Assembly: GCA_015068065.1 (NCBI GenBank)
Contig: SVLE01000003.1
Coordinates: 1 to 63,927 of the forward strand
Length of the DNA stretch: 63,927 nt
Reading direction: 5' to 3'
DNA from: Oscillospiraceae bacterium
Lineage (GTDB): Bacteria > Bacillota > Clostridia > Oscillospirales > Oscillospiraceae
This document shows positions 1 to 63,927 of the stretch, in pieces (within the stretch, counting starts at the first letter, position 1; each line of letters opens with the position of its first letter). A program made the translations under genes and the position numbers. A model generated the notes under the pieces. The model worked only from the letters and a program-made list of their open reading frames with translations. It did not search any database and had not been told where the DNA came from.

Positions 1-4
1 TAGG

Positions 5-520
5 TCATACCTTACTATTCTTATGTGCGTTGTACTGTTCCTCATCAATGGCACCGGTGGCCAGCATACGTTCCGACCAGAGCTGAAGCGTTTCCACGGC
101 AATGGATATGCGCTCCAGTTCTTCTTGGATACAAATAAAGTCCTCCAGCTCGTCGCCGGTGATTTTCCCGTCTACCGTAATTTCAATAAGGCGCTCCTTC
201 TGCTTGCTCATGGAGTTCAGGGAGGCCAGCATTTCCAGAACGATTTGGGACAGGTCCTTGATTTTTACCTCAGGAACATACTGCTGTCCGATGGGACACT
301 GGTTGGCGCAATAGTAGTTGCAGAGACTGGGCTGTTTGTACTTTTCAGCCATGACCAGCACCTCGTCCGGGTGGGGCAGGGAGCGCTCATTTTCGATTTT
401 CTCGATGCGCTCGGGAGCAATGCATTCCAGAAGGTCGGAAGCTGCCTCTCTGGTGAGCTGCAGGCTCTCTCTGGTCTTGTGGTAAATGTTCTTGTTTTCC
501 TTGGTGGATACTCTGGCCAT
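5..520 (-). CDS. XRE-like HTH regulator of integrative elements
   Basis: A 171-residue protein with an N-terminal helix-turn-helix (about residues 10-60, including ERIEKIENERSLPHPDEV), a short Cys cluster (C-N-Y-Y-C-A-N-Q-C-P-I-G) and a helical, acidic C-terminal half. Proteins of this layout are, from memory, common on conjugative elements of gut Firmicutes; their exact role is not known to me. I start it at the second ATG (520), because GAGG lies nine bases upstream; the first ATG (529) overlaps that ribosome-binding site. It points away from the regulator at 766, so the pair is divergent. It lies left of the att copy at 1360, so it belongs to the flanking DNA, possibly a second mobile element. 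Confidence 0.7.
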   Translation of the reverse strand: MARVSTKENKNIYHKTRESLQLTREAASDLLECIAPERIEKIENERSLPHPDEVLVMAEKYKQPSLCNYYCANQCPIGQQYVPEVKIKDLSQIVLEMLASLNSMSKQKERLIEITVDGKITGDELEDFICIQEELERISIAVETLQLWSERMLATGAIDEEQYNAHKNSKV

Positions 521-679
521 ATGCAACATCCTCGCAATTGCTTGATGCTTGTATTATAAGGGTTTTATGTCGAGAACGCAATAATCTCTGCCCTGTTACA
601 GAGCACTTAGTTTCTGCGATGGATTGGTCACCCTTATATCAAGTTCCTTCCGAAATGTTTTTCCGCTTAAAACTGTCAC

Positions 680-728
680 CATTTGTACAACTGTATTTTT
701 AAGTTATTATAGCACAGTTCATTTGTAC
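680..728. promoter_or_regulatory. Direct repeat CATTTGTAC x2, putative operator
   Basis: CATTTGTAC occurs at 680-688 and again at 720-728, 40 bp apart, in the space between two divergent HTH genes. Two identical 9-mers at four helical turns fit an operator for one of the regulators. Function is inferred from position only. Confidence 0.35.
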
Positions 729-765
729 TTACAATACATATATCACTATTAGGGAGGGCTGTGCC

Positions 766-1113
766 ATGATTGACTACAAAAATATTGGTGCTCGCATTCG
801 AGCGGTACGCACGGAGAAGAAAATCACGCAGGAACAACTTGCGGAAGCTGTCGGTGTTGGCACCTCCCATATCAGCCACATTGAAACCGGCAACGGAACA
901 CCGAGTTTTGAGACTATTATCCAAATCATCAACGCTCTGGACTGCTCGGCTGACGAGCTACTCTGTATCGAGGTCAAGAACGCACGTCCTTACCTGAACA
1001 ACTGGCTGTGTGAGATTGTTGAGGACTGTGACCCCACAGAGACCAAGGTGATCATGGATACCGTCACAGCCTTGAAATCCTCCCTTCGCCGATTGAAGGT
1101 CGCCGAGGAATAA
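766..1113 (+). CDS. XRE family transcriptional regulator
   Basis: A 115-residue protein with a canonical Cro/CI-type HTH at about residues 8-62 (IGARIRAVRTEKKITQEQLA, then SHISHIETGNGTPSFETI) and a short C-terminal helical tail. AGGGAGGG ribosome-binding site lies about 10 bases upstream. It is divergent from the regulator at 5-520 and is followed by a strong terminator. Likely a DNA-binding repressor of its own or neighbouring promoters; target not visible. Confidence 0.85.
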   Translation: MIDYKNIGARIRAVRTEKKITQEQLAEAVGVGTSHISHIETGNGTPSFETIIQIINALDCSADELLCIEVKNARPYLNNWLCEIVEDCDPTETKVIMDTVTALKSSLRRLKVAEE

Positions 1114-1195
1114 TTGCTCTTCTCTCTGTATTTAACTATTTCCTTAGAGTGAGGCCTTCTGGCTGGCTCATCATGAACCTATCTTCAATTCAGTG

Positions 1196-1236
1196 AAAAA
1201 GCAGGCTCTCCCCTCTGTGGGGAGAGCCTGCTTTTT
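1196..1236. terminator. Bidirectional intrinsic terminator
   Basis: Perfect GC-rich stem GCAGGCTCTCCCC / GGGGAGAGCCTGC with a short loop, flanked by an A-tract on one side and a T-tract on the other. It ends the XRE gene at 766-1113. Confidence 0.85.
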
Positions 1237-1330
1237 TCGACCAATATAGAAACGTATAAAGACTTAAAAAAATATTCCACACTTATTCCACACGAAAAAT
1301 CCCCCGCCCTCTCCGGGCAAAAGAAAAAAA

Positions 1331-1353
1331 CCTGTAACCGTTATGGTTACAGG
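1331..1353 (-). terminator. Terminator of the displaced tRNA 3' end
   Basis: Stem CCTGTAACC / GGTTACAGG followed, on the minus strand, by a run of seven T. It sits immediately beyond the 45-bp tRNA copy, in the same place as the hairpin beyond the intact tRNA at 24186-24212. I infer that it is the original terminator of the tRNA gene before the element inserted. Confidence 0.7.
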
Positions 1354-1359
1354 ACTTTT

Positions 1360-1404
1360 TGGTGGAGATAAGTGGGATCGAACCGCTGACCTCTTGAATG
1401 CCAT
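1360..1404. repeat. Left attachment site (tRNA-Ala 3' fragment)
   Basis: 45 bases matching 24218-24262 with a single T/C difference at the thirteenth base. The match covers the CCA end, acceptor 3' strand, T arm, variable loop and half of the anticodon loop, and stops abruptly after the anticodon-loop CCAT; no tRNA 5' half follows. This is the classic signature of a displaced tRNA 3' end at the distal end of an integrated element. Confidence 0.9.
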
Positions 1405-1514
1405 CGGCTCCCTCGGGTATATTTATTCGTCTTATTCATCTAATTCATCCAATTGGTCCAATTTTATTCGAGAAAAATCTATAAAGTTTCATCTCATCCA
1501 AGGTGTTTCGCTCT

Positions 1515-1548
1515 AATTCTGGTCAAAATTCTGGTCAGAAAAGTAACG
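1515..1548. repeat. Subterminal direct repeat, putative recombinase arm site
   Basis: A 34-bp stretch beginning AATTCTGGTCAAAA recurs near the other end at 24120-24153 with two differences. Inside it TCTGGTCA is itself repeated. It lies about 110 bp inside the left att copy; the partner lies about 65 bp inside the right one. Placement and internal repetition fit arm-type binding sites for the tyrosine recombinase or its excisionase. Binding is inferred. Confidence 0.6.
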
Positions 1549-1605
1549 CAAAAGCCAAAAGTAACGCGGTTTTTGTACAATACCGACAAGAAAGGAACTT
1601 TATTT

Positions 1606-2535
1606 ATGGACTATTTGACAACAAAAGAAGTCTCGGCTTTATGGAATGCTACCGAGCAGATGGTTCGCCGGTACTGTCGTGACGGCAGAATCCCCGGCGC
1701 AGTTCAAAAAGAAGGCGCCTGGTTTGTACCGGAAGGCGCAGCACGTCCAACAAGAAAGAAGCAGGAAGCACCCACAGTCCCCAAGCTCGTGAAGCAGCTG
1801 CAGCGCCAGCGGACAAAGAAGATCTACCACGGTCTTTTTGATTACATACAGGTCAATTTCTGCTATAGCTCCAACCGCATGGCAAGCAACCGGCTTATGC
1901 TCACCCAGGTGGAGGAAGTCTACAATAAAGGCAAGGTCTCGACGGGCTTTGAGCCTATCAAGGTGGATGATCTGATCGAGGCGTATAACCACATTGCCTG
2001 CGTCAACCACATCATCGATACAGCCACAGCGCGAATTTCTCAATCCTACATCCGCAAGCTGCACACCATGCTCAGCTACGGCACCATGGCGGAGCGTAAG
2101 CTCCTCTTCCATCCGGGCGAGTATCGCAGAGATACCTGTACCTTGGGCAAAACCAAAACCACGCCGCCTAAGAACATTGGCTCCCAAATGAGCGCTCTGA
2201 TCTCGGAATATGAGAGTCTTGATAAAGTGGAGCTGGCTCAGATCCTGGACTTCCATGTGCGCTTCGAGCGTATCCATCCCTTTGCAGATGGCAATGGTCG
2301 CCTCGGTCGGCTGCTCATGTTCAAGGAATGCCTGCGCCACGAGATCACACCGTTCATCCTCGATGATAAACGGCGCACAGAATACCTCAAAGGCATCCGC
2401 GAATGGGATATGGACAAGTCCACCCTGTTTACCCCATGCCTCGAAGCACAGGCTCGCTTCCAAGCCCAGATCGACCTGCAGAAGCTGCAGGAATACGCCC
2501 AGCGCTATAAGCCCGCGGACTATAAGGAGGATTGA
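1606..2535 (+). CDS. Fic domain protein with N-terminal HTH
   Basis: A 309-residue protein. Residues 1-45 form a MerR/excisionase-like HTH (LTTKEVSALWNATEQMVRRY) and residues 224-232 carry the Fic signature HPFADGNGR, which binds nucleotide and transfers AMP (or another nucleotide moiety) to target hydroxyls. Start chosen at 1606 because AAAGGAA precedes it; an upstream extension has no ribosome-binding site. The usual autoinhibitory motif (S/T)xxxE(G/N) should fall at about 89-94, but the sequence there is SNRMAS: the inhibitory Glu is Ala. Unless another partner restrains it, the enzyme may be unregulated or inhibited in trans. It is followed, with overlap, by a TnpV-like gene and lies first inside the left end of the element. 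Confidence 0.88.
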   Translation: MDYLTTKEVSALWNATEQMVRRYCRDGRIPGAVQKEGAWFVPEGAARPTRKKQEAPTVPKLVKQLQRQRTKKIYHGLFDYIQVNFCYSSNRMASNRLMLTQVEEVYNKGKVSTGFEPIKVDDLIEAYNHIACVNHIIDTATARISQSYIRKLHTMLSYGTMAERKLLFHPGEYRRDTCTLGKTKTTPPKNIGSQMSALISEYESLDKVELAQILDFHVRFERIHPFADGNGRLGRLLMFKECLRHEITPFILDDKRRTEYLKGIREWDMDKSTLFTPCLEAQARFQAQIDLQKLQEYAQRYKPADYKED

Positions 2536-2537
2536 TG

Positions 2538-2888
2538 ATGGAACAGATCACATATATCAAGACCGGCGATTACTACATTCCCGATTGGACGTTGCCCGAA
2601 GAGCACCGCCCCATTGGCCGCTGGGGCCGTATGCACAGAGATTATCTGAAAGAACACCGTCCGGTAGTCTTCAATCAGCTTGTCCTCTCCGGCAATCTTT
2701 GGACCTATCTGGCCGATATCAACGAACAGGCTCAGCAGCGGATAGAAGTATTGGTTAAGCAAATGATGGTCTCCGAGGGTGTAACAGAAGAATTGAAAGA
2801 ATCGAATCAGATGGAATGGGTGCAACGAATCAATAATATTCGTAATCGAGCAGAGCACATTATTCTGGAAGAAATTTTTAATCAATAA
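2538..2888 (+). CDS. TnpV-like transposon-encoded protein
   Basis: About 116 residues. The pattern PDWTLPEEHRPIGRWGRMHR followed by a KEHRP...LxLSGxL segment matches the TnpV family found on Tn4451-type and related elements, whose biochemical role is unknown to me. The Fic stop at 2535 and this start sit within TGATGATG; I choose the ATG at 2538 because GGAGG lies seven bases upstream, though 2535 is possible. Translational coupling to the Fic gene suggests that the two act together; it could serve as a small modulator of the Fic enzyme, but this is only inference from the arrangement. Confidence 0.75.
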   Translation: MEQITYIKTGDYYIPDWTLPEEHRPIGRWGRMHRDYLKEHRPVVFNQLVLSGNLWTYLADINEQAQQRIEVLVKQMMVSEGVTEELKESNQMEWVQRINNIRNRAEHIILEEIFNQ

Positions 2889-2892
2889 TGCC

Positions 2893-2921
2893 AATGGGCG
2901 GCTCCAGAAGGAGCCGCCCTA
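2893..2921. terminator. Intrinsic terminator after Fic/TnpV
   Basis: Perfect stem GGGCGGCTCC / GGAGCCGCCC with an AGAA loop just past the TnpV stop. It separates this operon from the convergent HEPN gene. Confidence 0.75.
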
Positions 2922-2952
2922 ATATCTTTCGTAATGTAATATTGAATGGGCA

Positions 2953-3909
2953 CTACAGAAGTATTTCTTGCGGAGTCCACCCATTTTGTTCACAGATATA
3001 CGAATATACCCTTTCGATTGAAATCTTCACGTCCTCAATATCCTTGTTTAGCATATCTGTGTTATAGTATGCATCAACTTCTCTTCTGTGGACCATGCTA
3101 TGTCTCCGTTCAAAGATGGTATCCAAAGTTTCCAAAAGAGTTTTCTTTCTGTTATGATACGGCTTTTTCAAAGGCGCAGTTAAGTCGAGCTTTTTATCTA
3201 ACTCTTTGAAATGATATGCGATCTTGTTTATATTCTGAAACGACAATGTCCGTGCAAACGCTTCTTCAACCGACTTCTCATTTCGACTGATTTCAACCAA
3301 GTCAAACGAGGAAAGCTTTGTGTTCAAAACCTTGTCTTTCCTGTCCGAATACTTTAGCAACGCTATATATGTTTCGCGAAAATAGTCTTCCATGAGTGCG
3401 CAAAGATATGACAAATACACATTTGCGTTAAGGGAGTTAGGAGTTGGCATACCTGAAAAATTACGCATGTTTAATTCCCCTTCATTATCAGGGGGATATT
3501 TTGCCGCGGAAAAAGATAACAAGCTAAAGCAGTTATCGAGATTTGCCGCAGCAAAATAACAACCACTTTCAGCACCTCTTATTAATTCTCCAACCTCGAA
3601 ATATCTGTTCTTTCCAATATCACTGACAAACCATGCACTGCAGTATTTCCGGAAATTACGCAGAGTATCATTTTGTTTTTGTACATCATAAGAGCTGGCA
3701 AATATTTGTGTTCGAACACGATATATTAGCTCCTCTTCCGTTTCTTCTATTTTGTAGATATAGACCGGAGAATAATACTTGTAATCATCATCAAGGCTGC
3801 ACACATAGATCCCATTACGTTTTTGAAAGCCCATCATAATGATAAATTTCTCGACAGACTTTTCAGAAAAGTTCGATCTATTTATATGTACAAATGCATC
3901 ACGTCCCAT
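2953..3909 (-). CDS. HEPN-domain protein, candidate RNase
   Basis: A 318-residue protein starting at the ATG at 3909, which has GGAGGG at good spacing; the longer frame upstream lacks one. Near the C terminus, in a predicted helical region, residues 269-274 read RHSMVH, a perfect HEPN catalytic motif R-x4-H, preceded by a long helical stretch (about 160-266) as in RiboL-PSP/HEPN ribonucleases of toxin and defence systems. The N-terminal half (1-140) has no family I recognise and may be a sensor. It is not followed by an obvious MNT antitoxin; the nearest partner is the small XRE protein at 3993-4235 on the same strand. A toxin or abortive-infection role is inferred. Confidence 0.65.
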   Translation of the reverse strand: MGRDAFVHINRSNFSEKSVEKFIIMMGFQKRNGIYVCSLDDDYKYYSPVYIYKIEETEEELIYRVRTQIFASSYDVQKQNDTLRNFRKYCSAWFVSDIGKNRYFEVGELIRGAESGCYFAAANLDNCFSLLSFSAAKYPPDNEGELNMRNFSGMPTPNSLNANVYLSYLCALMEDYFRETYIALLKYSDRKDKVLNTKLSSFDLVEISRNEKSVEEAFARTLSFQNINKIAYHFKELDKKLDLTAPLKKPYHNRKKTLLETLDTIFERRHSMVHRREVDAYYNTDMLNKDIEDVKISIERVYSYICEQNGWTPQEILL

Positions 3910-3963
3910 ATTATCCCTCCTCGTATATCGCAAATGTTCCTTCAACTGTTTCTGTAAAACGCA

Positions 3964-3990
3964 AAAGGCACACCATCCGGTGTGCCCTCT
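3964..3990 (-). terminator. Terminator after the small XRE gene
   Basis: Stem GGCACACC / GGTGTGCC, followed on the minus strand by TTTTG. It ends the gene at 3993-4235 and separates it from the HEPN gene. Confidence 0.6.
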
Positions 3991-3992
3991 TG

Positions 3993-4235
3993 TTACTTAA
4001 TTTCTTGTTCAAGGGCACCAAACTCGGGTGTGGAGAAAAACTCGCCCAATGTAATCCCTAAACCATCACAAATCATCTTAATGGTAATGAGCTTCGGGTT
4101 TTGGCTCTTCCCATAAAGAATATTCTTAATACTCGAAGGCGGCAGAGCCGAGATGGTAGCCAGCTTGTTGATGGTGATCTCACGCTCACCGCACAATGCC
4201 AGAATACGATTTCTGACTGCAGTAACAGTATCCAT
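3993..4235 (-). CDS. Small XRE regulator
   Basis: An 80-residue protein consisting almost entirely of one Cro/CI-type HTH (INKLATISALPPSSIKNILY, then a DGLGITLGEFF ending). The start at 4235 is set by GGAGGAGGGAG immediately upstream. It is upstream of, and on the same strand as, the HEPN gene, though a hairpin lies between them, and it is divergent from the SLOG gene at 4344. It probably represses the divergent promoter region 4236-4343; it could act as an antitoxin-like regulator for the HEPN protein. Confidence 0.85.
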   Translation of the reverse strand: MDTVTAVRNRILALCGEREITINKLATISALPPSSIKNILYGKSQNPKLITIKMICDGLGITLGEFFSTPEFGALEQEIK

Positions 4236-4343
4236 GCTCTCCCTCCTCCAGATTTCTTGCTTATAGCATATCCTATCTGGATGGACTTTATAGGCTACGC
4301 ATGCTACTATTAGGCTATACATAGCCGAAAGGAGCACGTACCC

Positions 4344-4781
4344 ATGGAAAAAGCATGTACTTTCTTCGGGCATCGCGATTGCCCGAGTTCAATTAAACCT
4401 AAACTGCGTGAGGTTCTGATTGATCTGATTGAGAACCACGCCGTAGATATGTTTTATGTAGGTCAACAAGGAGCATTTGATAGTATTGTGCGTTCTGTAC
4501 TGAAAGAGTTGGTATCGGTATACCCCCATATCTGTTATGCCGTCGTTCTGGAGCGTTTGCCCCCAAAACGAGACGAGTTTAATACCCGCGATTACTCCGA
4601 TACCATGCTCCCAGAGGGCATCGAGACCGTCCATCCCCGCTTCGCTATCTCATGGCGCAATAAGTGGATGATTAAGCAGTCTGACTATGTTGTGACCTAT
4701 ATCGCCCACTCTTGGGGCGGCGCAGCACAGTTTGCGGAATTAGCGAAAAAACAGAAGAAAATTATTGTCTCCCTTACTTAA
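4344..4781 (+). CDS. SLOG-family (YpsA-like) nucleotide-binding protein
   Basis: A 145-residue protein opening with C-T-F-F-G-H-R-D, the hallmark of the SLOG/DUF1273-like Rossmann proteins of Clostridia, and containing the further family blocks FYVGQQGAFD, PRFAISWRNKWM and SDYVVTYIAHSWGGA. SLOG domains bind nucleotides or nucleotide-derived ligands and are often found beside defence effectors. GGAG lies about 11 bases before the start. The gene stands alone, divergent from the XRE gene and convergent with the leftward defence operon. No catalytic partner is visible. Confidence 0.8.
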   Translation: MEKACTFFGHRDCPSSIKPKLREVLIDLIENHAVDMFYVGQQGAFDSIVRSVLKELVSVYPHICYAVVLERLPPKRDEFNTRDYSDTMLPEGIETVHPRFAISWRNKWMIKQSDYVVTYIAHSWGGAAQFAELAKKQKKIIVSLT

Positions 4782-4785
4782 ATTG

Positions 4786-4833
4786 TTATACCCCGTTATA
4801 CCCCAATCATAAGGGGGGTATAACGGGGTATAA
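4786..4833. repeat. Perfect 19-bp inverted repeat (convergent terminator)
   Basis: TTATACCCCGTTATACCCC at 4786-4804 is followed after 10 bases by its exact reverse complement at 4815-4833, ending in TTTT on the plus strand. The arm is itself a tandem TTATACCCC duplication. It lies directly behind the SLOG gene and probably terminates it. Confidence 0.75.
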
Positions 4834-4861
4834 TTTTGCGAGATATGGCTTCATAAACCAT

Positions 4862-4914
4862 ATATGTATAGAGCACAAGCTGATGATTATCCATCAACTG
4901 TGTTCTATACATAT
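4862..4914. repeat. Second long inverted repeat between convergent genes
   Basis: Arms ATATGTATAGAGCACA (4862-4877) and TGTGTTCTATACATAT (4899-4914) pair with one mismatch; the loop holds a shorter GATG/CATC repeat. With the repeat at 4786-4833 it gives two large hairpins between the SLOG gene and the leftward operon. It may terminate that operon, though it lacks a clear T-tract. Confidence 0.6.
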
Positions 4915-4944
4915 TTCCAAAGGCTTCTAAACTAATGCCATTAC

Positions 4945-5310
4945 TTATATTTCCTCGTAAACTGTCAGAACCCTTTTTTTGAGTTGCTCATAACGTGCTG
5001 CAACATCACCTGTTTGTAGCAGTTCCTCGCGGTTCCATCGATTAATGTTGGAAAACTTAATCTTTTGGGGGAATTGTTGTTTTGTAAGATCAATTTTAAG
5101 ACCATACTTTTTGTTCCAAAAATGCATAATACCGCTATCTGAAACACCACTGTGTATGGTTCCACCAAAAAATTCGTTAAATAACAGAGCAGTAATTGCA
5201 CATTGTCCAAGAGAAGGATTGGTGGGTGTCCAATTTGGTGCATCCTTATAGTACGCTGTATCGTGAGCCCAGCTTTTGGCTAGCGCCTTTCTAAATTTTT
5301 GATAATTCAT
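4945..5310 (-). CDS. YunG-family-like protein
   Basis: A 121-residue protein with the pattern of the YunG family: WSHD-T near the N terminus as WAHDTAY, then LGQCAITALL, FFGG, HFWNKKYGLKIDLTKQQF. The conserved Cys (in GQC), the H-x-W-N block and D-L-T-x-x-Q-F suggest a compact Cys/His-containing fold, possibly hydrolase-like, but I know of no demonstrated function. It is the last gene of the long leftward operon, two bases from the previous stop, with AGGAA upstream. As part of that operon it may be an effector or an accessory of the defence system. Confidence 0.65.
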   Translation of the reverse strand: MNYQKFRKALAKSWAHDTAYYKDAPNWTPTNPSLGQCAITALLFNEFFGGTIHSGVSDSGIMHFWNKKYGLKIDLTKQQFPQKIKFSNINRWNREELLQTGDVAARYEQLKKRVLTVYEEI

Positions 5311-5312
5311 TT

Positions 5313-6368
5313 CTATTCCTCACTAGATATTAACCAACTAATGGGGGCTGCAAGTGCTCCCACTATAAGCATGAGCCAAAACGCCCACCCAGGTATTCCC
5401 AACGACTCTATTGAAACCAAAGCGGAGAAGGCGGCAATGCAAGCACTTCCCAAAAAAGCAAGAAAGGCACGGATAAATCTTTTAGTACGCTTCCGTTTTA
5501 ATATGACCGGGATTCGTATTATTGTTTCCGTATCGTAATCACGAGTTTGCTTGTCGTCAATAGTAAATATCCTAAAAACAATCTGTGTTTTTAGGTTGTT
5601 CTTGGCTTTGATTGCCTGAAATCCATAATTAACGCGATCATATCGACATTCTATCCTGTCATTGTTCCCAGAAACGCAATTTAAGAAATTGGTATCGCAT
5701 TGAATCTCCACTTCTGATATTTTGTACTCCGTTTCTTCAGAACAGAAATGCCATAATTCAATTTCTTTATATTGAGCTTCCTTAATCGTAAGACTTTTGG
5801 CAAACATCTTTTTTCGGCCACTAGGTAGAATAGTGCGAAAAAAGGATGTATTTGAAAATGGTTCGTGATGCTTAAGCGCCTGAATTACAGAAATCCATAG
5901 AGCTTCCTGTCTATCAAAACTACTTTCTGCTCGTGAAACAATGTCAACGACATAGTTTAATACGTATTTAGTATTTCGACCTTCTTGTTCAAAAAAATGT
6001 TTACTGAATTTGGTGTTTTGCTCTTTGCTGACAGATGCCTCTTTGAAAGCCTGTTTGAATTCGGGGTACTCATTAATTATAAAATCAATGATACAAATCT
6101 CATTATCATAGTATGTGCTTTTGATTGTTACCCATCTAATGGGAACCATAAAGGGCTCCACGTTGGCTTTGTCGGAATTGGTCCTAAACACAATGAGGGC
6201 ACGTGAAGCCTTCAGACTGTTATCCTTTAATTGCTTGTGCAATATAGGATCAACGTACTGAGTGCGATACCGAAAGCGATACTCTGAATTGTATGGAGCA
6301 GCGATAACATTATAAATATCTTTTTTGTATTGGCCACTACTGTCAGATGAAAACAAAGTAAGTTCCAT
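5313..6368 (-). CDS. Operon protein with two C-terminal membrane segments
   Basis: A 351-residue protein I do not recognise. Residues 1-290 look soluble, with alternating beta-like stretches; a basic RKRTKR segment precedes two hydrophobic helices near 300-320 and 325-347, ending a few residues from the C terminus. GGAGA precedes the start. Lying between the SfsA-like nuclease and the YunG-like gene with 2- to 11-bp gaps, it is clearly co-transcribed with the DruA/DptFGH-like genes. C-terminal membrane anchors occur on abortive-infection effectors, so it could be a membrane-acting effector, but this is inference. Confidence 0.7.
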   Translation of the reverse strand: MELTLFSSDSSGQYKKDIYNVIAAPYNSEYRFRYRTQYVDPILHKQLKDNSLKASRALIVFRTNSDKANVEPFMVPIRWVTIKSTYYDNEICIIDFIINEYPEFKQAFKEASVSKEQNTKFSKHFFEQEGRNTKYVLNYVVDIVSRAESSFDRQEALWISVIQALKHHEPFSNTSFFRTILPSGRKKMFAKSLTIKEAQYKEIELWHFCSEETEYKISEVEIQCDTNFLNCVSGNNDRIECRYDRVNYGFQAIKAKNNLKTQIVFRIFTIDDKQTRDYDTETIIRIPVILKRKRTKRFIRAFLAFLGSACIAAFSALVSIESLGIPGWAFWLMLIVGALAAPISWLISSEE

Positions 6369-6379
6369 ATGCTTTCTCC

Positions 6380-7066
6380 TTAATAATGTATATGAATTTC
6401 TTTATCAATTGATACTGTTTTATTGTGCAGCTTGCTCGTGTATGACTTAAGAATTAATCCTGCATCAATACATTTTTTTAGCGCAACATAGAATTCGCTG
6501 TCAGTTTCTATTTGCAGCTCTTTTAGATAAGGGTGCAAAGACACAATGATTAAGTAAACCCTATAGCCATTATGTAGTAGGTTGAGCATAAGATCCATCT
6601 GCCTTAGTGTTCGTTCCGAGTATATAGTTGGAAAATGCCCAGTGTTGCCAAGTGAAATTACACTCTTGACCTCAATAACGGTATTGGAATCTGGCAAAAA
6701 CAAATCCGCCTTATATTCTTCAACTACGTGCTCTTTGAGGACATTTTTTCTTTTCCCTAGATATGAAAAACGTCTACTCTGAAGGGAGGTTTCTACAGCA
6801 CGATTAGCCATTGAGGTATTCAGTAGAATATAGTTGTGTTTATAAGGAACAGCGAACAACGCAAATTTAGTTCGTGCGTTTGGAGATTGCGTTGGCACTA
6901 AAAGGACCTGCTTCCCTTCGAGCTTAAGAAAGTTGCCAAGATGACAGGAGGATGGGACATAGCAGACAACATCTTCTCCATCAATGCTAACCTCACAGAG
7001 AAAGCGGTTTTTCAGCTCTCGTTTAAAGGTTCCTATTACAAAACCAGTGTTAGATGTTGTCTGCAT
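6380..7066 (-). CDS. SfsA-family PD-(D/E)xK nuclease in defence operon
   Basis: A 228-residue protein matching SfsA across its length: an N-terminal OB-like part (RFLCEVSIDGEDVVCYVPSS), then NTSMANRAVE, then ADLFLPDS...VIEVKSVISLG with HFPTIYSERTLRQM, and a LILKSY end. D114-ish and E-V-K at about 126-128 give the PD-(D/E)xK catalytic set of SfsA, reported as a DNA/RNA nuclease. Standard chromosomal SfsA has GxGxFPDAVSxR; here it is NTGHFPTIYSER, a divergent version. It lies 15 bp after the giant motor gene and seems to be recruited into the system as a nuclease subunit. Confidence 0.82.
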   Translation of the reverse strand: MQTTSNTGFVIGTFKRELKNRFLCEVSIDGEDVVCYVPSSCHLGNFLKLEGKQVLLVPTQSPNARTKFALFAVPYKHNYILLNTSMANRAVETSLQSRRFSYLGKRKNVLKEHVVEEYKADLFLPDSNTVIEVKSVISLGNTGHFPTIYSERTLRQMDLMLNLLHNGYRVYLIIVSLHPYLKELQIETDSEFYVALKKCIDAGLILKSYTSKLHNKTVSIDKEIHIHY

Positions 7067-7081
7067 ATGTCATTACCTCAT

Positions 7082-10000
7082 TTACAGTTTGCTAAGAAAT
7101 TCCTCAAGCTCGTCCTCGGAAATATAGAGGCCTTGCATACGAGTTGTACCGCTCTCGGTTACCATTAGCATATCACCCTTGCCGAGAAGGTTTTCGGCAC
7201 CAGAAGCATCCAGGATGGTTTGAGAATCAGTATGAGAGGGTAGCCGGAAGGACACCCGGAACGGGATAACTGCCTTTAGGGCGCCAGTTACAATTTGGGC
7301 AGAGGGGCGCTGTGTTGCAATAATTAGATGGATACCAAGATTTCGGACACGCTGCAGGAGCATGAGAAGATTCTTCTCGAAATCCTTTCTTGTTCCCTGC
7401 ATCTCAGCTGCCTGAATTAGATCAGAGTACTCATCGATTACAACAACCAAACGCTTCATTTTGTTGTCAGGATTTTTCTGATTGTAGGATTCGATATTTT
7501 TGCTTCTGCAGGAACGAAGTGCCGCTGTACGCTCTTCCTTATCCTTGGTGTTGATTTCCTGAATGCGCTCAAGAGCCTCTTCAGCATCAATTACAACGGA
7601 GCCGCCATAAAGGTGAGGTAAACCCTCAAAGAAGATGAAGTCGGTTTGTTTGGGATCGATGATCAGAAGCTCGAGCTCATCTGCGGAGTATTGCTGAAGC
7701 AGACTGACAAGAATTGCGTGCAGGAAGATCGTTTTACCGGAGCCGGTGGTTCCTGCAACGAGCATGTGCGGTGCACCAGCAATATCAACAATCTCAAAGC
7801 TTCCATCTGCAAGCTGACCCGCAATCACATCGAGGCTTCCGGTAGTGTTTTCCAGCCGATACAGGTGATCGGTTAGCTTGATTGCACCTGAGGCTCCTGC
7901 AAAGGGAACATCCACGGAAATTTTCTTAGTTCCCTTGATATGGTCAATCAGGATCTCACCATTTGCTTCTAATTGTCTGCCTATGTCAGCCTTATATTTT
8001 TCGATGCTTCTAATAGATTCACCAGACTTTAGCTCCACAGCAAAGCGGGTAAAGCGCGCAGCCTCTTGTACATCGATGCTAGTTACAGGATAAGCATTAA
8101 TGCTATAATCCCTAAACACCTTGTTGATCTTAGCACATTTTTCCTCCAGCTCCTTGCTATCCACAGCACTAGCTTGCGCGGAAGAGGGGTCTTGTGTGCT
8201 GCTATCGTCCGAGCTTGCGGTGCTGGAAGGCGTGCCAGTTGCGGAGGTCACTGCGCTAGGCACAGCTACTACATCGGCGGGAGTAACTGTAGCCACTGTT
8301 GTGTCAGGTGTGCAGTCAGTGGGCTCAACGTATTCAGAAAGTGTTAGAATAGCCTGAATTTCGTTACTGCCAATTGTGGTAAGATGGAAGTCATCATTGG
8401 CAAATTTGTCGGTTCCCTTATAAACTGCATAAGTGCTAGAGGCATTTTCAAAATCGACAAAGGTGATGTTCTTGATCACCGAAAGCTTATACTGCCCAGC
8501 AAAAAGCTCGTTCAGCTGCTCACTATAATCAAGCTTTGCTTTAGGACTTAGCTCTGCCTGGAACAACCCCTCGAACACCTGCTCGCGCAATATTTCACGC
8601 CTTGACACGGTGGTTATCTTTTCTGTGGGGCCAAACATTTCCTTTACAAGATCCTCGAGGATAGCGGCCTGCTCAACAGCGTGTCCGGAAATCTTTCCGT
8701 CTGTTACTGTAAAGGCATTTGCATTATCGCTATATGTTTTGACCTCAATAATATCAATGGTCGCTTGAGAGCCTTCCTCAATCCTAATGCCAATTAGATC
8801 AGGCAGCTTTCCATCAGCTCTATCAGACAGCCATTCCTGAGCAAGCTGGGTATCCAGACCAACAACCAGTGCATCGGGATTTTTGTGCTTGTACTTGATG
8901 GCAGCAATCGCGGTTCCTAAACTGCCTTTTCCGTGATTCGCATCAAAGATCTTGTTGGAGGTGTGAGAAACAATACTCAGCAAACCATCATCGTTAATTT
9001 CGCGTATAGACTCTATAATGCTCTTTAGGCCTTCGTCTTTAGGCATGAAATTACCTAGCTTCTTTACAAGGTCAGCATAGCCGATAATAAATTTTTTGCA
9101 GTTATTAGAGTAAACGCCGATAGAACGATAGCTATTTTCCTTATAGAATAGCTTCTCGCTAGCAGCACAAAGGGAAATATCCCAGCTTTTTAGGCTCTGA
9201 TCCAGAATCACTAACCAGTCGGCCTTGCCCAGAAGACTGTCATAGGTTTCCCTCTTAAGCGGGGTGTGGAAGAAGGTACCTGTGTGACTAAAGGCAGAGG
9301 GCTGCTCGTTTAGCTTCTCAATAATGCTGGAGTAAACGGTAAAGATTCCACCTTCGCTCGCAGGGCGGATTTCGACCTTTTCATCAACAGGATCATATTT
9401 ATAAACCTTGGGGACGCAAAGAGGGTGCAGATGAATGTGCTTGCTATTTTGTGCAGTTTCAATTTTTACCTCATTGGGGTCAAAGATTACAAGCAGATGC
9501 TGCTGTTGAGGAATTTCTGAAAGGATTTGCGTATAGGAGTGCCGCTGATCAGCAATTCGCAGCTTGAAGTTCAGACTGCGCTTTCCCTTCACCTTGCCCA
9601 GCATACCATCATTGAGGGATTCGTCGTCGATCTCGATCCAGTCGCTTGTTACTTCCTTCGTTCTATAGATGGAGACCTCTATTCCGTCAATATTGAATTC
9701 CTTGTCGTTGTTTAGTGCTTTAAGCATGTCAACAACCGCAGCCACAGAGGGCGGGTCAATAACAGAAAGCTTGAGCATCATTCCAGCATGGGGATAAAGA
9801 CAGAGGTATCGAATGATTTGTTGCTTGAGCGTATCAACACCGTTTTCACTCTGGTTAATTTGTGGTTGATTGGAATAAATAGGCAGCATGCCGATTCGAC
9901 CGGAGAGCGGCAGGAAGGCGGCGCCTCCAGTACAAATGGTAACAGGCATGAGCATAACCGAAAGGGGATCAGGGATATCGTCTGCCTTCCGGATAATAAA

Positions 10001-11620
10001 TGCCTTATCGTCCTCAGACAAATGGCAGGCCTCGCTGCCATCAATTCCGCGACTGGAGAATATTTCCTTAGCTAGCTCTATATATTTCCAGAGATATAAG
10101 GGGTGAAGCGGGGTCGGTATAGCATGATACTTAGTATCGCCAACAACAAAGACATAGTCCAAGGACATGACGATATTAATAATTTCTTTTGCTTTAGAGG
10201 CAGATATGCTCCAAATTTTAGGAAAATCCTCATTAATGGCATTAAGCAGTCTTTCATAAGCGGAAAGGTAATCTGCAAATAGAGGATACTTAGCTAACAC
10301 CTGAAGCATAGGGGCATCCTGCAAGCGTTTTCTAAAGGAAACCAGCTTGCTACGTGCGGTCAAAAAGGCGTTTAAAGCACCAGAAATAGATTCCCCATCA
10401 GTCAACAGTGTGGAGATCTTCTCAAGACTGCTGTGAACCACAGTAAGATCAGATTTTTGGAAGGGATCGAAATCATATTTATCGCGATCACGAATTGCTT
10501 CAGCAGGAGCCTGTACCTCGGCTCGAATAACACCACCAAAGTCATCCTCTGCGGCCAATTGCTCTGCGATATCCTCAGTCACGGGGTTTGCGCTAACCTC
10601 CAGCTTAATATCGCCTACATCAACCTTTACCTTTTCAGACTTTTTCCGTCGTTCTCCCTTGTCTACGTCGTGCGCTATTTGTGTCAAAACATCATCGATT
10701 TGATCGTTGCTGTTATCGAAAACAAGCTGCGCACCCAAAGCAGTTGGCTTTGAACGAGAGCCCTTGGTTTTAACCGGATTGGGAGAGGCTTTTTTTACTG
10801 CCTTTAAGCAAAGCTCCACAGACTCCAGATCCATTTTCTTGAGCAATTCTATGTCTCTAGTCTTATAGTAGCTGAGGATTAAACGAGGAACTTCCTTGCT
10901 AACATTCTGCTTAGAATAATAATTGGTAATGCTTTGCCGTTCTGCCTGCTCAAGGTTGCCGATTCTTTCAACAATTGCATGATTTCTGCGAATGCGAGTA
11001 ACAAAATCCTCCTTAGAAGGATTCTTGCTGTCAAGCTTTTCGTCTGAGCAAAGACCAAGCTTGTAATAATTTTCCTTTATTACAGTAGGAAGCTGCTTGT
11101 CTTCGGCATTTAGCAGTATTTCAAGATAGCGAAGAACTCTTTCAAAGCTCAAAATGCTCCGCACCGGCTTGCATCTTAATGCTTGAATCAAAGCTTCAAT
11201 AACGCTATTTGTATTTGATAGCTTCTTCTTTACAAGATCGCAGCTCTTTGTATATACCTTCTCCAGAGTGATTTCGGGGAACCAGCGGAGGGAGGATATC
11301 TTCTCAATTTCTGCTCTCTTGATGACGAGAATTCTGAAAACATTTTCGTCGCCAGAATTACGAGATTCTTCAGCAGCCTCAACGGTGAAGGCGTAGCTAA
11401 CCTTAGGGCTGAGTTCGGGCAGACTGCTGGTTAAAGAAACTTCCTGCTCCTTAGAAAAGCCAAGGAAGAAAAATTGCACCTGTCGGCTTGGCTCAATACT
11501 GCAGGCTAGCTTGGCGTAGTCAAAATCGGGGATTGTGACAAGTGAAACGCCATAATCCTTGGCTGCAGCATGCTCGTTCACCAGAGCTATGATTACCTGG
11601 GATAAAAGATCCTTGCTCAT
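7082..11620 (-). CDS. DptH-like giant FtsK/HerA motor with nuclease motif
   Basis: A 1512-residue protein; start at 11620 because GGAGG lies seven bases upstream. The C-terminal 300 residues are an FtsK-type motor: Walker A AGTTGSGKT at about 1288-1296, IDPKQTDF, Walker B VVVIDEYSDL near 1390, then QRVRNLGIHLIIATQRPSA. Ahead of it is an FtsK-beta-like stretch. At about 939-961 LPDLIGIRI...IIEVKT gives a plausible PD-(D/E)xK nuclease core. A low-complexity Ser/Thr/Ala/Val linker at about 1110-1155 separates the halves. Size, position as third gene after an ATPase and a helical protein, and motor type match DptH (DndH), the large subunit of phosphorothioate-dependent restriction. The homology to DptH itself is inferred from organisation. 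Confidence 0.78.
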   Translation of the reverse strand: MSKDLLSQVIIALVNEHAAAKDYGVSLVTIPDFDYAKLACSIEPSRQVQFFFLGFSKEQEVSLTSSLPELSPKVSYAFTVEAAEESRNSGDENVFRILVIKRAEIEKISSLRWFPEITLEKVYTKSCDLVKKKLSNTNSVIEALIQALRCKPVRSILSFERVLRYLEILLNAEDKQLPTVIKENYYKLGLCSDEKLDSKNPSKEDFVTRIRRNHAIVERIGNLEQAERQSITNYYSKQNVSKEVPRLILSYYKTRDIELLKKMDLESVELCLKAVKKASPNPVKTKGSRSKPTALGAQLVFDNSNDQIDDVLTQIAHDVDKGERRKKSEKVKVDVGDIKLEVSANPVTEDIAEQLAAEDDFGGVIRAEVQAPAEAIRDRDKYDFDPFQKSDLTVVHSSLEKISTLLTDGESISGALNAFLTARSKLVSFRKRLQDAPMLQVLAKYPLFADYLSAYERLLNAINEDFPKIWSISASKAKEIINIVMSLDYVFVVGDTKYHAIPTPLHPLYLWKYIELAKEIFSSRGIDGSEACHLSEDDKAFIIRKADDIPDPLSVMLMPVTICTGGAAFLPLSGRIGMLPIYSNQPQINQSENGVDTLKQQIIRYLCLYPHAGMMLKLSVIDPPSVAAVVDMLKALNNDKEFNIDGIEVSIYRTKEVTSDWIEIDDESLNDGMLGKVKGKRSLNFKLRIADQRHSYTQILSEIPQQQHLLVIFDPNEVKIETAQNSKHIHLHPLCVPKVYKYDPVDEKVEIRPASEGGIFTVYSSIIEKLNEQPSAFSHTGTFFHTPLKRETYDSLLGKADWLVILDQSLKSWDISLCAASEKLFYKENSYRSIGVYSNNCKKFIIGYADLVKKLGNFMPKDEGLKSIIESIREINDDGLLSIVSHTSNKIFDANHGKGSLGTAIAAIKYKHKNPDALVVGLDTQLAQEWLSDRADGKLPDLIGIRIEEGSQATIDIIEVKTYSDNANAFTVTDGKISGHAVEQAAILEDLVKEMFGPTEKITTVSRREILREQVFEGLFQAELSPKAKLDYSEQLNELFAGQYKLSVIKNITFVDFENASSTYAVYKGTDKFANDDFHLTTIGSNEIQAILTLSEYVEPTDCTPDTTVATVTPADVVAVPSAVTSATGTPSSTASSDDSSTQDPSSAQASAVDSKELEEKCAKINKVFRDYSINAYPVTSIDVQEAARFTRFAVELKSGESIRSIEKYKADIGRQLEANGEILIDHIKGTKKISVDVPFAGASGAIKLTDHLYRLENTTGSLDVIAGQLADGSFEIVDIAGAPHMLVAGTTGSGKTIFLHAILVSLLQQYSADELELLIIDPKQTDFIFFEGLPHLYGGSVVIDAEEALERIQEINTKDKEERTAALRSCRSKNIESYNQKNPDNKMKRLVVVIDEYSDLIQAAEMQGTRKDFEKNLLMLLQRVRNLGIHLIIATQRPSAQIVTGALKAVIPFRVSFRLPSHTDSQTILDASGAENLLGKGDMLMVTESGTTRMQGLYISEDELEEFLSKL

Positions 11621-11621
11621 A

Positions 11622-13097
11622 TTACAGCCTCCATCCAATTAGGGTAACGCCATCTGCGTATTTCTTTCCTAAGCCCAGCGAAATATATGTATTAGCCAGG
11701 CACTGAGCATTAATGCTCAAATCACCACGCAAATCGCCCGGAGTCGATTGCGCAATATTGCATTGCTCTAGGATACTATATTCCTTCTCTGCATCAACGC
11801 CGATGAGAACATTATATGCAGATAAAAGCTTTTCTCCAAGCTCCTTAAGCTCAATGCCGTCACATAGCTCGTCAGGCGTGAGTGCACTTAGGGTAATTGT
11901 CTCAAGCGTAAAGCTGTTAATCAAAAAACGCTTTTTGGCACGGTTGCCCTTCGGCCCAACTAGGCCGGAGCGAACGCCAAGCACTCGGCAGAAATCAGAG
12001 GGGGAGTTGTGCTTGTAGTCGAAGGTATACAGAGCGATTTGGAGTGCTCTAGATAGTGCATTTAGAGGGGTATCTCCCTCGCTGCAGAAGCTATCAAAAT
12101 AGCTTTTGATCGCAGCTTTAATTGTATCCTCTCTGTCTGTGGAGGAGAAAATCATTGCCTCAATCCATTTGTTGCATTCGTCAATGGTATCGGCAACTAT
12201 TGTGGGCCTAATCCAAGAGCAAATAGTGTTTGCGTAGTAATCCTCAACAGATTTTTTGCACAAATTGTAGGTTTGCTCACTAGCCTTCTTAATCGACTCT
12301 AAATCGCCGCCTGCATCAAGAAGCACCGGAGAGTTCTCCTCACCATATACGCTATAGTTACAATGTGTAAGGTATAAGAAGGTGGAGAAAATTGAGAAGT
12401 TTACAATACGCTGAAGTACGGTTAGGCTGTTCTTTGCTTCGCCGGTCTTTTCGAGATTGAGAGCAAGCCGATCAAAGCCATTGCGTAAGGCCTGCTTTAC
12501 AGAATCCCATTTGATATCTGTGTCCTCGGGATATTCTACATCTCCAACGTTTCGCTTCTCTTTTTCTGAGGGAAAGGCAATGATGGGCTTAACCAGCTTT
12601 GTAATGTCATCGCTGTCATTCTCAAGAGCTTCTTGGAGAAGCTCGATTACAGGAGAGTGCTTGCCGTTAATTTTCTTAGCAAGGATACCAAACAGGAAGT
12701 CTCCGATTCGGCTTTCGGAATTGACACGCTTCCTAACCATCCAATGTGAGGAAATTGTCATCACCGAGAATTCGTAGCTAGTATATAGCGCATTATCCTG
12801 ATCAAAGATATCATCCAGCAGATAGCGAAATTCCTTTACATTAGAAGGCTTTTCATGGTAGCCATTTTGCAGAATCTGCTCGTATTTTGTTATTATTGTC
12901 TCAGAAGGAATGGCATCCTTTCTGCCATCGCTAATAATCCATTCATGGATATCTCGACTATCACAGGTCTCTCCAATACAGTTTCTAAACAAGCCGTTAG
13001 CAATATGAGGAGGCTTAGTTGCATTTGTTGCAGGAGAAAAGCCCAGAAAATCGTTGCATATAGCCTCGTCTATTTTCTTTAAGGTATCTGTGGCCAT
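11622..13097 (-). CDS. DptG-like middle protein of defence operon
   Basis: A 491-residue, largely helical protein with no P-loop or catalytic motif that I can recognise. Start set at 13097 by GGAGG seven bases upstream; the stop is one base from the start region of the motor gene and the start overlaps the ATPase gene end, so translation is probably coupled on both sides. In the DptF-DptG-DptH (DndFGH) cassette the middle gene has about this length and no enzymatic motif. A block near the C terminus (KRFLINSFTLETITL and later DLRGDLSINAQCLANTYISL) is reminiscent of bridging subunits that join an ATPase to a HerA-type motor. The G assignment rests on gene order. Confidence 0.6.
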   Translation of the reverse strand: MATDTLKKIDEAICNDFLGFSPATNATKPPHIANGLFRNCIGETCDSRDIHEWIISDGRKDAIPSETIITKYEQILQNGYHEKPSNVKEFRYLLDDIFDQDNALYTSYEFSVMTISSHWMVRKRVNSESRIGDFLFGILAKKINGKHSPVIELLQEALENDSDDITKLVKPIIAFPSEKEKRNVGDVEYPEDTDIKWDSVKQALRNGFDRLALNLEKTGEAKNSLTVLQRIVNFSIFSTFLYLTHCNYSVYGEENSPVLLDAGGDLESIKKASEQTYNLCKKSVEDYYANTICSWIRPTIVADTIDECNKWIEAMIFSSTDREDTIKAAIKSYFDSFCSEGDTPLNALSRALQIALYTFDYKHNSPSDFCRVLGVRSGLVGPKGNRAKKRFLINSFTLETITLSALTPDELCDGIELKELGEKLLSAYNVLIGVDAEKEYSILEQCNIAQSTPGDLRGDLSINAQCLANTYISLGLGKKYADGVTLIGWRL

Positions 13098-13099
13098 GT

Positions 13100-14641
13100 T
13101 CAATCCTCCTCAAAGCCGTATTGTCCATCTTGGATGTTTACAACCTTCTTGTAGCTCCGTCTTCTGCTAGCTATGATGACCTCACCGTCATCGTTCTCCT
13201 CGGTCAGTTTATTGTCGTCAAGCTGCTGAAGGAACATTGCAGCAGCCTGTTCATATTGAGGTGCGAGCAGGCAAACAGGATAACCATCCTCAATGGCATT
13301 AAGCGTTCGAATAAAGTCAATATCAAGGCGAAGCACAGGCTCATCAGCTGCCTTCGGCTTTAGAATAATGTGGTTGGGAATATATTCTAATCCAGACAAC
13401 CAGTCAGCAGGCCTAGGCATCAAAATATCCAGCTCACTAGAATCTATAGATTTACAGGATACTGCAACCGCGGCAGGAATGCTCATGTCATATCTGTGCG
13501 TTGTCCAAATGTGCAACTGCTTTTTGTCATCAGAGGAGGGCAAGAACAGCTTGTTAATGGCACGAACAAGGCGCTCCTTGATTTTCTTCTTCTGAGAATC
13601 AAAGCTTGTGAACATCGCAGTTGTCTTTTTGATTTCATCGGGCTGTAGCGCAAAGAGATCATGACCGTGAATGTTCTCAAAGTAGTACTGACGCTTGATT
13701 CTTTTGAAGCACTCGACAGCACCCTCTACATCATCCTCGAAGGAGGGATCGTCGGGCCATTTATCGGGAACATCCAACAGCCACCCATCGACACATTCAC
13801 CATTCCAAAGTTCTTCGTCAAGACTTGGTGATGATAAATAAATGGGATCGAACTGCTGAACAACCCGAAGAAGCTGATTTTCACTATCAAAAATTGCCGA
13901 ATAGTACTTTTCGCCTTCAGAATCCTCCATAAGGCAAGCAGTAAAAAGAATTGCGAGAGCACCCAAGATGTCACGGATAGCGAAGTGGTCGCATTCGGCA
14001 GCGGCCAACTGCATAAGACGAAGCACCTGCTGCTTGATTTCCGGAATGGACATCGCACGCAAATTATACTCTAATGCTTTGTTGTGCTCAGGGTCCTCGG
14101 AAATCAACGCAATAAACTTGTCAATCAACTCACCCAGCAGGTTTCGATCTGCATCAAGAAGGTTTCTTTCATTTAAATCGATCAGCGCAACTCTGCCGGT
14201 TAGAGGGTGAGAGGTGGTATAGGTGATGGCACTTTTCTTTGCAGCGATAATTTCGCTGTACATTTCGGGAGAGTCCTTCTTAAGCTGCTTACAAAGCTTC
14301 ATAAAGGGATACTCGTTTACAGCAATAATCGCAGGACGGTGCGCCGTATAGCATGTAATGATATCCTGTGAAATTTTTTCGTAGCCCGTGATGTGGTTCA
14401 TATCCTTCTCAACGTAAGCATCGTGCTTCCGAATAGCAGCGTCAACGGCCTTGATCACAAAGGTTTTCCCATCACCAGGATTGCCGGTAAGGAAAATGAT
14501 TTTCCCCTTACCAAGCATATCCTTGATTAGCCTCTCAACATTTGATGTAATATGGAGGAGCTGCAGCTCTTCGGGTGACATATGGTCGGAATAGCAGTTC
14601 TTTCCATTATTAAGCTTTTTGATAAATTCGAGGTTAGACAT
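13100..14641 (-). CDS. DptF-like P-loop ATPase
   Basis: A 513-residue protein with Walker A GNPGDGKT at residues 53-60, followed by a DptF-like run: a helix (IIAVNEYPFMKLCKQL) and LIDLNERNLL about 75 and 110 residues further on, the latter typical of DptF/related STAND-like ATPases. GGAGAGG is upstream of the ATG. It overlaps or abuts its neighbours (14653 upstream gene, 13097 downstream start), so it belongs to the same transcript. By analogy to DndF it would hydrolyse ATP to license the giant motor. Related small ATPases also occur in BREX and other systems; the F assignment is reinforced by the F-G-H order. Confidence 0.7.
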   Translation of the reverse strand: MSNLEFIKKLNNGKNCYSDHMSPEELQLLHITSNVERLIKDMLGKGKIIFLTGNPGDGKTFVIKAVDAAIRKHDAYVEKDMNHITGYEKISQDIITCYTAHRPAIIAVNEYPFMKLCKQLKKDSPEMYSEIIAAKKSAITYTTSHPLTGRVALIDLNERNLLDADRNLLGELIDKFIALISEDPEHNKALEYNLRAMSIPEIKQQVLRLMQLAAAECDHFAIRDILGALAILFTACLMEDSEGEKYYSAIFDSENQLLRVVQQFDPIYLSSPSLDEELWNGECVDGWLLDVPDKWPDDPSFEDDVEGAVECFKRIKRQYYFENIHGHDLFALQPDEIKKTTAMFTSFDSQKKKIKERLVRAINKLFLPSSDDKKQLHIWTTHRYDMSIPAAVAVSCKSIDSSELDILMPRPADWLSGLEYIPNHIILKPKAADEPVLRLDIDFIRTLNAIEDGYPVCLLAPQYEQAAAMFLQQLDDNKLTEENDDGEVIIASRRRSYKKVVNIQDGQYGFEED

Positions 14642-14652
14642 ACAATCCTCTC

Positions 14653-16692
14653 CTATATATTTCCTAGAAGAATAGTTTCAATGTTAAAATTGCTAAGTCG
14701 TTGTACGATGTCAACCGAGGCAAGCCGCATTGTTAGCCATCGATCATACCAAAAATCGATAAGCTCCTGGGTCTTCCGAGTGACCTCTGCAGGATTATCG
14801 AGATCATAGCCATAATCGACCGTATCCTCTAAGCCAAGTAGAAAGCTGTTTGTATTTCGTGCAAGATCAATAGAATAAACAATTCTAGGAGAGTAGTGCT
14901 TTAGAAAAGCATCGGCACGAATTCCAATGCAGCTTAATCCACGACTAATCATTCTAAATCGAGGACTTGTTCCTTCTCCAAAAACGTGGCCAATCTTTTT
15001 CCCGCCATCCTGTTCCTCTAAAAGTTTGGAGAATAGAGAGGTTGTATCCTTGGAAAAGAAAACCGTACCATAGCCTTCGGTTATTCCCATTTTTCTAAAT
15101 TCAAGCGTAAAATCCTCTGACATGGGTACCTTAATACGGTTGTACTGGCTACTACCCATAGCGTACAAGCTCGTGGTCCCGAGATATACGAGATGGCTAT
15201 CTCGTATAACGCGCTTTCCCTTCATTCGCGAGGCTATTTCACTTACTTGATTTTGATATTTGTACGTATAATCCCTTATTACCGTCGGGCTACAAGCAAG
15301 CATACTGATTAGTTTTCCACCAAGTATCTCGTTATATGGCGGAATAGATCCACATACAATGATATCCATCATATTGGAGCCTATCTTTCTTTTTCTGTTT
15401 GCAATAAGAGCCGTATTAATCGCCTTTCGGCCACTTTCGGTAGACAATAGTTCCTTGAGGCAATCATAATTTGTTTTGCCCTTTAAGCTACTAAGCACAC
15501 GCTTTGCGATCAAAAGCTTGGCTAACTCCGCCGCTCTTTTACGCTTAAAAAGATTACTCTGTGCTTCTTGATCCCAGCGTGGAGATTCTTCGTTGTTGCG
15601 ATTATTAATTGACAACTCTGCATATTCAGCCGCCATCGCCAACAACCCATCGATTGTTTCCTGCTTTGGATGCTTTGTGTTTCTGTGATACCCCAAATCC
15701 TTGAGATAGATCTCTGATATAGCTTCTTCGATACTATCCAAAAGCAACGGATATAAGTCATCGGCATATTGGGAGGCACGTGCTAAATGCTCATTTTTAC
15801 TCTCAATCTGTCTGCAGACTTTGGTTCTTATTTTTTTACCATCTGTTCCGCTAATTATTTGCTCACATATAGTTTCCTCTGTTTTGATGGCCATATTTTT
15901 CTTTATAGCCTCAACAGTCCAACCGATGTCATCATCCCTAACGGTAAGATTTAAAACGGAATTTCCTAGTGCAAAAATACCAATGATAGGATGGCAAGGC
16001 TGCAACCGATCTCTAACCAGATAAAACAGATTTCTTCCTGGCATAGTCTTATATGGAATAGACCATGTATAACGGAAGTATCTCCATATGTCAGAAAGCT
16101 TGTATCCGGTATATTGGTCTCTGTCGTTTGTCACTAGTTGAATATACGGCTCGCATACGGGCTCATTATTCTGAATATTTCGAATCAAGATATTTGAATC
16201 ACCAATCAAATTGCGTATCGAAATTTTGACACCTTGGTATTCCTTGATTGCTTCCATTTTTTGGATAAAAGCAACTGTTGACTCGGACTTAAACTGTGCG
16301 TTTCTTTCTGCACTTAAGCGGTATCTAAGCTTTTGTTTATCGTCAAGATTCTCTATCTCCATTTTCAGGATCAGTGTCCCATTCTCAACCTCAAAAATCC
16401 AGCCTTGAAAAAAAAGATCAATAAGGACATTTAATGATGCCGCATACTTTAGCGCCTCAATTCTATCTTCAGCAGTTTCAATATCAATCTCACTCAATTC
16501 GCGCTTTATAAGCGCAGTTCTATTAGTCGGAAGCGTATGACTCATTTGCTGAATCAAGCCCAAGAATCTATTATTATACTGATCGTTCAGAGCCGGCGCA
16601 TAAATCTCTGACGCAACCGTATGCTCTTTTATGTTCGAAGCGGAGCCCATAGCCCTTTTTCCTCCAATACATTCTACTTTGGATAATTCCAT
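14653..16692 (-). CDS. DUF4338 / DruA-like protein
   Basis: A 679-residue protein carrying the blocks of DUF4338, the DruA family of Druantia: HPIIGIFALGNSVLNL followed by VRDDDIGW at about 232-257, then GSSQYNRIKVP near 510, TEGYGTVFFS near 537 and a FWYDRWLTMR ending near 655. Typical DruA proteins are shorter; this one has a long insertion or extra N-terminal part. AGAGG precedes the ATG. It is the first gene of the leftward operon, 11 bp before the DptF-like ATPase. Its Druantia partners, in particular the giant DruE helicase, are absent. I infer that it acts as a DNA-recognising subunit, but the biochemical role of DUF4338 is not something the sequence shows. Confidence 0.85.
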   Translation of the reverse strand: MELSKVECIGGKRAMGSASNIKEHTVASEIYAPALNDQYNNRFLGLIQQMSHTLPTNRTALIKRELSEIDIETAEDRIEALKYAASLNVLIDLFFQGWIFEVENGTLILKMEIENLDDKQKLRYRLSAERNAQFKSESTVAFIQKMEAIKEYQGVKISIRNLIGDSNILIRNIQNNEPVCEPYIQLVTNDRDQYTGYKLSDIWRYFRYTWSIPYKTMPGRNLFYLVRDRLQPCHPIIGIFALGNSVLNLTVRDDDIGWTVEAIKKNMAIKTEETICEQIISGTDGKKIRTKVCRQIESKNEHLARASQYADDLYPLLLDSIEEAISEIYLKDLGYHRNTKHPKQETIDGLLAMAAEYAELSINNRNNEESPRWDQEAQSNLFKRKRAAELAKLLIAKRVLSSLKGKTNYDCLKELLSTESGRKAINTALIANRKRKIGSNMMDIIVCGSIPPYNEILGGKLISMLACSPTVIRDYTYKYQNQVSEIASRMKGKRVIRDSHLVYLGTTSLYAMGSSQYNRIKVPMSEDFTLEFRKMGITEGYGTVFFSKDTTSLFSKLLEEQDGGKKIGHVFGEGTSPRFRMISRGLSCIGIRADAFLKHYSPRIVYSIDLARNTNSFLLGLEDTVDYGYDLDNPAEVTRKTQELIDFWYDRWLTMRLASVDIVQRLSNFNIETILLGNI

Positions 16693-16740
16693 ATCAACCT
16701 CTATGGCATATACACATATGAGTCAATGACCCTATGTCTT

Positions 16741-16854
16741 TCAAAAATACAATTTTGCTACGCGGCCAAGATCGTAGATGCGACGGACAATCTGATCACA
16801 TTGCTCAACGAACAGACAGTCAGGGAAATGTTGTCGCACATTATTCGAACCAAC
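16741..16854 (-). pseudogene. C-terminal gene fragment, copy 1
   Basis: A 37-codon open stretch on the minus strand ending DQIVRRIYDLGRVAKLYF and a stop, with a stop codon directly upstream and no start. It matches the fragment at 19563-19670 (12 of 15 residues over DQIVRxxYDLGRVxK), with many silent base changes, so both derive from a coding sequence. I do not recognise the parent family. It sits in the gap between the AbiEii stop and the DruA-like gene. Confidence 0.45.
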
Positions 16855-16901
16855 TCACCATCTCGTCCGATACAATTTCGAGTCCGCGCCGTTGTGAATG
16901 A

Positions 16902-17726
16902 TTATGTTACCAACGTTTTAAGAATATCCATGATTTGTCCATATTCGATATCTGCAGCATAGGAGAATTGCTTGCGGTATTTCTCCCACATGGCGCGCAG
17001 TTCTGGACTTTCTTCAATATTGCGCAGGATCTCCGGCACATTTGCGATCTGTTTCGCAGTGCCGCGATGGGCCGCTGTTGCCCTTAGCGCATCAGCAAAT
17101 ACAGACTTATTGAATTTCTGTGTTGTAGGCAGTATGTAGGCATCGTAAAAATCTCTGGGACGGGTATTGAACACACCGCGCCGCAGGATGGTTTCCACCT
17201 TTTCGGCCATGACGGTTTCAATGTTGTACGCCCACAGCTCATAGGACTTCTCATCATCAAAGATCTCAGAGAAGTTGTACTGCACCGCATGGGGCGTGAT
17301 GGCATCACCGGTGGAAATATCAATACTCAGCGGAGTCAGGAGCGTGTCGAACTTGGCATTCAACGCCACGCGGTAGCCGCCGTAAATATCGTCCTCTCGG
17401 ATGGGAGAGATAGTACCGATCTCAAATACTACGCCATCGTCAAAGGGGATGGCACAGACCTGTTCCAAAGCACTGCGGATCGCATCCGGTGTAAGGGGCA
17501 GGTTTTTCAATGTGGCGTCCAAGTCCATTGTTGCCCGGTTATCCAGACCAACGATAGCCGCCACCAGCATACCGCCCTTCAACACAAATTTCTCCTTGTA
17601 TTCCGAAGCGGACAGGCGCACCAACAGACGCTCGAACATATAGTTCTGCAAGATGACCTGTGCCGGGATATTCTTCTGTTTGGCGATGTTTCGGATCTTC
17701 GCTTTCAGACTCATTGCGTTGCTCAC
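16902..17726 (-). CDS. abiEii: AbiEii-type nucleotidyltransferase toxin
   Basis: A 274-residue member of the AbiEii/AbiGii nucleotidyltransferase family. Visible blocks are FVLKGGMLVAAI (family KGG), RATMDLDATLKN (the DxD metal-binding pair), SIDISTGDAITP, ETVMAEKVETIL and RPRDFYDAYIL. These toxins block growth on phage infection by modifying RNA through nucleotide transfer. Its ATG overlaps the AbiEi stop by four bases (ATGA), the usual coupling of this type IV toxin-antitoxin pair. Length is normal for the family and all key motifs are present, so it is probably active. Confidence 0.92.
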   Translation of the reverse strand: MSNAMSLKAKIRNIAKQKNIPAQVILQNYMFERLLVRLSASEYKEKFVLKGGMLVAAIVGLDNRATMDLDATLKNLPLTPDAIRSALEQVCAIPFDDGVVFEIGTISPIREDDIYGGYRVALNAKFDTLLTPLSIDISTGDAITPHAVQYNFSEIFDDEKSYELWAYNIETVMAEKVETILRRGVFNTRPRDFYDAYILPTTQKFNKSVFADALRATAAHRGTAKQIANVPEILRNIEESPELRAMWEKYRKQFSYAADIEYGQIMDILKTLVT

Positions 17727-18316
17727 AGAAGCACCTCCAAATACTGCCGCAGGACATTTGCCACGCGCATCTTTTTTGCATAAGAATGAAGTTTGTTCAA
17801 ATCTTTTTTAGAACTGGCCGCATAGAGCTTCAAGGCGGCGAGAAATGTTTCAGTCCCAACTTTATTGCGGCTGCGGATCATGTCGCAGATCGTGCGTTCA
17901 AGATCATACACCGGGACTTCATTTCCGGCAGGGGTGGTCAGAGTAGTCCGGCCAAGATCGAACAGTTCCGGCTTGATGTAATAAATTTTACACTCACTCC
18001 GGATCGCAGCTGATACGGTGTAGTCGGACGGAACTGTAATCGTGTGCTCAAAAGGCGTCCTATCGGAAATACTATGAAGAAACAGTGCCGTTTCATGGGA
18101 AAGAATAATCCTATCAGAGCGCTTCGCAATAGAAAGAAGTTCATCCTGCAAATCGTCAGTAAGGATGTACTGCCCTTGCACAATTCTATGAATTTTATTT
18201 TCTTTGCACAGCTTATATAGGATCGCTTTTGATATGCCATGCGCAATAGCGTTTTTTGTTTCAATGATGCCACCATGTCCTTGAGCAATAGCAGCAAGCT
18301 CGGTCATGTAATCCAT
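17723..18316 (-). CDS. abiEi: AbiEi-type antitoxin / repressor
   Basis: A 197-residue protein with an N-terminal winged helix (TELAAIAQGHGGIIETKNAI, then ILYKLCKENKIHRIVQGQYI) and a C-terminal antitoxin domain containing LSHETALFLHSISDRTPF and the block VYDLERTICDMIR typical of AbiEi. Start at 18316, set by GAGGTG; the frame is open further upstream, but without a ribosome-binding site. In AbiE systems this protein neutralises the toxin without stable binding and represses its own operon by binding inverted repeats in the promoter. Repeats that fit lie upstream at 18353-18433. Confidence 0.9.
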   Translation of the reverse strand: MDYMTELAAIAQGHGGIIETKNAIAHGISKAILYKLCKENKIHRIVQGQYILTDDLQDELLSIAKRSDRIILSHETALFLHSISDRTPFEHTITVPSDYTVSAAIRSECKIYYIKPELFDLGRTTLTTPAGNEVPVYDLERTICDMIRSRNKVGTETFLAALKLYAASSKKDLNKLHSYAKKMRVANVLRQYLEVLL

Positions 18317-18352
18317 TCGATCACCTCGCGATATCAACTCAAAGATATTATA

Positions 18353-18433
18353 GACAATTTCGTTATCAAAGTCAACGCCAAGAGAAAACTTTCGCAAAGA
18401 AACTAACGGTAATTTCGTTGTGAAAGTAAATAC
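18353..18433 (-). promoter_or_regulatory. Putative AbiEi operator repeats
   Basis: AATTTCGTTATCAAAGT at 18356-18372 and AATTTCGTTGTGAAAGT at 18413-18429 are direct repeats differing at two positions. The second also pairs imperfectly with ACTTTCGCAAAGAAACT at about 18388-18404, forming an inverted repeat. They lie 40-115 bp upstream of AbiEi, where known AbiEi repressors bind. Binding is inferred. Confidence 0.5.
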
Positions 18434-18491
18434 ATTCGCCAACCTACATTGTTCAGCTTACAATCATTAACAGCTTAGGTATACGGCTGTT

Positions 18492-18544
18492 TATCGGAAC
18501 AACAACGAGTGTATCGGAATAATGCATTTGCGTTATCGGAACAA
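18492..18544. repeat. Three phased TATCGGAAYAA repeats
   Basis: TATCGGAACAA (18492-18502), TATCGGAATAA (18512-18522) and TATCGGAACAA (18534-18544) are spaced 20 and 22 bp start to start, close to two helical turns. They lie in a 360-bp gap between AbiEi and the next leftward gene, whose remaining bases show only the terminator at 18640. Iteron-like or operator function is possible. Confidence 0.6.
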
Positions 18545-18639
18545 TGCAACCTAAATTGATGTAGGGTCATTAACACACACATGTGCCAATGCCCCTACCA
18601 AATTTCCATTTTGTATGATGAGCGGCCTTAATGCAGAAA

Positions 18640-18671
18640 TGCCTCGCCACTTGATTCCAATGGCGAGGCGG
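18640..18671 (-). terminator. Terminator after the 206-residue membrane protein
   Basis: Perfect stem GCCTCGCCA / TGGCGAGGC around an 11-base loop, just beyond the stop of the gene at 18679-19299. Only a weak T-rich tail follows on the minus strand. Confidence 0.65.
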
Positions 18672-18678
18672 TTTTGCA

Positions 18679-19299
18679 TTATGCAACGGTTTCGAAGATT
18701 CTTTTCTGCGCTTTCAGATAAGATTGCAGATTGATGATCGCTCCATTATTCAGATTCAGCTCAGCATCGGATAACTCAACAGCATTGTCTGCTGCCAGTT
18801 TGATAGTATAATCATAAATACGGCCTACCAGCACTTCCAAATCTTCTGCCGAAAGCTGGATACTGATTTTCTTATAATCTTTATGTTTTTTCAGAGCCTC
18901 CAACGCTTTCATCAAACTGTTAATTTTATCGATATCCATACTGCCGTTACGGATGGCATCGATATATGTTTTCAGCGCTGCACGAAATTCAGTGAGGACC
19001 TTCGGTTCGTGATTCTTCCATTTGCTATATCCCCATATACCGACACCAATTACAGTTGCACAGGCAGCTGCAATACCAACTTCTTTCTTGTGGTGCTGAA
19101 CAAGCTGTAGCGCTTTTGCACCAAGTCCCTGTGCTTGTTCTGCCGCTTTCAAGTCAATTGGCTGCAGGTGTTTTACGATCTGACCTTTGTTTGGCCCCAC
19201 AGCATAACGAACAACGCTACCGATTCTACGATATAGGCCAGTCGCCAATCCTGTTGCGATGTCGTCCGGAATATAAAATGCATCTTGTGCTATTGCCAT
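18679..19299 (-). CDS. Unknown single-pass membrane protein
   Basis: A 206-residue protein not assigned to a family. The N-terminal 65 residues are mixed (FYIPDDIATGLATGLYRRIG); one hydrophobic segment lies at about 73-90 (VGIAAACATVIGVGIWGY), followed by a basic SKWKNHEPK; the remaining part (95-206) is helical and charged with repeated leucines. An internal membrane segment with a cytoplasmic helical tail could anchor an effector or sensor. It is monocistronic, bounded by a terminator, and lies on the element between the AbiE pair and the replication region. Confidence 0.6.
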   Translation of the reverse strand: MAIAQDAFYIPDDIATGLATGLYRRIGSVVRYAVGPNKGQIVKHLQPIDLKAAEQAQGLGAKALQLVQHHKKEVGIAAACATVIGVGIWGYSKWKNHEPKVLTEFRAALKTYIDAIRNGSMDIDKINSLMKALEALKKHKDYKKISIQLSAEDLEVLVGRIYDYTIKLAADNAVELSDAELNLNNGAIINLQSYLKAQKRIFETVA

Positions 19300-19562
19300 A
19301 AAATTACCTCCGTTTCTTGTTCTATAACAGAGCTTGTAAATTTCGCGAAATTAGGGTTTATCTACAGACTGGATTCTGGCCGATGTTTCCATAAAGGGCT
19401 TCCCAATAGTCTCTGTTGAACCCGTCACAAATCAGTCACAGTCCATCTATTGCTAAAGCTCTTCCGTGGTTTCTATTATAACACATCTTCTTGTAATCTT
19501 CGAGTTCCTTTCTCGGTATTGTAGGCAGTATGTTCATTCTGAATGTAAAAAAACCGACACTC

Positions 19563-19670
19563 CTACTTTACTACCCGGCCCAGGTCGTAGGTGCTTCGAA
19601 CGATTTGATCGTTGTTTGACGGATAGATGATCTGGGGCGAATTGTAACCTAGGGGGTAGTGCGCCCATTT
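19563..19670 (-). pseudogene. C-terminal gene fragment, copy 2
   Basis: A 35-codon open stretch ending NNDQIVRSTYDLGRVVK and a stop, cut by a stop upstream and without a start codon. It is homologous to the fragment at 16741-16854 (about 77% of bases over 44). The two remnants flank the AbiE pair and the membrane protein gene and are about 2.8 kb apart in the same orientation. Confidence 0.45.
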
Positions 19671-19717
19671 TTATCTACACGTCCAACATCCCCACACCAG
19701 AATATCGATACCGCCCC

Positions 19718-19750
19718 AAAGACACTTGCTGATGAAGCAGGTGTCTTTTT
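19718..19750. terminator. Terminator hairpin before the repeat region
   Basis: Stem AAAGACAC(T)TGC / GC(A)GGTGTCTTT with TTTTT on the plus strand and an A-rich stretch on the other. It has no obvious gene directly upstream on the plus strand and may insulate the replication region. Confidence 0.55.
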
Positions 19751-19779
19751 CTATGCACTAGCTGTTTTCGAAACCGCGG

Positions 19780-20345
19780 TATAACAAAGCATTTACGCTA
19801 TCACAGAAAAGTGCATCCACGGAAATAAGTTGTTTTCAAAAACCGCAAAAAGTAGGGTGCAAAAACGCCTTCAAAATGACGTTAAGTAGAGGGACTTTTT
19901 TCGGATGGCATATGGACCACAAAAAATCAGCGATTTGTAAAATAAATTTTTCAAGCGGTTGAATTTTGCCCCTTTGAAATTCCGAATCAATGAAAAGACT
20001 TTTTTAGCACCGCACAAACAGGGTGCAAAACAAATCTCCAAACGGCGCTTAGTAGAGAGACTCTCAAACGCGCTTCTCACACAGATTAGCGACGTCATTT
20101 ATCTAGCCATTTACGCTGTCTCACAAAAATCCATCAACGGAGATTTGTTGTTTTACGAAAGTCACTCAAAACACCTTGATAAAACGCCCTCAAAAATATG
20201 TTTAGTAGAGAGATTTGTAAAACGAGATCTCAGACCGTTGAATTTTCGCTCGCAAATGTCCTAACAGGTAGAAAGAGATTTTTCTAAAAATATTTTTTCA
20301 AACCCATTGATTTTTGCCTTTTGAAATTCCGAATCAGTGAAAGGT
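19780..20345. repeat. Degenerate tandem repeats, possible replication origin
   Basis: Three repeat motifs alternate. A: CATTTACGCT...TCCA-C-ACGGA...TTGTTTT at 19789-19843 and 20107-20158. B: TTAGTAGAGAGA-type boxes at 19878-19895, 20045-20061 and 20198-20215. C: TTGAAATTCCGAATCA-TGAAA at 19956-20000 and 20301-20345. A and C units recur about 320-345 bp apart, so the region is a twice-copied, decayed unit, AT-rich and non-coding. It lies directly upstream of the HTH, MobC and RepA-like helicase genes, as an iteron-bearing origin would. No gene is supported between 19671 and 20426. Confidence 0.55.
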
Positions 20346-20426
20346 ATTTTCTCAAACTCGAAAACAACATCCGGGCCCGATGTGTTTTATAAACAAAAAT
20401 CAATTTTCAAATCAGGAGGAAACTTT

Positions 20427-20684
20427 ATGAGAACCAAAATCATCCGCGCATGCGATATGCTCGTCGTTCCCACAAAACTGCTTCGTGATCCCCGGCTCAC
20501 TTTGGATGCTAAGGGCGCAGCTGTTGCGCTGCTGACATTTGATGACCGCTACTACGACACAGCCGAACTGGCAGAGGTAATCGGTGTCAGCGAAAGAGAG
20601 CTGATCCTTCGTCTCGAAGAATTGGTCCGATGCGGCTATGTTCAGCACAAGAGCGCAACCTATACTCTGCGGGAGGTGGACTAA
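20427..20684 (+). CDS. Small winged-helix protein of the replication module
   Basis: An 85-residue protein starting at 20427 behind AGGAGGAAAC. It has the look of a replication-initiator-type winged helix: RACDMLVVPTKLLRDPRLTL, DAKGAAVALLTFDDR, then AELAEVIGVSERELILRLEE and LVRCGYV. The motif D-x-R-L-(T/S)-x-x-A-(K/R)-G is typical of RepA_N and related initiators. It directly follows the repeat region and its stop overlaps the MobC start (TAATG). I infer binding to the repeats and a role in initiation or copy control; it may equally be a repressor of the mob genes. Confidence 0.7.
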   Translation: MRTKIIRACDMLVVPTKLLRDPRLTLDAKGAAVALLTFDDRYYDTAELAEVIGVSERELILRLEELVRCGYVQHKSATYTLREVD

Positions 20685-21022
20685 TGGCAAATCGCAAAAG
20701 ACCCATTCGCCTAAAGTTCCGCGTGACCGAAGCGGAAAAGAAAAAGCTCCAGAAACGAATGGCACAGGCGAAAATCGATAATCAGGAAGCATACATTCGC
20801 AAGATGGCCATCGACGGATACATTGTCAATCTGGAGATTCCCGGTTTTAAGGAACTCGTTGCCGACGTCCGAGCTCACAGCAAACGCTTCAACGAGATCG
20901 CTAAGCGTGTGAACGCCACCGACCGCATCTATCCAGAGGACATTTCCGAAATGCGTATGATGCTCCAGGATATCAAAGACAAGCAGAATTGCGTTCTCGC
21001 TGAACTCGATAAATTCAAATAA
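20684..21022 (+). CDS. mobC: MobC-like relaxosome accessory protein
   Basis: About 112 residues, starting at the ATG that overlaps the previous stop. It has an N-terminal ribbon-helix-helix-like segment (RPIRLKFRVTEAEKKKLQKR) and the MobC core with NQEAYIRKMAIDGYIV, FNEIAKRVNATDRIY and a Leu-rich C terminus. MobC proteins bind the oriT and help a relaxase to nick it. The relaxase gene (mobA), normally next, is missing; instead a palindromic segment and an excisionase-like gene follow. So the element probably depends on a relaxase supplied in trans. Confidence 0.85.
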   Translation: MANRKRPIRLKFRVTEAEKKKLQKRMAQAKIDNQEAYIRKMAIDGYIVNLEIPGFKELVADVRAHSKRFNEIAKRVNATDRIYPEDISEMRMMLQDIKDKQNCVLAELDKFK

Positions 21023-21057
21023 GCGCCGGTACGGTGCGCAGCCAATTTTATAAAAAT

Positions 21058-21209
21058 TGTTTTAGGGGCTTGGGGCTTTCCCCAACAAGAAAGCGCATGT
21101 GGGGCCCTCGGCGCATTGCTTGCTAAGACCGTTCTTAGCTAAAGCAATTTTGCGTCGTGGGGCCCTCCGTGCCCTGCTTGCTACGGATGTTTTCATCTAA
21201 GCAAGCAGG
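21058..21209. other. oriT-like segment with tandem stem-loops
   Basis: After a GGGGCTTGGGG-rich stretch, two similar units follow. Unit 1: TGGGGCCCTCGGCGC (21100-21114) plus a hairpin TTGCTTGCTAAGA / TCTTAGCTAAAGCAA (21116-21147). Unit 2: TGGGGCCCTCCGTGC (21158-21172) plus a hairpin with perfect arms CCTGCTTGCT / AGCAAGCAGG (21173-21209). The pairs lie 58 bp apart, directly after mobC, where clostridial mobilizable elements keep their oriT. No gene is present at 21023-21244. Origin function is inferred. Confidence 0.6.
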
Positions 21210-21244
21210 CACACCCTCTCTCAAAATCAGAAAGGAGACACTCT

Positions 21245-21445
21245 ATGGCAACTACCTACACCTCTTACGATCAGCTCCCCCTTGCATTGAACGCCGATGA
21301 CGTAGCCGCCGTGCTCGGTATCTCCCGCGCCAACGCATACACGCTGATGCACTCCAAGGACTTTCCTACCATCACCATCGGAAAGCGGATGATCGTTCCC
21401 AAAGACAAACTGCTCGCCTGGATGGACGAGCGAATGAGCGCATAA
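21245..21445 (+). CDS. Excisionase-family HTH protein
   Basis: A 66-residue protein with a MerR/excisionase HTH: LALNADDVAAVLGISRANAY, then FPTITIGKRMIVPKDKLLAW. AAGGAG lies about nine bases before the ATG. This is the standard 'helix-turn-helix domain, excisionase family' protein that accompanies tyrosine recombinases on clostridial elements and may direct excision; some members instead regulate the following replication gene, 13 bp downstream here. Confidence 0.88.
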   Translation: MATTYTSYDQLPLALNADDVAAVLGISRANAYTLMHSKDFPTITIGKRMIVPKDKLLAWMDERMSA

Positions 21446-21458
21446 GGAGGAAATACCA

Positions 21459-22760
21459 ATGACAAAAGAAGACGCCCTGCATCTGCAGATCAAATCCCGG
21501 TTCACCGATTTTCTGAAAGCTGCCGAGCTCCCGTACTGGGAGCCGGCGCTGACAGTCTGCCCTCATTGCGGCGAACACGCAGGCATCCTTATGGATTTCA
21601 TGTGGAGCTGTCAGCACTGCAATAAACGCGGTGATGTGGTGGACTATGTCACGGCTCTGGAACATCTGGAAACAAAGATGGCAGCCGTCAAGCGAGTCTG
21701 CCGAGCTCTGCAGATCAAAGTCACAACCTTGGAAGTCATCAGCGCCGACGAGCTGATGGACAAGCAATTCGAAAATACCGGCGCTCTCATAGATGGCTTC
21801 ATCGGTCGCGGCGTGTACCTGCTTGCAGGCTCCCCCAAGATCGGTAAGTCGTGGTTGGTACTCTGGCTCGCGCACAGAGTTTGCCTTGGCGAAGATGTGT
21901 GGGAATTCAAATCCAGACAGTGCGACGTACTCTACATCAGCCTTGAAGATCCCGAACGGCGCATCCAATCCCGTGTAGCAGAAATCACCCGCGGCGAAAC
22001 AGGCAATCTTTGGTTCGCCACTGAAACCGAACTTATGGGCAAAGGCTTCGAAGAACAGATTACTGGATTTCTCATCGAGCACCCTTCCGTAAAATTCATT
22101 ATCGTAGACACACTACAGAAAGTTCGTCAACTCCGTGCTGACCAATATAGCTACGCTGGGGATTATGAGGTTATCAGCCAGATGAAATCTCTGGCAGACC
22201 GTTTTGGCATCACGATCCTGCTTGTTCACCACACGCGCAAGGCGGGAGCCGCCGATCCCTTCTCCATGATCTCCGGCACAACCGGACTCAGCGGCGGCGT
22301 GGACGGCTCGTTGGTAATGGTCAAGGACGAGCGCATGGACAACCGTGCAAAGCTCTACATCACCGGGCGCGACACGCTCGATATGCAGTTGGAACTTCTC
22401 TTTGACCGCACCTCTTCCACCTGGCAATTTCTCGGCTACGGCGGTCAGGAACGAATCCAAAAACGAGACAGATTGCTCGGCGAGGTCAATGACTTTCTCA
22501 CCGACGAAGGCCCGTTCCACGGAACAGCATCCGAGCTACTGACACTCCTTTCTGCAAGAACGGAATTGCAAATCAAGTCCGCAAACGCTCTCACGCGACT
22601 GCTTAATCCTCAGAAATCTTTGCTCCAGTACGAGTACGGTATCCTCTACAACTTTGAAAGAACCGGCAAGGAACGCACGCTGCATCTAACGCGAATTCCC
22701 GATGACGATAGTGACGATACCCTGACCCCCGGTGCTGATACCGTCACTACCGTCACCTAA
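21459..22760 (+). CDS. RepA-type AAA helicase with CHC2 zinc finger
   Basis: A 433-residue protein. N-terminal zinc finger CPHCG...CQHCN (Cys 34, 37, 51, 54) of primase/CHC2 type, then an AAA_25/RecA-like ATPase: Walker A GSPKIGKS at 124-131, DVLYISLEDPERRIQSR, FIIVDTLQKVR (Walker B), LLVHHTRK and SGTTGLSGGVDGSLVM. This core is found in RSF1010 RepA-like hexameric helicases. The last 100 residues look like a winged helix. Together with the small HTH protein and upstream repeats it suggests that the excised element replicates or unwinds as a plasmid-like form. The fusion of finger and helicase suggests some primase-coupled role. Confidence 0.85.
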   Translation: MTKEDALHLQIKSRFTDFLKAAELPYWEPALTVCPHCGEHAGILMDFMWSCQHCNKRGDVVDYVTALEHLETKMAAVKRVCRALQIKVTTLEVISADELMDKQFENTGALIDGFIGRGVYLLAGSPKIGKSWLVLWLAHRVCLGEDVWEFKSRQCDVLYISLEDPERRIQSRVAEITRGETGNLWFATETELMGKGFEEQITGFLIEHPSVKFIIVDTLQKVRQLRADQYSYAGDYEVISQMKSLADRFGITILLVHHTRKAGAADPFSMISGTTGLSGGVDGSLVMVKDERMDNRAKLYITGRDTLDMQLELLFDRTSSTWQFLGYGGQERIQKRDRLLGEVNDFLTDEGPFHGTASELLTLLSARTELQIKSANALTRLLNPQKSLLQYEYGILYNFERTGKERTLHLTRIPDDDSDDTLTPGADTVTTVT

Positions 22761-22887
22761 CAAAACAACCGCTGTCTGCAGATGTAAATTTTCTGCAGAT
22801 GGCGGTATGACCACTTCCAAAACGCACAGGGTTATGTTAAGCTTTAAATGCGAAACGCCTTGTTGCCAGATGAAAGAAAGGAGTAAC

Positions 22888-24051
22888 ATGGCAAAAAGGA
22901 GATCCAATGGCGAAGGAACGCTTCGCCTCCGCGCAGACGGTCGTTGGGAAATGACAATCATGGATGGTTTCCGCGACGACGGTAAGCGCAGATTCAAAAC
23001 ATTTTACGGAAAGACCCAAAAGGAAGTCAAAGCAAAAGCCAAGGGCTATCGGGACGCCAAGGATTCCGGTCTGGTGGTGGATGTGAACTACCTGTTCCCC
23101 GAATGGGCAAACATCTGGTACGAAAACCACAGGGACAACATCGCACCTACCACACAGGAGAACTACCGCTACACCCTCCGCATTCTGAACGAGGGCTTTG
23201 CCCGCAGGCGCATCGCAGATGTGAAACCCTACGACATCGAGATGTTCCTGAAAAAGCTCCGCCGCGACGGACGGTCCGACTCCTGCCTTGCACAGTGCCG
23301 AGGAATGCTCTATCAGATCTTCAATAAGGCCGAGGCCAACGATCTGATCCGCAAGAACCCGGTTCGCTTCGCTGAGAAAATGCGAAAGACCAGCCCGGTA
23401 CAGCGCAAGGAGTGCTTCACCGCAGAAGAAGTCACCGCCCTCATGGAGCTGCTGCCCGACAACAGAATCGGATGGAGCATTCGGCTGCTTCTTGGCACCG
23501 GCATGCGGTCTCAGGAGCTTCTCGCTCTGGAGCCAAGGCACATCGAACCGGACGGTTCCTGTATCCACATCCGCCAGGCCATCAACATGATCAAAGGCAC
23601 AGCGGTGATCGGCACACCCAAGTCCAGAGACAGCTACCGCGACGTTCCAGTACCGGAGAGTATCAGAGAATATGCGGTCAAGCTCCGCACCACGGAAACC
23701 AAGTTTATTTGGGAAATGAAAAAGAAGGACGCACCCTGCAACCCCGCAACCTTCCGCGATCATTTCAAAAAGGCTCTGGAAGAGATCCCCGATGTCCGTG
23801 TGTTGACGCCCCACAGCTGCCGTCATACTTATGTGTCTCAGATGCAGGCGCTTGGCGTTGACCTTGCGACCATTCAGAGCATCGTCGGTCACGCGGACGT
23901 GGATATGACCCAGCATTATCTCCACGTACAGGAGAGTATCCGTCAGGACGCCATCTCAAGGTTCAGCAAGGCTTTTACTTCCGACACCACAGACCCGGAC
24001 AAGCCCACAGACGGGGCCTGCAAGGTCGTACAATTCCCCAGAGTGGGATGA
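22888..24051 (+). CDS. Tyrosine recombinase (integrase) of the element
   Basis: A 387-residue site-specific recombinase. N-terminal AP2-like arm-binding domain (residues 5-55), SAM-like core-binding domain (about 68-165) and catalytic domain with Arg207 (GTGMRSQELL), Lys245, His309-x2-Arg312 (TPHSCRHTY), His335 (GHADV) and nucleophile Tyr344 (TQHYLH). Start at 22888 chosen for AAGGAG upstream; a longer open frame overlaps the RepA-like gene. It would cut and join the 45-bp tRNA-Ala core to integrate and excise the element. The gene ends about 165 bp before the tRNA. The gap 22761-22887 shows nothing else. Confidence 0.96.
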   Translation: MAKRRSNGEGTLRLRADGRWEMTIMDGFRDDGKRRFKTFYGKTQKEVKAKAKGYRDAKDSGLVVDVNYLFPEWANIWYENHRDNIAPTTQENYRYTLRILNEGFARRRIADVKPYDIEMFLKKLRRDGRSDSCLAQCRGMLYQIFNKAEANDLIRKNPVRFAEKMRKTSPVQRKECFTAEEVTALMELLPDNRIGWSIRLLLGTGMRSQELLALEPRHIEPDGSCIHIRQAINMIKGTAVIGTPKSRDSYRDVPVPESIREYAVKLRTTETKFIWEMKKKDAPCNPATFRDHFKKALEEIPDVRVLTPHSCRHTYVSQMQALGVDLATIQSIVGHADVDMTQHYLHVQESIRQDAISRFSKAFTSDTTDPDKPTDGACKVVQFPRVG

Positions 24052-24072
24052 AAAAAAGCGGCTCGTCAAAAA

Positions 24073-24092
24073 CGAACCGCCGACCTCTTGAA
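24073..24092. repeat. Third, partial copy of the tRNA core
   Basis: Twenty bases match 24236-24255 of the tRNA (and the left att copy) with one mismatch, covering CGAACCGC and GACCTCTTGAA. The first part also forms a hairpin with the integrase end. It could be a remnant of an earlier insertion or an accessory core site. Confidence 0.4.
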
Positions 24093-24119
24093 ACAGATTG
24101 GATTTTTTGGACATTTCGT

Positions 24120-24153
24120 AATTCTGGTCAAAACTCTGGTCAGAAAAGTACCG
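24120..24153. repeat. Subterminal direct repeat, right copy
   Basis: Partner of 1515-1548: 34 bases with two differences, again with TCTGGTCA twice in tandem. It lies between the integrase stop and the tRNA. Confidence 0.6.
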
Positions 24154-24185
24154 AGCAAAATAAAAGTACCGCATAACAGCAAAAA

Positions 24186-24212
24186 GCCTTGAAAACCAAT
24201 GGTTTTCAAGGC
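24186..24212 (-). terminator. Terminator of tRNA-Ala
   Basis: Perfect stem GCCTTGAAAACC / GGTTTTCAAGGC, followed by TTTTT on the minus strand, five bases past the tRNA CCA end. It is element-derived, replacing the original at 1331-1353. Confidence 0.8.
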
Positions 24213-24217
24213 TTCGA

Positions 24218-24293
<76 letters not shown>

Positions 24294-24392
24294 ATATATT
24301 GCACGCCTCAGCGGCGTCCCCGCCTCAGCGCAAGTGATATTCTAGCAGAAACGCTCATTCTTGTCAATCCCATTTTTCAATCTTTTTCATCT

Positions 24393-24433
24393 AAAAAAGA
24401 CTGTCTCAGCTTAACACTGAGACAGTCTTTTTT
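24393..24433. terminator. Terminator of rpsU
   Basis: Stem AAGACTGTCTCAG / CTGAGACAGTCTT flanked by A- and T-tracts; works in both directions. Confidence 0.85.
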
Positions 24434-24436
24434 GCA

Positions 24437-24619
24437 TTAATAGAACTTCTTGCGGTTCTTGCGGGCAGCTTCGGACTTCTTACGGCGCTTGACACTGGGG
24501 CTCTCGTAATGCTCGCGCTTACGGACCTCGGCCAGCACACCAGACTTGGCACAGCTGCGCTTAAAACGCTTCAGGGCGCTTTCCAGAGATTCGTTTTCTC
24601 TAACACGGACTTCCGACAT
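24437..24619 (-). CDS. rpsU: Ribosomal protein bS21
   Basis: A 60-residue basic protein with the S21 signature: [18 protein letters not shown] near the N terminus and a Lys/Arg-rich tail ([17 protein letters not shown]). It joins the small ribosomal subunit near the 3' end of 16S rRNA. GGAGGGAGGG precedes the ATG. It is monocistronic between two intergenic regions; 24620-24776 upstream holds only its presumed promoter. Confidence 0.97.
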
Positions 24620-24776
24620 TGACTATATCCCTCCCTCCGACATCATGGAGGCAAGCTCCATCATGAAAGGGCCATAATTATGGCTTTATCACTCAGTTAT
24701 TATATGCAATATTTTGCGCCTTGTCAAGAACGGTTTTGCGATTAGTTTTGAATTTTTTATAAACAAGCTGCATCCA

Positions 24777-27200
24777 TTACTGGGGTTTAAAAATCAGACT
24801 CACCAGTTTACCCTTAACAACGATGGATTTGACCAAAGTCATCCCATCAGCCAGTTTGGCAACCTTGGGATCAGCCAGCGCCGCCGCCACGATTTCCTCA
24901 TCGCTGCTGTCCGCAGAAACAACGATATTGGCCTTCACCTTGCCACTGACCTGAACAGCCATCTGAACAGTAGCGGAAACGGTCTTGCTCTCGTCATACT
25001 CGGGCCACGCCTGCAGACAGACCTCGCCGCCGTAGCCGGCCAGTTCCCACAACTCCTCGCACATATGGGGGGCAAAGGGAGACAGCATCAGCAGCAGGGC
25101 CTTCATGTCACCGCGGCTGGCACCGTTAGCATAGAAATCATTGACCAAAGCCATGAGGGCAGCAATGGCAGTATTGAACTTCATGGCCTCAATGTCCTCA
25201 GAGACCTTTTTGATGGCCTTGTGGATGGCAGACTCGTTGGCCTTGGAGTACTCCTCGCCCACATGCTCCTGCTCGGTGGCAAGATTCCACACACGGTCCA
25301 GGAAACGCTTGCAGCCCTTGACCGCGTTGGCAGACCAGGCAGCGGCCTTTTCGAAGTCACCAATGAACATGATGTAGGTGCGCATGGTATCCGCGCCGTA
25401 CTGTTCGATAATGTCGTTGGGGTTGATCACGTTGCCCCGGGACTTGGACATCTTGATGCCGCCCTCGCCCAGAATCATACCGTGGGAAGTGCGCTTGGCG
25501 TAGGGCTCTTTTGTAGAAACTACGCCAATGTCGTAAAGGAACTTGTGCCAGAAACGGCTGTAGAGCAGATGCAGTGTGGTGTGCTCCATGCCGCCGTTGT
25601 ACCAGTCAACGGGGCCCCAGTAATTCTCAGCCTGTTTGCTGACCAGTTCGCCGTTGTTGTGGTTGTCCATATAGCGCAGGAAATACCAGCTGGAGCCTGC
25701 CCACTGGGGCATGGTATCTGTCTCACGCTTGGCGGCACCGCCGCAGCAGGGGCAGGTAGTACTGACCCAGTCTGTCATCTTGGAAAGAGGAGACTCACCG
25801 TCGTCGGTCGGCTCATAGGACTCCACCTCGGGCAGCAGCAAAGGCAGCTGATCCTCGGGCACAGGCTGCCAACCGCACTTGTCACACCAGATCATGGGGA
25901 TAGGTTCGCCCCAGTAGCGCTGACGGGAGAAGACCCAGTCACGCAGCTTGTAGTTGACTTTGGCTTCGCCGATACCCTTTTCCTCCAGCCACTTGGTGAT
26001 AGCGGGAATAGCATCCTTAACGGTCAAATCGTTGAGGAATTCGGAGTTGACCATGATGCCGGTCTCGTCCTTTGCTGTAAAGGCGGCCTGCTGTACATCC
26101 TCTCCGCCGGAAACGACTTCAATGATCTCGCAGCCAAACTTTTTGGCAAACTCCCAGTCACGGTCATCATGTGCGGGAACAGCCATGATGGCACCGGTAC
26201 CATAGGTAGCCAGCACGTAGTCAGAAATAAAAATGGGGATCTGCTTTCCGTTGACAGGGTTGATACCGGCCACGCCGTCCAACTTTACGCCGGTCTTTTC
26301 CTTGTTCAGCTCGGTACGCTCCAGATCGGATTTGGATGCAGCGACCTTCTGATATACTTTGACCTCATCAGTATTATTCAGCTTACCGGCCTCCAGCCAA
26401 CCGCGGATCAAATCATGTTCGGGAGAGAGCACCATGTAGGTGGCACCAAACAGGGTGTCGGGACGAGTGGTAAAGACCACGATATCCTCCCCGGTAGTAG
26501 CCTTGAAGGTAACCTCGGCGCCGGTGGAACGTCCGATCCAGTTCTTCTGCTGGACCTTCACGCGCTCAATAAAGTCCACCTCGTCCAAATCGTCGATCAG
26601 ACGCTGGGCATAGGCAGTGATCTTCAGCATCCACTGGCTCTTCTCCTTGCGGATCACAGGGCTGCCGCAGCGCTCGCAGCCGCCGTCTACGACCTCCTCA
26701 TTGGCCAGCACACACTTACAGCTGGTGCACCAGTTTACAGGCATGGTAGACTTATAGGCAAGACCCTTCTTCCACAGCTGCAGGAAAATCCACTGAGTCC
26801 ACTTGTAATAGCCGGGGTCGGTGGTGTCCACCACACGATCCCAGTCAAACGAGTAACCCAGCATCTCCAGCTGACGGGTAAAATTGGCAATGTTGTTCTC
26901 GGTCACCTGAGCGGGATGAATGTGGTTTTTGATTGCGTAGTTCTCTGTGGGCAGGCCAAAGGCATCAAAGCCCATGGGGAACAGCACATTCTGGCCATCC
27001 ATGCGTCGTTTGCGGGCCACCACGTCCATAGCAGTGTAGGGACGGGCATGACCCACGTGCAGGCCGTTTCCGGATGGATAAGGAAACTCCACCAGAGCAT
27101 AGAACTTGGGCTTGGCCTCACCGGTCCGGCAGGCAAAGGTCTTTTCGTCCTTCCACTTGGTCTGCCACTTTTTCTCGATGGCGGTAAAATCGTACTTCAC
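24777..27200 (-). CDS. leuS: Leucyl-tRNA synthetase
   Basis: An 807-residue class I synthetase that charges tRNA-Leu. Visible parts: [18 protein letters not shown] (the HIGH motif as HVGH), the CP1 editing domain (about 220-410, with [18 protein letters not shown]), Cys zinc elements, and KMSKSRGN (KMSKS loop) near 585. I start it at the GTG at 27200 ([13 protein letters not shown]) with AGGAAG upstream, which fits the usual N terminus; the open frame continues upstream without a ribosome-binding site. No T-box leader is evident between it and the terminator at 27341. Confidence 0.97.
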
Positions 27201-27340
27201 TTTAAACACTTCCTGTATTTTGAAACTCAGCTTCGGAGTGTTTTTCTGCCGAAGCCGCCACTTGGGTACACAGTGTAACATTATAAATGAATTATCTCTA
27301 TATTGCAAGTATGATTGCGTATTTATAGCCGCACAGACAC

Positions 27341-27380
27341 AAAAAAGCAACCGGAACAGTACTGTTCCGGTTGCTTTTTT
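27341..27380. terminator. Terminator of the SDR gene
   Basis: Perfect stem AAAAGCAACCGGAACAGT / ACTGTTCCGGTTGCTTTT, directly past the SDR stop. Confidence 0.9.
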
Positions 27381-27404
27381 ATAAATTGGTTCGCTCGACG
27401 CTTG

Positions 27405-28190
27405 TTACCACGCGGTCCAGCCGCCGTCCACCACGATGTTGGTGCCCGTCATGTAGGAAGATGCATCGGAAGCCAGCAACAGCACCGCGCCGGACATCTC
27501 GTAGTTCTGACCGATGCGGCCCAGCATGGTCTTGTTGGCCAGCTTCTCATTGAACTCGCCGCCCTGATTGCGGGGATTGGGGAAGGGACCGGGAGTCACC
27601 GCGTTCACGCGGATGCCGTAAGGTGCCAAATCGCAGGCACAATAACGGGTAAACTGGTCAATGGCCGCCTTGCCCGCGCCGTAGTTTGCAGGCTGGCGGC
27701 TGGAGCCACCCGCATACAGACGCAGGTCGGGAGACACCAGACCGTACATGGAGCAGTAGTTGATGATGGAGCCGCCGTGCTCCTTCATGTAGGGAATGAC
27801 CTCGCGGGTGCAGCGGAAGGTGGCGTTGATGGTTCCGTCAATGCCCTTCTCAAAGGCCGCGTCGGGCATAAACTCCACAAAGCTCTCCTTGCCGTAGCCG
27901 CCGCCGTAGTTGGCGCAGTTGACCAGCACGTCGATCTTGCCGTAGGCATCGGCCACCTTCTTGAACGCGGCCGCGATGGACTCGGTGGAAGAAATATCGC
28001 ACTGAACGTACATGTCGCCCTTGAAGATGCCATCATTTTCCCAGCGTTCTTCTTCTGCCCGGATGTCGGCAATCACCACCGTGGCGCCAAAGTCCTTCAG
28101 GCACTTTGCGTTGGCATTGCCCAGATAGCCGGTAGCACCGGTGACAATGCACACCTTACCGGTCAGGTCAAACAGTTTTTTGTAGTCCAT
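27405..28190 (-). CDS. Short-chain dehydrogenase/reductase
   Basis: A 261-residue NAD(P)-dependent oxidoreductase with the SDR glycine motif TGATGYLG (residues 17-24), an N-N-A-G-like VNCANYGGG near 92, catalytic Ser in IINYCSMYG and the YxxxK pair in NYGAGKAAIDQF, then RVNAVTPGPF and a GTNIVVDGGW end. These mark a classical SDR of the gluconate 5-dehydrogenase/sugar-acid type, but the substrate cannot be read from sequence. The Asp in VVIADIR suggests NAD(H). It is divergent from an AraC regulator, which probably controls it through the palindrome at 28291. Confidence 0.9.
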   Translation of the reverse strand: MDYKKLFDLTGKVCIVTGATGYLGNANAKCLKDFGATVVIADIRAEEERWENDGIFKGDMYVQCDISSTESIAAAFKKVADAYGKIDVLVNCANYGGGYGKESFVEFMPDAAFEKGIDGTINATFRCTREVIPYMKEHGGSIINYCSMYGLVSPDLRLYAGGSSRQPANYGAGKAAIDQFTRYCACDLAPYGIRVNAVTPGPFPNPRNQGGEFNEKLANKTMLGRIGQNYEMSGAVLLLASDASSYMTGTNIVVDGGWTAW

Positions 28191-28290
28191 AAATATCCCC
28201 TTTCATTTCATTAGGAATTTGATTTTATTATCACCTCAAAACGTCCATATGTCCAGTTTTTCTCCTGCCAGTTTTCTTGTCCCAATGTCC

Positions 28291-28326
28291 GAAAATCAAT
28301 ATTTATTGGCTGAAGTATTGATTTTC
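28291..28326. promoter_or_regulatory. Perfect 11-bp palindrome, likely AraC operator
   Basis: GAAAATCAATA (28291-28301) and TATTGATTTTC (28316-28326) are exact inverted repeats 25 bp apart, midway between the divergent SDR and AraC genes. A second short palindrome TTGTATT/AAATACAA lies at about 28335-28353. Location suggests control of both genes. Confidence 0.6.
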
Positions 28327-28369
28327 AGTGATCTTGTATTGTAAAATACAAAACAGGAGGTGGCTTTTT

Positions 28370-29242
28370 ATGAACGAAAGTTTACTGGCGCTGAACTTTT
28401 CTGTGGGTGATCTGCCCTGCCGTCTGTTCCGTGTGACACCCGAAATACATTCTGCTACCGCCAACAATTATTATCAGCATCGCCACCCCTCCATGGAGCT
28501 GCACTATGTAACGGCCGGCCGCTGCTCCATCGCCACAGATAACACTATCTGCCATGTGAGTGAGAATCAGTTGCTGCTGATCCCACCGGCTATCTATCAC
28601 TACACCTGTGACGCCACCCCCGACTCCTCCCGAATGACAATTTCCATTCAGCTGGATCCGCCAGTTTCCCGCAAACAGGAAAATCTGGCCCACCGTATTT
28701 TTGCCGCTTTTTCCCTCTCCTCCCCCCTGTTGCTGGAGGTTCCCCCCAGCAGTACCCTGGCCGATGTTTTACGTCAGGTACGCACACTGTCCCCCACCTC
28801 CGGCGCTGTGACCCAGGAAAAGTTGCGCGCATTGAGTCAGTTTCTAATACTGGAGCTGTTTGACATGCTGACCTGTGCAGAACCGGCCAGCCTGCCCCCT
28901 TCCATCGCCCCTCCCACACCTCAGGACTTTGTCATTGATGAGTTCTTCGGCCGTTCCTTCCACCTGAACAATGGTGCCCCCCTTCTGGCGCAACAGCTGA
29001 ACGTGAGCACACGGCAGCTTTCCCGCATCATCAAGCAGGCTTACGGTATCAATTACCGGGACAAGCTGAAAGAGATCCGACTGGAGATCGCGCTGGAACT
29101 GCTTACACACTCAGACAAGAGCATTGCACAGATCGCTCAGCTGCAGGGCTACAGTTCTCCTGCCAATTTCAGCGCATTTATTAAAAACGCCACAGGAAAG
29201 ACCCCGTCACAGCTGCGCAAAGAAGCCCGCACATTCCTGTAA
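28370..29242 (+). CDS. AraC family regulator
   Basis: A 290-residue protein with an N-terminal cupin-like sensor (HRHPSMELHYVTAGRC and VSENQLLLIPPAIYH) and a C-terminal double HTH (QQLNVSTRQLSRIIKQAYG, then SDKSIAQIAQLQGYSSPANF and FIKNATGKTPSQLRK). CAGGAGG precedes the ATG at 28370. It probably senses a sugar-type ligand and activates the divergent short-chain dehydrogenase gene. Confidence 0.92.
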   Translation: MNESLLALNFSVGDLPCRLFRVTPEIHSATANNYYQHRHPSMELHYVTAGRCSIATDNTICHVSENQLLLIPPAIYHYTCDATPDSSRMTISIQLDPPVSRKQENLAHRIFAAFSLSSPLLLEVPPSSTLADVLRQVRTLSPTSGAVTQEKLRALSQFLILELFDMLTCAEPASLPPSIAPPTPQDFVIDEFFGRSFHLNNGAPLLAQQLNVSTRQLSRIIKQAYGINYRDKLKEIRLEIALELLTHSDKSIAQIAQLQGYSSPANFSAFIKNATGKTPSQLRKEARTFL

Positions 29243-29327
29243 ATTCACACCTTGTTTTCTCCCGTATTTTGTTTTATAATTAAAGTAAGCGTAGGATACG
29301 CAGTTGTGTTTCAAAGGAGGAATCACC

Positions 29328-29561
29328 ATGGATTTCATCATTTCCACCATCATCAGCATTGCTTTGGGCGCTCTGGCCGGCTGGCTGGCCGGAAAGATCA
29401 TGAAGGACGAGGGCAGCCTGCTGCGCAACATCATCGTTGGCATTGTAGGCGGTTGGCTGGGCGGCTTCCTGTTCGGTCTGATCGGGCTGGGTCTGGGCTT
29501 CATCGGCAGCGTCATCGGCGCCTGCCTGCTGCTGTGGCTGATCAAAAAGTTCAAGAAGTAA
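29328..29561 (+). CDS. GlsB/YeaQ/YmgE family membrane protein
   Basis: A 77-residue, very hydrophobic protein with three membrane segments and the Gly-rich family pattern GALAGWLAGKIMK, GIVGGWLGGFLFG, GLGLGFIGSVIGA. The family ('transglycosylase-associated') is widespread and stress-linked, with no settled function. AAGGAGG lies seven bases before the ATG; a strong terminator follows. Confidence 0.9.
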   Translation: MDFIISTIISIALGALAGWLAGKIMKDEGSLLRNIIVGIVGGWLGGFLFGLIGLGLGFIGSVIGACLLLWLIKKFKK

Positions 29562-29571
29562 CCCTTTGCAA

Positions 29572-29600
29572 AAAACGCCGCGGCACGCCCGCGGCGTTTT
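29572..29600. terminator. Intrinsic terminator
   Basis: Stem AAAACGCCGCGG / CCGCGGCGTTTT after the GlsB-like gene. Confidence 0.85.
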
Positions 29601-29721
29601 CTTATATACTTTTTTGCCAACGTTTTTATTCTGTTCATATTTTTGTGTTATCGTATTCACAATTTTGGAATAACCTGTTTCCGAATTAGGCTTTTGTCCA
29701 CAAAAAGGAGCGCTCCGTATC

Positions 29722-31419
29722 ATGAAACTTCTCAGCAAAAAATCGGAACATACCCCTGATCAGGCCAATGTGCCCGCACCAAACAAGCGCAAGTCCGGCA
29801 AGAAAAAATGGCTGGCTCTGGTTGTAATCGCGGCTGTGGGTCTCGGCCTGTTTTTCTTCCCGCGGCGCGACCCCGGTCCGAACGGCACAGGTCCCGCCGG
29901 CTCGCAGTACGTATACACTCAGGCCCAGTACCGGGACATTACCTCCGCCCTGACGGACAGCGGTACTCTGGAGCCCGCAGACTCCTATACCGTATTCTCC
30001 CTCGTCTCCGGGGAGATCCTGTCCGCAGCCTTTGAAACGGGCGACGTGGTCCAAAAGGACGATATCCTTTATCTGGTTGACTCCTCCGACACACATAACA
30101 GCATCGAGCGGGCCGAAAATGCCCTGGCGCAGCGGCAGCGCAGTCACGACAGGCTGTTGGAGTCCCGTGAAGACCTGATCGTGACTGCTCCCATCGCAGG
30201 CACTGTGTCCAGCTTCACCGCCAAGGTCGGAAATACGGTCAACGCCAATACCGTTGCCGCCGTCATTGAAGACACCTCTTCCCTGCTGCTGACAGAATAT
30301 TACAGCGATGAGTATTCCGGTCAGATCTATGAGGGTATGTCCGCTACCATCTCCATCTCCGACCAGATGATGACTCTGTCCGGGCGGGTACAGGAGGTCT
30401 CCTCCCTGAAACGAACCTCAGTCACCGGCGTGACCTGCTTTGCCGTGACTGTTCGGGTAGAAAACCCCGGCTCTCTGACCGTAGGCACCACCGCTACCTG
30501 CTGGCTTGATGGCGGGATCTACCCCTCTATTACCGACGAGGACGGACTTGAGGCCTTCGACCGTGCTACTGTCCATTACGATATCTCCGGCACGGCAGAG
30601 AAAGTCCATGTGCGAAACGGCGAGATCGTCCCTGCCGGAACCACTCTGGTCGAATTGAGCAGTGACACGCTGGACGACAGCATTCTGGACTCCTCCGATG
30701 CCCTGCGGGATGCGCAGCTGTCTCTGGAAAACCAGTATGACATTCTGGACAACTATACCATTGAAGCTCCTATCAGCGGTACCATCGTGGATAAATACTA
30801 CAAGCAGGGAGAAAATGCCGAGGCCGGCAAGACCCTGTGCACCATCTTCGATCTGTCCACCCTGAACATGACCCTGAATATCGACGAGCTGGATATCCGC
30901 AGTGTGACTGTGGGTCAGACGGCACAAATCACCGCCGACGCAGTTCCCGGCCAGACCTATGAAGGCGTGATCACTGAGGTCGGCATCAACGGTACCACTG
31001 CCGGTGGCGTGACTACCTACCCAGTAAAAGTCCGAATTGATGAAACAGACGGTCTGCTTCCCGGTATGAACGTGGATGTATCCATTGTCATCAGTGAGGA
31101 AACCAACACCCTTGCCGTTCCCGCTGACGCGGTGCAGTCCGGCAGCCGTGTTCTGGTCAAAACCGCAGACGGCTCTACCGGAAACGGTGCCCCCGCGGGC
31201 TATGAGTTCGTGCGTGTGGAGGTAGGCGCATCCAACGAGGATTATGTTCAGATCCTCTCGGGCCTGGAGGTCGGAGCCGAGATTGCTTATCCCATGACCA
31301 CCTCCCTGTCCATCTTCGACATGATGCAGATGGGCCCCGGTGCCATGGGCCAGATGGGCCCCGGCCAGACGGGTGGACGGCCCGATGGCGCACAAATGGG
31401 CGGCGCCCCCCGGCAGTGA
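29722..31419 (+). CDS. MacA/HlyD-type efflux adaptor, duplicated core
   Basis: A 565-residue membrane-fusion-type adaptor with one N-terminal membrane segment (about 30-46) after a basic cytoplasmic tail. Two barrel-sandwich/lipoyl-like sets are visible: SGEILSAAFETGDVVQKDD with IAGTVSSFTAKVGNTV, then SGTAEKVHVRNGEIVPAG with ISGTIVDKYYKQGENAEAG, followed by a beta-barrel and membrane-proximal part, and a Gly/Met/Gln-rich tail (MGPGAMGQMGPGQTGG). The usual MacA has one set and about 370-400 residues, so this is an enlarged form. It begins the MacAB-like operon with the two genes downstream, for export of an unknown substrate. Confidence 0.85.
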   Translation: MKLLSKKSEHTPDQANVPAPNKRKSGKKKWLALVVIAAVGLGLFFFPRRDPGPNGTGPAGSQYVYTQAQYRDITSALTDSGTLEPADSYTVFSLVSGEILSAAFETGDVVQKDDILYLVDSSDTHNSIERAENALAQRQRSHDRLLESREDLIVTAPIAGTVSSFTAKVGNTVNANTVAAVIEDTSSLLLTEYYSDEYSGQIYEGMSATISISDQMMTLSGRVQEVSSLKRTSVTGVTCFAVTVRVENPGSLTVGTTATCWLDGGIYPSITDEDGLEAFDRATVHYDISGTAEKVHVRNGEIVPAGTTLVELSSDTLDDSILDSSDALRDAQLSLENQYDILDNYTIEAPISGTIVDKYYKQGENAEAGKTLCTIFDLSTLNMTLNIDELDIRSVTVGQTAQITADAVPGQTYEGVITEVGINGTTAGGVTTYPVKVRIDETDGLLPGMNVDVSIVISEETNTLAVPADAVQSGSRVLVKTADGSTGNGAPAGYEFVRVEVGASNEDYVQILSGLEVGAEIAYPMTTSLSIFDMMQMGPGAMGQMGPGQTGGRPDGAQMGGAPRQ

Positions 31420-31436
31420 AAGGGGGCCGTTGAACC

Positions 31437-32174
31437 TTGAGTGAACAAATCCCTTTGATCGAATTTCGCAATGTATGCAAAACCTATCTCATGGGTGACA
31501 CCGTCGTACGGGCGGCAGACAACATCTCCTTGTCCATCTTTCAGGGTGAGTTTGTGGCTATCGTGGGCAAATCCGGCTCCGGCAAGTCCACCTGCATGAA
31601 TATTATCGGCTGTCTTGACGTACCCACCAGCGGCGACTATCTTCTGGATGGAAGAAATGTAGGTGAGATGGATAAAAACGAACTGGCCGAATTTCGCAAT
31701 GAAAAGCTGGGCTTTATCTTCCAGCAGTACAATCTGCTGCCCAAACTCAGCGTGCTGGACAACGTGGCCGTTCCCCTGATGTATGCGGGCAAATCCCGGC
31801 GTGAGCGCAGAGAGATCGCCACCCACGCACTGGAGAGCGTGGGGTTGGGCGATAAGCTGAAAAATCTGCCCAGCCAGCTGTCCGGCGGACAGCAGCAGCG
31901 GGTGTCCATCGCCCGAGCGCTGGCCAACAACCCCAGCGTCATTCTGGCTGATGAACCCACAGGCGCGCTGGACTCCCGCACGGGCCGCGAGGTACTTGGC
32001 ATCCTGCGCTCCCTGCACGAGGCGGGCAATACTGTGGTACTCATCACCCACGACAACTCCATCGCCGCTACGGCAGAGCGGGTGATCCGTCTGGAGGACG
32101 GCCGTGTAGTTTTTGACGGCAGTGCAGACGACCCCGCCTCCGGTGTGCACAGAGATGAGGTGGCCGGACGATGA
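31437..32174 (+). CDS. MacB-type ABC transporter ATPase
   Basis: A 245-residue ATPase with Walker A GKSGSGKS (44-51), signature LSGGQQQR, Walker B VILADEPTGALD and H-loop LITHD, the LolD/MacB subfamily pattern. The start is TTG at 31437, with AGGGGG about ten bases upstream; no better ATG lies near. It powers the permease encoded next, whose ATG overlaps its stop by four bases. Confidence 0.95.
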   Translation: MSEQIPLIEFRNVCKTYLMGDTVVRAADNISLSIFQGEFVAIVGKSGSGKSTCMNIIGCLDVPTSGDYLLDGRNVGEMDKNELAEFRNEKLGFIFQQYNLLPKLSVLDNVAVPLMYAGKSRRERREIATHALESVGLGDKLKNLPSQLSGGQQQRVSIARALANNPSVILADEPTGALDSRTGREVLGILRSLHEAGNTVVLITHDNSIAATAERVIRLEDGRVVFDGSADDPASGVHRDEVAGR

Positions 32175-33367
32175 AACTGACGGAAAGCTTTGTCCTCGCC
32201 CTGCAGAATATCCGCAACGGCAAGATGCGCGCCTTTCTGACCATGCTGGGCATCATCATCGGCATCTCTGCCGTGATGGTCATCATCGGCCTTGGCAACG
32301 GTATGGAGCTGTACATGACCGATATGTTCGAAAGTATCGGCACCAATACACTCAGCGTCACCATCACCGGACAGGGCACCACCCGCAAGCTGTCTGTGGA
32401 TGACATGTATGAAATCGTGGAGAACAATCCGGACTTTTTCTCCGACCTGACTCCCACCGTGACCATGCGCGGCACCGTAAAGGTCGGCACCGAGACATTG
32501 GATTCCACCACAGCCACCGGCGTGGCCGAAAGCTTTTTCAACATCAAAGATTATCAGCTTGCCAAGGGCCGCTCCCTGCGCTATGTGGACATGGTCAACC
32601 GCACCCGTGTGTGTGTAGTGGGCAGTTATGTGGACGATGTGTGGTACGATGGTGAAGCCGTTGGACAGACCATACGCATCGGCAGCGATGTCTTCACCAT
32701 CGTAGGTGTGCTCGCCCCGGAGGAGGACGATCCGGACGAGGGCGGTACCGATGACGCGGTGTACCTCCCCTACTCCACCGCCGCCCGCATCTCCAACATG
32801 GGCACCATCTCCAGTTATACTGTCACTGTAGTCTCCGAGGATGTTGCAGATCCGGCCGTAGACGTACTGGAAAACGCCCTGTACCAGAAACTGCGCTCCG
32901 ACAAGGCTTATATGGTCATCAGCATGGCCCAGATTCTGGACATGATGAATGACATGATCAACGTAATGATCACCATTCTTGCAGTGATCGCCGGCATCTC
33001 GCTGGTTGTCGGCGGAGTGGGCATCATGAACATCATGCTGGTGTCTGTAACGGAACGCACCCGTGAGATCGGCATTCGTAAGGCTCTGGGCGCTAAGGAA
33101 CGCTACATCCTCACCCAGTTTGTCATCGAAGCCGCAGTCATCAGCGCCATCGGCGGCGCTATCGGTATCGCCTTTGGTTACCTTTTCTCTTCTATCGCAA
33201 CCGCTTTGATCTCAGCCATGATGGAGGTAGAGATGATGGTCACTCCCACCCTATTTTCCATTACGCTGGCCTTTGGCGCTTCCGCTGCCATCGGCATCGT
33301 CTTCGGCTATCTGCCCGCCCGCAAGGCCGCTGTTCTCAATCCCATCGACGCACTGCGTTACGACTAA
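32171..33367 (+). CDS. MacB-type ABC transporter permease
   Basis: A 398-residue permease with one N-terminal membrane segment (MLGIIIGISAVMVIIGLGNG), a large extracellular MacB_PCD domain (about 45-250) and three C-terminal segments in the FtsX fold with GVGIMNIMLVSVTERTREIG and RKALGAKERYIL. With the adaptor and ATPase it would form a mechanotransmission-type exporter or sensor of peptides or antimicrobials. Confidence 0.95.
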   Translation: MKLTESFVLALQNIRNGKMRAFLTMLGIIIGISAVMVIIGLGNGMELYMTDMFESIGTNTLSVTITGQGTTRKLSVDDMYEIVENNPDFFSDLTPTVTMRGTVKVGTETLDSTTATGVAESFFNIKDYQLAKGRSLRYVDMVNRTRVCVVGSYVDDVWYDGEAVGQTIRIGSDVFTIVGVLAPEEDDPDEGGTDDAVYLPYSTAARISNMGTISSYTVTVVSEDVADPAVDVLENALYQKLRSDKAYMVISMAQILDMMNDMINVMITILAVIAGISLVVGGVGIMNIMLVSVTERTREIGIRKALGAKERYILTQFVIEAAVISAIGGAIGIAFGYLFSSIATALISAMMEVEMMVTPTLFSITLAFGASAAIGIVFGYLPARKAAVLNPIDALRYD

Positions 33368-33380
33368 CGGAGGTCCGATC

Positions 33381-35717
33381 ATGAAAAAGAAACTGCTTTC
33401 CCTGCTCCTGACGGCCTGCCTGCTGACCGGCAGTCTGTGCCTCAGCGCGGCAGCCTCCTTCACCGACATACAGGACCCTCAGACTGCTCTTTCCGCCGGC
33501 GTGCTGCAAAGCATGGGCATCGTGGGCGGTGTGGGCAATGGCCTCTACTCCCCAGACACCGTGCTCACCCGGGCACAATTCTGCGTGCTTATGGTCCACA
33601 CGCTGGGCATGAAGGATTTGACCTCCGCCCACGCCTACAAAACCCTGTTTACCGACGTGAAGCCCGGGAACTGGTACACAGGCTACGTCAATCTGGCCTA
33701 CTCTCAGGGACTGTTGGCCGGCTACGGCAACGGTAAATTTGGTCCCGACGATCCGGTCACCTACGGACAGGCGGCTACTCTGCTGCTGCGGATTCTGGGC
33801 TATACCTCTGCCGATGTGGGCAATGTTTGGCCTTCAGATTATGTAAACTACGCCCACACACTGGAGCTGGATGAAGGGCTGGCCCTCGCCGCAGACAAGG
33901 GCGTCACCCGGGGCGAAGCCGCCATCCTTCTGCACAATACCCTGAACACCCACCCCAAGGGGGGTAGGGAGGCGTACTATAAAACCTTCGGCGATACCGC
34001 GTCTGTGCAAAAGGCAATCGTTCTAGATGTCAATACCCAAAACGGTACTGCCGCAGATCAGCTCATGGCCTGCGTCATTACAACCGCCGGTGCCTCCATC
34101 GAGTACTTTACCCAGAAGAATTGGACCTCCCCTGTTCTCATCGGATGTGAAGGTGATCTCCTTGTCAACGCTGCCGGCAAGGCGATTGGTTTTGTCCCCG
34201 GCTCCAACGACGCCAAGGATGTGATTATCACTGCCGCCAAGGCCGCCGGCATCACGGACACTTCCGGAACCACCCATCGTATTACCGGCAGCACCGTCAC
34301 CATCGTAGGCGATGATATCTATACGTGGAGCAGCACTGGCTATCTGCGCGTGGACGCACTCGCCGGCCGGATCGCCCGCCTGTTTTACGATGAGGATGGT
34401 GCAATCAGTTATGTCTACGTCTCCACCGGAACTACGGATGCCGATTCCTCCGTTGCTATCGCGCAGTACGAAACGCCCAACGCCGAGCTTGCCCGCAAGC
34501 TCGGCGTTACCGGTGACTACCTGATCGTCAAAAACGGCTCCCGGGCGCAGGCTGATGACCTTTCCCGGTATGATGTGGCTTATTTCGATGCCACCTCCCG
34601 TACCTTGTGCGTGTCCGATTACCGCATCACTGGCTATATTGAGGCCGCCTCCCCCACGCTGGACGCAGCCCAGACCATTACAGTGGCCGGCTGTGCCCTG
34701 CCCGTGCTGGAGGCCGCGTGGGACAGTCTGGGCCAGTTCAGACTGGGCGATAAAGTCACCCTCCTGCTCACAGATGACCTTAAGGTGGCAGCCGTCCTTC
34801 CCACCTCTGAGCTCAGCAGCGATATGCTGGGCATCCTCAGCACGGACGGAAGCCACGTCACGCTCTACCCCTCCGGTCTGGTGATTTCCTCCAAAGAAGT
34901 GGATGCAAACGAGCGCCTGCGAGGAACCCTTGTCCGGGTCAATGTTTATGAAGATTCCTTGGCCTGCTTTGCCTACTCCTCCAAAATCACAGGCCCGCTG
35001 AATATTGCCGCACGCACACTGGGCAGCTATTCTCTGGCCCCCACCTGCCACGTTTTCGAGCACGCCGGCGGCCTTCTCGGCAGTGGCTATGTCCACAGCC
35101 TGTCCGGTGATCCGGGCGTGGCTTCCACAGACTTTGCCGATATTTTCTGGACCGACACACTCTCTGCCGATATTGTGGACAAAGTCCATCTTAACTCCGC
35201 CGGTCAGGTGGATCTGATTCTTTTGAAAAACACCACCGGAAACTGCTATTCCTATGGTAAGCTGACCAGCTATAAAGGTACCGATGGGATCATGACAGCT
35301 TCGTCCCCCAAACCCATCTACAACAGTGCCGCCACCCTGACCAACGCTTCTGGAACCTCGCAGAAATACCTGTCCAGCTATCCCGTTTACTACAACCGCT
35401 ACTATGGCATCCTGCTGCGCAGTTACAGCGCCGCCCATCAGGAGGTCATTGCCCTAACTGAACTGACTTCGTCAGCCCCTTTAAACGCCGATGCGTTCTT
35501 TCTGAACGAAGATGACTGGTTCGTATCAGTAACGGGCACACAGATCCCGGTGAGCGAGCAGGTGCAGGTCTATATTGCCCCCACTGACCAGTGGCTCAGC
35601 GGCACGGACGGGGTACGAACCGCCGTTTCCTCCGGTCTGACGCTGACCGTACACTATGACAAAACCCCAACCACAGGGGCCATGGTCCGTGTGATCGTTG
35701 TGGAGAAAACGAAATAA
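33381..35717 (+). CDS. SLH-domain surface protein
   Basis: A 778-residue exported protein with a signal peptide (about 1-26, MKKKLLSLLLTACLLTGSL) and S-layer homology modules at about 27-85, 86-145 and 146-200 (SAGVLQSMGIVGGVGNGLY, AYSQGLLAGYGNGKFGPDD, DKGVTRGEAAILL). SLH modules bind pyruvylated secondary cell-wall polymers. The remaining 570 residues are beta-rich with no family I know. It follows the MacB permease by 13 bp with CGGAGG upstream, so it is likely co-transcribed and may be a surface partner of the exporter. Confidence 0.88.
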   Translation: MKKKLLSLLLTACLLTGSLCLSAAASFTDIQDPQTALSAGVLQSMGIVGGVGNGLYSPDTVLTRAQFCVLMVHTLGMKDLTSAHAYKTLFTDVKPGNWYTGYVNLAYSQGLLAGYGNGKFGPDDPVTYGQAATLLLRILGYTSADVGNVWPSDYVNYAHTLELDEGLALAADKGVTRGEAAILLHNTLNTHPKGGREAYYKTFGDTASVQKAIVLDVNTQNGTAADQLMACVITTAGASIEYFTQKNWTSPVLIGCEGDLLVNAAGKAIGFVPGSNDAKDVIITAAKAAGITDTSGTTHRITGSTVTIVGDDIYTWSSTGYLRVDALAGRIARLFYDEDGAISYVYVSTGTTDADSSVAIAQYETPNAELARKLGVTGDYLIVKNGSRAQADDLSRYDVAYFDATSRTLCVSDYRITGYIEAASPTLDAAQTITVAGCALPVLEAAWDSLGQFRLGDKVTLLLTDDLKVAAVLPTSELSSDMLGILSTDGSHVTLYPSGLVISSKEVDANERLRGTLVRVNVYEDSLACFAYSSKITGPLNIAARTLGSYSLAPTCHVFEHAGGLLGSGYVHSLSGDPGVASTDFADIFWTDTLSADIVDKVHLNSAGQVDLILLKNTTGNCYSYGKLTSYKGTDGIMTASSPKPIYNSAATLTNASGTSQKYLSSYPVYYNRYYGILLRSYSAAHQEVIALTELTSSAPLNADAFFLNEDDWFVSVTGTQIPVSEQVQVYIAPTDQWLSGTDGVRTAVSSGLTLTVHYDKTPTTGAMVRVIVVEKTK

Positions 35718-35735
35718 TCCGGCCTGTGTGGCCAC

Positions 35736-35788
35736 AAAAAAGCCCCTAAGTAAATGTCGATTCAATCGAATTTACTTAGGGGCTTTTA
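35736..35788. terminator. Shared terminator between convergent genes
   Basis: Long stem AAAAGCCCCTAAGTAAAT / ATTTACTTAGGGGCTTTT around a TCGATTC-type loop; ends both the SLH gene and hprK. Confidence 0.9.
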
Positions 35789-35795
35789 TATTGTT

Positions 35796-36731
35796 TTAGT
35801 TCTGCTGCCAATGGCTGTCCATGCGCTGACTCAGCTCCAGCGCCGCATTGTGTCCCATCTTCCGGTTGCGGTTGTTCATGGCCGCAACCTCCAGAATGCT
35901 GGCCAGATTACGCCCGGGCTTGACCGGGATGGTCAGGGATGGAATCTGGGTGTCCAGAATTTCCACATACGTAGAGTCCATACCCAACCGATCGTAGACC
36001 TTTCCCTCTTTCCACGGCTCCAGGTTGATGACCAGATCAATCTCCTGGCTGTCCTTGATGGCTCCCATACCAAACAGGCGGCGCACATCGATCACGCCGA
36101 TACCCCGAAGTTCCATATAGTGACGGATCAGCTCCGGCGCGGAGGCCACCAGCACACCGGCATTGTTCTTGATGATGTCCACCGCATCGTCGGCAATGAT
36201 GCGGTGCCCGCGTTTGATCAGCTCAATGGCCACCTCGCTCTTGCCCACTCCGGACTCCCCCTGAATGAGCACGCCCTCGCCGTATACCTCCAGCATTACC
36301 CCGGAGCGGGTAACTCGGGGCGCCATATGCAGCCGCAGGCTGCCGATCAGGGAGCTGGTAAACACCGAGGTATGTTCCTGGGTGCGCAGAATGGTTCGGT
36401 CGTATTTTTCCGCCATCTCCATGCACTCGGCAAAGGGCTCGATACCCCGGGTGATGATCAGGCCGGGAACGGGATAGGACAGCAGCCGGTCAAAGCTGGC
36501 TCGCCGCTGCTCCGGGGTAAGTCCCGCCAGATAGGTGGTCTCCACCAGACCCAGAATCAGCAGACGCTGCTCGTCAAAATAGTCGAAAAAACCGGTCAGG
36601 GGCAATCCGGGACGGTTGATATCCGCAGTACGCAGGATATAGTCGCCATAATCCTTTCCCCCGCGCAGGATCTCCAGATGGAACTGTTCTATGATCTCGC
36701 TGAGCTTAACACTGTATCCGTCCTGTGCCAT
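35796..36731 (-). CDS. hprK: HPr kinase/phosphorylase
   Basis: A 311-residue enzyme that phosphorylates and dephosphorylates HPr on Ser46 and so controls carbon catabolite repression. It shows the HprK set: Walker A GESGVGKS (158-165), HRIIADDAVDI, the signature MELRGIGVIDVRRLFG and a C-terminal KPGRN. I start it at 36731 with GGGGGTG upstream; an in-frame ATG at 36746 is also possible. Alone on the minus strand, divergent from the RpiR regulator. Confidence 0.96.
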   Translation of the reverse strand: MAQDGYSVKLSEIIEQFHLEILRGGKDYGDYILRTADINRPGLPLTGFFDYFDEQRLLILGLVETTYLAGLTPEQRRASFDRLLSYPVPGLIITRGIEPFAECMEMAEKYDRTILRTQEHTSVFTSSLIGSLRLHMAPRVTRSGVMLEVYGEGVLIQGESGVGKSEVAIELIKRGHRIIADDAVDIIKNNAGVLVASAPELIRHYMELRGIGVIDVRRLFGMGAIKDSQEIDLVINLEPWKEGKVYDRLGMDSTYVEILDTQIPSLTIPVKPGRNLASILEVAAMNNRNRKMGHNAALELSQRMDSHWQQN

Positions 36732-36814
36732 AATGCACCCCCGCATATCTTTTTTTACAGTATAGTCCATTTCCCCGCTCCTTGCAAGCCAAATTCCCTT
36801 TTCTCATTTTCCTC

Positions 36815-36879
36815 TTGACTTTTCCTGTTTCGGTCGCTATACTCATTTTGCACATAAAAAATAATGAGTTTTACTCATT
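36815..36879 (+). promoter_or_regulatory. Promoter and ACTCATT operators of the RpiR gene
   Basis: TTGACT (36815-36820), a 17-bp spacer, and TATACT (36838-36843) form a near-consensus sigma-A promoter. A perfect palindrome AATGAGT-TTT-ACTCATT at 36863-36879 overlaps the likely transcription start region, and a third ACTCATT overlaps the -10. This fits autoregulation by the RpiR protein. Confidence 0.7.
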
Positions 36880-36894
36880 TTCTAGGGTGATATT

Positions 36895-37740
36895 ATGACA
36901 AAAAATGTGTTTACACAGTTGAAGGCCTCCTACAGCTACATGAGCCGTGTGGAACGACGAATCGCCGACTTCATATTGGGCCAACCGGACCGATTTCTTA
37001 CGCTGACCATGGCTGAGTTGTCCGCGCAGGAAGAGGTCAGTCAGGGAAGTATCAACAACTTCGCACGAAAGTTCTTTTCCTGCGGCTTTTCCGCACTGAA
37101 ACTGCAGGTAGCTGCAGGTCTGACCCCCTCTGCAGACACTCCCCTGCCCGCCGTACAGCCTCAGGCGGTAAAGACCTGTATGCAAAGCAACATCGATGCC
37201 ACACGCAGTTTCTTTGAGACTACCACCCAGATCAACGACGAGACCGTACTGGCCCGGGCGGTGCAGCGCATTCTGCGCTCCCGCAGGATCGACATTTACG
37301 GCGTCTACCACTCGGGTATCAGCGCCCGTGATCTGTGCTTCCAGCTGATCAGTCTGGGCATCCCCGCCAACTACGTGGAAGATACCTTTATGTGCGCCGT
37401 ATCCGCCTCCACCCTGGACGAAAACGGGCTGGTCATTGCCATCTCCGCCTCCGGTCGCACCTCCGAAATTATTGACGCAGTACAGATCGCCAAAGAAAAT
37501 CACGCTGGGGTGCTCTGCCTGACGACCAATCCCTTCTCTCCCCTTGCCAAAATCTCCGACGATGTTCTGCTGTCCGCCCCGCCGGATGACCAGAGCGGAG
37601 GTGTGGGACACACCCGAATGGCGCAGCTTTTTGTTATCGACTCTCTCATTACTTATCTGCAAACCATCATGCAGCAGGAGGACCCGGCAAACAGGGACCG
37701 CCTGCGTAAATTCAACATTTCCCACAGCATTCAGGATTGA
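36895..37740 (+). CDS. RpiR (MurR) family regulator
   Basis: A 281-residue protein with the N-terminal HTH_6 of the family (SRVERRIADFILGQPDRF and MAELSAQEEVSQGSINNFAR) and a SIS sugar-phosphate-isomerase domain (about 120-250: RIDIYGVYHSGISARDL, VIAISASGRTSEIIDAV). SIS domains of RpiR proteins bind sugar phosphates. AGGGTGATATT precedes the start. It is followed by an OPA-type transporter gene 15 bp downstream, so the pair likely handles a phosphorylated sugar or glycerol phosphate. Confidence 0.93.
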   Translation: MTKNVFTQLKASYSYMSRVERRIADFILGQPDRFLTLTMAELSAQEEVSQGSINNFARKFFSCGFSALKLQVAAGLTPSADTPLPAVQPQAVKTCMQSNIDATRSFFETTTQINDETVLARAVQRILRSRRIDIYGVYHSGISARDLCFQLISLGIPANYVEDTFMCAVSASTLDENGLVIAISASGRTSEIIDAVQIAKENHAGVLCLTTNPFSPLAKISDDVLLSAPPDDQSGGVGHTRMAQLFVIDSLITYLQTIMQQEDPANRDRLRKFNISHSIQD

Positions 37741-37755
37741 AAGAAGGTCCTCCCT

Positions 37756-38967
37756 ATGTTCAACTTATCTCCCCAGGCGCGGCACGCCCTGCAGATCGGC
37801 ACTTTGTGCTCCGTAGCCTATCTGGCAGTCTATGTGGCCCGGAATATTCTGGGTTCCGTTTCCCCGCAGATGATCGAACAGGGCATCTTTACCGAAAGCC
37901 AGATCGGCACCCTGTCCTCCGTCTACTTCGTGGCTTACGCCGTGGGCCAGCTCATCAACGGTGCGATCGGTGACAAGGTCAAAGCAAAGTATATGATCAG
38001 CCTTGGGCTCATCTTCGCCGGTGTGTGCAACCTTTTGTTTTCCCTCTGCGCAGGAAACATTACGGGCAGCACAGTCACCTACGCCCTGACCGGCTTTTCT
38101 CTGGCCATGATCTACGCCCCCATGACCAAGGTCGTGGCGGAAAATACCGATCCCATCTATACCCCCCGGTGCAGTCTGGGCTACACCTTCTCCTCCTTCC
38201 TCGGTTCCCCCTGCGCCGGCCTTCTGGCTGCGGCTCTGGTATGGCAGGGTGTGTTTTCTGCCAGCAGTGCTATTCTGCTCATTATGGGTGCGCTGTGCTT
38301 TATTTCTTTCACGCTTATGGAGCGCCGGGGACTGGTGGAATACGGCAAATATGATACTCCCAAGCAGTCCGGCGGCAGCATCGCCGTTTTGATTCGCCAC
38401 CGCATCATCCGGTTCACTCTGGTGTCCATACTCACCGGTGTGGTCCGCACCACTGTGGTGTTCTGGCTGCCCACGTTTATCTCTCAGTACCTGGGGTTTT
38501 CCCCAAAGGCCTCCGCTATGATCTACACGGTGGGTACCCTTTTCATATCCAGTTCCGCCTTTATCGCCATCTTCATGTACGAGTGTCTGGGCCGCAGAAT
38601 GGATATAACCATGCTGCTGGCCTTCGCCACCTCTGCTGTCAGCTTCCTGTTAGTTTGGCTGATCCACGTTCCTTTCATTGGCATCCTGTGCATGATACTG
38701 GCCATTACCACTGCCAACTGTGCCTCCAACATTCTGTGGTCCATCTACTGCCCCAGCCTGCGGGATACGGGTATGGTATCTGGGGCCACCGGCTTTCTGG
38801 ACTTTTCCAGCTATATGGCAGCTGCCGTATCCTCTTCCCTGTTTTCCAACGCCGTTGCAGACATCGGCTGGGGTCCGCTGATCCTGGTGTGGTTTGGGCT
38901 GATGCTTCTCGGCGTCATGGTCACCCTGCCTCAGCGCAAGCATTCCAACGCAAAAGAACCGGCCTGA
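37756..38967 (+). CDS. MFS transporter, OPA-like
   Basis: A 403-residue transporter with 12 predicted segments. The N terminus (YLAVYVARNILGSVSPQMI, then FVAYAVGQLINGAIGDKV) resembles the organophosphate:phosphate antiporter group (GlpT/UhpT). Substrate not determinable. It forms an operon with the RpiR regulator. Confidence 0.88.
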   Translation: MFNLSPQARHALQIGTLCSVAYLAVYVARNILGSVSPQMIEQGIFTESQIGTLSSVYFVAYAVGQLINGAIGDKVKAKYMISLGLIFAGVCNLLFSLCAGNITGSTVTYALTGFSLAMIYAPMTKVVAENTDPIYTPRCSLGYTFSSFLGSPCAGLLAAALVWQGVFSASSAILLIMGALCFISFTLMERRGLVEYGKYDTPKQSGGSIAVLIRHRIIRFTLVSILTGVVRTTVVFWLPTFISQYLGFSPKASAMIYTVGTLFISSSAFIAIFMYECLGRRMDITMLLAFATSAVSFLLVWLIHVPFIGILCMILAITTANCASNILWSIYCPSLRDTGMVSGATGFLDFSSYMAAAVSSSLFSNAVADIGWGPLILVWFGLMLLGVMVTLPQRKHSNAKEPA

Positions 38968-39137
38968 CGGACCGCTATCCTTCCGGGTAAATACTCCTAT
39001 CCCGTCTGTTTCAGGAAAAACCTTTGTCAGGAACGAATTTTTTTCGAAAAAGTCCTTGCAATTTGACAAAGTATCTGTTATTATATCTGTCGATGCTCCA
39101 TGATTTGAGTGTACTTCGAAGCGAGGAGGTAAGCGAA

Positions 39138-39326
39138 ATGGCCAAATGTGAATTCTGCGACAAGGGCGTTGTCTTCGGCATCCAGGTGTCCCACTCCCAC
39201 CGCCGTTCCAACCGTCCCTGGAAGCCCAACGTGAAGCGTGTCAAGGCGATCGTGAATGGCGCTCCCACTCATGTGTACGTCTGCACCAGATGCCTCCGTT
39301 CCGGTAAGGTCACCCGTGCCGTGTGA
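39138..39326 (+). CDS. rpmB: Ribosomal protein bL28
   Basis: A 62-residue protein with the L28 pattern CEFCDKGVVFGIQVSHSHRR and a second Cys pair CTRCLRSGKV, i.e. the zinc-binding (C+) form. GAGGAGG lies ten bases before the ATG at 39138. Monocistronic, ended by a strong terminator. Confidence 0.97.
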   Translation: MAKCEFCDKGVVFGIQVSHSHRRSNRPWKPNVKRVKAIVNGAPTHVYVCTRCLRSGKVTRAV

Positions 39327-39342
39327 TCCGAATAAGGCAAAT

Positions 39343-39378
39343 TAAAACTCCGTGTCCTGATGGACACGGAGTTTTTTT
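39343..39378. terminator. Terminator of rpmB
   Basis: Stem AACTCCGTGTCC / GGACACGGAGTT followed by T7; also ends the convergent rnmV transcript. Confidence 0.88.
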
Positions 39379-39970
39379 ACTTTATGCAGCTGAGCGCCCG
39401 GTCCAATTCTTCCCGGGTACAGCAAGTATTCAGTACCTGAAGCAGTGCGTTGGCCGACATATGCTCCGGTAGCTCCAGCGCCCGCAGCAGCGCACCTCTG
39501 CGCACCGCACTGTCCGCCCCGCCAACAAGGCCCAGGGCCATCAGATCCGCTTTGGTCAGGCAGAGGTTCTGTGCAGGTGCATCTCCATCCTCAAGCACGG
39601 TCGCACCTGCCCGGCGCAGAGCCTGAAGCAAAATCTCGGGTGTCATTCCTTCCACACCAAGCTTTCCCTCTTTTCCTCCCTGTGCTTTGCGACGCTCTTT
39701 TCCATACACATCTGGCACATAGGCGTGCTTAAGCCGGTCAGCCGGAATCGCGCTCTTGAGCCGGTTTCGGATCACAAAGCCCGCCCCGTCCGGGTCGGTA
39801 AGCACAATCAGGCCGCGCTGGACCGCCACACGGCGCAGCAACGCCATCTGCTCGTCATTTTTAAAAATACCGAAGCCCGCCGTTTCCAGAATGAGGGTGT
39901 CAACCAGCTGAGACAGGGTATTCTTATCATAACGCCCTTCCACCACAATGGCTTCCCGGATTCGCAGCAT
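39377..39970 (-). CDS. rnmV: Ribonuclease M5
   Basis: A 197-residue Toprim enzyme that matures 5S rRNA. Toprim residues: Glu in AIVVEGRYDK and the D-x-D in VLTDPDGAG; followed by the M5 pattern HAYVPDVYGKERRKA and GVEGMTPE. The start at 39970 has GGGGAGA upstream. It lies downstream of holA in a leftward run comEC-holA-rnmV. Confidence 0.93.
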   Translation of the reverse strand: MLRIREAIVVEGRYDKNTLSQLVDTLILETAGFGIFKNDEQMALLRRVAVQRGLIVLTDPDGAGFVIRNRLKSAIPADRLKHAYVPDVYGKERRKAQGGKEGKLGVEGMTPEILLQALRRAGATVLEDGDAPAQNLCLTKADLMALGLVGGADSAVRRGALLRALELPEHMSANALLQVLNTCCTREELDRALSCIK

Positions 39971-39987
39971 GGTTCTCCCCTCTTTTC

Positions 39988-41034
39988 TCACTTCCTGGCC
40001 GGTGTGGCCAATTCAATCAGCAGGTTGGTCAGCAATTCCTTTCCGTCCGCACCGATCCCTCTCATTGACAGATCGGTTTCAAAGCAGGCGGCCACTGCCT
40101 TGCGGCACCACGCCAAGGAAAATCTCCGGGCACTGTTTATCAGCTTCTCTGCCGGATAGGGGCTGATTGCCCACTGTTGGGCCAGGTCACCCGCCGTCCC
40201 GTGATCCTCCAGCATCAGTCTGGCGGCATACAGCTGCCGCATCTGCTTGCTCAGCGAATAGAGGATACGCATAGGGGGCTCCTGCATTTGAAACAGTTCG
40301 CCAAGCACCTGGGCAGCCCGGTCAAAATTACCCGCGCCGATGGCATCCGTCATTTGAAATACCACCGCATCCAACTGTGGCGTTGCTACAGCATCAATAT
40401 CCCGCCTGGTCACACGGCTTCCCCGGGCATAGGCGCCGATCTTCTCGATCTCGCCGATCAGACCGTTCATCAAATCCCCGCACAGGAAAATCAGGTAACG
40501 TGCCTGCTCGGAGTCGATCTCCTTACCCAGCGCCTTGAACCTCCGGTGCACCCAGTCCACCAGGTCGCCCTGTCCCTGCCGTGCAAACTCCACCACGCTG
40601 CCATGCTCTTTGATGGCCGCTGCCAGCTTGGTCCGTGAATCGACCTTATAGGCGATCAGATCGTATACAAACACCACACAGCAATAGTCGGGCAGCTGAG
40701 AAAAAAGAGCAATCAATTCTTCCCGGTCCTTCTCCCCGGACTTCCCCAGATCATAGTCGCTGACAAGGATCATGGTCCGCTCGCTCATCATGGGCAGGGC
40801 GTCCACCGCCTGTTCCAGTCGCTGCGGTGTAAACTCTTTTCCGGAAATGGTGTGCAGATTGAATTCCGCCATTCCCTGACCCACCAGTTGATCTTTCATC
40901 CGTCCAAGATAGAAGTCCCGCAAATAGGCTTCCTCGCCGTGCAGGATATACAGCCGGCCAAGGGTCCCGTCAGCCAGATCCTTCTTCAGTTTGGTATAGG
41001 CGGAGGTGTCCGCCTTCTGCTTGCTTGCGGCCAT
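39988..41034 (-). CDS. holA: DNA polymerase III delta subunit
   Basis: A 348-residue clamp-loader subunit: N-terminal AAA-like domain with LYILHGEEAYLRDFYL, the MSERTMILVSDYDL strand, then the HolA helical parts with GLIGEIEKIGAYA and VFQMTDAIGAGN. It opens the sliding clamp with tau and delta'. AGGAGTG precedes the ATG, and it starts four bases from the comEC stop, so the two are co-transcribed, as in many Firmicutes. Confidence 0.95.
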   Translation of the reverse strand: MAASKQKADTSAYTKLKKDLADGTLGRLYILHGEEAYLRDFYLGRMKDQLVGQGMAEFNLHTISGKEFTPQRLEQAVDALPMMSERTMILVSDYDLGKSGEKDREELIALFSQLPDYCCVVFVYDLIAYKVDSRTKLAAAIKEHGSVVEFARQGQGDLVDWVHRRFKALGKEIDSEQARYLIFLCGDLMNGLIGEIEKIGAYARGSRVTRRDIDAVATPQLDAVVFQMTDAIGAGNFDRAAQVLGELFQMQEPPMRILYSLSKQMRQLYAARLMLEDHGTAGDLAQQWAISPYPAEKLINSARRFSLAWCRKAVAACFETDLSMRGIGADGKELLTNLLIELATPARK

Positions 41035-41038
41035 ATCA

Positions 41039-43351
41039 TCACTCCTGTAAATGGTCGGGATCCACCGTTACTGTCACGGTACCGTTCAGATCGGTCCGAT
41101 AAATCTCCGCTCCCACATCTTCAAACCGTTCCAAAGCCTCCGGCGTGGGATGTCCGTAGCTGTTGTCCGCTCCTACAGAAAACACCGCCACATCCGGGCG
41201 CACGGTTTCCAGCAGTTGCTGAGAGTTGGAATACTTCGACCCATGGTGGCCCGCCAACATCAGTTCCACATCAGGCAGCAGCACATACTCCAGTAGCTTC
41301 TTTTCTGCCGAAGTACCCATGTCACCGGTAATCAGGATGTCATAGTCTGCCGCTGAGCACAGTATGGTCAGCCCAAGTTCATTGGTCTGAGTCCCACCCA
41401 TGGGCGGATAGACGGTGAACACCGACTCCTCACCAAAGGGCAGTTCAAGGTCCTCCCGCACAAAGCGCACCGGGATATTCCGCTGCTGTGCCTGCTCCAG
41501 GATCTTTCTGCGCAGCAGAGCATCCTCTTCTACATCTGGCAGGACAATTTCCTTTACATCAATTCTGTCCAAAAGCTCTGGGATGCCGTTTGCATGGTCT
41601 GCATGATAGTGACTGACCACCAGCAAATCGATGGTGGAACGCCCCATGGATTGAATATGGTCCGCCGCCACATCCCCGGCATTTTCATGTCCGTCTCCGC
41701 CGCAGTCCACCAGAGCCAGACGGTCTCCGGACCGAATCAGCACACTCTGACCCTGCCCAACGTCCAGCACCTGTACCTTGAGTTCCCCTGCATGGAAATC
41801 CCGGTTGGCAAACAGGATGGCAGCCAGCAGCAGTACTGCCCCTGCCAGCATGGGAAATTTCATCCGCTTGCGTCCCCGCACAAGCAGGGCCGCAGCCAGC
41901 ATGGCATACAGGAAAAGCAGCCACAGAATGTAATATGGACTGTCCACTGGGATCGCGGCAAAGTTCAGCCTGCCCAGCAGGCCCACCATCTGTTCCAGAT
42001 AATGCACCAATGCCACCAAAGGCACCGACAACAGTTCCACAGGCCAGAACACCCCCAATGTACCCGTAATAATTCCACCTACAAACACCCCGGATACCGC
42101 CCACAGGGTGAGCAGATTGGCAATTGGGGCGATCAGGGACACCCGTCCAAAGTAAAAGGCTGTCAGGGGCGTTGTGAACACCAGCGCTCCCAGCGTTGCT
42201 GAAAGGGTAGATACAACAAAATATACAAACCCGTTCCACAGCCGTTTCACCGGATTTTTGCCCGGCTTTTCCACCGTTCTGATATGCTCCAGCATACGCC
42301 TTTGCAGGCCGTCGGAAAACAGCAGGATTCCGGCCACCGCGCCGAAGGACATCTGAAGTCCCACATTCGCCGCGGCATAGGGATTGTGCACCAAAAGAAG
42401 CAGTAGCGCAAAAGCCAGCGCTGTTATATCATCCCGCTCCCGTTCCAGAAGAGGTGCCAGCTGCAGCATGGCGATCATAATGGCTGCACGCACCACAGAG
42501 GGTGTCCCACCTGCCACAAGTGCAAACAGTGCGATCGCAGGCAGAGAAATCAGTGCCGAGCGCCGGCTGCCGCGACCGAACAGCAGCGCAAGAAATCCGG
42601 CCAGATAGGCCAGATGCATTCCGGACACCGCCACTGTATGGGCAAGACCTGTCCGCTGCAGGGACGAGGTAAATCCATCACTCAGGTGATCCCGATTACC
42701 CGTGACCACGGCCTTGACCAGTGCCGCCACGTCCTCCGGATAAATCCAGTCAATGCTCTGCTTCAAAGCCCGGGACAGGTACGCGGACATACAGGACAGT
42801 GGGACGCGCTCCGACGGCTGAACTGTCAGTTCACCATAGGCCACAGCTGTAAGAAAGACCCCCTTCGCCGTGTAATACGTGATCTCCTCCCCGTCACCTG
42901 TATGAGTCGCCAGGGTGCAGTGGGCGATGGTGGAAATCCGGTCTCCGGGTAGGAGATCCATGTACTTCTCATCAACATGCAGCAGTGCGGAAATCTCTTT
43001 CCCGGACTCCGTCTGTGCCTTTATAAGAACCTTTCCGCCATAGTCCGAAGGTTGCGGGAAGTCCGTCACCCGGCCCGTCAGCACCACTGTTCTGTCATCC
43101 AGCTGCCTGGCAGGCCCCAGAACCAGCTGTCCGTATCCATAGGTCCACAGCAGACCCATCGCTATACCTGCGCAGCACAGCAGTGCGTATCTGCGCCACC
43201 GCTCAAGTAAAATGCGCTTCAAAAGACACAGCAGCACCCACAGCAGAACACAAAAACCTCCCAGCGGGAGGGCAGTCCCCTCTGGGAGGAAGAGTGTGGC
43301 TGCAAAAACTGCCACAGCATATCCGGCGGAAAAGATAGCCAGCTTGCGCAT
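41039..43351 (-). CDS. comEC: DNA uptake channel ComEC/Rec2
   Basis: A 770-residue protein: N-terminal membrane segments and OB-like domain (1-190), competence membrane domain (about 220-500, beginning AVSGMHLAYLAGFLAL) and a C-terminal metallo-beta-lactamase nuclease-like domain with SHYHADHANG at about 576-584 and LAGHHGSKYSNS near 720. ComEC imports single-stranded DNA in transformation. Full length and all metal ligands are present. comEA/comEB are not in the window, but dprA is, so competence is possible. Confidence 0.95.
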   Translation of the reverse strand: MRKLAIFSAGYAVAVFAATLFLPEGTALPLGGFCVLLWVLLCLLKRILLERWRRYALLCCAGIAMGLLWTYGYGQLVLGPARQLDDRTVVLTGRVTDFPQPSDYGGKVLIKAQTESGKEISALLHVDEKYMDLLPGDRISTIAHCTLATHTGDGEEITYYTAKGVFLTAVAYGELTVQPSERVPLSCMSAYLSRALKQSIDWIYPEDVAALVKAVVTGNRDHLSDGFTSSLQRTGLAHTVAVSGMHLAYLAGFLALLFGRGSRRSALISLPAIALFALVAGGTPSVVRAAIMIAMLQLAPLLERERDDITALAFALLLLLVHNPYAAANVGLQMSFGAVAGILLFSDGLQRRMLEHIRTVEKPGKNPVKRLWNGFVYFVVSTLSATLGALVFTTPLTAFYFGRVSLIAPIANLLTLWAVSGVFVGGIITGTLGVFWPVELLSVPLVALVHYLEQMVGLLGRLNFAAIPVDSPYYILWLLFLYAMLAAALLVRGRKRMKFPMLAGAVLLLAAILFANRDFHAGELKVQVLDVGQGQSVLIRSGDRLALVDCGGDGHENAGDVAADHIQSMGRSTIDLLVVSHYHADHANGIPELLDRIDVKEIVLPDVEEDALLRRKILEQAQQRNIPVRFVREDLELPFGEESVFTVYPPMGGTQTNELGLTILCSAADYDILITGDMGTSAEKKLLEYVLLPDVELMLAGHHGSKYSNSQQLLETVRPDVAVFSVGADNSYGHPTPEALERFEDVGAEIYRTDLNGTVTVTVDPDHLQE

Positions 43352-43383
43352 TCTGTCTCCCCTCTCGCGCAGTGACCGTCAAC

Positions 43384-43986
43384 TTACCACGCTCGGATCA
43401 AATCGTTTCCTTCCTTTCCAAGCACACCAACACGCCCCAAAACCGGAAGCAATGCCTGAAAGAAGAAATAGAGCAGCACGCTCTTGGGCACGATGGTCAG
43501 CAGGTTTTTGGACAGGCTGACGCTAAACCAGCCCCAATAGCCGCCGCCACGAATCATCATGGTCCATAGGGAACCCATCATCGCATTGACAAAAATATTA
43601 ACCAACACATTGGAAACCACAATTCGCGCCACTGTCACTCTGCGCCGGTAAAAGCACAGGGCGTACACCAGCATACCCGCCATGGTCGAGATAGTATAGC
43701 CAAAGAAAAACTCCCCCGTAGGCTGGAGAATAAAGCTGAGGATGTCCTCAACAAAGCCGTAGGCCATACCCGCCACCGGACCGCACACCAGTGCGCACAT
43801 TGCCCGGGCAGGAAAGCTGAAGCTGAGTTTGGTATGGGCAATAGGAATGCTGGGGATCAGCGCCAACACACGGGCCATGGCCACCATCAGGGCCGCAAAG
43901 ACCAGATTGCGGGTGCTGTACAGGTCTGCGACTGCAGCCCTCCAGTAGCTGCGATGGAACAGAGTTTCCTTGGTAGGTGCGTTCAT
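43384..43986 (-). CDS. folT: Folate ECF transporter S component
   Basis: A 200-residue membrane protein with about six hydrophobic segments and the S-component pattern (LVFAALMVAMARVLALIPS, ARAMCALVCGPVAGMAYGFVEDILSF). Start at 43986 is set by AGGAGG. The THF riboswitch and terminator directly upstream indicate folate or a folate precursor as the substrate. It would work with a shared ECF ATPase/T module encoded elsewhere. Confidence 0.9.
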   Translation of the reverse strand: MNAPTKETLFHRSYWRAAVADLYSTRNLVFAALMVAMARVLALIPSIPIAHTKLSFSFPARAMCALVCGPVAGMAYGFVEDILSFILQPTGEFFFGYTISTMAGMLVYALCFYRRRVTVARIVVSNVLVNIFVNAMMGSLWTMMIRGGGYWGWFSVSLSKNLLTIVPKSVLLYFFFQALLPVLGRVGVLGKEGNDLIRAW

Positions 43987-44003
43987 AAAAAAACCTCCTT
44001 CTG

Positions 44004-44037
44004 TAAAAACGGCAGACCGAAGCCTGTTGGTCAGCCG
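44004..44037 (-). terminator. Riboswitch-controlled terminator before folT
   Basis: On the minus strand GGCTGACC / GGTCTGCC with one mismatch and TTTTT, between the THF riboswitch and the folT ribosome-binding site. This fits ligand-controlled transcription termination. Confidence 0.65.
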
Positions 44038-44054
44038 CACAGAGGAGGTCTCTC

Positions 44055-44150
44055 CGGTATGCGGCAGCGGGAACCGAAACGCGCACTGCAAGCATCTGCT
44101 TTTCGTCCGAAGGGCAGTCCCTGTCCCTTTGGCACTTAGCTGCGCAAGCG
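44055..44150 (-). promoter_or_regulatory. THF (tetrahydrofolate) riboswitch
   Basis: Minus-strand leader shows the THF-I conserved blocks in order: CTAAGTG, AAGGGACAGGG with its partner CCCTTCGGACGAAA, then CCCGCTGC. P1 pairs TGCGCAGC with GCTGCCGCA (one bulge). It is placed upstream of a folate S component, its classic location. Limits approximate. Confidence 0.78.
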
Positions 44151-44302
44151 CAGCAACACGCGCGTTCCTAATCTGCCTATAATGATAACAGTGTACCGCT
44201 TTTTGTCTAAAATTGCAAGAGCCCGCACCCTGTTTTTCCTTCTTCCGCCATGGTCATACCCCACATCACACCTGACATACAATGGAGCAGAGGTGATGCC
44301 AG

Positions 44303-44512
44303 ATGCACTCAGGCTGCACTCCGTCAAACGGCTCACGGGCCCTTGCCATCGCTGCCGTCCTTACCGCCGACGCATTGACCAGAGATCGGACCGCGGAGGA
44401 GATTGGCAGAATGGCCGCGTTCTTCACTGTACTGGGAGATACCATGGCTCTGCTCTCCTTTGACCCGCAGCTTAAACGCTGCCAGGAGGAGTTCAATCAA
44501 GAAAGGCTCTGA
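44303..44512 (+). CDS. DUF6774-like small protein
   Basis: A 69-residue protein resembling small DUF6774-type proteins of Oscillospiraceae: a short Cys-containing N terminus, ALAIAAVLTADALTRDRT, then AAFFTVLGDTMALLSFDPQL. GAGGTG lies eight bases upstream. Function unknown to me. Its 3' end overlaps the convergent patatin-like gene by 20 bases. Confidence 0.6.
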   Translation: MHSGCTPSNGSRALAIAAVLTADALTRDRTAEEIGRMAAFFTVLGDTMALLSFDPQLKRCQEEFNQERL

Positions 44513-45344
44513 TCTCCTCCATGCGTTCTGCAGCCTGCTGAAACCCGTCCGCCCACAGCAGACGCAGTTTCTCCACATTCCGCTCCGTGCGGGACACACC
44601 GCGGGTGGTCTCGGGCGCGATGATAAGCAGCTTCCCTTCACGTTCCAGCTGAAACAGTCGTTCCCGGCATCGGTTGTATTGTTCCGCCCGCCGGCGCATG
44701 GTGTCGCAGAAGTTGGGCCACTCCCGGTATTTCCGCTCCACCAGTTTCAGAGCCCGGTCCGGTTTGCGCACATAGTCCCGGGGCTTGGTCAGCACAACCA
44801 TGACCCGCTCACACCCCTGCTCCAGCGCCCGCTCAAAGGGAATTCCGTCCGCCGCACCTCCATCCAGATAGGGTTGGCCATTGATACGAAAAACAGGGAA
44901 CATCAGCGGCAGGGCACAGCTGGCCTGAAGCACCAATGAGCTGCCTTCGGCATCCCTTGGTACCTCCAGATAGTCGGCCTTCCCGGTGTTCAGGTTGGTC
45001 ACTACGGCTTCCATTTTTCCGGGATAGGCGGCAAAGGCCTCATAGTCAAAGGGCACCAGTTCCTTTGGAATGTGCCGAAACGTAAAGTCCAGCCCAAAGT
45101 AGCTGCGGTTGTCCCGCCGCAGCAGATTACCAAGCCCCATATAGCGCCTGTCCGGCGCGAAGCGGGTAGCCACCTCCAGATTGCGGCCCTGCTGCCCGGA
45201 AAGATAGCTGACCCCATAGGCGGCCCCGGCGGACACACCGACCACATAATCGCACATCACGCCCCCCGCCAGCAGGCTGTCGCACACACCGGCGGAAAAA
45301 ATGGTGCGCAGTGCGCCCCCCTCCAACACCAGTCCGGTTTTCAT
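44493..45344 (-). CDS. Patatin-like phospholipase
   Basis: A 283-residue protein of the YjjU/RssA-like patatin group: LVLEGGALRTIFSAGV (oxyanion hole), nucleophile Ser38 in GVSAG, and catalytic Asp in YLDGGAADG. It would hydrolyse acyl ester bonds of lipids in the cytoplasm. Start at 45344 with AGGTG upstream; the longer frame has none. Preceded by the rnc terminator. Confidence 0.9.
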   Translation of the reverse strand: MKTGLVLEGGALRTIFSAGVCDSLLAGGVMCDYVVGVSAGAAYGVSYLSGQQGRNLEVATRFAPDRRYMGLGNLLRRDNRSYFGLDFTFRHIPKELVPFDYEAFAAYPGKMEAVVTNLNTGKADYLEVPRDAEGSSLVLQASCALPLMFPVFRINGQPYLDGGAADGIPFERALEQGCERVMVVLTKPRDYVRKPDRALKLVERKYREWPNFCDTMRRRAEQYNRCRERLFQLEREGKLLIIAPETTRGVSRTERNVEKLRLLWADGFQQAAERMEEIRAFLD

Positions 45345-45375
45345 CTTCCATGCACCTCCGAAATCGCATCTGCGC

Positions 45376-45404
45376 AAAAGGGCAGGGTCTCCCCTGCCCT
45401 TTTC
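45376..45404. terminator. Terminator of rnc
   Basis: Stem AAAAGGGCAGGG / CCCTGCCCTTTT directly beyond the rnc stop. Confidence 0.85.
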
Positions 45405-45408
45405 TTCA

Positions 45409-46077
45409 TCACTTTTCCAACCGTTCAATAGCCGCTTTTGCCGCCATCTGTTCAGCCTCTTTCTTGCTGTGCCCCTTACCGGAGCCCACCGCCTCGTCGT
45501 TGAGGCAGACCTCAACCCAGAAAATCTTGGCGTGATCGGGCCCCTCTTCTCCGGTCAGCCGGTAAGTCAGCGTATGGCCACTCTCTCGCTGAATCAGCTC
45601 CTGCAGGGCAGTCTTATAATCCCGATGCCCGGTAGGCTTCTCCGTCTTGCTCAGGACATAGCGCTGGATGATTTTCCGGGCACTGCCGATGCCGCCGTCC
45701 AGATAGACCGCGGCCAGCACCGCCTCCACCGCATCCGCCTGAATGGACGGCCGGTGGCGGCCACCACTGAGTTCCTCACCTTTTCCAAGCCGAAGATACT
45801 CACCAAGATTCAGTTCCTGCGCTACCTCCACCAGACTCTCCTCGCATACCAGTGCGGCCCGCGTCCGGGTCAGTTCCCCCTCCGGCATGTCCGGAAAGGT
45901 GCGGTACAGGTGGTCCGCCACCACCATGCCGAGCACCGAGTCTCCCAGAAACTCAAGTCTCTCGTTGCTGGTATAACGGCCCCGGCTCTCATTGGCAAAG
46001 GAGCTGTGGGTCAGCGCATGCTCCAACAGGGAGATATCCTGAAAGAAGTATCCCAGTTTTTCCTGTAAAACTTTCAT
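45409..46077 (-). CDS. rnc: Ribonuclease III
   Basis: A 222-residue dsRNA endonuclease: catalytic signature NERLEFLGDSVLG (39-51), second acidic site in QADAVEAVLAAVYLDGG, and a C-terminal dsRNA-binding domain (about 155-220, ending AKAAIERLEK). Start at 46077 with GGGTG upstream; a GTG three codons earlier is possible. It processes rRNA and other duplex RNA. Confidence 0.97.
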   Translation of the reverse strand: MKVLQEKLGYFFQDISLLEHALTHSSFANESRGRYTSNERLEFLGDSVLGMVVADHLYRTFPDMPEGELTRTRAALVCEESLVEVAQELNLGEYLRLGKGEELSGGRHRPSIQADAVEAVLAAVYLDGGIGSARKIIQRYVLSKTEKPTGHRDYKTALQELIQRESGHTLTYRLTGEEGPDHAKIFWVEVCLNDEAVGSGKGHSKKEAEQMAAKAAIERLEK

Positions 46078-46099
46078 TCGTTTCACCCGTTTCGGTTAA

Positions 46100-46130
46100 A
46101 ATAAAGCCCCGCCAACGGCGGAGCTTTATT
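46100..46130. terminator. Terminator of acpP
   Basis: Stem AATAAAGC(C)CCGCC / GGCGG(A)GCTTTATT with T-tracts, between acpP and rnc. Confidence 0.8.
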
Positions 46131-46139
46131 TTTCTTTTA

Positions 46140-46376
46140 TCAGTTGTCCACGCGGCTGTGCAGGAAACGAACCAGATCACCCACAGTGGTAATGCCGGCG
46201 ATTTCTTCCTCGGTCAGTTCCTCCACACCAAAGACCTCTTCCATGGCCATGGACAAATCGACCAGATCCAGAGAGTCGGCACCCAGATCATCCTCAAAAG
46301 AGGTCTCCATGTTGATGCTCTCCACATCCACGCCGAACTGCTCGGCCAGCATGGTCTTCAACTGCTCAAAAATCAT
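46140..46376 (-). CDS. acpP: Acyl carrier protein
   Basis: A 78-residue acidic protein with the phosphopantetheine site ADSLDLVDL (Ser35) and the family pattern FEDDLGADSLD, EEVFGVEELTEEEI. It carries fatty acyl chains. AAGGAG lies 11 bases before the ATG at 46376; a GTG two codons earlier is possible. It sits between plsX and rnc, a common order. Confidence 0.97.
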   Translation of the reverse strand: MIFEQLKTMLAEQFGVDVESINMETSFEDDLGADSLDLVDLSMAMEEVFGVEELTEEEIAGITTVGDLVRFLHSRVDN

Positions 46377-46471
46377 ATACACTCAAACTCCTTGCAAGGT
46401 TGGATTACACTCCTAATATAGGCACAAAGTGCAGCTCTGTCAATAGCTTTCCGAAATTTTCTCCACATGGG

Positions 46472-47506
46472 TCAGTCCTGAAGGCCTTCCCGGTTCAGGC
46501 GCATGTAGTCCACATTTTCCTCAATATTCTCCACGATTCCGGATGAGGCTACCTGCATAGCCTGACGGATTGCGTTCTTAATGGCATACTCTCCAGAAGA
46601 GCCGTGGGCCTTGATGACGGGTCTGGAAATACCCAACAATGCAGTTCCTCCCACCTCATCGGCACTCATACGCTTTTTCAGATCTTTGACTCCGCCGGAA
46701 ACGATGAGTGCCGCCAGCTTGGTCAGCAGATTCTTCTTAAACACCTTTTTGATCTCCCGCATGAGGAACAGGGCGCTTCCCTCAATGGTTTTGAGGAAGA
46801 TATTGCCCGAGTAGCCGTCGGCCACGATCACGTCCACCGCGCCCTCCACAGCCTCACGCGCCTCTACATTGCCCACAAAGTTCAGCCGGCCCTCCTGCTT
46901 GGCCTGCATAAGCTTTTCGTATGCTTCCCGCTGCAGATCGGTACCCTTGCTGGGCTCCGCACCGATATTCAAAAGGCCCACGCGGGGCTCCGGGCGGCCC
47001 AGAATGTGCTCGGCATAGTATGCCCCCATATAGGCAAACTGAAGCAGATACTCCGCGCTGCACTCTGCGTTGGCTCCGCAGTCCACCAGCACGGACCCGC
47101 CGTTTCCGGTAGGGATCACAGGTGCCATAGCCGCACGGCGGATACCACGGATGCGTTTGACCAGCAGCGTGGCCGCGGAGAGCAGCGCACCGGTGGAACC
47201 GGCACTGACGAATGCGTCACCTACTCCATTTTTCAGCAGGTTCAGACCTACAGTCAGGGAAGAGTCCTTCTTCTCCCGAAATGCGGTGGCGGGGTTATCG
47301 CAAATCTCCACAACCTCGCTGGCGTGGGCGATCTCCACACCGGTGGGCAGCTTCTCGATTCCGTTTTCCTTCAGAACATTCAGAATGTCCTCCCCACGGC
47401 CCACCAGCGTGATCTCCGCCCCATACTCCTTATTGGCCTGAATGGCGCCCAGCACGGGGGCCTTGGGTGCGTTGTCGCCCCCCATGGCGTCTACGATGAT
47501 ACGCAT
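46472..47506 (-). CDS. plsX: Phosphate acyltransferase PlsX
   Basis: A 344-residue enzyme converting acyl-ACP to acyl phosphate for phospholipid synthesis. N terminus MRIIVDAMGGDNAP and blocks SAGSTGALLSAATLLVKRI, GLLNIGAEPSKGTDLQ, VIVADGYSGNIFLKT are diagnostic. Start at 47506 with GGAG upstream, one base from the trmFO stop, so translation is probably coupled. Confidence 0.96.
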   Translation of the reverse strand: MRIIVDAMGGDNAPKAPVLGAIQANKEYGAEITLVGRGEDILNVLKENGIEKLPTGVEIAHASEVVEICDNPATAFREKKDSSLTVGLNLLKNGVGDAFVSAGSTGALLSAATLLVKRIRGIRRAAMAPVIPTGNGGSVLVDCGANAECSAEYLLQFAYMGAYYAEHILGRPEPRVGLLNIGAEPSKGTDLQREAYEKLMQAKQEGRLNFVGNVEAREAVEGAVDVIVADGYSGNIFLKTIEGSALFLMREIKKVFKKNLLTKLAALIVSGGVKDLKKRMSADEVGGTALLGISRPVIKAHGSSGEYAIKNAIRQAMQVASSGIVENIEENVDYMRLNREGLQD

Positions 47507-47507
47507 A

Positions 47508-48830
47508 TTATTCTCCTCTTTCTGTTTGATCCGGCTCCAGCCGGGGCAGCGCCTCCAGCGCTCGTCTGGACAGTTCGGCATTTTTGTTCCGCTTGCCCTT
47601 TACCCGGTAGCCAAGCTGGGGGATGAGGCCGAAATTGATATTCATGGGCTGGAACTGTACCACCGACTCGTCACTGATGTACAGAGCCAACGCGCCCAGC
47701 GCGGTCTCCCGGGGATAATCCATCGGCGGCTTACCCAACAGTCTGTGGGCCAGCTCCACCGCCGCCACAAAGCCGGAGGCGGTGGACTCCACATAGCCCT
47801 CCACCCCGGTGATCTGACCGGCAAAGGTGATGCGCTCGTTTCCACGCACCCGGTAATAGCGGTCCAGCAGCCGGGGCGAGTCCAGATAGGTGTTGCGGTG
47901 CATCACCCCGTAACGCACAAACTCCGCATTCTTCAACGCGGGGATCATGGAAAAGACCCGCTTCTGCTCCGGCCACTTCAGGTGGGTCTGAAAGCCCACA
48001 ATGTTGTAGATGGAGCCCTGGGCATTGTCTCTTCGCAGCTGTACCACCGCAAAGGGTTCCTTTCCCGTCTTGGGGTCTCTCAGCCCCACTGGCTTGAGAG
48101 GGCCATAGCACAGGGTCTGTCTGCCCCGGCGGGCCATGACCTCCACGGGCATACATCCCTCGAACACGCCCGCATCCTCAAAGCCGTGGACTTCCGCCTC
48201 CTGTGCACTGACAAGCGCTGTCCAGAAGGCATCGTACTCCTCTTCGGTCATGGGGCAGTTGATGTAGTCCGGCGTGCCCCGGTCATAGCGGGAGGCAAAG
48301 TACGCGCTGTCCATGTCCACGCTCTCAAAGGTGACCAGCGGAGCGGCGGCATCAAAGAAGTTCAGGTACTTGCTGTCCGGGAACAGGCGACCAATGGCTT
48401 CAGACAGAGCGTCCGAGGTCAGCGGCCCGGAGGCAATGATGACTTCCCCCTCCTCAGGGATCTGTGTCACTTCTCCCTCCACCACAGTGATGAGAGGATG
48501 GCCTTTGATTTTTTCCGTGATAGCCGCGGAAAAGGCGTGGCGATCCACCGCCAGTGCGCCTCCCGCCTGTACCCGGGTCTCGTCGGCACACTGCATGATC
48601 AGCGAGCCGGACCGGCGCAGTTCCTCTTTCAGCAAACCCACCGCGTTTTCCAGCTGGTCCGAACGCAGGGAGTTGGAGCACACCAACTCTCCAAAGTCCG
48701 GACTGTGGTGCGCCGGAGTCATTTTATGGGGCTTCATCTCCCGCAGTTCCACCGGGATACCTCTTTGCGCCAGCTGCCAGGCAGCCTCGCTGCCCGCAAG
48801 CCCTGCGCCAATCACAATAACAGGCTGCAT
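47508..48830 (-). CDS. trmFO: tRNA m5U54 methyltransferase TrmFO
   Basis: A 440-residue flavoprotein that methylates U54 of tRNA using methylene-THF. FAD-binding VIVIGAGLAGSEAA, then FGELVCSNSLRSDQL, a family-specific NFFDAAAPLV and GQITGVEGYVESTASGFVA. Lies in dprA-topA-trmFO, the conserved Firmicutes order. Confidence 0.97.
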   Translation of the reverse strand: MQPVIVIGAGLAGSEAAWQLAQRGIPVELREMKPHKMTPAHHSPDFGELVCSNSLRSDQLENAVGLLKEELRRSGSLIMQCADETRVQAGGALAVDRHAFSAAITEKIKGHPLITVVEGEVTQIPEEGEVIIASGPLTSDALSEAIGRLFPDSKYLNFFDAAAPLVTFESVDMDSAYFASRYDRGTPDYINCPMTEEEYDAFWTALVSAQEAEVHGFEDAGVFEGCMPVEVMARRGRQTLCYGPLKPVGLRDPKTGKEPFAVVQLRRDNAQGSIYNIVGFQTHLKWPEQKRVFSMIPALKNAEFVRYGVMHRNTYLDSPRLLDRYYRVRGNERITFAGQITGVEGYVESTASGFVAAVELAHRLLGKPPMDYPRETALGALALYISDESVVQFQPMNINFGLIPQLGYRVKGKRNKNAELSRRALEALPRLEPDQTERGE

Positions 48831-48873
48831 ATAGTTCTCCTAATTCGGCTTTCCCGCCCGTGCCGGGATTTAC

Positions 48874-51156
48874 TCATCCTTCCGCCTTTTTGGTCGTCTT
48901 GCGGGTGGTAGTCTTTTTTGCCGCAGTCTTCTTGTCGGTCGTTTTCTTTGACGTAGTCTTTTTGGCCGCACTCTTCTTTGTCGCGGTCTTCTTCTCCTCC
49001 GTCTCCCCCTCGGCAGGCTTTTTCCAGCCGCCACGCTTTTCTTCGGGGGTGAAGTTGGAGCAATCCTCATGGATGCAGAAAGGCTTCTTGGCCCCACGGC
49101 CCGACTTCTTGAACATGGTACGGCCGCACACGGGACAGTTATCCTTCACGGGCACATCCCAGGTCATAAAGTCACACTGAGCCGCATCCTTGCTGTTCAT
49201 GTGTTCACAGCAGTAATAGGTGTACTGTTTACCGGTCTTTTTGCTCATACCGGTACGCTTGACCAGACGGCCACCGCACTTGTGGCACTTACCGGGCATC
49301 TCCACCACCAGTGGCATGGTGAAGCCGCACTCCGGATAGCCGGGGCAGGCCAGGAAACGGCCAAAACGACCGGACTTGACCACAAGGTTGCGTCCGCACT
49401 GGGGGCAAAGCTCCTCAGATACCTCATCGGGCACCTTGATGCGCTCTCCGTCCAGATCGGCCTCTGCCTTTTTCAGTTCCGCGTCAAAGTCGGTGTAGAA
49501 GTCGGACAGGACCTGCTTCCAGTTGGCTGCGCCCTCCTCCACCTTATCCAGCTTTTCCTCCATCTGGGCGGTGAACTGGTAATCCACAATGTCATTGAAC
49601 TTATCCAGCATCAGGCCGGTGACCACCTCACCCAAGGGCGTGGTGCGCAGATGCTTGCCTTCCTTGACCACGTACTCACGGTTGAGGATGGTGGAGATGG
49701 TGGGCGCGTAGGTGGAGGGGCGTCCGATGCCCTTTTCCTCCAACGCACGGATCAAAGTGGCTTCGGTATACCGGGCAGGAGGCTGGGTAAAGTGCTGATC
49801 CTTCTTCATCCCGGTCAGCTCCACACGCTCGCCTTCCTTCAGGTCAGGCAGCGGAGACTGGGGCACCTCCTCTTCCTCGTCTTTTCCTTCTTCATAAACA
49901 GCTGTAAAGCCACTAAACTTCACAGAAGAATGATTTGCACGGAACAGATAGCCTGCCGATTCCACGTCAATGGATACGCTGTCGTACACAGCATTTGCCA
50001 TCTGGCAGGCCAGAAAACGGCTCCAGATCAGCTTGTAAAGCCGGTACTGCTCCCCGGTCAGATCCTTGCGGATGTCCTCGGGCACCAGCGTCACGTCGGA
50101 AGGACGGATGGCTTCGTGGGCATCCTGAGCACCGGACTTAGTCTTGAACCGGCGGGTCTGCGCCGGGTAGTATTCTCGGCCGTAGCGGCTGTGGATGAAC
50201 TCCTTGGCCTGAGCCAGAGCATCGTCAGACAGGCGCAGAGAGTCGGTACGCATATAGGTGATCAGACCCACGGTTCCCTCACCAGAGATATCAATGCCCT
50301 CGTACAGCTGCTGGGCGATGGACATGGTGCGGGCGGGGGTCATATTCAGCTTGCGGGATGCCTCCTGCTGCAGCGTGGACGTGGTAAAGGGAGGGGCCGG
50401 CTGACGGCTCTTGTCCTGACGCTTGACCTTGGCCACAGTGAAGGGTGTGCCGCTCACCGCGTCCATAACAGCGTTGGCCTGCTCCTCATTGGCAAGGTCG
50501 ATTTTCTTGTCCTTGCCGTGGAATTGAGCCTTGAACGCACCCACATTGGGCGCAATACGGGACAGGTCCGCCTCCAGCGACCAGTATTCCTGGGTCTGGA
50601 ACGCGCGGATCTCCTCCTCACGCTCCACCACGAGGCGGGTGGCTACGGACTGCACGCGGCCCGCAGACAGTCCCCGGCGGATCTTCTTCCACAGCAGGGG
50701 GGACAGCTGATAGCCCACGATGCGGTCCAGAATGCGCCGGGCCTGTTGGGCATCCACCAGATTGGTGTCGATGGCCCGGGGGGCGGCAATGGACTCGGTG
50801 ACCACACGCTTGGTAATCTCGTTAAAGGTCACACGGTAGGTCTTTTCGTCCGGGATATCCAGAAGCTCCTTCAGGTGCCAGGAGATGGCCTCGCCCTCGC
50901 GGTCCGGGTCGGTTGCCAGATACACTTTCTGACTGGCCTTGGCCGCTTTTTTCAGGTCCTTGATGGTATCTTCCTTGCCCTTGATAGGTTGATAGTCGGG
51001 CAGGAAGTCCCGCTCAACATCCACGCCAATCTTGCTCTTGGGCAGATCACGCACATGGCCCATGGACGCCTTGACTTCATAGTCCGGACCCAGATATTTT
51101 CCGATGGTCTTCGCCTTGGATGGTGACTCCACGATCACCAGATTGGTCTTTGCCAT
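48874..51156 (-). CDS. topA: DNA topoisomerase I with Lys-rich tail
   Basis: A 760-residue type IA enzyme relaxing negative supercoils. Toprim NLVIVESPSKAKTIGKYLG, catalytic Tyr in GLITYMRTDSLRLS, then three C-terminal Cys4 zinc modules (CPQCGRNL..., CHKCGGRL..., CPVCGRTM...). The last 50 residues are a Lys/Ala/Thr-rich repeat (KKTATKKSAAKKT, KKTTDKKTAAKKT), like histone H1 tails. Start at 51156 with GGAGG upstream. Confidence 0.97.
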   Translation of the reverse strand: MAKTNLVIVESPSKAKTIGKYLGPDYEVKASMGHVRDLPKSKIGVDVERDFLPDYQPIKGKEDTIKDLKKAAKASQKVYLATDPDREGEAISWHLKELLDIPDEKTYRVTFNEITKRVVTESIAAPRAIDTNLVDAQQARRILDRIVGYQLSPLLWKKIRRGLSAGRVQSVATRLVVEREEEIRAFQTQEYWSLEADLSRIAPNVGAFKAQFHGKDKKIDLANEEQANAVMDAVSGTPFTVAKVKRQDKSRQPAPPFTTSTLQQEASRKLNMTPARTMSIAQQLYEGIDISGEGTVGLITYMRTDSLRLSDDALAQAKEFIHSRYGREYYPAQTRRFKTKSGAQDAHEAIRPSDVTLVPEDIRKDLTGEQYRLYKLIWSRFLACQMANAVYDSVSIDVESAGYLFRANHSSVKFSGFTAVYEEGKDEEEEVPQSPLPDLKEGERVELTGMKKDQHFTQPPARYTEATLIRALEEKGIGRPSTYAPTISTILNREYVVKEGKHLRTTPLGEVVTGLMLDKFNDIVDYQFTAQMEEKLDKVEEGAANWKQVLSDFYTDFDAELKKAEADLDGERIKVPDEVSEELCPQCGRNLVVKSGRFGRFLACPGYPECGFTMPLVVEMPGKCHKCGGRLVKRTGMSKKTGKQYTYYCCEHMNSKDAAQCDFMTWDVPVKDNCPVCGRTMFKKSGRGAKKPFCIHEDCSNFTPEEKRGGWKKPAEGETEEKKTATKKSAAKKTTSKKTTDKKTAAKKTTTRKTTKKAEG

Positions 51157-51192
51157 ATTATCCTCCAATCGCCGCCGCTGGGGCAGCGCTTT

Positions 51193-52407
51193 TTATTCCT
51201 TTTCCAGTTGGACCGTGCTGATAAACCGCTTGCCGGGCTTTTCCTCTACGCAGCCGGCAATCTGCAGCATGGTCAGTGCGGACAACACCCTGCGCGTCGG
51301 GATTTGGGTGCGCTCCACCAGCTCGTCCGGCTGACAGCTTTTGTCCCCCATGGCATGGATGATGGCAAGCTCATCATCGGTAAAGCTGTCCGCACGGCGC
51401 TTTAAGACACTATATTCCTTGTCTTTTCCCTTGTCAACAGGGGCTTTTTGTCGAAACGGTGTTTCCGAAACCTGCACATGCTCCAGCCGCTGGCGCTGCT
51501 CTTCCGGGGCCATGGGCGGCATTTTCACCAGCCTGACCGGGTACCGGTCCCGGTATTCCTCCAAAATTTCTTCCGCAGACAGCACGGGTTTGGCTCCCTG
51601 CTGGATCAGCCGGATACAGCCACGGCTGTGTGGTGCATCCACGTTTCCCGGCACGGCAAACACGTCCCGATTCTGCTCCAGGGCCAGATTGGCGGTGATG
51701 ATAGCACCGCTGCCGTACTCTCTTGCTTCCACCACCACAACACCCAGCGAAAGTCCGCTGATGATACGGTTTCTCACCGGAAAGTGACTACCCAGATTTT
51801 CCGTTCCAGGTGGATACTCGCTGATGAGCAGACCTGTGGCCGCCACATCCTCGTACAAAAATCGGTTCTCCCACGGGTACGGCACGTCGATACCGCCACC
51901 CAGAACACAAACTGCCCGTCCACCGGCCTGCAGCGTGCCGCGGACGGCGCAGGTATCAATACCGGAGGCGATGCCCGACACCACCACCGCGCCGCCCCGG
52001 GCCAGTTCCAGACCCAGCCGCCCGGCCACCGTTTTTCCGTATTCACTGGCCTGCCGTGTGCCAACTACACCCACACAGACTTCTTCATCCAAATCGGGCA
52101 GTTTCCCTTTCAGGTAGAGCACACAGGGCGCGTCGTCCAACTGCCGCAGCCGTGCGGGATAGTCGGCATCCTGCAGGGTCATGATACGGATGCCCAGCCG
52201 GTCACAGTCAGCCAGCACCTGCTCCGCCTGCACCATGGAGCGATCCTTCAGCCCCGCCGCCAACGCGGACGGCAGCAGATCATATTCCTCCGGATCGGCA
52301 AAAAATGCCTGCTCCGGCGTGCCAAACCGTTCCAGTACCGTGTGCATTCCCTGCACGCCGATCCCTTTTCTGGTAGCCAGCCACAGCCAGTATTTCAGCG
52401 ACGACAT
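51193..52407 (-). CDS. dprA: DNA processing protein DprA
   Basis: A 404-residue protein: N-terminal SAM-like domain, Rossmann core with GVVGTRQASEYG, VSGIASGIDTCA, LGGGIDVPYPWENR, SEYPPGT and RNRIISGLS, and a C-terminal winged helix (about 330-395). It loads RecA on incoming single-stranded DNA. GGAGGG precedes the ATG. It heads the dprA-topA-trmFO-plsX run. Confidence 0.96.
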   Translation of the reverse strand: MSSLKYWLWLATRKGIGVQGMHTVLERFGTPEQAFFADPEEYDLLPSALAAGLKDRSMVQAEQVLADCDRLGIRIMTLQDADYPARLRQLDDAPCVLYLKGKLPDLDEEVCVGVVGTRQASEYGKTVAGRLGLELARGGAVVVSGIASGIDTCAVRGTLQAGGRAVCVLGGGIDVPYPWENRFLYEDVAATGLLISEYPPGTENLGSHFPVRNRIISGLSLGVVVVEAREYGSGAIITANLALEQNRDVFAVPGNVDAPHSRGCIRLIQQGAKPVLSAEEILEEYRDRYPVRLVKMPPMAPEEQRQRLEHVQVSETPFRQKAPVDKGKDKEYSVLKRRADSFTDDELAIIHAMGDKSCQPDELVERTQIPTRRVLSALTMLQIAGCVEEKPGKRFISTVQLEKE

Positions 52408-52459
52408 CCCTCGCCCTCCTCTTTGATAAATTACGTGTGCTTTATGATAATATTTGCGC

Positions 52460-52487
52460 TTGACAATCCAGATTTTCGGGCTATAGT
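52460..52487 (+). promoter_or_regulatory. Sigma-A promoter of the MFS gene
   Basis: TTGACA (52460-52465), a 16-bp spacer and TATAGT (52482-52487), 28 bp before the start codon. Confidence 0.7.
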
Positions 52488-52514
52488 CTCAAGTAGACAA
52501 AGGAGTGATCTCCC

Positions 52515-53747
52515 ATGCACACAGTGAAACGACCTCACTACGCCTGGTTGGTCTGTCTGGGCGGCACACTGTCCCTTTCCACCGTGATGGGTCTGGGTTC
52601 CAATGTGTTTAGCATCTACCAACCGGAAATTCTTGCCTTTCATCAGTTTACAAACGCTCAGGGCTCCTGGATTACTACCACCCGCAGCCTTTTTGTCCTG
52701 CTGTCACTGTTTATGGTCAATCGGCTGTGCAGCCGGTTGGGCCTACGTGTGGTCATGACGTTGGGCAATCTGTCCACGGGGCTGTCCTATTTCTGTTTTG
52801 CGCTTTCAAGGGCCTTCCCCATGTACCTGTTCTCCGCCGCCCTGTCAGGGCTTGGATATTGTTTGGGTGGCATGGTTCCCCTCTCCCTGCTCATCAGCGG
52901 CTGGTTTCGGGAGCGACGTGGGCTGGCTTTGGGTATTGCTTCCGCAGGAAGTGGTATTTCCACCATCTTTGCGCCACCTGTCATCACCAAGCTAATCCGC
53001 ACACAGGGACTGCACACGGCTTTCGGCTGGGAGGGTGCGTTCATTCTGATCTGCACGTTCCTGATCTGGCTGCTTCTGCGCAGCTGCCCGGAGGATCTCT
53101 GCCTTGAACCCTACGGTTCCCCGGTGTCTGATGGTGTACCCCGTACCGCAGCGGTATCGGGCCCCCGCACCGACCGTCCCCGGGCGCAGATGCTGCTTCT
53201 CCTTGCCGGTGTGCTTCTTGGCGGTCCGCTAGGTCCGTGCTTCACCCATCTGACGGTGTATTACACCTCCGAGGGCTTTGACAGCGGACTTGTTGCCACG
53301 CTCATCTCCATGATGGGGGCTGCCATCTGTCTGGGCAAGATCCTGTGCGGTCAGATTTATGATCGCATGGGGGTACGCGCAGGCAACCATTTCGCCTTTG
53401 GCACGTATCTGTTAGGCCTCATCCTGTGCTGTCTGGCCCCTACCCAAAGTATTTTCATCGCCGTCGCGGCACTCTTACTGTTCTCCCTCGGTTTATCCAT
53501 CTGTGGTGTTCCACCCGCCGTGTGGGCGCAGGACCTTGCTTCGGAAGACAACTACCCGAAGCTGGTCCGTTCTTTCACCGTGGCCTATACCGTGGGCATG
53601 CTGATATTTGGTCCCGTCCCCGGCATCCTTGCCGATCTCATGGGTGGCAGCTATCTGCCCGCCTATTTGCTCTTTACCGCTTTTCTGCTGATGGCCTATC
53701 TCATCGTTCTGGGGATTTATTCCCGGTTGAAGGCAGACAGGGCTTAA
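52515..53747 (+). CDS. MFS transporter
   Basis: A 410-residue transporter with 12 segments. The run YAWLVCLGGTLSLSTVMGLGSNVFSIYQP and ERRGLALGIASAGSGIS resemble the oxalate/formate-antiporter-like (OFA) group of Clostridia. Substrate unknown. AAAGGAG lies nine bases upstream; its stop overlaps the convergent methyltransferase gene by four bases. Confidence 0.88.
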   Translation: MHTVKRPHYAWLVCLGGTLSLSTVMGLGSNVFSIYQPEILAFHQFTNAQGSWITTTRSLFVLLSLFMVNRLCSRLGLRVVMTLGNLSTGLSYFCFALSRAFPMYLFSAALSGLGYCLGGMVPLSLLISGWFRERRGLALGIASAGSGISTIFAPPVITKLIRTQGLHTAFGWEGAFILICTFLIWLLLRSCPEDLCLEPYGSPVSDGVPRTAAVSGPRTDRPRAQMLLLLAGVLLGGPLGPCFTHLTVYYTSEGFDSGLVATLISMMGAAICLGKILCGQIYDRMGVRAGNHFAFGTYLLGLILCCLAPTQSIFIAVAALLLFSLGLSICGVPPAVWAQDLASEDNYPKLVRSFTVAYTVGMLIFGPVPGILADLMGGSYLPAYLLFTAFLLMAYLIVLGIYSRLKADRA

Positions 53748-54499
53748 CGGGCCATCTCCCACAGCACCACCGTGGCCGCGGCTGCAGCATTCAGCGACTC
53801 GCAGCGGTCCCGCATGGGGATCTTCAGTGTTTTTTCACTTGCGGAGAGTATTTCCTCGGATACCCCTCTGCCCTCACTGCCGATGACCACGGCGCAGCGG
53901 CTCAGGTTTGCATCACGCAGGTCAAGGGTATCCTCTCTCAGCGCAGTAGCATACAACGGCAGGCCGGACCGCTCCAGCAGGGCGGGAAGGTCCTGCCGTT
54001 TTACTTCATATACCGGCAACCGGAAACAGGCTCCCATGGTGGCGCGCACGGTCTTGTGGTTCCACGCATCGGCGCACTCCCCTGTCAAAATCAAACCGTC
54101 CGCCCCAAGAGCGTCCGCCGTGCGCCAGATGGTACCCACGTTCCCCGGATCCTGCACTCCGTCCAGCACCAGGTAGCGCTGCCCGGCCAGCTTATCCGGC
54201 ATCTCCTGCTGCGGCATACGGCACAGAAACAAAGCGCCCTGAGGGGCCTTCATGGGGGAGACAGACTCCATCACATCCTCGGGCACCTGCACCACACGCA
54301 CACCCTCAGGTATGGTTGGGAGCTGTGTCCCGGCGGTATGCACCACACAGGTCAGCGGTGCCTGCCAGCGCACTGCCTCGGCCAGCAGCTTGACTCCGTC
54401 GCCCAAATACTCACCACATTCCCGGCGGTAAATGCGGTCGGAAATCAGCTTTCGAATATGAGAGATAAGCGGGTTTTTCCGGCTGGTGATCTGTTCCAT
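53744..54499 (-). CDS. SpoU/TrmH family RNA 2'-O-methyltransferase
   Basis: A 251-residue SPOUT enzyme. N-terminal substrate-binding part (EQITSRKNPLISHIRKL) and knotted SAM domain with VLDGVQDPGNVGTIWRTADALG, VIGSEGRGVSEEIL and IPMRDRCESLNAAAAATVVLWE, motifs 1-3 of the family. Resembles 23S rRNA ribose methyltransferases (RlmB/TsnR-like, YsgA). ATG at 54499 preferred; GTG one codon earlier is possible. Confidence 0.93.
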   Translation of the reverse strand: MEQITSRKNPLISHIRKLISDRIYRRECGEYLGDGVKLLAEAVRWQAPLTCVVHTAGTQLPTIPEGVRVVQVPEDVMESVSPMKAPQGALFLCRMPQQEMPDKLAGQRYLVLDGVQDPGNVGTIWRTADALGADGLILTGECADAWNHKTVRATMGACFRLPVYEVKRQDLPALLERSGLPLYATALREDTLDLRDANLSRCAVVIGSEGRGVSEEILSASEKTLKIPMRDRCESLNAAAAATVVLWEMAR

Positions 54500-54697
54500 C
54501 ACAGTCCCCCCTTGCTTCTACGAATGTCTATATGGTAATGGTATACCGACAGCTTGTCAAGAAAAATGCGTTTATACATTATAATAAAGAATTTCACTTG
54601 TCAAGGCTTGTTTCCAAAAAACTATTGAGATTGTTCTGCATGCTTAGTATAATGATTGACAGACAGCTGACCCAATACAGAAAGGCGATCACAAACC

Positions 54698-55420
54698 ATG
54701 TCAAAAACAAGAAAAGACTACATATTGCGCCTGATCGGCAGATGTGTCGTTCTGGCGCTGTGCTGCATGCTCTGCCTTTTTGCGCCGCAGGAGTTCAAGG
54801 TCCTTGACGGCATGAACTTCTTTTCCCGGATTTCTCTGCTCCACGCTCTGTGGGTCGTCTGGGTATTCGATATGTTCCTGCAGATCATTCCCATACGAAA
54901 CAAAGTTCCCCTTGGCTCCCAAAAGCTGTTCGCAAACCGTTTCAGCCCCATTCGCGAAAAAATCAATTACGAAGCCCTGCGAAGCTATATCCTCACTACC
55001 ACCAAGGCTGCATACAAGGTCTTCGTTCTATGGTGCCTGTTGATCGCCGTGATTGGCATCCTGTATTGGAACGGTATCATCGACAAGACCGGTCTGTTTA
55101 TGATCAGCGTTTGCTTCTATGTATGCGACCTGATTTGCGTGCTGATCTGGTGCCCGTTCCGGCTGCTGATGAAAACCCGATGCTGCACCACCTGCCGCAT
55201 CTTCAACTGGGATCATTTGATGATGTTCTCCCCGCTGATCTTCATGGGCGGTTTCTACGCAGTCTCCCTTGTAGCACTGGCCTTTCTTGCCTGGCTGGTT
55301 TGGGAACTGTGCATCATAATGTACCCGGAGCGTTTTTGGGAGCAGTCAAACGCCGCGTTGAAATGCTCTGAATGTACTGATAAGTTGTGTACGCAGTATT
55401 GTCAGAAGCTTCGAACGTAA
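54698..55420 (+). CDS. Unknown membrane protein with Cys motifs
   Basis: A 240-residue protein with about five hydrophobic segments (near 14-30, 45-63, 105-123, 130-152, 178-206). Between and after them stand C-C-T-T-C-R-I-F-N-W-D-H and a C-terminal C-S-E-C-T-D-K-L-C-T-Q-Y-C, a possible metal or Fe-S site on the cytoplasmic face. AAAGGCG-type weak ribosome-binding site. I do not know the family. Alone between divergent/convergent neighbours. Confidence 0.7.
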   Translation: MSKTRKDYILRLIGRCVVLALCCMLCLFAPQEFKVLDGMNFFSRISLLHALWVVWVFDMFLQIIPIRNKVPLGSQKLFANRFSPIREKINYEALRSYILTTTKAAYKVFVLWCLLIAVIGILYWNGIIDKTGLFMISVCFYVCDLICVLIWCPFRLLMKTRCCTTCRIFNWDHLMMFSPLIFMGGFYAVSLVALAFLAWLVWELCIIMYPERFWEQSNAALKCSECTDKLCTQYCQKLRT

Positions 55421-55437
55421 GCAACTTCTTTTATTCT

Positions 55438-55482
55438 ATAAAAACAGACCTGCATACAGCAATGTATGCAGGTCTGTTTTTA
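55438..55482. terminator. Shared terminator before lysS
   Basis: Stem AAAACAGACCTGCATAC / GTATGCAGGTCTGTTTT with flanking A/T-tracts; ends both the membrane protein gene and lysS. Confidence 0.9.
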
Positions 55483-55495
55483 TCTTGAAATCCAA

Positions 55496-57001
55496 TCAGT
55501 CCAGAGGCTTCATGGTGGGGAAGAGAATGACCTCGCGGATGGTGTCCTGACCGGTGAGAAGCATGACGCAGCGGTCGATGCCCATGCCCATGCCGCCCGT
55601 GGGGGGCATGCCGTATTCCAGAGCAGTGAGGAAATCCTCATCCATCATCTCGGTCTCGTCATCGCCGCGCTCACGCTGCTCAACCTGCTTCTGGAATCGG
55701 GCACGCTGATCGATGGGATCGTTCAGCTCGGAGTAGGCGTTGGCCAGCTCGCTGTGGCAGATAAACAGCTCGAACCGCTCGGTCAGACGGGGATCGGCGG
55801 GAGAACGCTTGGTCAGCGGAGAAACCTCCACCGGATACATGGTGATAAAGGTAGGCTGGATCAGCTTCTCCTCCACCCGCTGGTCAAAGCAGGCATACAG
55901 AGCGTTGCCCCAGGTCTTCTCAGCGGCATCGGCCAGCTCCACGCCGATGGCCTTGGCGGCAGCCACAGCCTCGGCATCGTCGGTGATGGCACCGAAGTCA
56001 ATGCCCACATACTCCTTAACCGCGTCCACCATGGTCAGGCGGCGCCAGCCGGGAGTCAGGTCGATCTTCTCTCCCATCCACTCCACTTCATAGGTGCCCA
56101 AGATTTCCTTGGCAGCACCGGAGAGGATTCCCTCGGCAATGTCCATCATATCGTGGAAGTCGGCATAGGCCTGATACAGCTCCACAGTGGTGAACTCAGG
56201 GTTGTGCTTGGGGTCCATGCCCTCGTTACGGAAGATGCGGCCGATCTCGTACACACGCTCCATGCCGCCCACGATAAGACGCTTCAGGGGCAGCTCGGTG
56301 GCGATGCGCATGTACATATCGATGTCCAGCGTATTGTGATGGGTGATGAAAGGACGGGCGGAAGCGCCGCCGGCAATGGTATTCAGAACGGGGGTCTCCA
56401 CCTCAATATAGTCCATATTGTCCAGATAGCTGCGCATGAACTTGATGAACTGAGAGCGGATCACGAAGTTGCGCTTGACCTCCGGATTGACCATCAGATC
56501 CACATAGCGCTGACGGAAGCGCAGTTCGGTGCTGGTCAGGCCGTGGAACTTCTCAGGCAGGGGCAACAGATTCTTGGACAGCAGGGTAACGTGGATCACA
56601 CGCACGGACATCTCGCCCCGCTGGGTGCGGAACACCTCACCCTTAATACCCACGATATCACCGATATCATACTTCTTAAAGCGGTTGTACTCCTCCTCAT
56701 CCATCTCGTCCTTGCGGGCGTAGATCTGGATACGGCCGGACTTATCCTGCAGGTCGCAGAAAGAGACCTTGCCCATACCGCGCTTGGACATCAGGCGGCC
56801 AGCGATGGAAACCTCGCTGCCTTCCAGCGCATCGAAGTTGGCCTTGATGTTGGCGGAATGGTTGTCCACCTCATACTTGGTGATCAGGAAGGGGTCGTTG
56901 CCGCTCTCCTGCAGCCCCTTGAGCTTATCGCGGCGGATCTGAAGCAGCTGGCTGAGATTCAGCTCGGGCTGCTGATTCTGATTATTCTTCTGTTCAGACA
57001 T
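55496..57001 (-). CDS. lysS: Lysyl-tRNA synthetase (class II)
   Basis: A 501-residue class II synthetase: N-terminal OB fold (about 45-150), class II motif 1 (LRFRQRYVDLMVNPEV), motif 2 (GRIFRNEGMDPKHNPEFTTVELYQAY) and motif 3 (PPTGGMGMGIDRCVMLLTG). GGAGT precedes the ATG. It is 20 bp downstream of greA, the usual greA-lysS pairing. Confidence 0.98.
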   Translation of the reverse strand: MSEQKNNQNQQPELNLSQLLQIRRDKLKGLQESGNDPFLITKYEVDNHSANIKANFDALEGSEVSIAGRLMSKRGMGKVSFCDLQDKSGRIQIYARKDEMDEEEYNRFKKYDIGDIVGIKGEVFRTQRGEMSVRVIHVTLLSKNLLPLPEKFHGLTSTELRFRQRYVDLMVNPEVKRNFVIRSQFIKFMRSYLDNMDYIEVETPVLNTIAGGASARPFITHHNTLDIDMYMRIATELPLKRLIVGGMERVYEIGRIFRNEGMDPKHNPEFTTVELYQAYADFHDMMDIAEGILSGAAKEILGTYEVEWMGEKIDLTPGWRRLTMVDAVKEYVGIDFGAITDDAEAVAAAKAIGVELADAAEKTWGNALYACFDQRVEEKLIQPTFITMYPVEVSPLTKRSPADPRLTERFELFICHSELANAYSELNDPIDQRARFQKQVEQRERGDDETEMMDEDFLTALEYGMPPTGGMGMGIDRCVMLLTGQDTIREVILFPTMKPLD

Positions 57002-57021
57002 AGTGCAAACTCCTATCTGTC

Positions 57022-57492
57022 TTACTTCTCAACGCTGATAATTTTATATTCCACAGTGCCGCCGGGAGCATCCACAACGATATCCTCACCTGCGGTCTTT
57101 CCCAACAGAGCCTTACCGAAGGGAGAATCCTCGGAAATCGCGCCATTCATGGGGTCGGCCTCCTGAGAGCCCACGATCTTATAGGTAGATTCCTCGTCAA
57201 ACTCCTTGTCCAGCACCTTCACCGTGCAGCCCAGGCGGACATAGTCTCCCTCGGTCTCCTCTTCGATGACCACGTAATTGGACAAAATCTCATCCAGCTG
57301 GGCGATGCGGGAATAGAGCTTGCCCTGCTCGTTCTTGGCCTCATCGTACTCGCTGTTTTCAGACAAATCACCGAAAGAGCGGGCCTCCTTGATCAGCTCC
57401 GCCACTTCCTTCTCACGGACAGTTTTCAGGTAGGTCATTTCCTCCTGCAGTTCCTTCAGCCGCTCGGGGCTGAGCTTGTATTCCTTGGCCAT
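57022..57492 (-). CDS. greA: Transcription elongation factor GreA
   Basis: A 156-residue protein: N-terminal coiled coil (MTYLKTVREKEVAELIKEAR, then GDLSENSEYDEAKNEQG with the acidic tip) and C-terminal FKBP-like domain with GSQEADP and SPFGKALLGK. It rescues backtracked RNA polymerase. Start at 57492 (AAAGG upstream). Confidence 0.97.
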   Translation of the reverse strand: MAKEYKLSPERLKELQEEMTYLKTVREKEVAELIKEARSFGDLSENSEYDEAKNEQGKLYSRIAQLDEILSNYVVIEEETEGDYVRLGCTVKVLDKEFDEESTYKIVGSQEADPMNGAISEDSPFGKALLGKTAGEDIVVDAPGGTVEYKIISVEK

Positions 57493-57609
57493 GATCGTTG
57501 CACACCTTTCCCGCCGCGACCCATCAAAAGGGGCGGCTATATACATTATAATAAAGAAATGGGCATGAGTATAGAGCGTGACACATTATAGCCTCTTTGT
57601 CATCGGATG

Positions 57610-58293
57610 TCAAGAAAAATTAATGGTATTTACCCTCAATTCTTCCAGAGAAAGTCTCCCCGCTTGCCACAGCACCGTCAGCAGCGGCAAGCGCTCCAGT
57701 TCTTCCGGCAGGGTTATCCCCGGCCACTCCAAATCCAAACCTAAAAGTTCCGGCTGACCGCACAGCACCAGTTCACCCGGCCCCCCTTCTCCGCCGAACC
57801 GGACGGCCACATCTGCCTGCGCACCGGGTGGCGCCACCGCGCCAAACTCCCGGTAAAGCTCCCGCACCAACCGCTCCCCTCCCCATACCACCTGAATAAT
57901 CAACGTGCGCACTTGGGGACAGAGCAACCGGGCAGTGCGCGCCAGTTCCGCATCCACATATTCTCCACGCAGCGCCACGCATGCCCGCTCTTTCTCCACC
58001 CCTCTGCGTTCCAGCTCGGCCAGCACCAGCCGATCCGCCATGGCCCGGTGCAGCGGCACAGGATCCACCCCCCGCAGTCCCCATCGGTTCAGTTCCTGCC
58101 AACCATCAAATGCCACTGGAACAAGCACCCGGCGCACCCCGTTCCGGACCAACAGCCGGGCAGCCCGGTGAAGCCGCCGCGCCGCCCACCGCCCACCGGG
58201 GGAAAAGCTTACCCGAAGCACCGGCAGCCCCAGCAACTGTGCCCGCTCCAACCTGATATCTCGCCCCTCGCTCCAGCACAATAACCCCAGCAC
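57610..58293 (-). CDS. Unknown 227-residue protein
   Basis: No family recognised. I start it at the GTG at 58293, since GGAGGGAG sits just upstream; ATGs at 58308 and 58314 would overlap that site. The protein is Arg/Leu/Gly-rich with an alternating alpha/beta pattern (VRRVLVPVAFDGWQEL, VRTLIIQVVWGGERLVREL), a possible Rossmann-like fold. An ending SLEELRVNTINFS is polar. Its place between rsmI and greA gives no clear function. Confidence 0.65.
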   Translation of the reverse strand: MLGLLCWSEGRDIRLERAQLLGLPVLRVSFSPGGRWAARRLHRAARLLVRNGVRRVLVPVAFDGWQELNRWGLRGVDPVPLHRAMADRLVLAELERRGVEKERACVALRGEYVDAELARTARLLCPQVRTLIIQVVWGGERLVRELYREFGAVAPPGAQADVAVRFGGEGGPGELVLCGQPELLGLDLEWPGITLPEELERLPLLTVLWQAGRLSLEELRVNTINFS

Positions 58294-58340
58294 GCATCTC
58301 CCTCCCATTTCCATACAATATATGATGGCCAACGCGAAGA

Positions 58341-58373
58341 AAAAACACGATGGCAAAAGCCATCGTGTTTTTT
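58341..58373. terminator. Terminator of rsmI
   Basis: Stem AAACACGATGGC / GCCATCGTGTTT with A- and T-tracts, overlapping nothing but the rsmI stop region. Confidence 0.88.
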
Positions 58374-58374
58374 C

Positions 58375-59205
58375 TCATCGACCCAATGCCAGGTCATATA
58401 ATTCATTTTTAGACAGGTCCAGTTCTCTGGCCGCCTGTTTTACCGCATCTTTCAATGACGCCCCTCCTGCCCGCAGCGCCTCCACCCGCGCAAGGCCGTC
58501 TTCCAGCGTGGCTTCCTGCTCTTCCACAGGCTCAGCTCCGCGGATGACAAGGACGAACTCACCCTTGGGCTGATTCTCTTCGTACCAGCGGGCCGCCTCG
58601 CCCAATGTGGTACGCCGCACCTCTTCATGGAGCTTGGACAACTCCCGGCACAGGGAGATGGGCCTTTCTTCCCCAAAGGCATCCCGCAGATCACAAATGG
58701 TTGCGTTGAGCTTGTGAGGCGCTTCATAAAACACCATGGTGCGCTCCTCACCCTTCAGGCTGTCCAGATGGGCACGGCGGTTCTTTTTGTTCATGGGCAA
58801 AAAGCCCTCAAAGGTAAACCGGTCGGTGGGCTGCCCGGACGCGGCCAGCGCCGTGACCAGCGCGCAGGGTCCCGGAATGGCCACCACATCGATCCCCTGT
58901 TGGGCACATTGGGCCACCAGCTCCTGACCGGGATCGGAGATGGCGGGTGTACCCGCATCGGTAACGAGGGCACAGCTCTCCCCTGCCAACAGCCGCTCCA
59001 GTACCGCCCGACCACCCGCCTCGGTATTGTGGCGGTGATAGGAGATCATGGACTTTTTCAGCCCCAGATGGTTGAGCAGCTTCAAAGAAACCCGGGTATC
59101 CTCCGCGGCGATAAAATCTGCCCGAGCCATGGTGTCCGCCATGCGGGGAGAAATATCCCCCAAATTTCCGATGGGCGTGGGGACGAGGTATAGAGTTCCG
59201 GCCAT
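58375..59205 (-). CDS. rsmI: 16S rRNA C1402 2'-O-methyltransferase RsmI
   Basis: A 276-residue tetrapyrrole-methylase-fold enzyme: TLYLVPTPIGNLGDISPR, IAAEDTRVSLKLLNHLG, LVTDAGTPAISDPGQ, AIPGPCALVTALAASG and FYEAPHKL are diagnostic. It methylates the ribose of C1402 in the decoding centre. Start at 59205 with GGAG upstream. Confidence 0.97.
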   Translation of the reverse strand: MAGTLYLVPTPIGNLGDISPRMADTMARADFIAAEDTRVSLKLLNHLGLKKSMISYHRHNTEAGGRAVLERLLAGESCALVTDAGTPAISDPGQELVAQCAQQGIDVVAIPGPCALVTALAASGQPTDRFTFEGFLPMNKKNRRAHLDSLKGEERTMVFYEAPHKLNATICDLRDAFGEERPISLCRELSKLHEEVRRTTLGEAARWYEENQPKGEFVLVIRGAEPVEEQEATLEDGLARVEALRAGGASLKDAVKQAARELDLSKNELYDLALGR

Positions 59206-59224
59206 TGCGACCACTCCTTATTTC

Positions 59225-59899
59225 TCAGATGATCTTCAGCAGTACCAGCGCAAACAGCACAAAGGTGATGAGCAGTGCCAGCGCAAACAGCACGAAGCCG
59301 CCGCTGAACTTTTTGCTCTGTCCGCTCTGGGAGGGGGGCACAAGTCCGGCCCGGCGCAGAGCGGTGACCACCGGCTTGTAGAGCAGCAGGGTGGCTGCCA
59401 TGTTCAGTCCGCCCTTGGTCAGGTTAAAGGGCAGGAACACAGGCAGCAGCATACCTGCGATGACCTCACGGGGCGTACCCTGATACAGTGGGGTGATGAG
59501 ATAGTTCCACAGCACCATCACCACCGTCATGGCCACGGTGGCCGCAGCAAGGCCAATCACCGCACCCTGCTTGGAGTGCTGACGTTTATACGCGTAGCAG
59601 GCAGTGCAGCAGAAGCTGGCCGTGGCAGCAATATTCATAATCAGGCCAAAGGGTCCGGTGCCGCTGTAAGTAAAGAATTCCACCACCGGCACAAGGATGG
59701 ACAGAATGATGGCTGCGGCAGGTCCAAGCGTAAATCCACCAATGCAGATGACTACACTTTTGAATTCAAAATCCAGGAAGCCGTTGACACTGGGAATAAC
59801 CTTGCACAGATAGGTAACTACCCACGCCACAGCGGCGAGCATGGCCAGCGTGACCATGGTACGAACATTGAGCCACTTGTCGGCCCGGTTGTGAGACAT
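59225..59899 (-). CDS. ribU: Riboflavin ECF transporter S component
   Basis: A 224-residue membrane protein with about six segments. The RibU-like pattern FLDFEFKSVVICIGGFTLGP, GTGPFGLIMNIAATASF and LLPVFLPFNLTKGGLNM is clear. Start at 59899 with GGAGT upstream. The FMN riboswitch in front of it fixes the substrate as riboflavin. It uses an ECF module encoded elsewhere. Confidence 0.94.
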   Translation of the reverse strand: MSHNRADKWLNVRTMVTLAMLAAVAWVVTYLCKVIPSVNGFLDFEFKSVVICIGGFTLGPAAAIILSILVPVVEFFTYSGTGPFGLIMNIAATASFCCTACYAYKRQHSKQGAVIGLAAATVAMTVVMVLWNYLITPLYQGTPREVIAGMLLPVFLPFNLTKGGLNMAATLLLYKPVVTALRRAGLVPPSQSGQSKKFSGGFVLFALALLITFVLFALVLLKII

Positions 59900-59993
59900 A
59901 AAAAACACTCCTTCATGTTGTTTCGACACCCAAAAGACAAATGCCTTCCAGGTGTTAAAACTCATAAGGAGGTGCGCATGGTTTGTAACACAC

Positions 59994-60112
59994 ATCTTCT
60001 TCCATCCGGACTATACCGTTGGTCCCGGAGTTTCACCGGGTCAGCGAACGCACGGCGTTCGGTCGCGGACTGTACCGCCAGTGGGGAATTTCACCCCGCC
60101 CTGAAGACATTC
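59994..60112 (-). promoter_or_regulatory. FMN riboswitch (RFN element)
   Basis: Minus-strand leader reads the FMN aptamer core in order: TCTTCAGGGCGGGGTGAAAT, TCCCCACTGGCGGTA, AGTCCGCGA, GACCCGGTGAAACTCCGG, GACCAACGGTATAGTCCGGA and TGGAAGAAGA. All conserved junction bases are present. Downstream, CCTCCTT (59966-59972) could pair with the ribU site AAGGAG, suggesting translational control. Confidence 0.97.
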
Positions 60113-60186
60113 GATTCAGTTGTCCTGCTTATTATACGATATCCGAAAACAGAATGCAACCCCCGGAATTTTCCGGGGGTTGCATG

Positions 60187-60912
60187 TTACCTCACTTCAA
60201 TCCGGTCCAGGATCTCGCCCACCGCTCCCTCGATCAGAAGATCAGCCTTATGATCATAGGGTGTGGGCGATTTGTTAATGAGCACCAGCCGGTCTCCGGC
60301 ATAGTAATTCACAAGTCCTGCCGCGGGATAAACAGTCAGAGAAGTGCCGGCCACGATGAGCATATCCGCTTTGCTGATGTCCCGCACCGCACCCGCCACG
60401 GTATCACCGTTGAGCTGCTCCTCATACAGCACCACATCGGGTTTGAATGTTCCGCCGCAGATACACTTGGGCACACCCTCACTGTTCAGGATATCCTGCG
60501 CCGTGCATGGTTTTCCGCAGTCGGTGCAGTAATTGCGCAGCACACTGCCGTGTAGCTCCCATACCCGTCTGCTCCCTGCCGCCTGATGCAACCCATCAAT
60601 GTTCTGGGTCACCACGCTGCGCAGCTTGCCCGCCTTTTCCAGTTGGGCGAGTTTCCGGTGGGCGGCGTTGGGCTGAGCGTCCAGACACAGCATCTTATCC
60701 CGGTAAAATCGGTAAAACTCCTTGGTGTGCCGACGGAAAAGGGTATGGCTTAAAATCTCCTCCGGAGGCCAATCGTATTTTTGGTTATACAAACCGTCCA
60801 CGCTTCTAAAGTCGGGGATACCCGATTCCGTGCTGACGCCGGCCCCGCCGAAAAAGACCACAGAGCTGCTCTCATCAATCCATCTTTGCAGTTGTGCTAT
60901 CTTTTCCCGCAT
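60187..60912 (-). CDS. NAD-dependent protein deacylase (sirtuin)
   Basis: A 241-residue Sir2 enzyme: GAGVSTESGIPDFRS, TQNIDGLHQAAG, catalytic His in ELHGS, zinc Cys pairs CTDC and CIC, and FKPDVVLYEEQL, AGTSLTVYPAAG. It removes acyl groups from lysines using NAD. Start at 60912 with GGAGG upstream. It follows polA by 13 bp and is probably co-transcribed. Confidence 0.96.
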   Translation of the reverse strand: MREKIAQLQRWIDESSSVVFFGGAGVSTESGIPDFRSVDGLYNQKYDWPPEEILSHTLFRRHTKEFYRFYRDKMLCLDAQPNAAHRKLAQLEKAGKLRSVVTQNIDGLHQAAGSRRVWELHGSVLRNYCTDCGKPCTAQDILNSEGVPKCICGGTFKPDVVLYEEQLNGDTVAGAVRDISKADMLIVAGTSLTVYPAAGLVNYYAGDRLVLINKSPTPYDHKADLLIEGAVGEILDRIEVR

Positions 60913-60925
60913 ACCTGCCCTCCTT

Positions 60926-63607
60926 TTAGTGGGCATCTGCCCAGCACTTGCCCGCGTGGGTATCCGCCTGCAAAGACACCGCAAGCGCGGCCACTCCCCG
61001 CATCTCCTCTTCCACCAGCTCACAGACCCGCTGCGCTTCCTGCTCCGGGCACTCCACGATCAGTTCGTCGTGGACCTGCAGGACCAGTTTGCCCTCCAGT
61101 CCCTCCGCCTTTAGCCGGTCACGCACCCGGATCATGGCCAGTTTGATGATATCGGCAGCCGTACCCTGAATGGGGGCATTCAATGCCACCCGTTCCCCAA
61201 AGGAACGCATATTGAAATTGGAGGACTTCAGCTCCGGCACCCAGCGGCGGCGGCCAAAGAGGGTGGCCACGTAACCTTCCTTCTTCGCCTGCTCAACCAC
61301 CGCGTCCATATAGGTCTTGACCCCGGCGTAGTGGGCAAAATAGCGGTCCATATAGTCCTTCGCTTCCGCCACGGACACCTTGATGTCCTGAGACAGAGAG
61401 AACGCAGAAATCCCGTACACGATTCCAAAGTTTACTGCCTTGGCGCTGCGGCGCATGAGGGACGTGACTTCACTTTGTGGGACACCAAACACCTGAGATG
61501 CGGTGATGGTGTGGATATCTTCCCCGGAATTGAACCCGTCGATCATGGCCTGATCTCCGGCCATGCAGGCCAGCAGGCGCAGTTCGATCTGGGAATAGTC
61601 CGCGTCCACCAGAACTTTACCGGCAGGAGCCACGAACATTTTGCGCAGCTGCGCGCCCAGTTCCGTGCGCACGGGAATGTTCTGTAGATTGGGCTCCACA
61701 GAGGACAATCTTCCGGTGGCGGTGACGGTATTCTGGAATGAAGTGTGGATCCGCCCGTCAGGCATAATCACTTTACCAAGTCCATCCACGTAGGTGGATT
61801 TTAGTTTAGTCAGTTGACGATACTCCAGAATTTCATCGATGATATCGTGTTGCCCACGCAGCTTTTCCAGCACCTCGGCATTGGTGGAATAACCCGTTTT
61901 CGTCTTTTTCACCGGGGGCAGATTCAGCTTGTCAAACAGGACATGCCCCAGCTGCTGGGTGGAGTTGATATTGAACTGCTCCCCGGCCAGTTCGTAGATA
62001 GCTGCCTGCGCCTTGTCAATCCGCTCGGTGAGCATCTCCCCAAAGGCCACCAGTGCCCCCCGGTCAATGAGAAAGCCCTCCTGCTCCATCTCGGCCAAAA
62101 CCGTGCATAGGGGCAGCTCAATTTCATAATACAGCTTATCCATGTCCAGCTCGGAAAGCCGCTTGGACAGGGTATCCCGCAGAGCGCCGATGAGCGAACA
62201 GTGGGACAGCAACGCGGCCATGGGAACGGTAGGGTCAGCCAGCGGACCGAAGGCACCCTCAGCCAGATAGTCCTCCGCCTTGGCGAACTGGTGGTTGTAA
62301 TAGGTCAGGCCAAGCTTCTCAAGCTCGTAGCTTCCATCGGTGGGCGCCAGCAGGTAGGCGGCCACCTCCGTGTCAAAAACGAAGCCCTCGGGGGTAATGC
62401 CTTCCTCCAGCAAGGTCCGGCACAGACCCTTGACCCCGTGGGCCACTTTCCTGATATCCGGTGCAAACAGGCCCTTTAAGAAGTCATTGTAGCACTCCAG
62501 CTTGTCGGCAAAGAACACTGCCGCGCAGCCGTCCGCTTCGCTGACTCGCCACTCCACACAAACCGTGTTCAAATCAGGATGAGCAAGTATATTTACTTCA
62601 CACTCAGAACGCCAGATTTTCAGCAATTCCTCCATGCGAGCGCGGTCGGTGACCACCTCACTGGTGCAGCTGCCCTCAAAGGTCTGTTCCTCCTGCACGC
62701 TCCCCTCCCCCTGCGGGGCGGTGAGGTGGTACTTATCGATGAGCTTTGAAAATTCCAGCCGCAGAAACAGTTCATACAGTCTGATATTGTCCGGCTCACG
62801 GCGCAGATTTTCCGTCGGAACAAAGTCCATTGGAGCATCGGTGCGGATGGTCGCAAGGTCATAGGACATACGGGCATCCTCTTCGCCCTCAGCCAGTTTT
62901 TTCACCACGCCGGGCTTGGCGGGCACACCTGCTTCCATCTCCGGTTGGGGCATGGCGGCAAAGAGCGCGTCAATACTGTGGTAGCGCTGAATGAGGGCCA
63001 TGGCAGTCTTCTCCCCCACTCCCTTTACACCGGGAATGTTGTCCGATGAGTCACCCATGAGTGCTTTCAGATCGATGATATGGATGGGATCAAATCCGTA
63101 TTCCTCCCGGAACGCCTCCGGCGTCATATCCCGGGTGGTGGTGTGTCCCATGCGGGTGGACACCAGCTTGACGGTGGTGGTATCGGTAATGAGCTGCAAA
63201 GAGTCCTTGTCTCCTGTAACGACCACCGTGTCCCATCCGGCGGCTGTATCCTTTACGCTGATGGTGCCGATCAGGTCGTCCGCCTCCCAGCCGTCCATTT
63301 CGTAGGTGGGAATATTCATGGCGGCAAGAACGTCCTTCAAAATGGGCATCTGGCTTGCCAGCTCCTCGGGCATGCCCTTGCGCTGGGCCTTATAGCCCTC
63401 ATAGGCCAGATGGCGGAAGGTAGGCGCCTTGCGGTCAAAGGTGACGCACAGGGCCTCGGGCTTCTCCTCTTCCAGCAGCTTGTTCAGAATGTTCAAAAAA
63501 CCAAAAATAGCATTGGTGGGCTGGCCGTCCCGGGTGGTCAGATTCTGACTGACCCCGTAGAAGGCGCGGTTCACGATGGAGTTGCCGTCCAGGACCATGA
63601 GTTTCAT
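60926..63607 (-). CDS. polA: DNA polymerase I
   Basis: An 893-residue family A polymerase. N-terminal 5'-nuclease (FEN) domain with MVLDGNSIVNRAFYG, DGWEADDLIG and GDKDSLQL; a middle 3'-exonuclease-like domain (about 315-480); and the polymerase domain with GRLSSVEPNLQNIP, DYSQIELRLLA, RRSAKAVNFGIVYG and VHDELIVECP. In the middle domain the D-x-E metal site of active proofreading enzymes is absent (NILAHPD where FDTET-like is expected), so proofreading is lost, as in Bacillus-type enzymes. Confidence 0.97.
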   Translation of the reverse strand: MKLMVLDGNSIVNRAFYGVSQNLTTRDGQPTNAIFGFLNILNKLLEEEKPEALCVTFDRKAPTFRHLAYEGYKAQRKGMPEELASQMPILKDVLAAMNIPTYEMDGWEADDLIGTISVKDTAAGWDTVVVTGDKDSLQLITDTTTVKLVSTRMGHTTTRDMTPEAFREEYGFDPIHIIDLKALMGDSSDNIPGVKGVGEKTAMALIQRYHSIDALFAAMPQPEMEAGVPAKPGVVKKLAEGEEDARMSYDLATIRTDAPMDFVPTENLRREPDNIRLYELFLRLEFSKLIDKYHLTAPQGEGSVQEEQTFEGSCTSEVVTDRARMEELLKIWRSECEVNILAHPDLNTVCVEWRVSEADGCAAVFFADKLECYNDFLKGLFAPDIRKVAHGVKGLCRTLLEEGITPEGFVFDTEVAAYLLAPTDGSYELEKLGLTYYNHQFAKAEDYLAEGAFGPLADPTVPMAALLSHCSLIGALRDTLSKRLSELDMDKLYYEIELPLCTVLAEMEQEGFLIDRGALVAFGEMLTERIDKAQAAIYELAGEQFNINSTQQLGHVLFDKLNLPPVKKTKTGYSTNAEVLEKLRGQHDIIDEILEYRQLTKLKSTYVDGLGKVIMPDGRIHTSFQNTVTATGRLSSVEPNLQNIPVRTELGAQLRKMFVAPAGKVLVDADYSQIELRLLACMAGDQAMIDGFNSGEDIHTITASQVFGVPQSEVTSLMRRSAKAVNFGIVYGISAFSLSQDIKVSVAEAKDYMDRYFAHYAGVKTYMDAVVEQAKKEGYVATLFGRRRWVPELKSSNFNMRSFGERVALNAPIQGTAADIIKLAMIRVRDRLKAEGLEGKLVLQVHDELIVECPEQEAQRVCELVEEEMRGVAALAVSLQADTHAGKCWADAH

Positions 63608-63769
63608 GGCTGTTCCCCCTTGGTCTGCGGTAATATAACAGTTTGTTAGATTATATCATTTTTCCCTTTTTTGAGCAAGTCAAGAAGCCGTTTGCGTATG
63701 GACTTTTTCCCCTTTCTGTGCTATCATATTAGATAATTATGCCAACAATAGTTACAGGAGGCATGTGCC

Positions 63770-63927
63770 ATGAAGGTCAATGTTCTTGGCGTGCGTTTTG
63801 ACAATGTAACACCGGAAGAGGCACTGGAGCGCGGCGCGCAGCTGATGGCCCAGCCCGGCTTCCACTACGTGGTCACTCCCAATCCGGAATTTATACTGGC
63901 CGCGGAAAAGGACGATGAGTTCCGCTC
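63770..63927 (+). CDS. WecG/TagA family glycosyltransferase, 5' part
   Basis: First 52 codons of a gene cut by the window edge. The start MKVNVLGVRFDNVTPEEALE and HYVVTPNPEFILAAEKDDEF match the N terminus of WecG/TagA/CpsF glycosyltransferases (N-acetylmannosamine or similar sugar to lipid-linked acceptors in wall polymer synthesis). AGGAGG lies nine bases before the ATG. It is divergent from polA. Specificity cannot be told from this piece. Confidence 0.85.
   Translation, partial: MKVNVLGVRFDNVTPEEALERGAQLMAQPGFHYVVTPNPEFILAAEKDDEFR

Follow-up and report, generated by a model that had tools for sequence, protein, structure and literature searches.

The closest described relatives of the operon analyzed here are the restriction complexes SspFGH and DndFGH (DptFGH), which harm their own host when phosphorothioate (PT) modification is absent, as described in passages of PMC8092258 and PMC11662687. 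A PT-free version of such a complex should therefore need another safeguard. The original prediction took FGH to depend on DndBCDE, but this is at odds with PMC10853773, in which DndFGH is termed standalone and all eight dnd genes are found in 316 of 5228 taxa. The same paper identifies DUF4338, the DruA domain, as a GNAT domain, reads its fusion to DndF as an occasional co-effector and lists it in section 20 (as GNAT) together with the HEPN, NERD and kinase fusions to DndF; the words SfsA and DruA are absent from its main text. Standalone DndFGH and the DUF4338-DndF fusion are thus already published. What appears to be new is the role of DruA as a near-obligate, co-inherited subunit of FGH, the partnership with SfsA and the head-to-head pairing with DruE in some relatives.

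An ORF check of the window (the whole stretch of 63,927 nt that was analyzed) recovered the seven close-packed leftward genes that had been predicted, all on the minus strand and tightly spaced. The predicted sizes of 491 and 1512 residues for the third and fourth gene agree with ATG starts at 13097 (G) and 11620 (H), each preceded by a Shine-Dalgarno-type GGAGG site, and with these starts only 1 to 15 nt separate the genes. The upstream TTG starts of the ORF list would make the genes overlap with the preceding one. The operon sits on a mobile island of a Firmicutes-type bacterium and, considering homology and island context, probably has an anti-virus (defence) role. Promoter-like and terminator-like sequences occurred near expectation (32 versus 25.6 and 12 versus 11.5 in shuffles, respectively), a tRNA was the sole Rfam match within bases 1-30000, and in the window no exact repeat of at least 14 nt was found with its start near the tRNA end (24191-24230). 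The neighboring AbiE (16902-18442) was rejected as a part of the system, as an AbiE match was present in none of the surveyed loci. A phage origin traceable in a phage collection was rejected as well, as 50,697 phage records contained nothing that matched DruA or G at 1e-5.

Profile-profile comparison identifies F, G and H as homologues of SspF, SspG and SspH (E-values of 1e-30, 1e-19 and 3e-41; Prob 99.8 for F with SspF, against at most 0.4 for mismatched controls), as the original prediction had implied from order and sizes, and their order is that of SspFGH. Family HMMs confirmed DUF4338, SfsA and the C-terminus of SspH, but F did not reach the DptF equivalog cut-off (18.6 of the required 50 bits, TIGR03238; over 61 genomes no DptF exceeded it) and G, like the 351-aa membrane protein, had no family match. 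Because the HMM match of F was weak (PADLOC SspF/DndF at about 1e-6, from a single-sequence HMM) and G had none, the assignment of the three proteins is based on the profile-profile comparison, complemented for G by the predicted fold, which matches the DndG crystal structure (7EXX). The predicted likeness to DptFGH holds for the fold of G, although the nearest named module in sequence is SspFGH. Gene F (13100..14641, minus strand) encodes a P-loop ATPase of 513 aa with the Walker A motif GNPGDGKT, of which G, G, D, G and K were kept in 77 of 77 rows. In a sequence search against solved structures, F recovered generic P-loop ATPases from E 0.0025 onwards, H only motor chains of the FtsK/EccC type, and G (11622..13097, minus strand, 491 aa) and DruA nothing below E 0.2.

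The largest protein, H (7082..11620, minus strand, 1512 aa), contains FtsK_SpoIIIE (2.9e-31) and FtsK_alpha (1.1e-5) domains, and the PADLOC SspH match (2.1e-63) is confined to its C-terminal 400 residues. The predicted domain order is a PD-(D/E)xK nuclease core followed by FtsK-alpha and the FtsK motor, which resembles the combination of REase motif and FtsK-alpha/FtsK given for clade-2 DndH in sections of PMC10853773 and PMC11662687. The putative nuclease residues (D947, E965 and K967 in the numbering from the TTG start) were intact in most homologs (D in 59, E in 58 and K in 58 of 62 rows). The catalytic D...E-x-K of the SfsA protein was likewise kept (D in 37, E in 37 and K in 35 of 37 rows, three of which are same-locus repeats: L003/L020, L012/L031 and L013/L072), in line with the two nucleases proposed originally. 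Compared with SspABCD-SspFGH, as far as outlined in PMC8092258, the operon shares the homologous F, G and H, their order, a P-loop F and an H that ends in an FtsK-type motor, but here DruA precedes F, SfsA is added and SspBCD are lacking from the operon. Compared with DndFGH, the fold of G and the make-up of H agree, whereas F falls under the DptF cut-off and DruA is near-obligate rather than an occasional fusion. There is also a likeness to MADS (PADLOC mad6, mad7, mad8), as H has a mad8 match in its motor (1e-23); MADS, however, has a kinase where DruA stands here and is listed as methylation-based in the relevant part of PMC12904381.

To specify the distribution of the operon, 78 loci from bacteria and haloarchaea were collected with F as the sole query. 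The search relied on one peptide pattern (TGNPGDGK) and misses any F protein that lacks it. Four loci (L020, L031, L072 and L073) are identical to contigs of G194, G507, G238 and G410, respectively, and NZ_CP126157.1 supplies two (L066 and L088); the scan of neighboring genes covered six neighbors and four window proteins. DruA was present in 75 of the 78 loci, in 33 of these as a DruA-F fusion. Of the three other loci, L029 and L091 are truncated at contig ends, whereas L093 has a MADS-like order with a NERD-kinase in the DruA slot: NERD-kinase-F, mad7-like G, HerA-type H. The gene order is shared with distant phyla, far beyond chance, and of 398 genomes of the phylum the four with full-length DruA were also the four with strong G matches. 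The gene set is not a one-off hybrid but a recurrent four-gene unit. Co-inheritance was apparent from trees of 57 entries (56 loci in addition to the window, with L005 from a plasmid collection) in which each of the four proteins was found exactly once: DruA and FGH had 38 of 54 splits in common, and F and G 37 of 54. Together, the loci show versions with F-G-H, with the Druantia helicase DruE and with a MADS-like kinase that swap parts around a similar core.

The druA-like gene (14653..16692, minus strand, 679 aa) encodes a full-length DUF4338/DruA protein (PF14236, 1.5e-34; PADLOC DruA1, 4.7e-127) with a predicted GNAT fold that is interrupted by a helical insertion. The best fold alignments of the DruA model were with GNAT acyltransferases, including the GNAT toxins AtaT and KacT, although Foldseek alone gave no PDB match at E<=0.001. 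In a viral fold library, a single match passed that threshold, a Faunusvirus protein that is uncharacterised (1.4e-9), and the 50 rows listed contained no GNAT recognisable as DNA-modifying. Given these alignments and the GNAT assignment in PMC10853773, DruA probably belongs to the GNAT-fold (acyltransferase-like) enzymes rather than being the recognition module that the original prediction saw in it; recognition more likely resides in G, with its DndG fold, and in H. Although DruA is a named defence protein, our literature search found no demonstration of its activity. The putative pyrophosphate-loop motif is strictly conserved, with C, Y, the second G, K and L present in 78 of 78 rows, and 14 of the 57 near-invariant positions of DruA are basic (p 0.013), against 5 of 21 in F, 2 of 16 in G and 3 of 26 in H. 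A HerA/FtsK motor paired with a GNAT protein is also described for BREX-related capture (BRC), where the latter is proposed to aid in marking host DNA, but BRC is based on PglZ and BrxC-like parts (both from portions of PMC12839542); the main text of that paper does not mention DUF4338, DruA or SfsA.

We are confident of the overall framework, a translocating nickase complex that includes DruA as a core part. That the operon encodes a standalone SspFGH/DndFGH-type complex for DNA restriction, with DruA as its fourth core subunit and with the proposed roles as a whole, seems reasonably probable. In this scheme G and the middle of H would bind and test DNA, F would gate the complex using nucleotide, and the FtsK motor would pump DNA past the nuclease, invader DNA being nicked as by DndFGH; SfsA could then widen the nick or degrade the nicked strand, and DruA would act on nucleic acid. 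We suggest, tentatively, that DruA replaces the phosphorothioate module and protects host DNA from the complex through self-marking or licensing. The most specific version is rather speculative: DruA would modify DNA as a GNAT-type enzyme and write a new self mark, neither methyl nor phosphorothioate, to be read by F-G-H and, in Druantia type I, by the DruE arm too. If true, this would constitute a self-contained restriction-modification system with a new DNA mark, present in bacteria and haloarchaea and with SfsA as a second nuclease. In any case, DruA is the constant partner of a complex whose relatives require a self mark, which makes its function testable as self-marking versus co-effector.

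The latter role, in which FGH restricts alone and F releases or switches on DruA to acylate a host molecule (e.g. aminoacyl-tRNA), stopping the cell if restriction fails, is conceivable but doubtful. It would agree with the reading of DndF-fused domains, DUF4338 included, as co-effectors in PMC10853773, with the similarity to AtaT and KacT, and with the occupation of the DruA slot by the NERD-kinase of L093 and by kinase domains of the PglW/PD-T4-6 type in L015. DruA is, however, nearly constant over the loci rather than variable, and its tree agrees with that of FGH to about the same degree as the trees of F and G agree with each other. Moreover, DruA comprises around 680 aa with long extra regions, as opposed to the 160-180 aa of the AtaT and KacT chains, and it is the best-conserved part between the window and the haloarchaea (30-35%, against 21-26% for the others). 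It is unlikely that DruA is a subunit with a structural or regulatory role, its GNAT fold being either inactive or used to acylate F, G or H while the nucleic acid stays unmodified. The 33 fusions do imply a one-to-one contact with F, and protein acylation is common among GNAT enzymes, but the invariant loop motif suggests an active site and the basic bias a polyanion as substrate, although CoA is a polyanion as well.

A self-marking or licensing DruA should also be weighed against a link with Druantia type I (DruABCDE), in which a DruA/DUF4338 protein leads the operon too. DruE was found less than 10 kb away in 9 of the 78 loci, four of them haloarchaeal with a divergent operon that includes a DruD-like gene. 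Nevertheless, it is improbable that the operon is a Druantia branch with FGH in place of DruB-DruC, considering that DruE was within reach in none of the other 69 loci (many of which are cut by contig ends) and had no match in the genome of the window, which is 87.57% complete (the genome search covered this and 41 of the 78 loci, picked by us). PADLOC detected no DruB, DruC or DruD in the operon, and the possibility that F or G equals DruB or DruC, or H DruC, was rejected at profile-profile Prob values of at most 1.1 (one DruB and one DruC sequence, L097). In addition, the type I DruA of P. putida has 409 aa instead of 679. Least probable of all is ordinary PT-dependent restriction, in which an Ssp/Dnd modification module would be encoded elsewhere in the host, with DruA and SfsA as passengers: strong SspC or DndC/SspD-like genes occurred in 6 of 41 host genomes (that of the window plus 40 that we picked from the hosts of the 78 loci), but 35 lacked a strong one, 26 had neither SspC nor DndC at E<=1e-3, DruA is co-inherited, and a search that detected the positive control (G255) matched neither SspC nor DndC in the genome of the window. 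For SspC, DndC and DruE, the predicted lack on the element extends to the genome as assembled, and at this completeness the absence of PT genes is likely, not certain.

The SfsA-family protein (6380..7066, minus strand, 228 aa; PF03749, 1e-14; SfsA_N, PF17746, 1.4e-8) shares family and catalytic residues with housekeeping SfsA, but it scored 77.7 bits against an sfsA equivalog cut-off of 126.45 (TIGR00230). Operon-linked copies generally reached at most 88 bits with this model, in contrast to 161-214 for ten copies located elsewhere, and a profile made from the linked copies gave 264-334 and 33-97, respectively, a separation that is biased by construction. Such a distinct paralogue was found in 31 of the 32 Firmicutes loci with readable flanks, at three different positions. 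Judged by these sequence data, the paralogue is a regular partner of FGH-DruA in the Firmicutes, and a widespread nuclease family thereby gains a distinct defence-linked branch. The two remaining genes appear to be accessory. The protein of 351 aa (5313..6368, minus strand), whose sequence suggests a hydrophobic pair of segments at the C-terminus, occurred in one of 398 phylum genomes, its own, and homologues adjoin the operon in four loci (L019, L026, L067 and L092). In three of these (L019, L026 and L067) it co-occurs with a gene of the YunG family, represented in the window by a protein of 121 aa (4945..5310, minus strand; PF24585, 4.1e-29).

A search of the genome collection with F, the P-loop ATPase of the operon, as the only query yielded 78 loci (L numbers), which span Firmicutes, Actinobacteria, Bacteroidetes, Chloroflexi, Myxococcota, haloarchaea and others. 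The original prediction had left it to be checked whether the gene set recurs in unrelated genomes, and it does: DruA was present in 75 of the 78 loci. According to a scripted assignment it preceded F in 39 loci, was fused to F in 33 and was located elsewhere in L061 and L082. In L082 and L087 F was hidden by the ORF filter, and the F match there starts at most 10 bases after DruA. In 31 of the 39 loci with separate genes the gap between DruA and F was within 60 nt. Two of the three loci without DruA (L029 and L091) are cut by contig ends, and in the third (L093) a NERD domain and a protein kinase are found on F instead. The fusions did not form one clade in any of five trees. The DruA tree and the F+G+H tree had 38 of 54 splits in common, the F and G trees 37 of 54, and pairwise identities of DruA correlated with those of F, G or H (0.95-0.97). 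Among distant pairs DruA correlated weakly with F (0.12) and G (0.30) and better with H (0.54), and below 40% DruA identity there was next to no correlation with F, G and H (-0.15, 0.00 and 0.18, respectively). Within 398 genomes of the phylum, strong G matches were confined to the genome of the window (G000), G507, G238 and G410, and full-length DruA occurred in exactly these four; two remote G matches (E about 2e-5 and 3e-5) were SspG-like proteins, and DUF4338 gave only a short match in 11 other genomes and a marginal match in three. In G238 (L013/L072) a single F-G-H-SfsA set is flanked by two DruA genes, and the Halobaculum plasmid NZ_CP126157.1 carries two DruA-FGH loci (L004/L088 and L066), several genes of each being in pieces.

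The window is the entire contig C30 of a 1.68 Mb assembly of 71 contigs (87.57% complete). In the ORF listing the operon comprises seven consecutive genes on the minus strand, from 16692 down to 4945. On reading of the DNA the likely starts of H (11620) and G (13097), each with a GGAGG-type site ahead of it, bear out the predicted sizes of 1512 and 491 residues and leave 1 to 15 nt between neighbouring genes of the operon. The AT-rich side of the contig is its first 20 kb (GC 0.41-0.47, versus 0.51-0.60 beyond 24 kb). An AAA_25/DnaB-like gene, a tyrosine integrase gene (22732-24048; PF00589, 5.3e-21) and the adjoining tRNA-Ala (24218-24293), together at 21459-24293, constitute the right border of an integrated element, the left end of which apparently lies beyond the contig. 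An AbiEi/AbiEii type IV toxin-antitoxin pair (16902-18442), also on the minus strand, is found immediately upstream of the operon; no AbiE match was found at the other surveyed loci. The same island holds a Fic-domain gene with helix-turn-helix (1453-2532, plus strand) and a HEPN (RiboL-PSP-like) gene (2956-3945, minus strand) that scored just below the cut-off.

In line with the claim that the element has neither DruE nor a Dnd/Ssp modification gene, profile searches of the whole genome of the window (87.57% complete) gave no match for DruE, SspC or DndC; weak DruE matches are otherwise common (12 of 14 controls). The SspC and DndC models were run on 41 hosts and, as positive control, on G255 (42 genomes in total), and 26 of the 41 hosts lacked both at E<=1e-3. 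Strong matches (SspC >100 bits, DndC/SspD-like >35 bits) were obtained in six hosts (G238, G600, G611, G620, G626 and G628). Some SspC matches may represent BrxC, a related protein, and the SspC of L016 also matches BrxC. Weak DndC matches mean little, since 5 of 14 control genomes were also positive at E<=1e-3.

DndFGH has been described as a 2:2:1 complex in which nicking is coupled to translocation and restrained by phosphorothioate (PT) marks, and which is harmful to the host without PT (PMC11662687); SspFGH without PT is reported to be likewise toxic (PMC8092258). As no PT genes are in sight for the homologous F-G-H complex here, another factor must restrain it. DruA, which is constant across the loci and often fused to F, would be the best candidate for holding F-G-H back, and it could either write a self mark or act as a licence. 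Alternatively, DruA may be a co-effector, which is how PMC10853773 interprets DndF-fused domains, including DUF4338; the kinase of L093, which occupies the slot of DruA, is in line with this. With regard to DruA as the restraining factor, a 2026 review lists DNA methylation as what Druantia senses, and it cites the evasion of type I Druantia by a phage protein that promotes site-specific methylation (PMC12904381). In a different system built on FtsK, a GNAT has been proposed to contribute to the marking of host DNA (PMC12839542). Standalone FGH and the DUF4338-DndF fusion were already described in PMC10853773, the only relevant paper found, outside supplementary files, when DruA was paired with either DptF or DptH, or DUF4338 was paired with DndF. 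The gene set of L093 (6103-17969), which consists of NERD-kinase-SspF, a mad7-like G and a HerA-type H, suggests that mad6-8 of MADS are related to F-G-H.

DruE was found within 10 kb in nine of the 78 loci (L005, L033, L051, L052, L054, L055, L081, L087 and L094). In the haloarchaeal L005, L051, L054 and L055 a divergent operon, encoding a protein of 484-524 residues (that of L005 matching CoiA_N weakly), a DruD-like protein and DruE, is positioned head to head with DruA-FGH. The H proteins of L078, L083 and L094 measure 1040-1061 residues and gave no match with the motor profile, and a Pfam scan of the one from L078 returned no domain. Among the divergent genes at these loci is one for a DndH motor in L078 and L083, where DruA-F-G-H without a recognised motor faces F-G-DndH with a motor, and one for DruE in L094. 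These arrangements suggest that DruA-F-G forms a core around which motors are swapped. In L094 (2-7724, minus strand) a protein of 1167 residues, followed by DruE1, resembles the F-like proteins of L078, L082 and L083 and has a DruD-like C-terminal match; it is an apparent F-DruD fusion. A further DruA context was seen on a Leisingera plasmid (L095, 10019-22822), where an MzaB-like ATPase is followed by DruA and this in turn by a DEAD helicase of 2094 residues and a NERD protein.

In 59 loci H was present and the sequence extended for 870 bases or more past it; 33 of these contained SfsA, namely 31 of 32 Firmicutes (the exception being L043) and two of the 27 loci from other taxa (L022 and L065, which are both metagenome-assembled), taxa being grouped by record titles. 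SfsA followed H in 29 of these 33 loci and preceded DruA in three (L069, L076 and L089); in L031 it is encoded on the opposite strand. The D and E residues were kept in all 37 SfsA rows and K in 35, the two rows without K being one truncated gene seen twice. When the sfsA model was applied to 33 genomes, operon-linked copies scored at most 88 bits, versus 161-214 for ten copies elsewhere; two further fragments outside the operon scored 91 bits (G000, C21) and 37 bits (G624, C14). A profile built on the linked copies themselves, and so biased in their favour, gave 264-334 for these versus 33-97 for the others. The word SfsA was absent among the literature matches listed for a pairing with these systems. 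The membrane protein and YunG are accessory: they occurred together in L019, L026 and L067, the membrane protein without YunG in L092, and among the 398 phylum genomes the membrane protein was found in its own genome only. A family of ~345 residues near the system in L059, L071, L078, L080, L081 and L087 (titles: Sandaracinaceae, Plesiocystis, Corallococcus, proteobacterium, Myxococcota and Deltaproteobacteria), located 2 bp (L059) and 12 bp (L071) after H, is possibly a local counterpart of SfsA; the L071 member had no Pfam match. Finally, a conserved gene pair precedes the fused DruA-F in L053, L056, L064, L067 and L077, encoding in L053 an ABC-3C CTD11 protein and a DUF2326/AAA protein.
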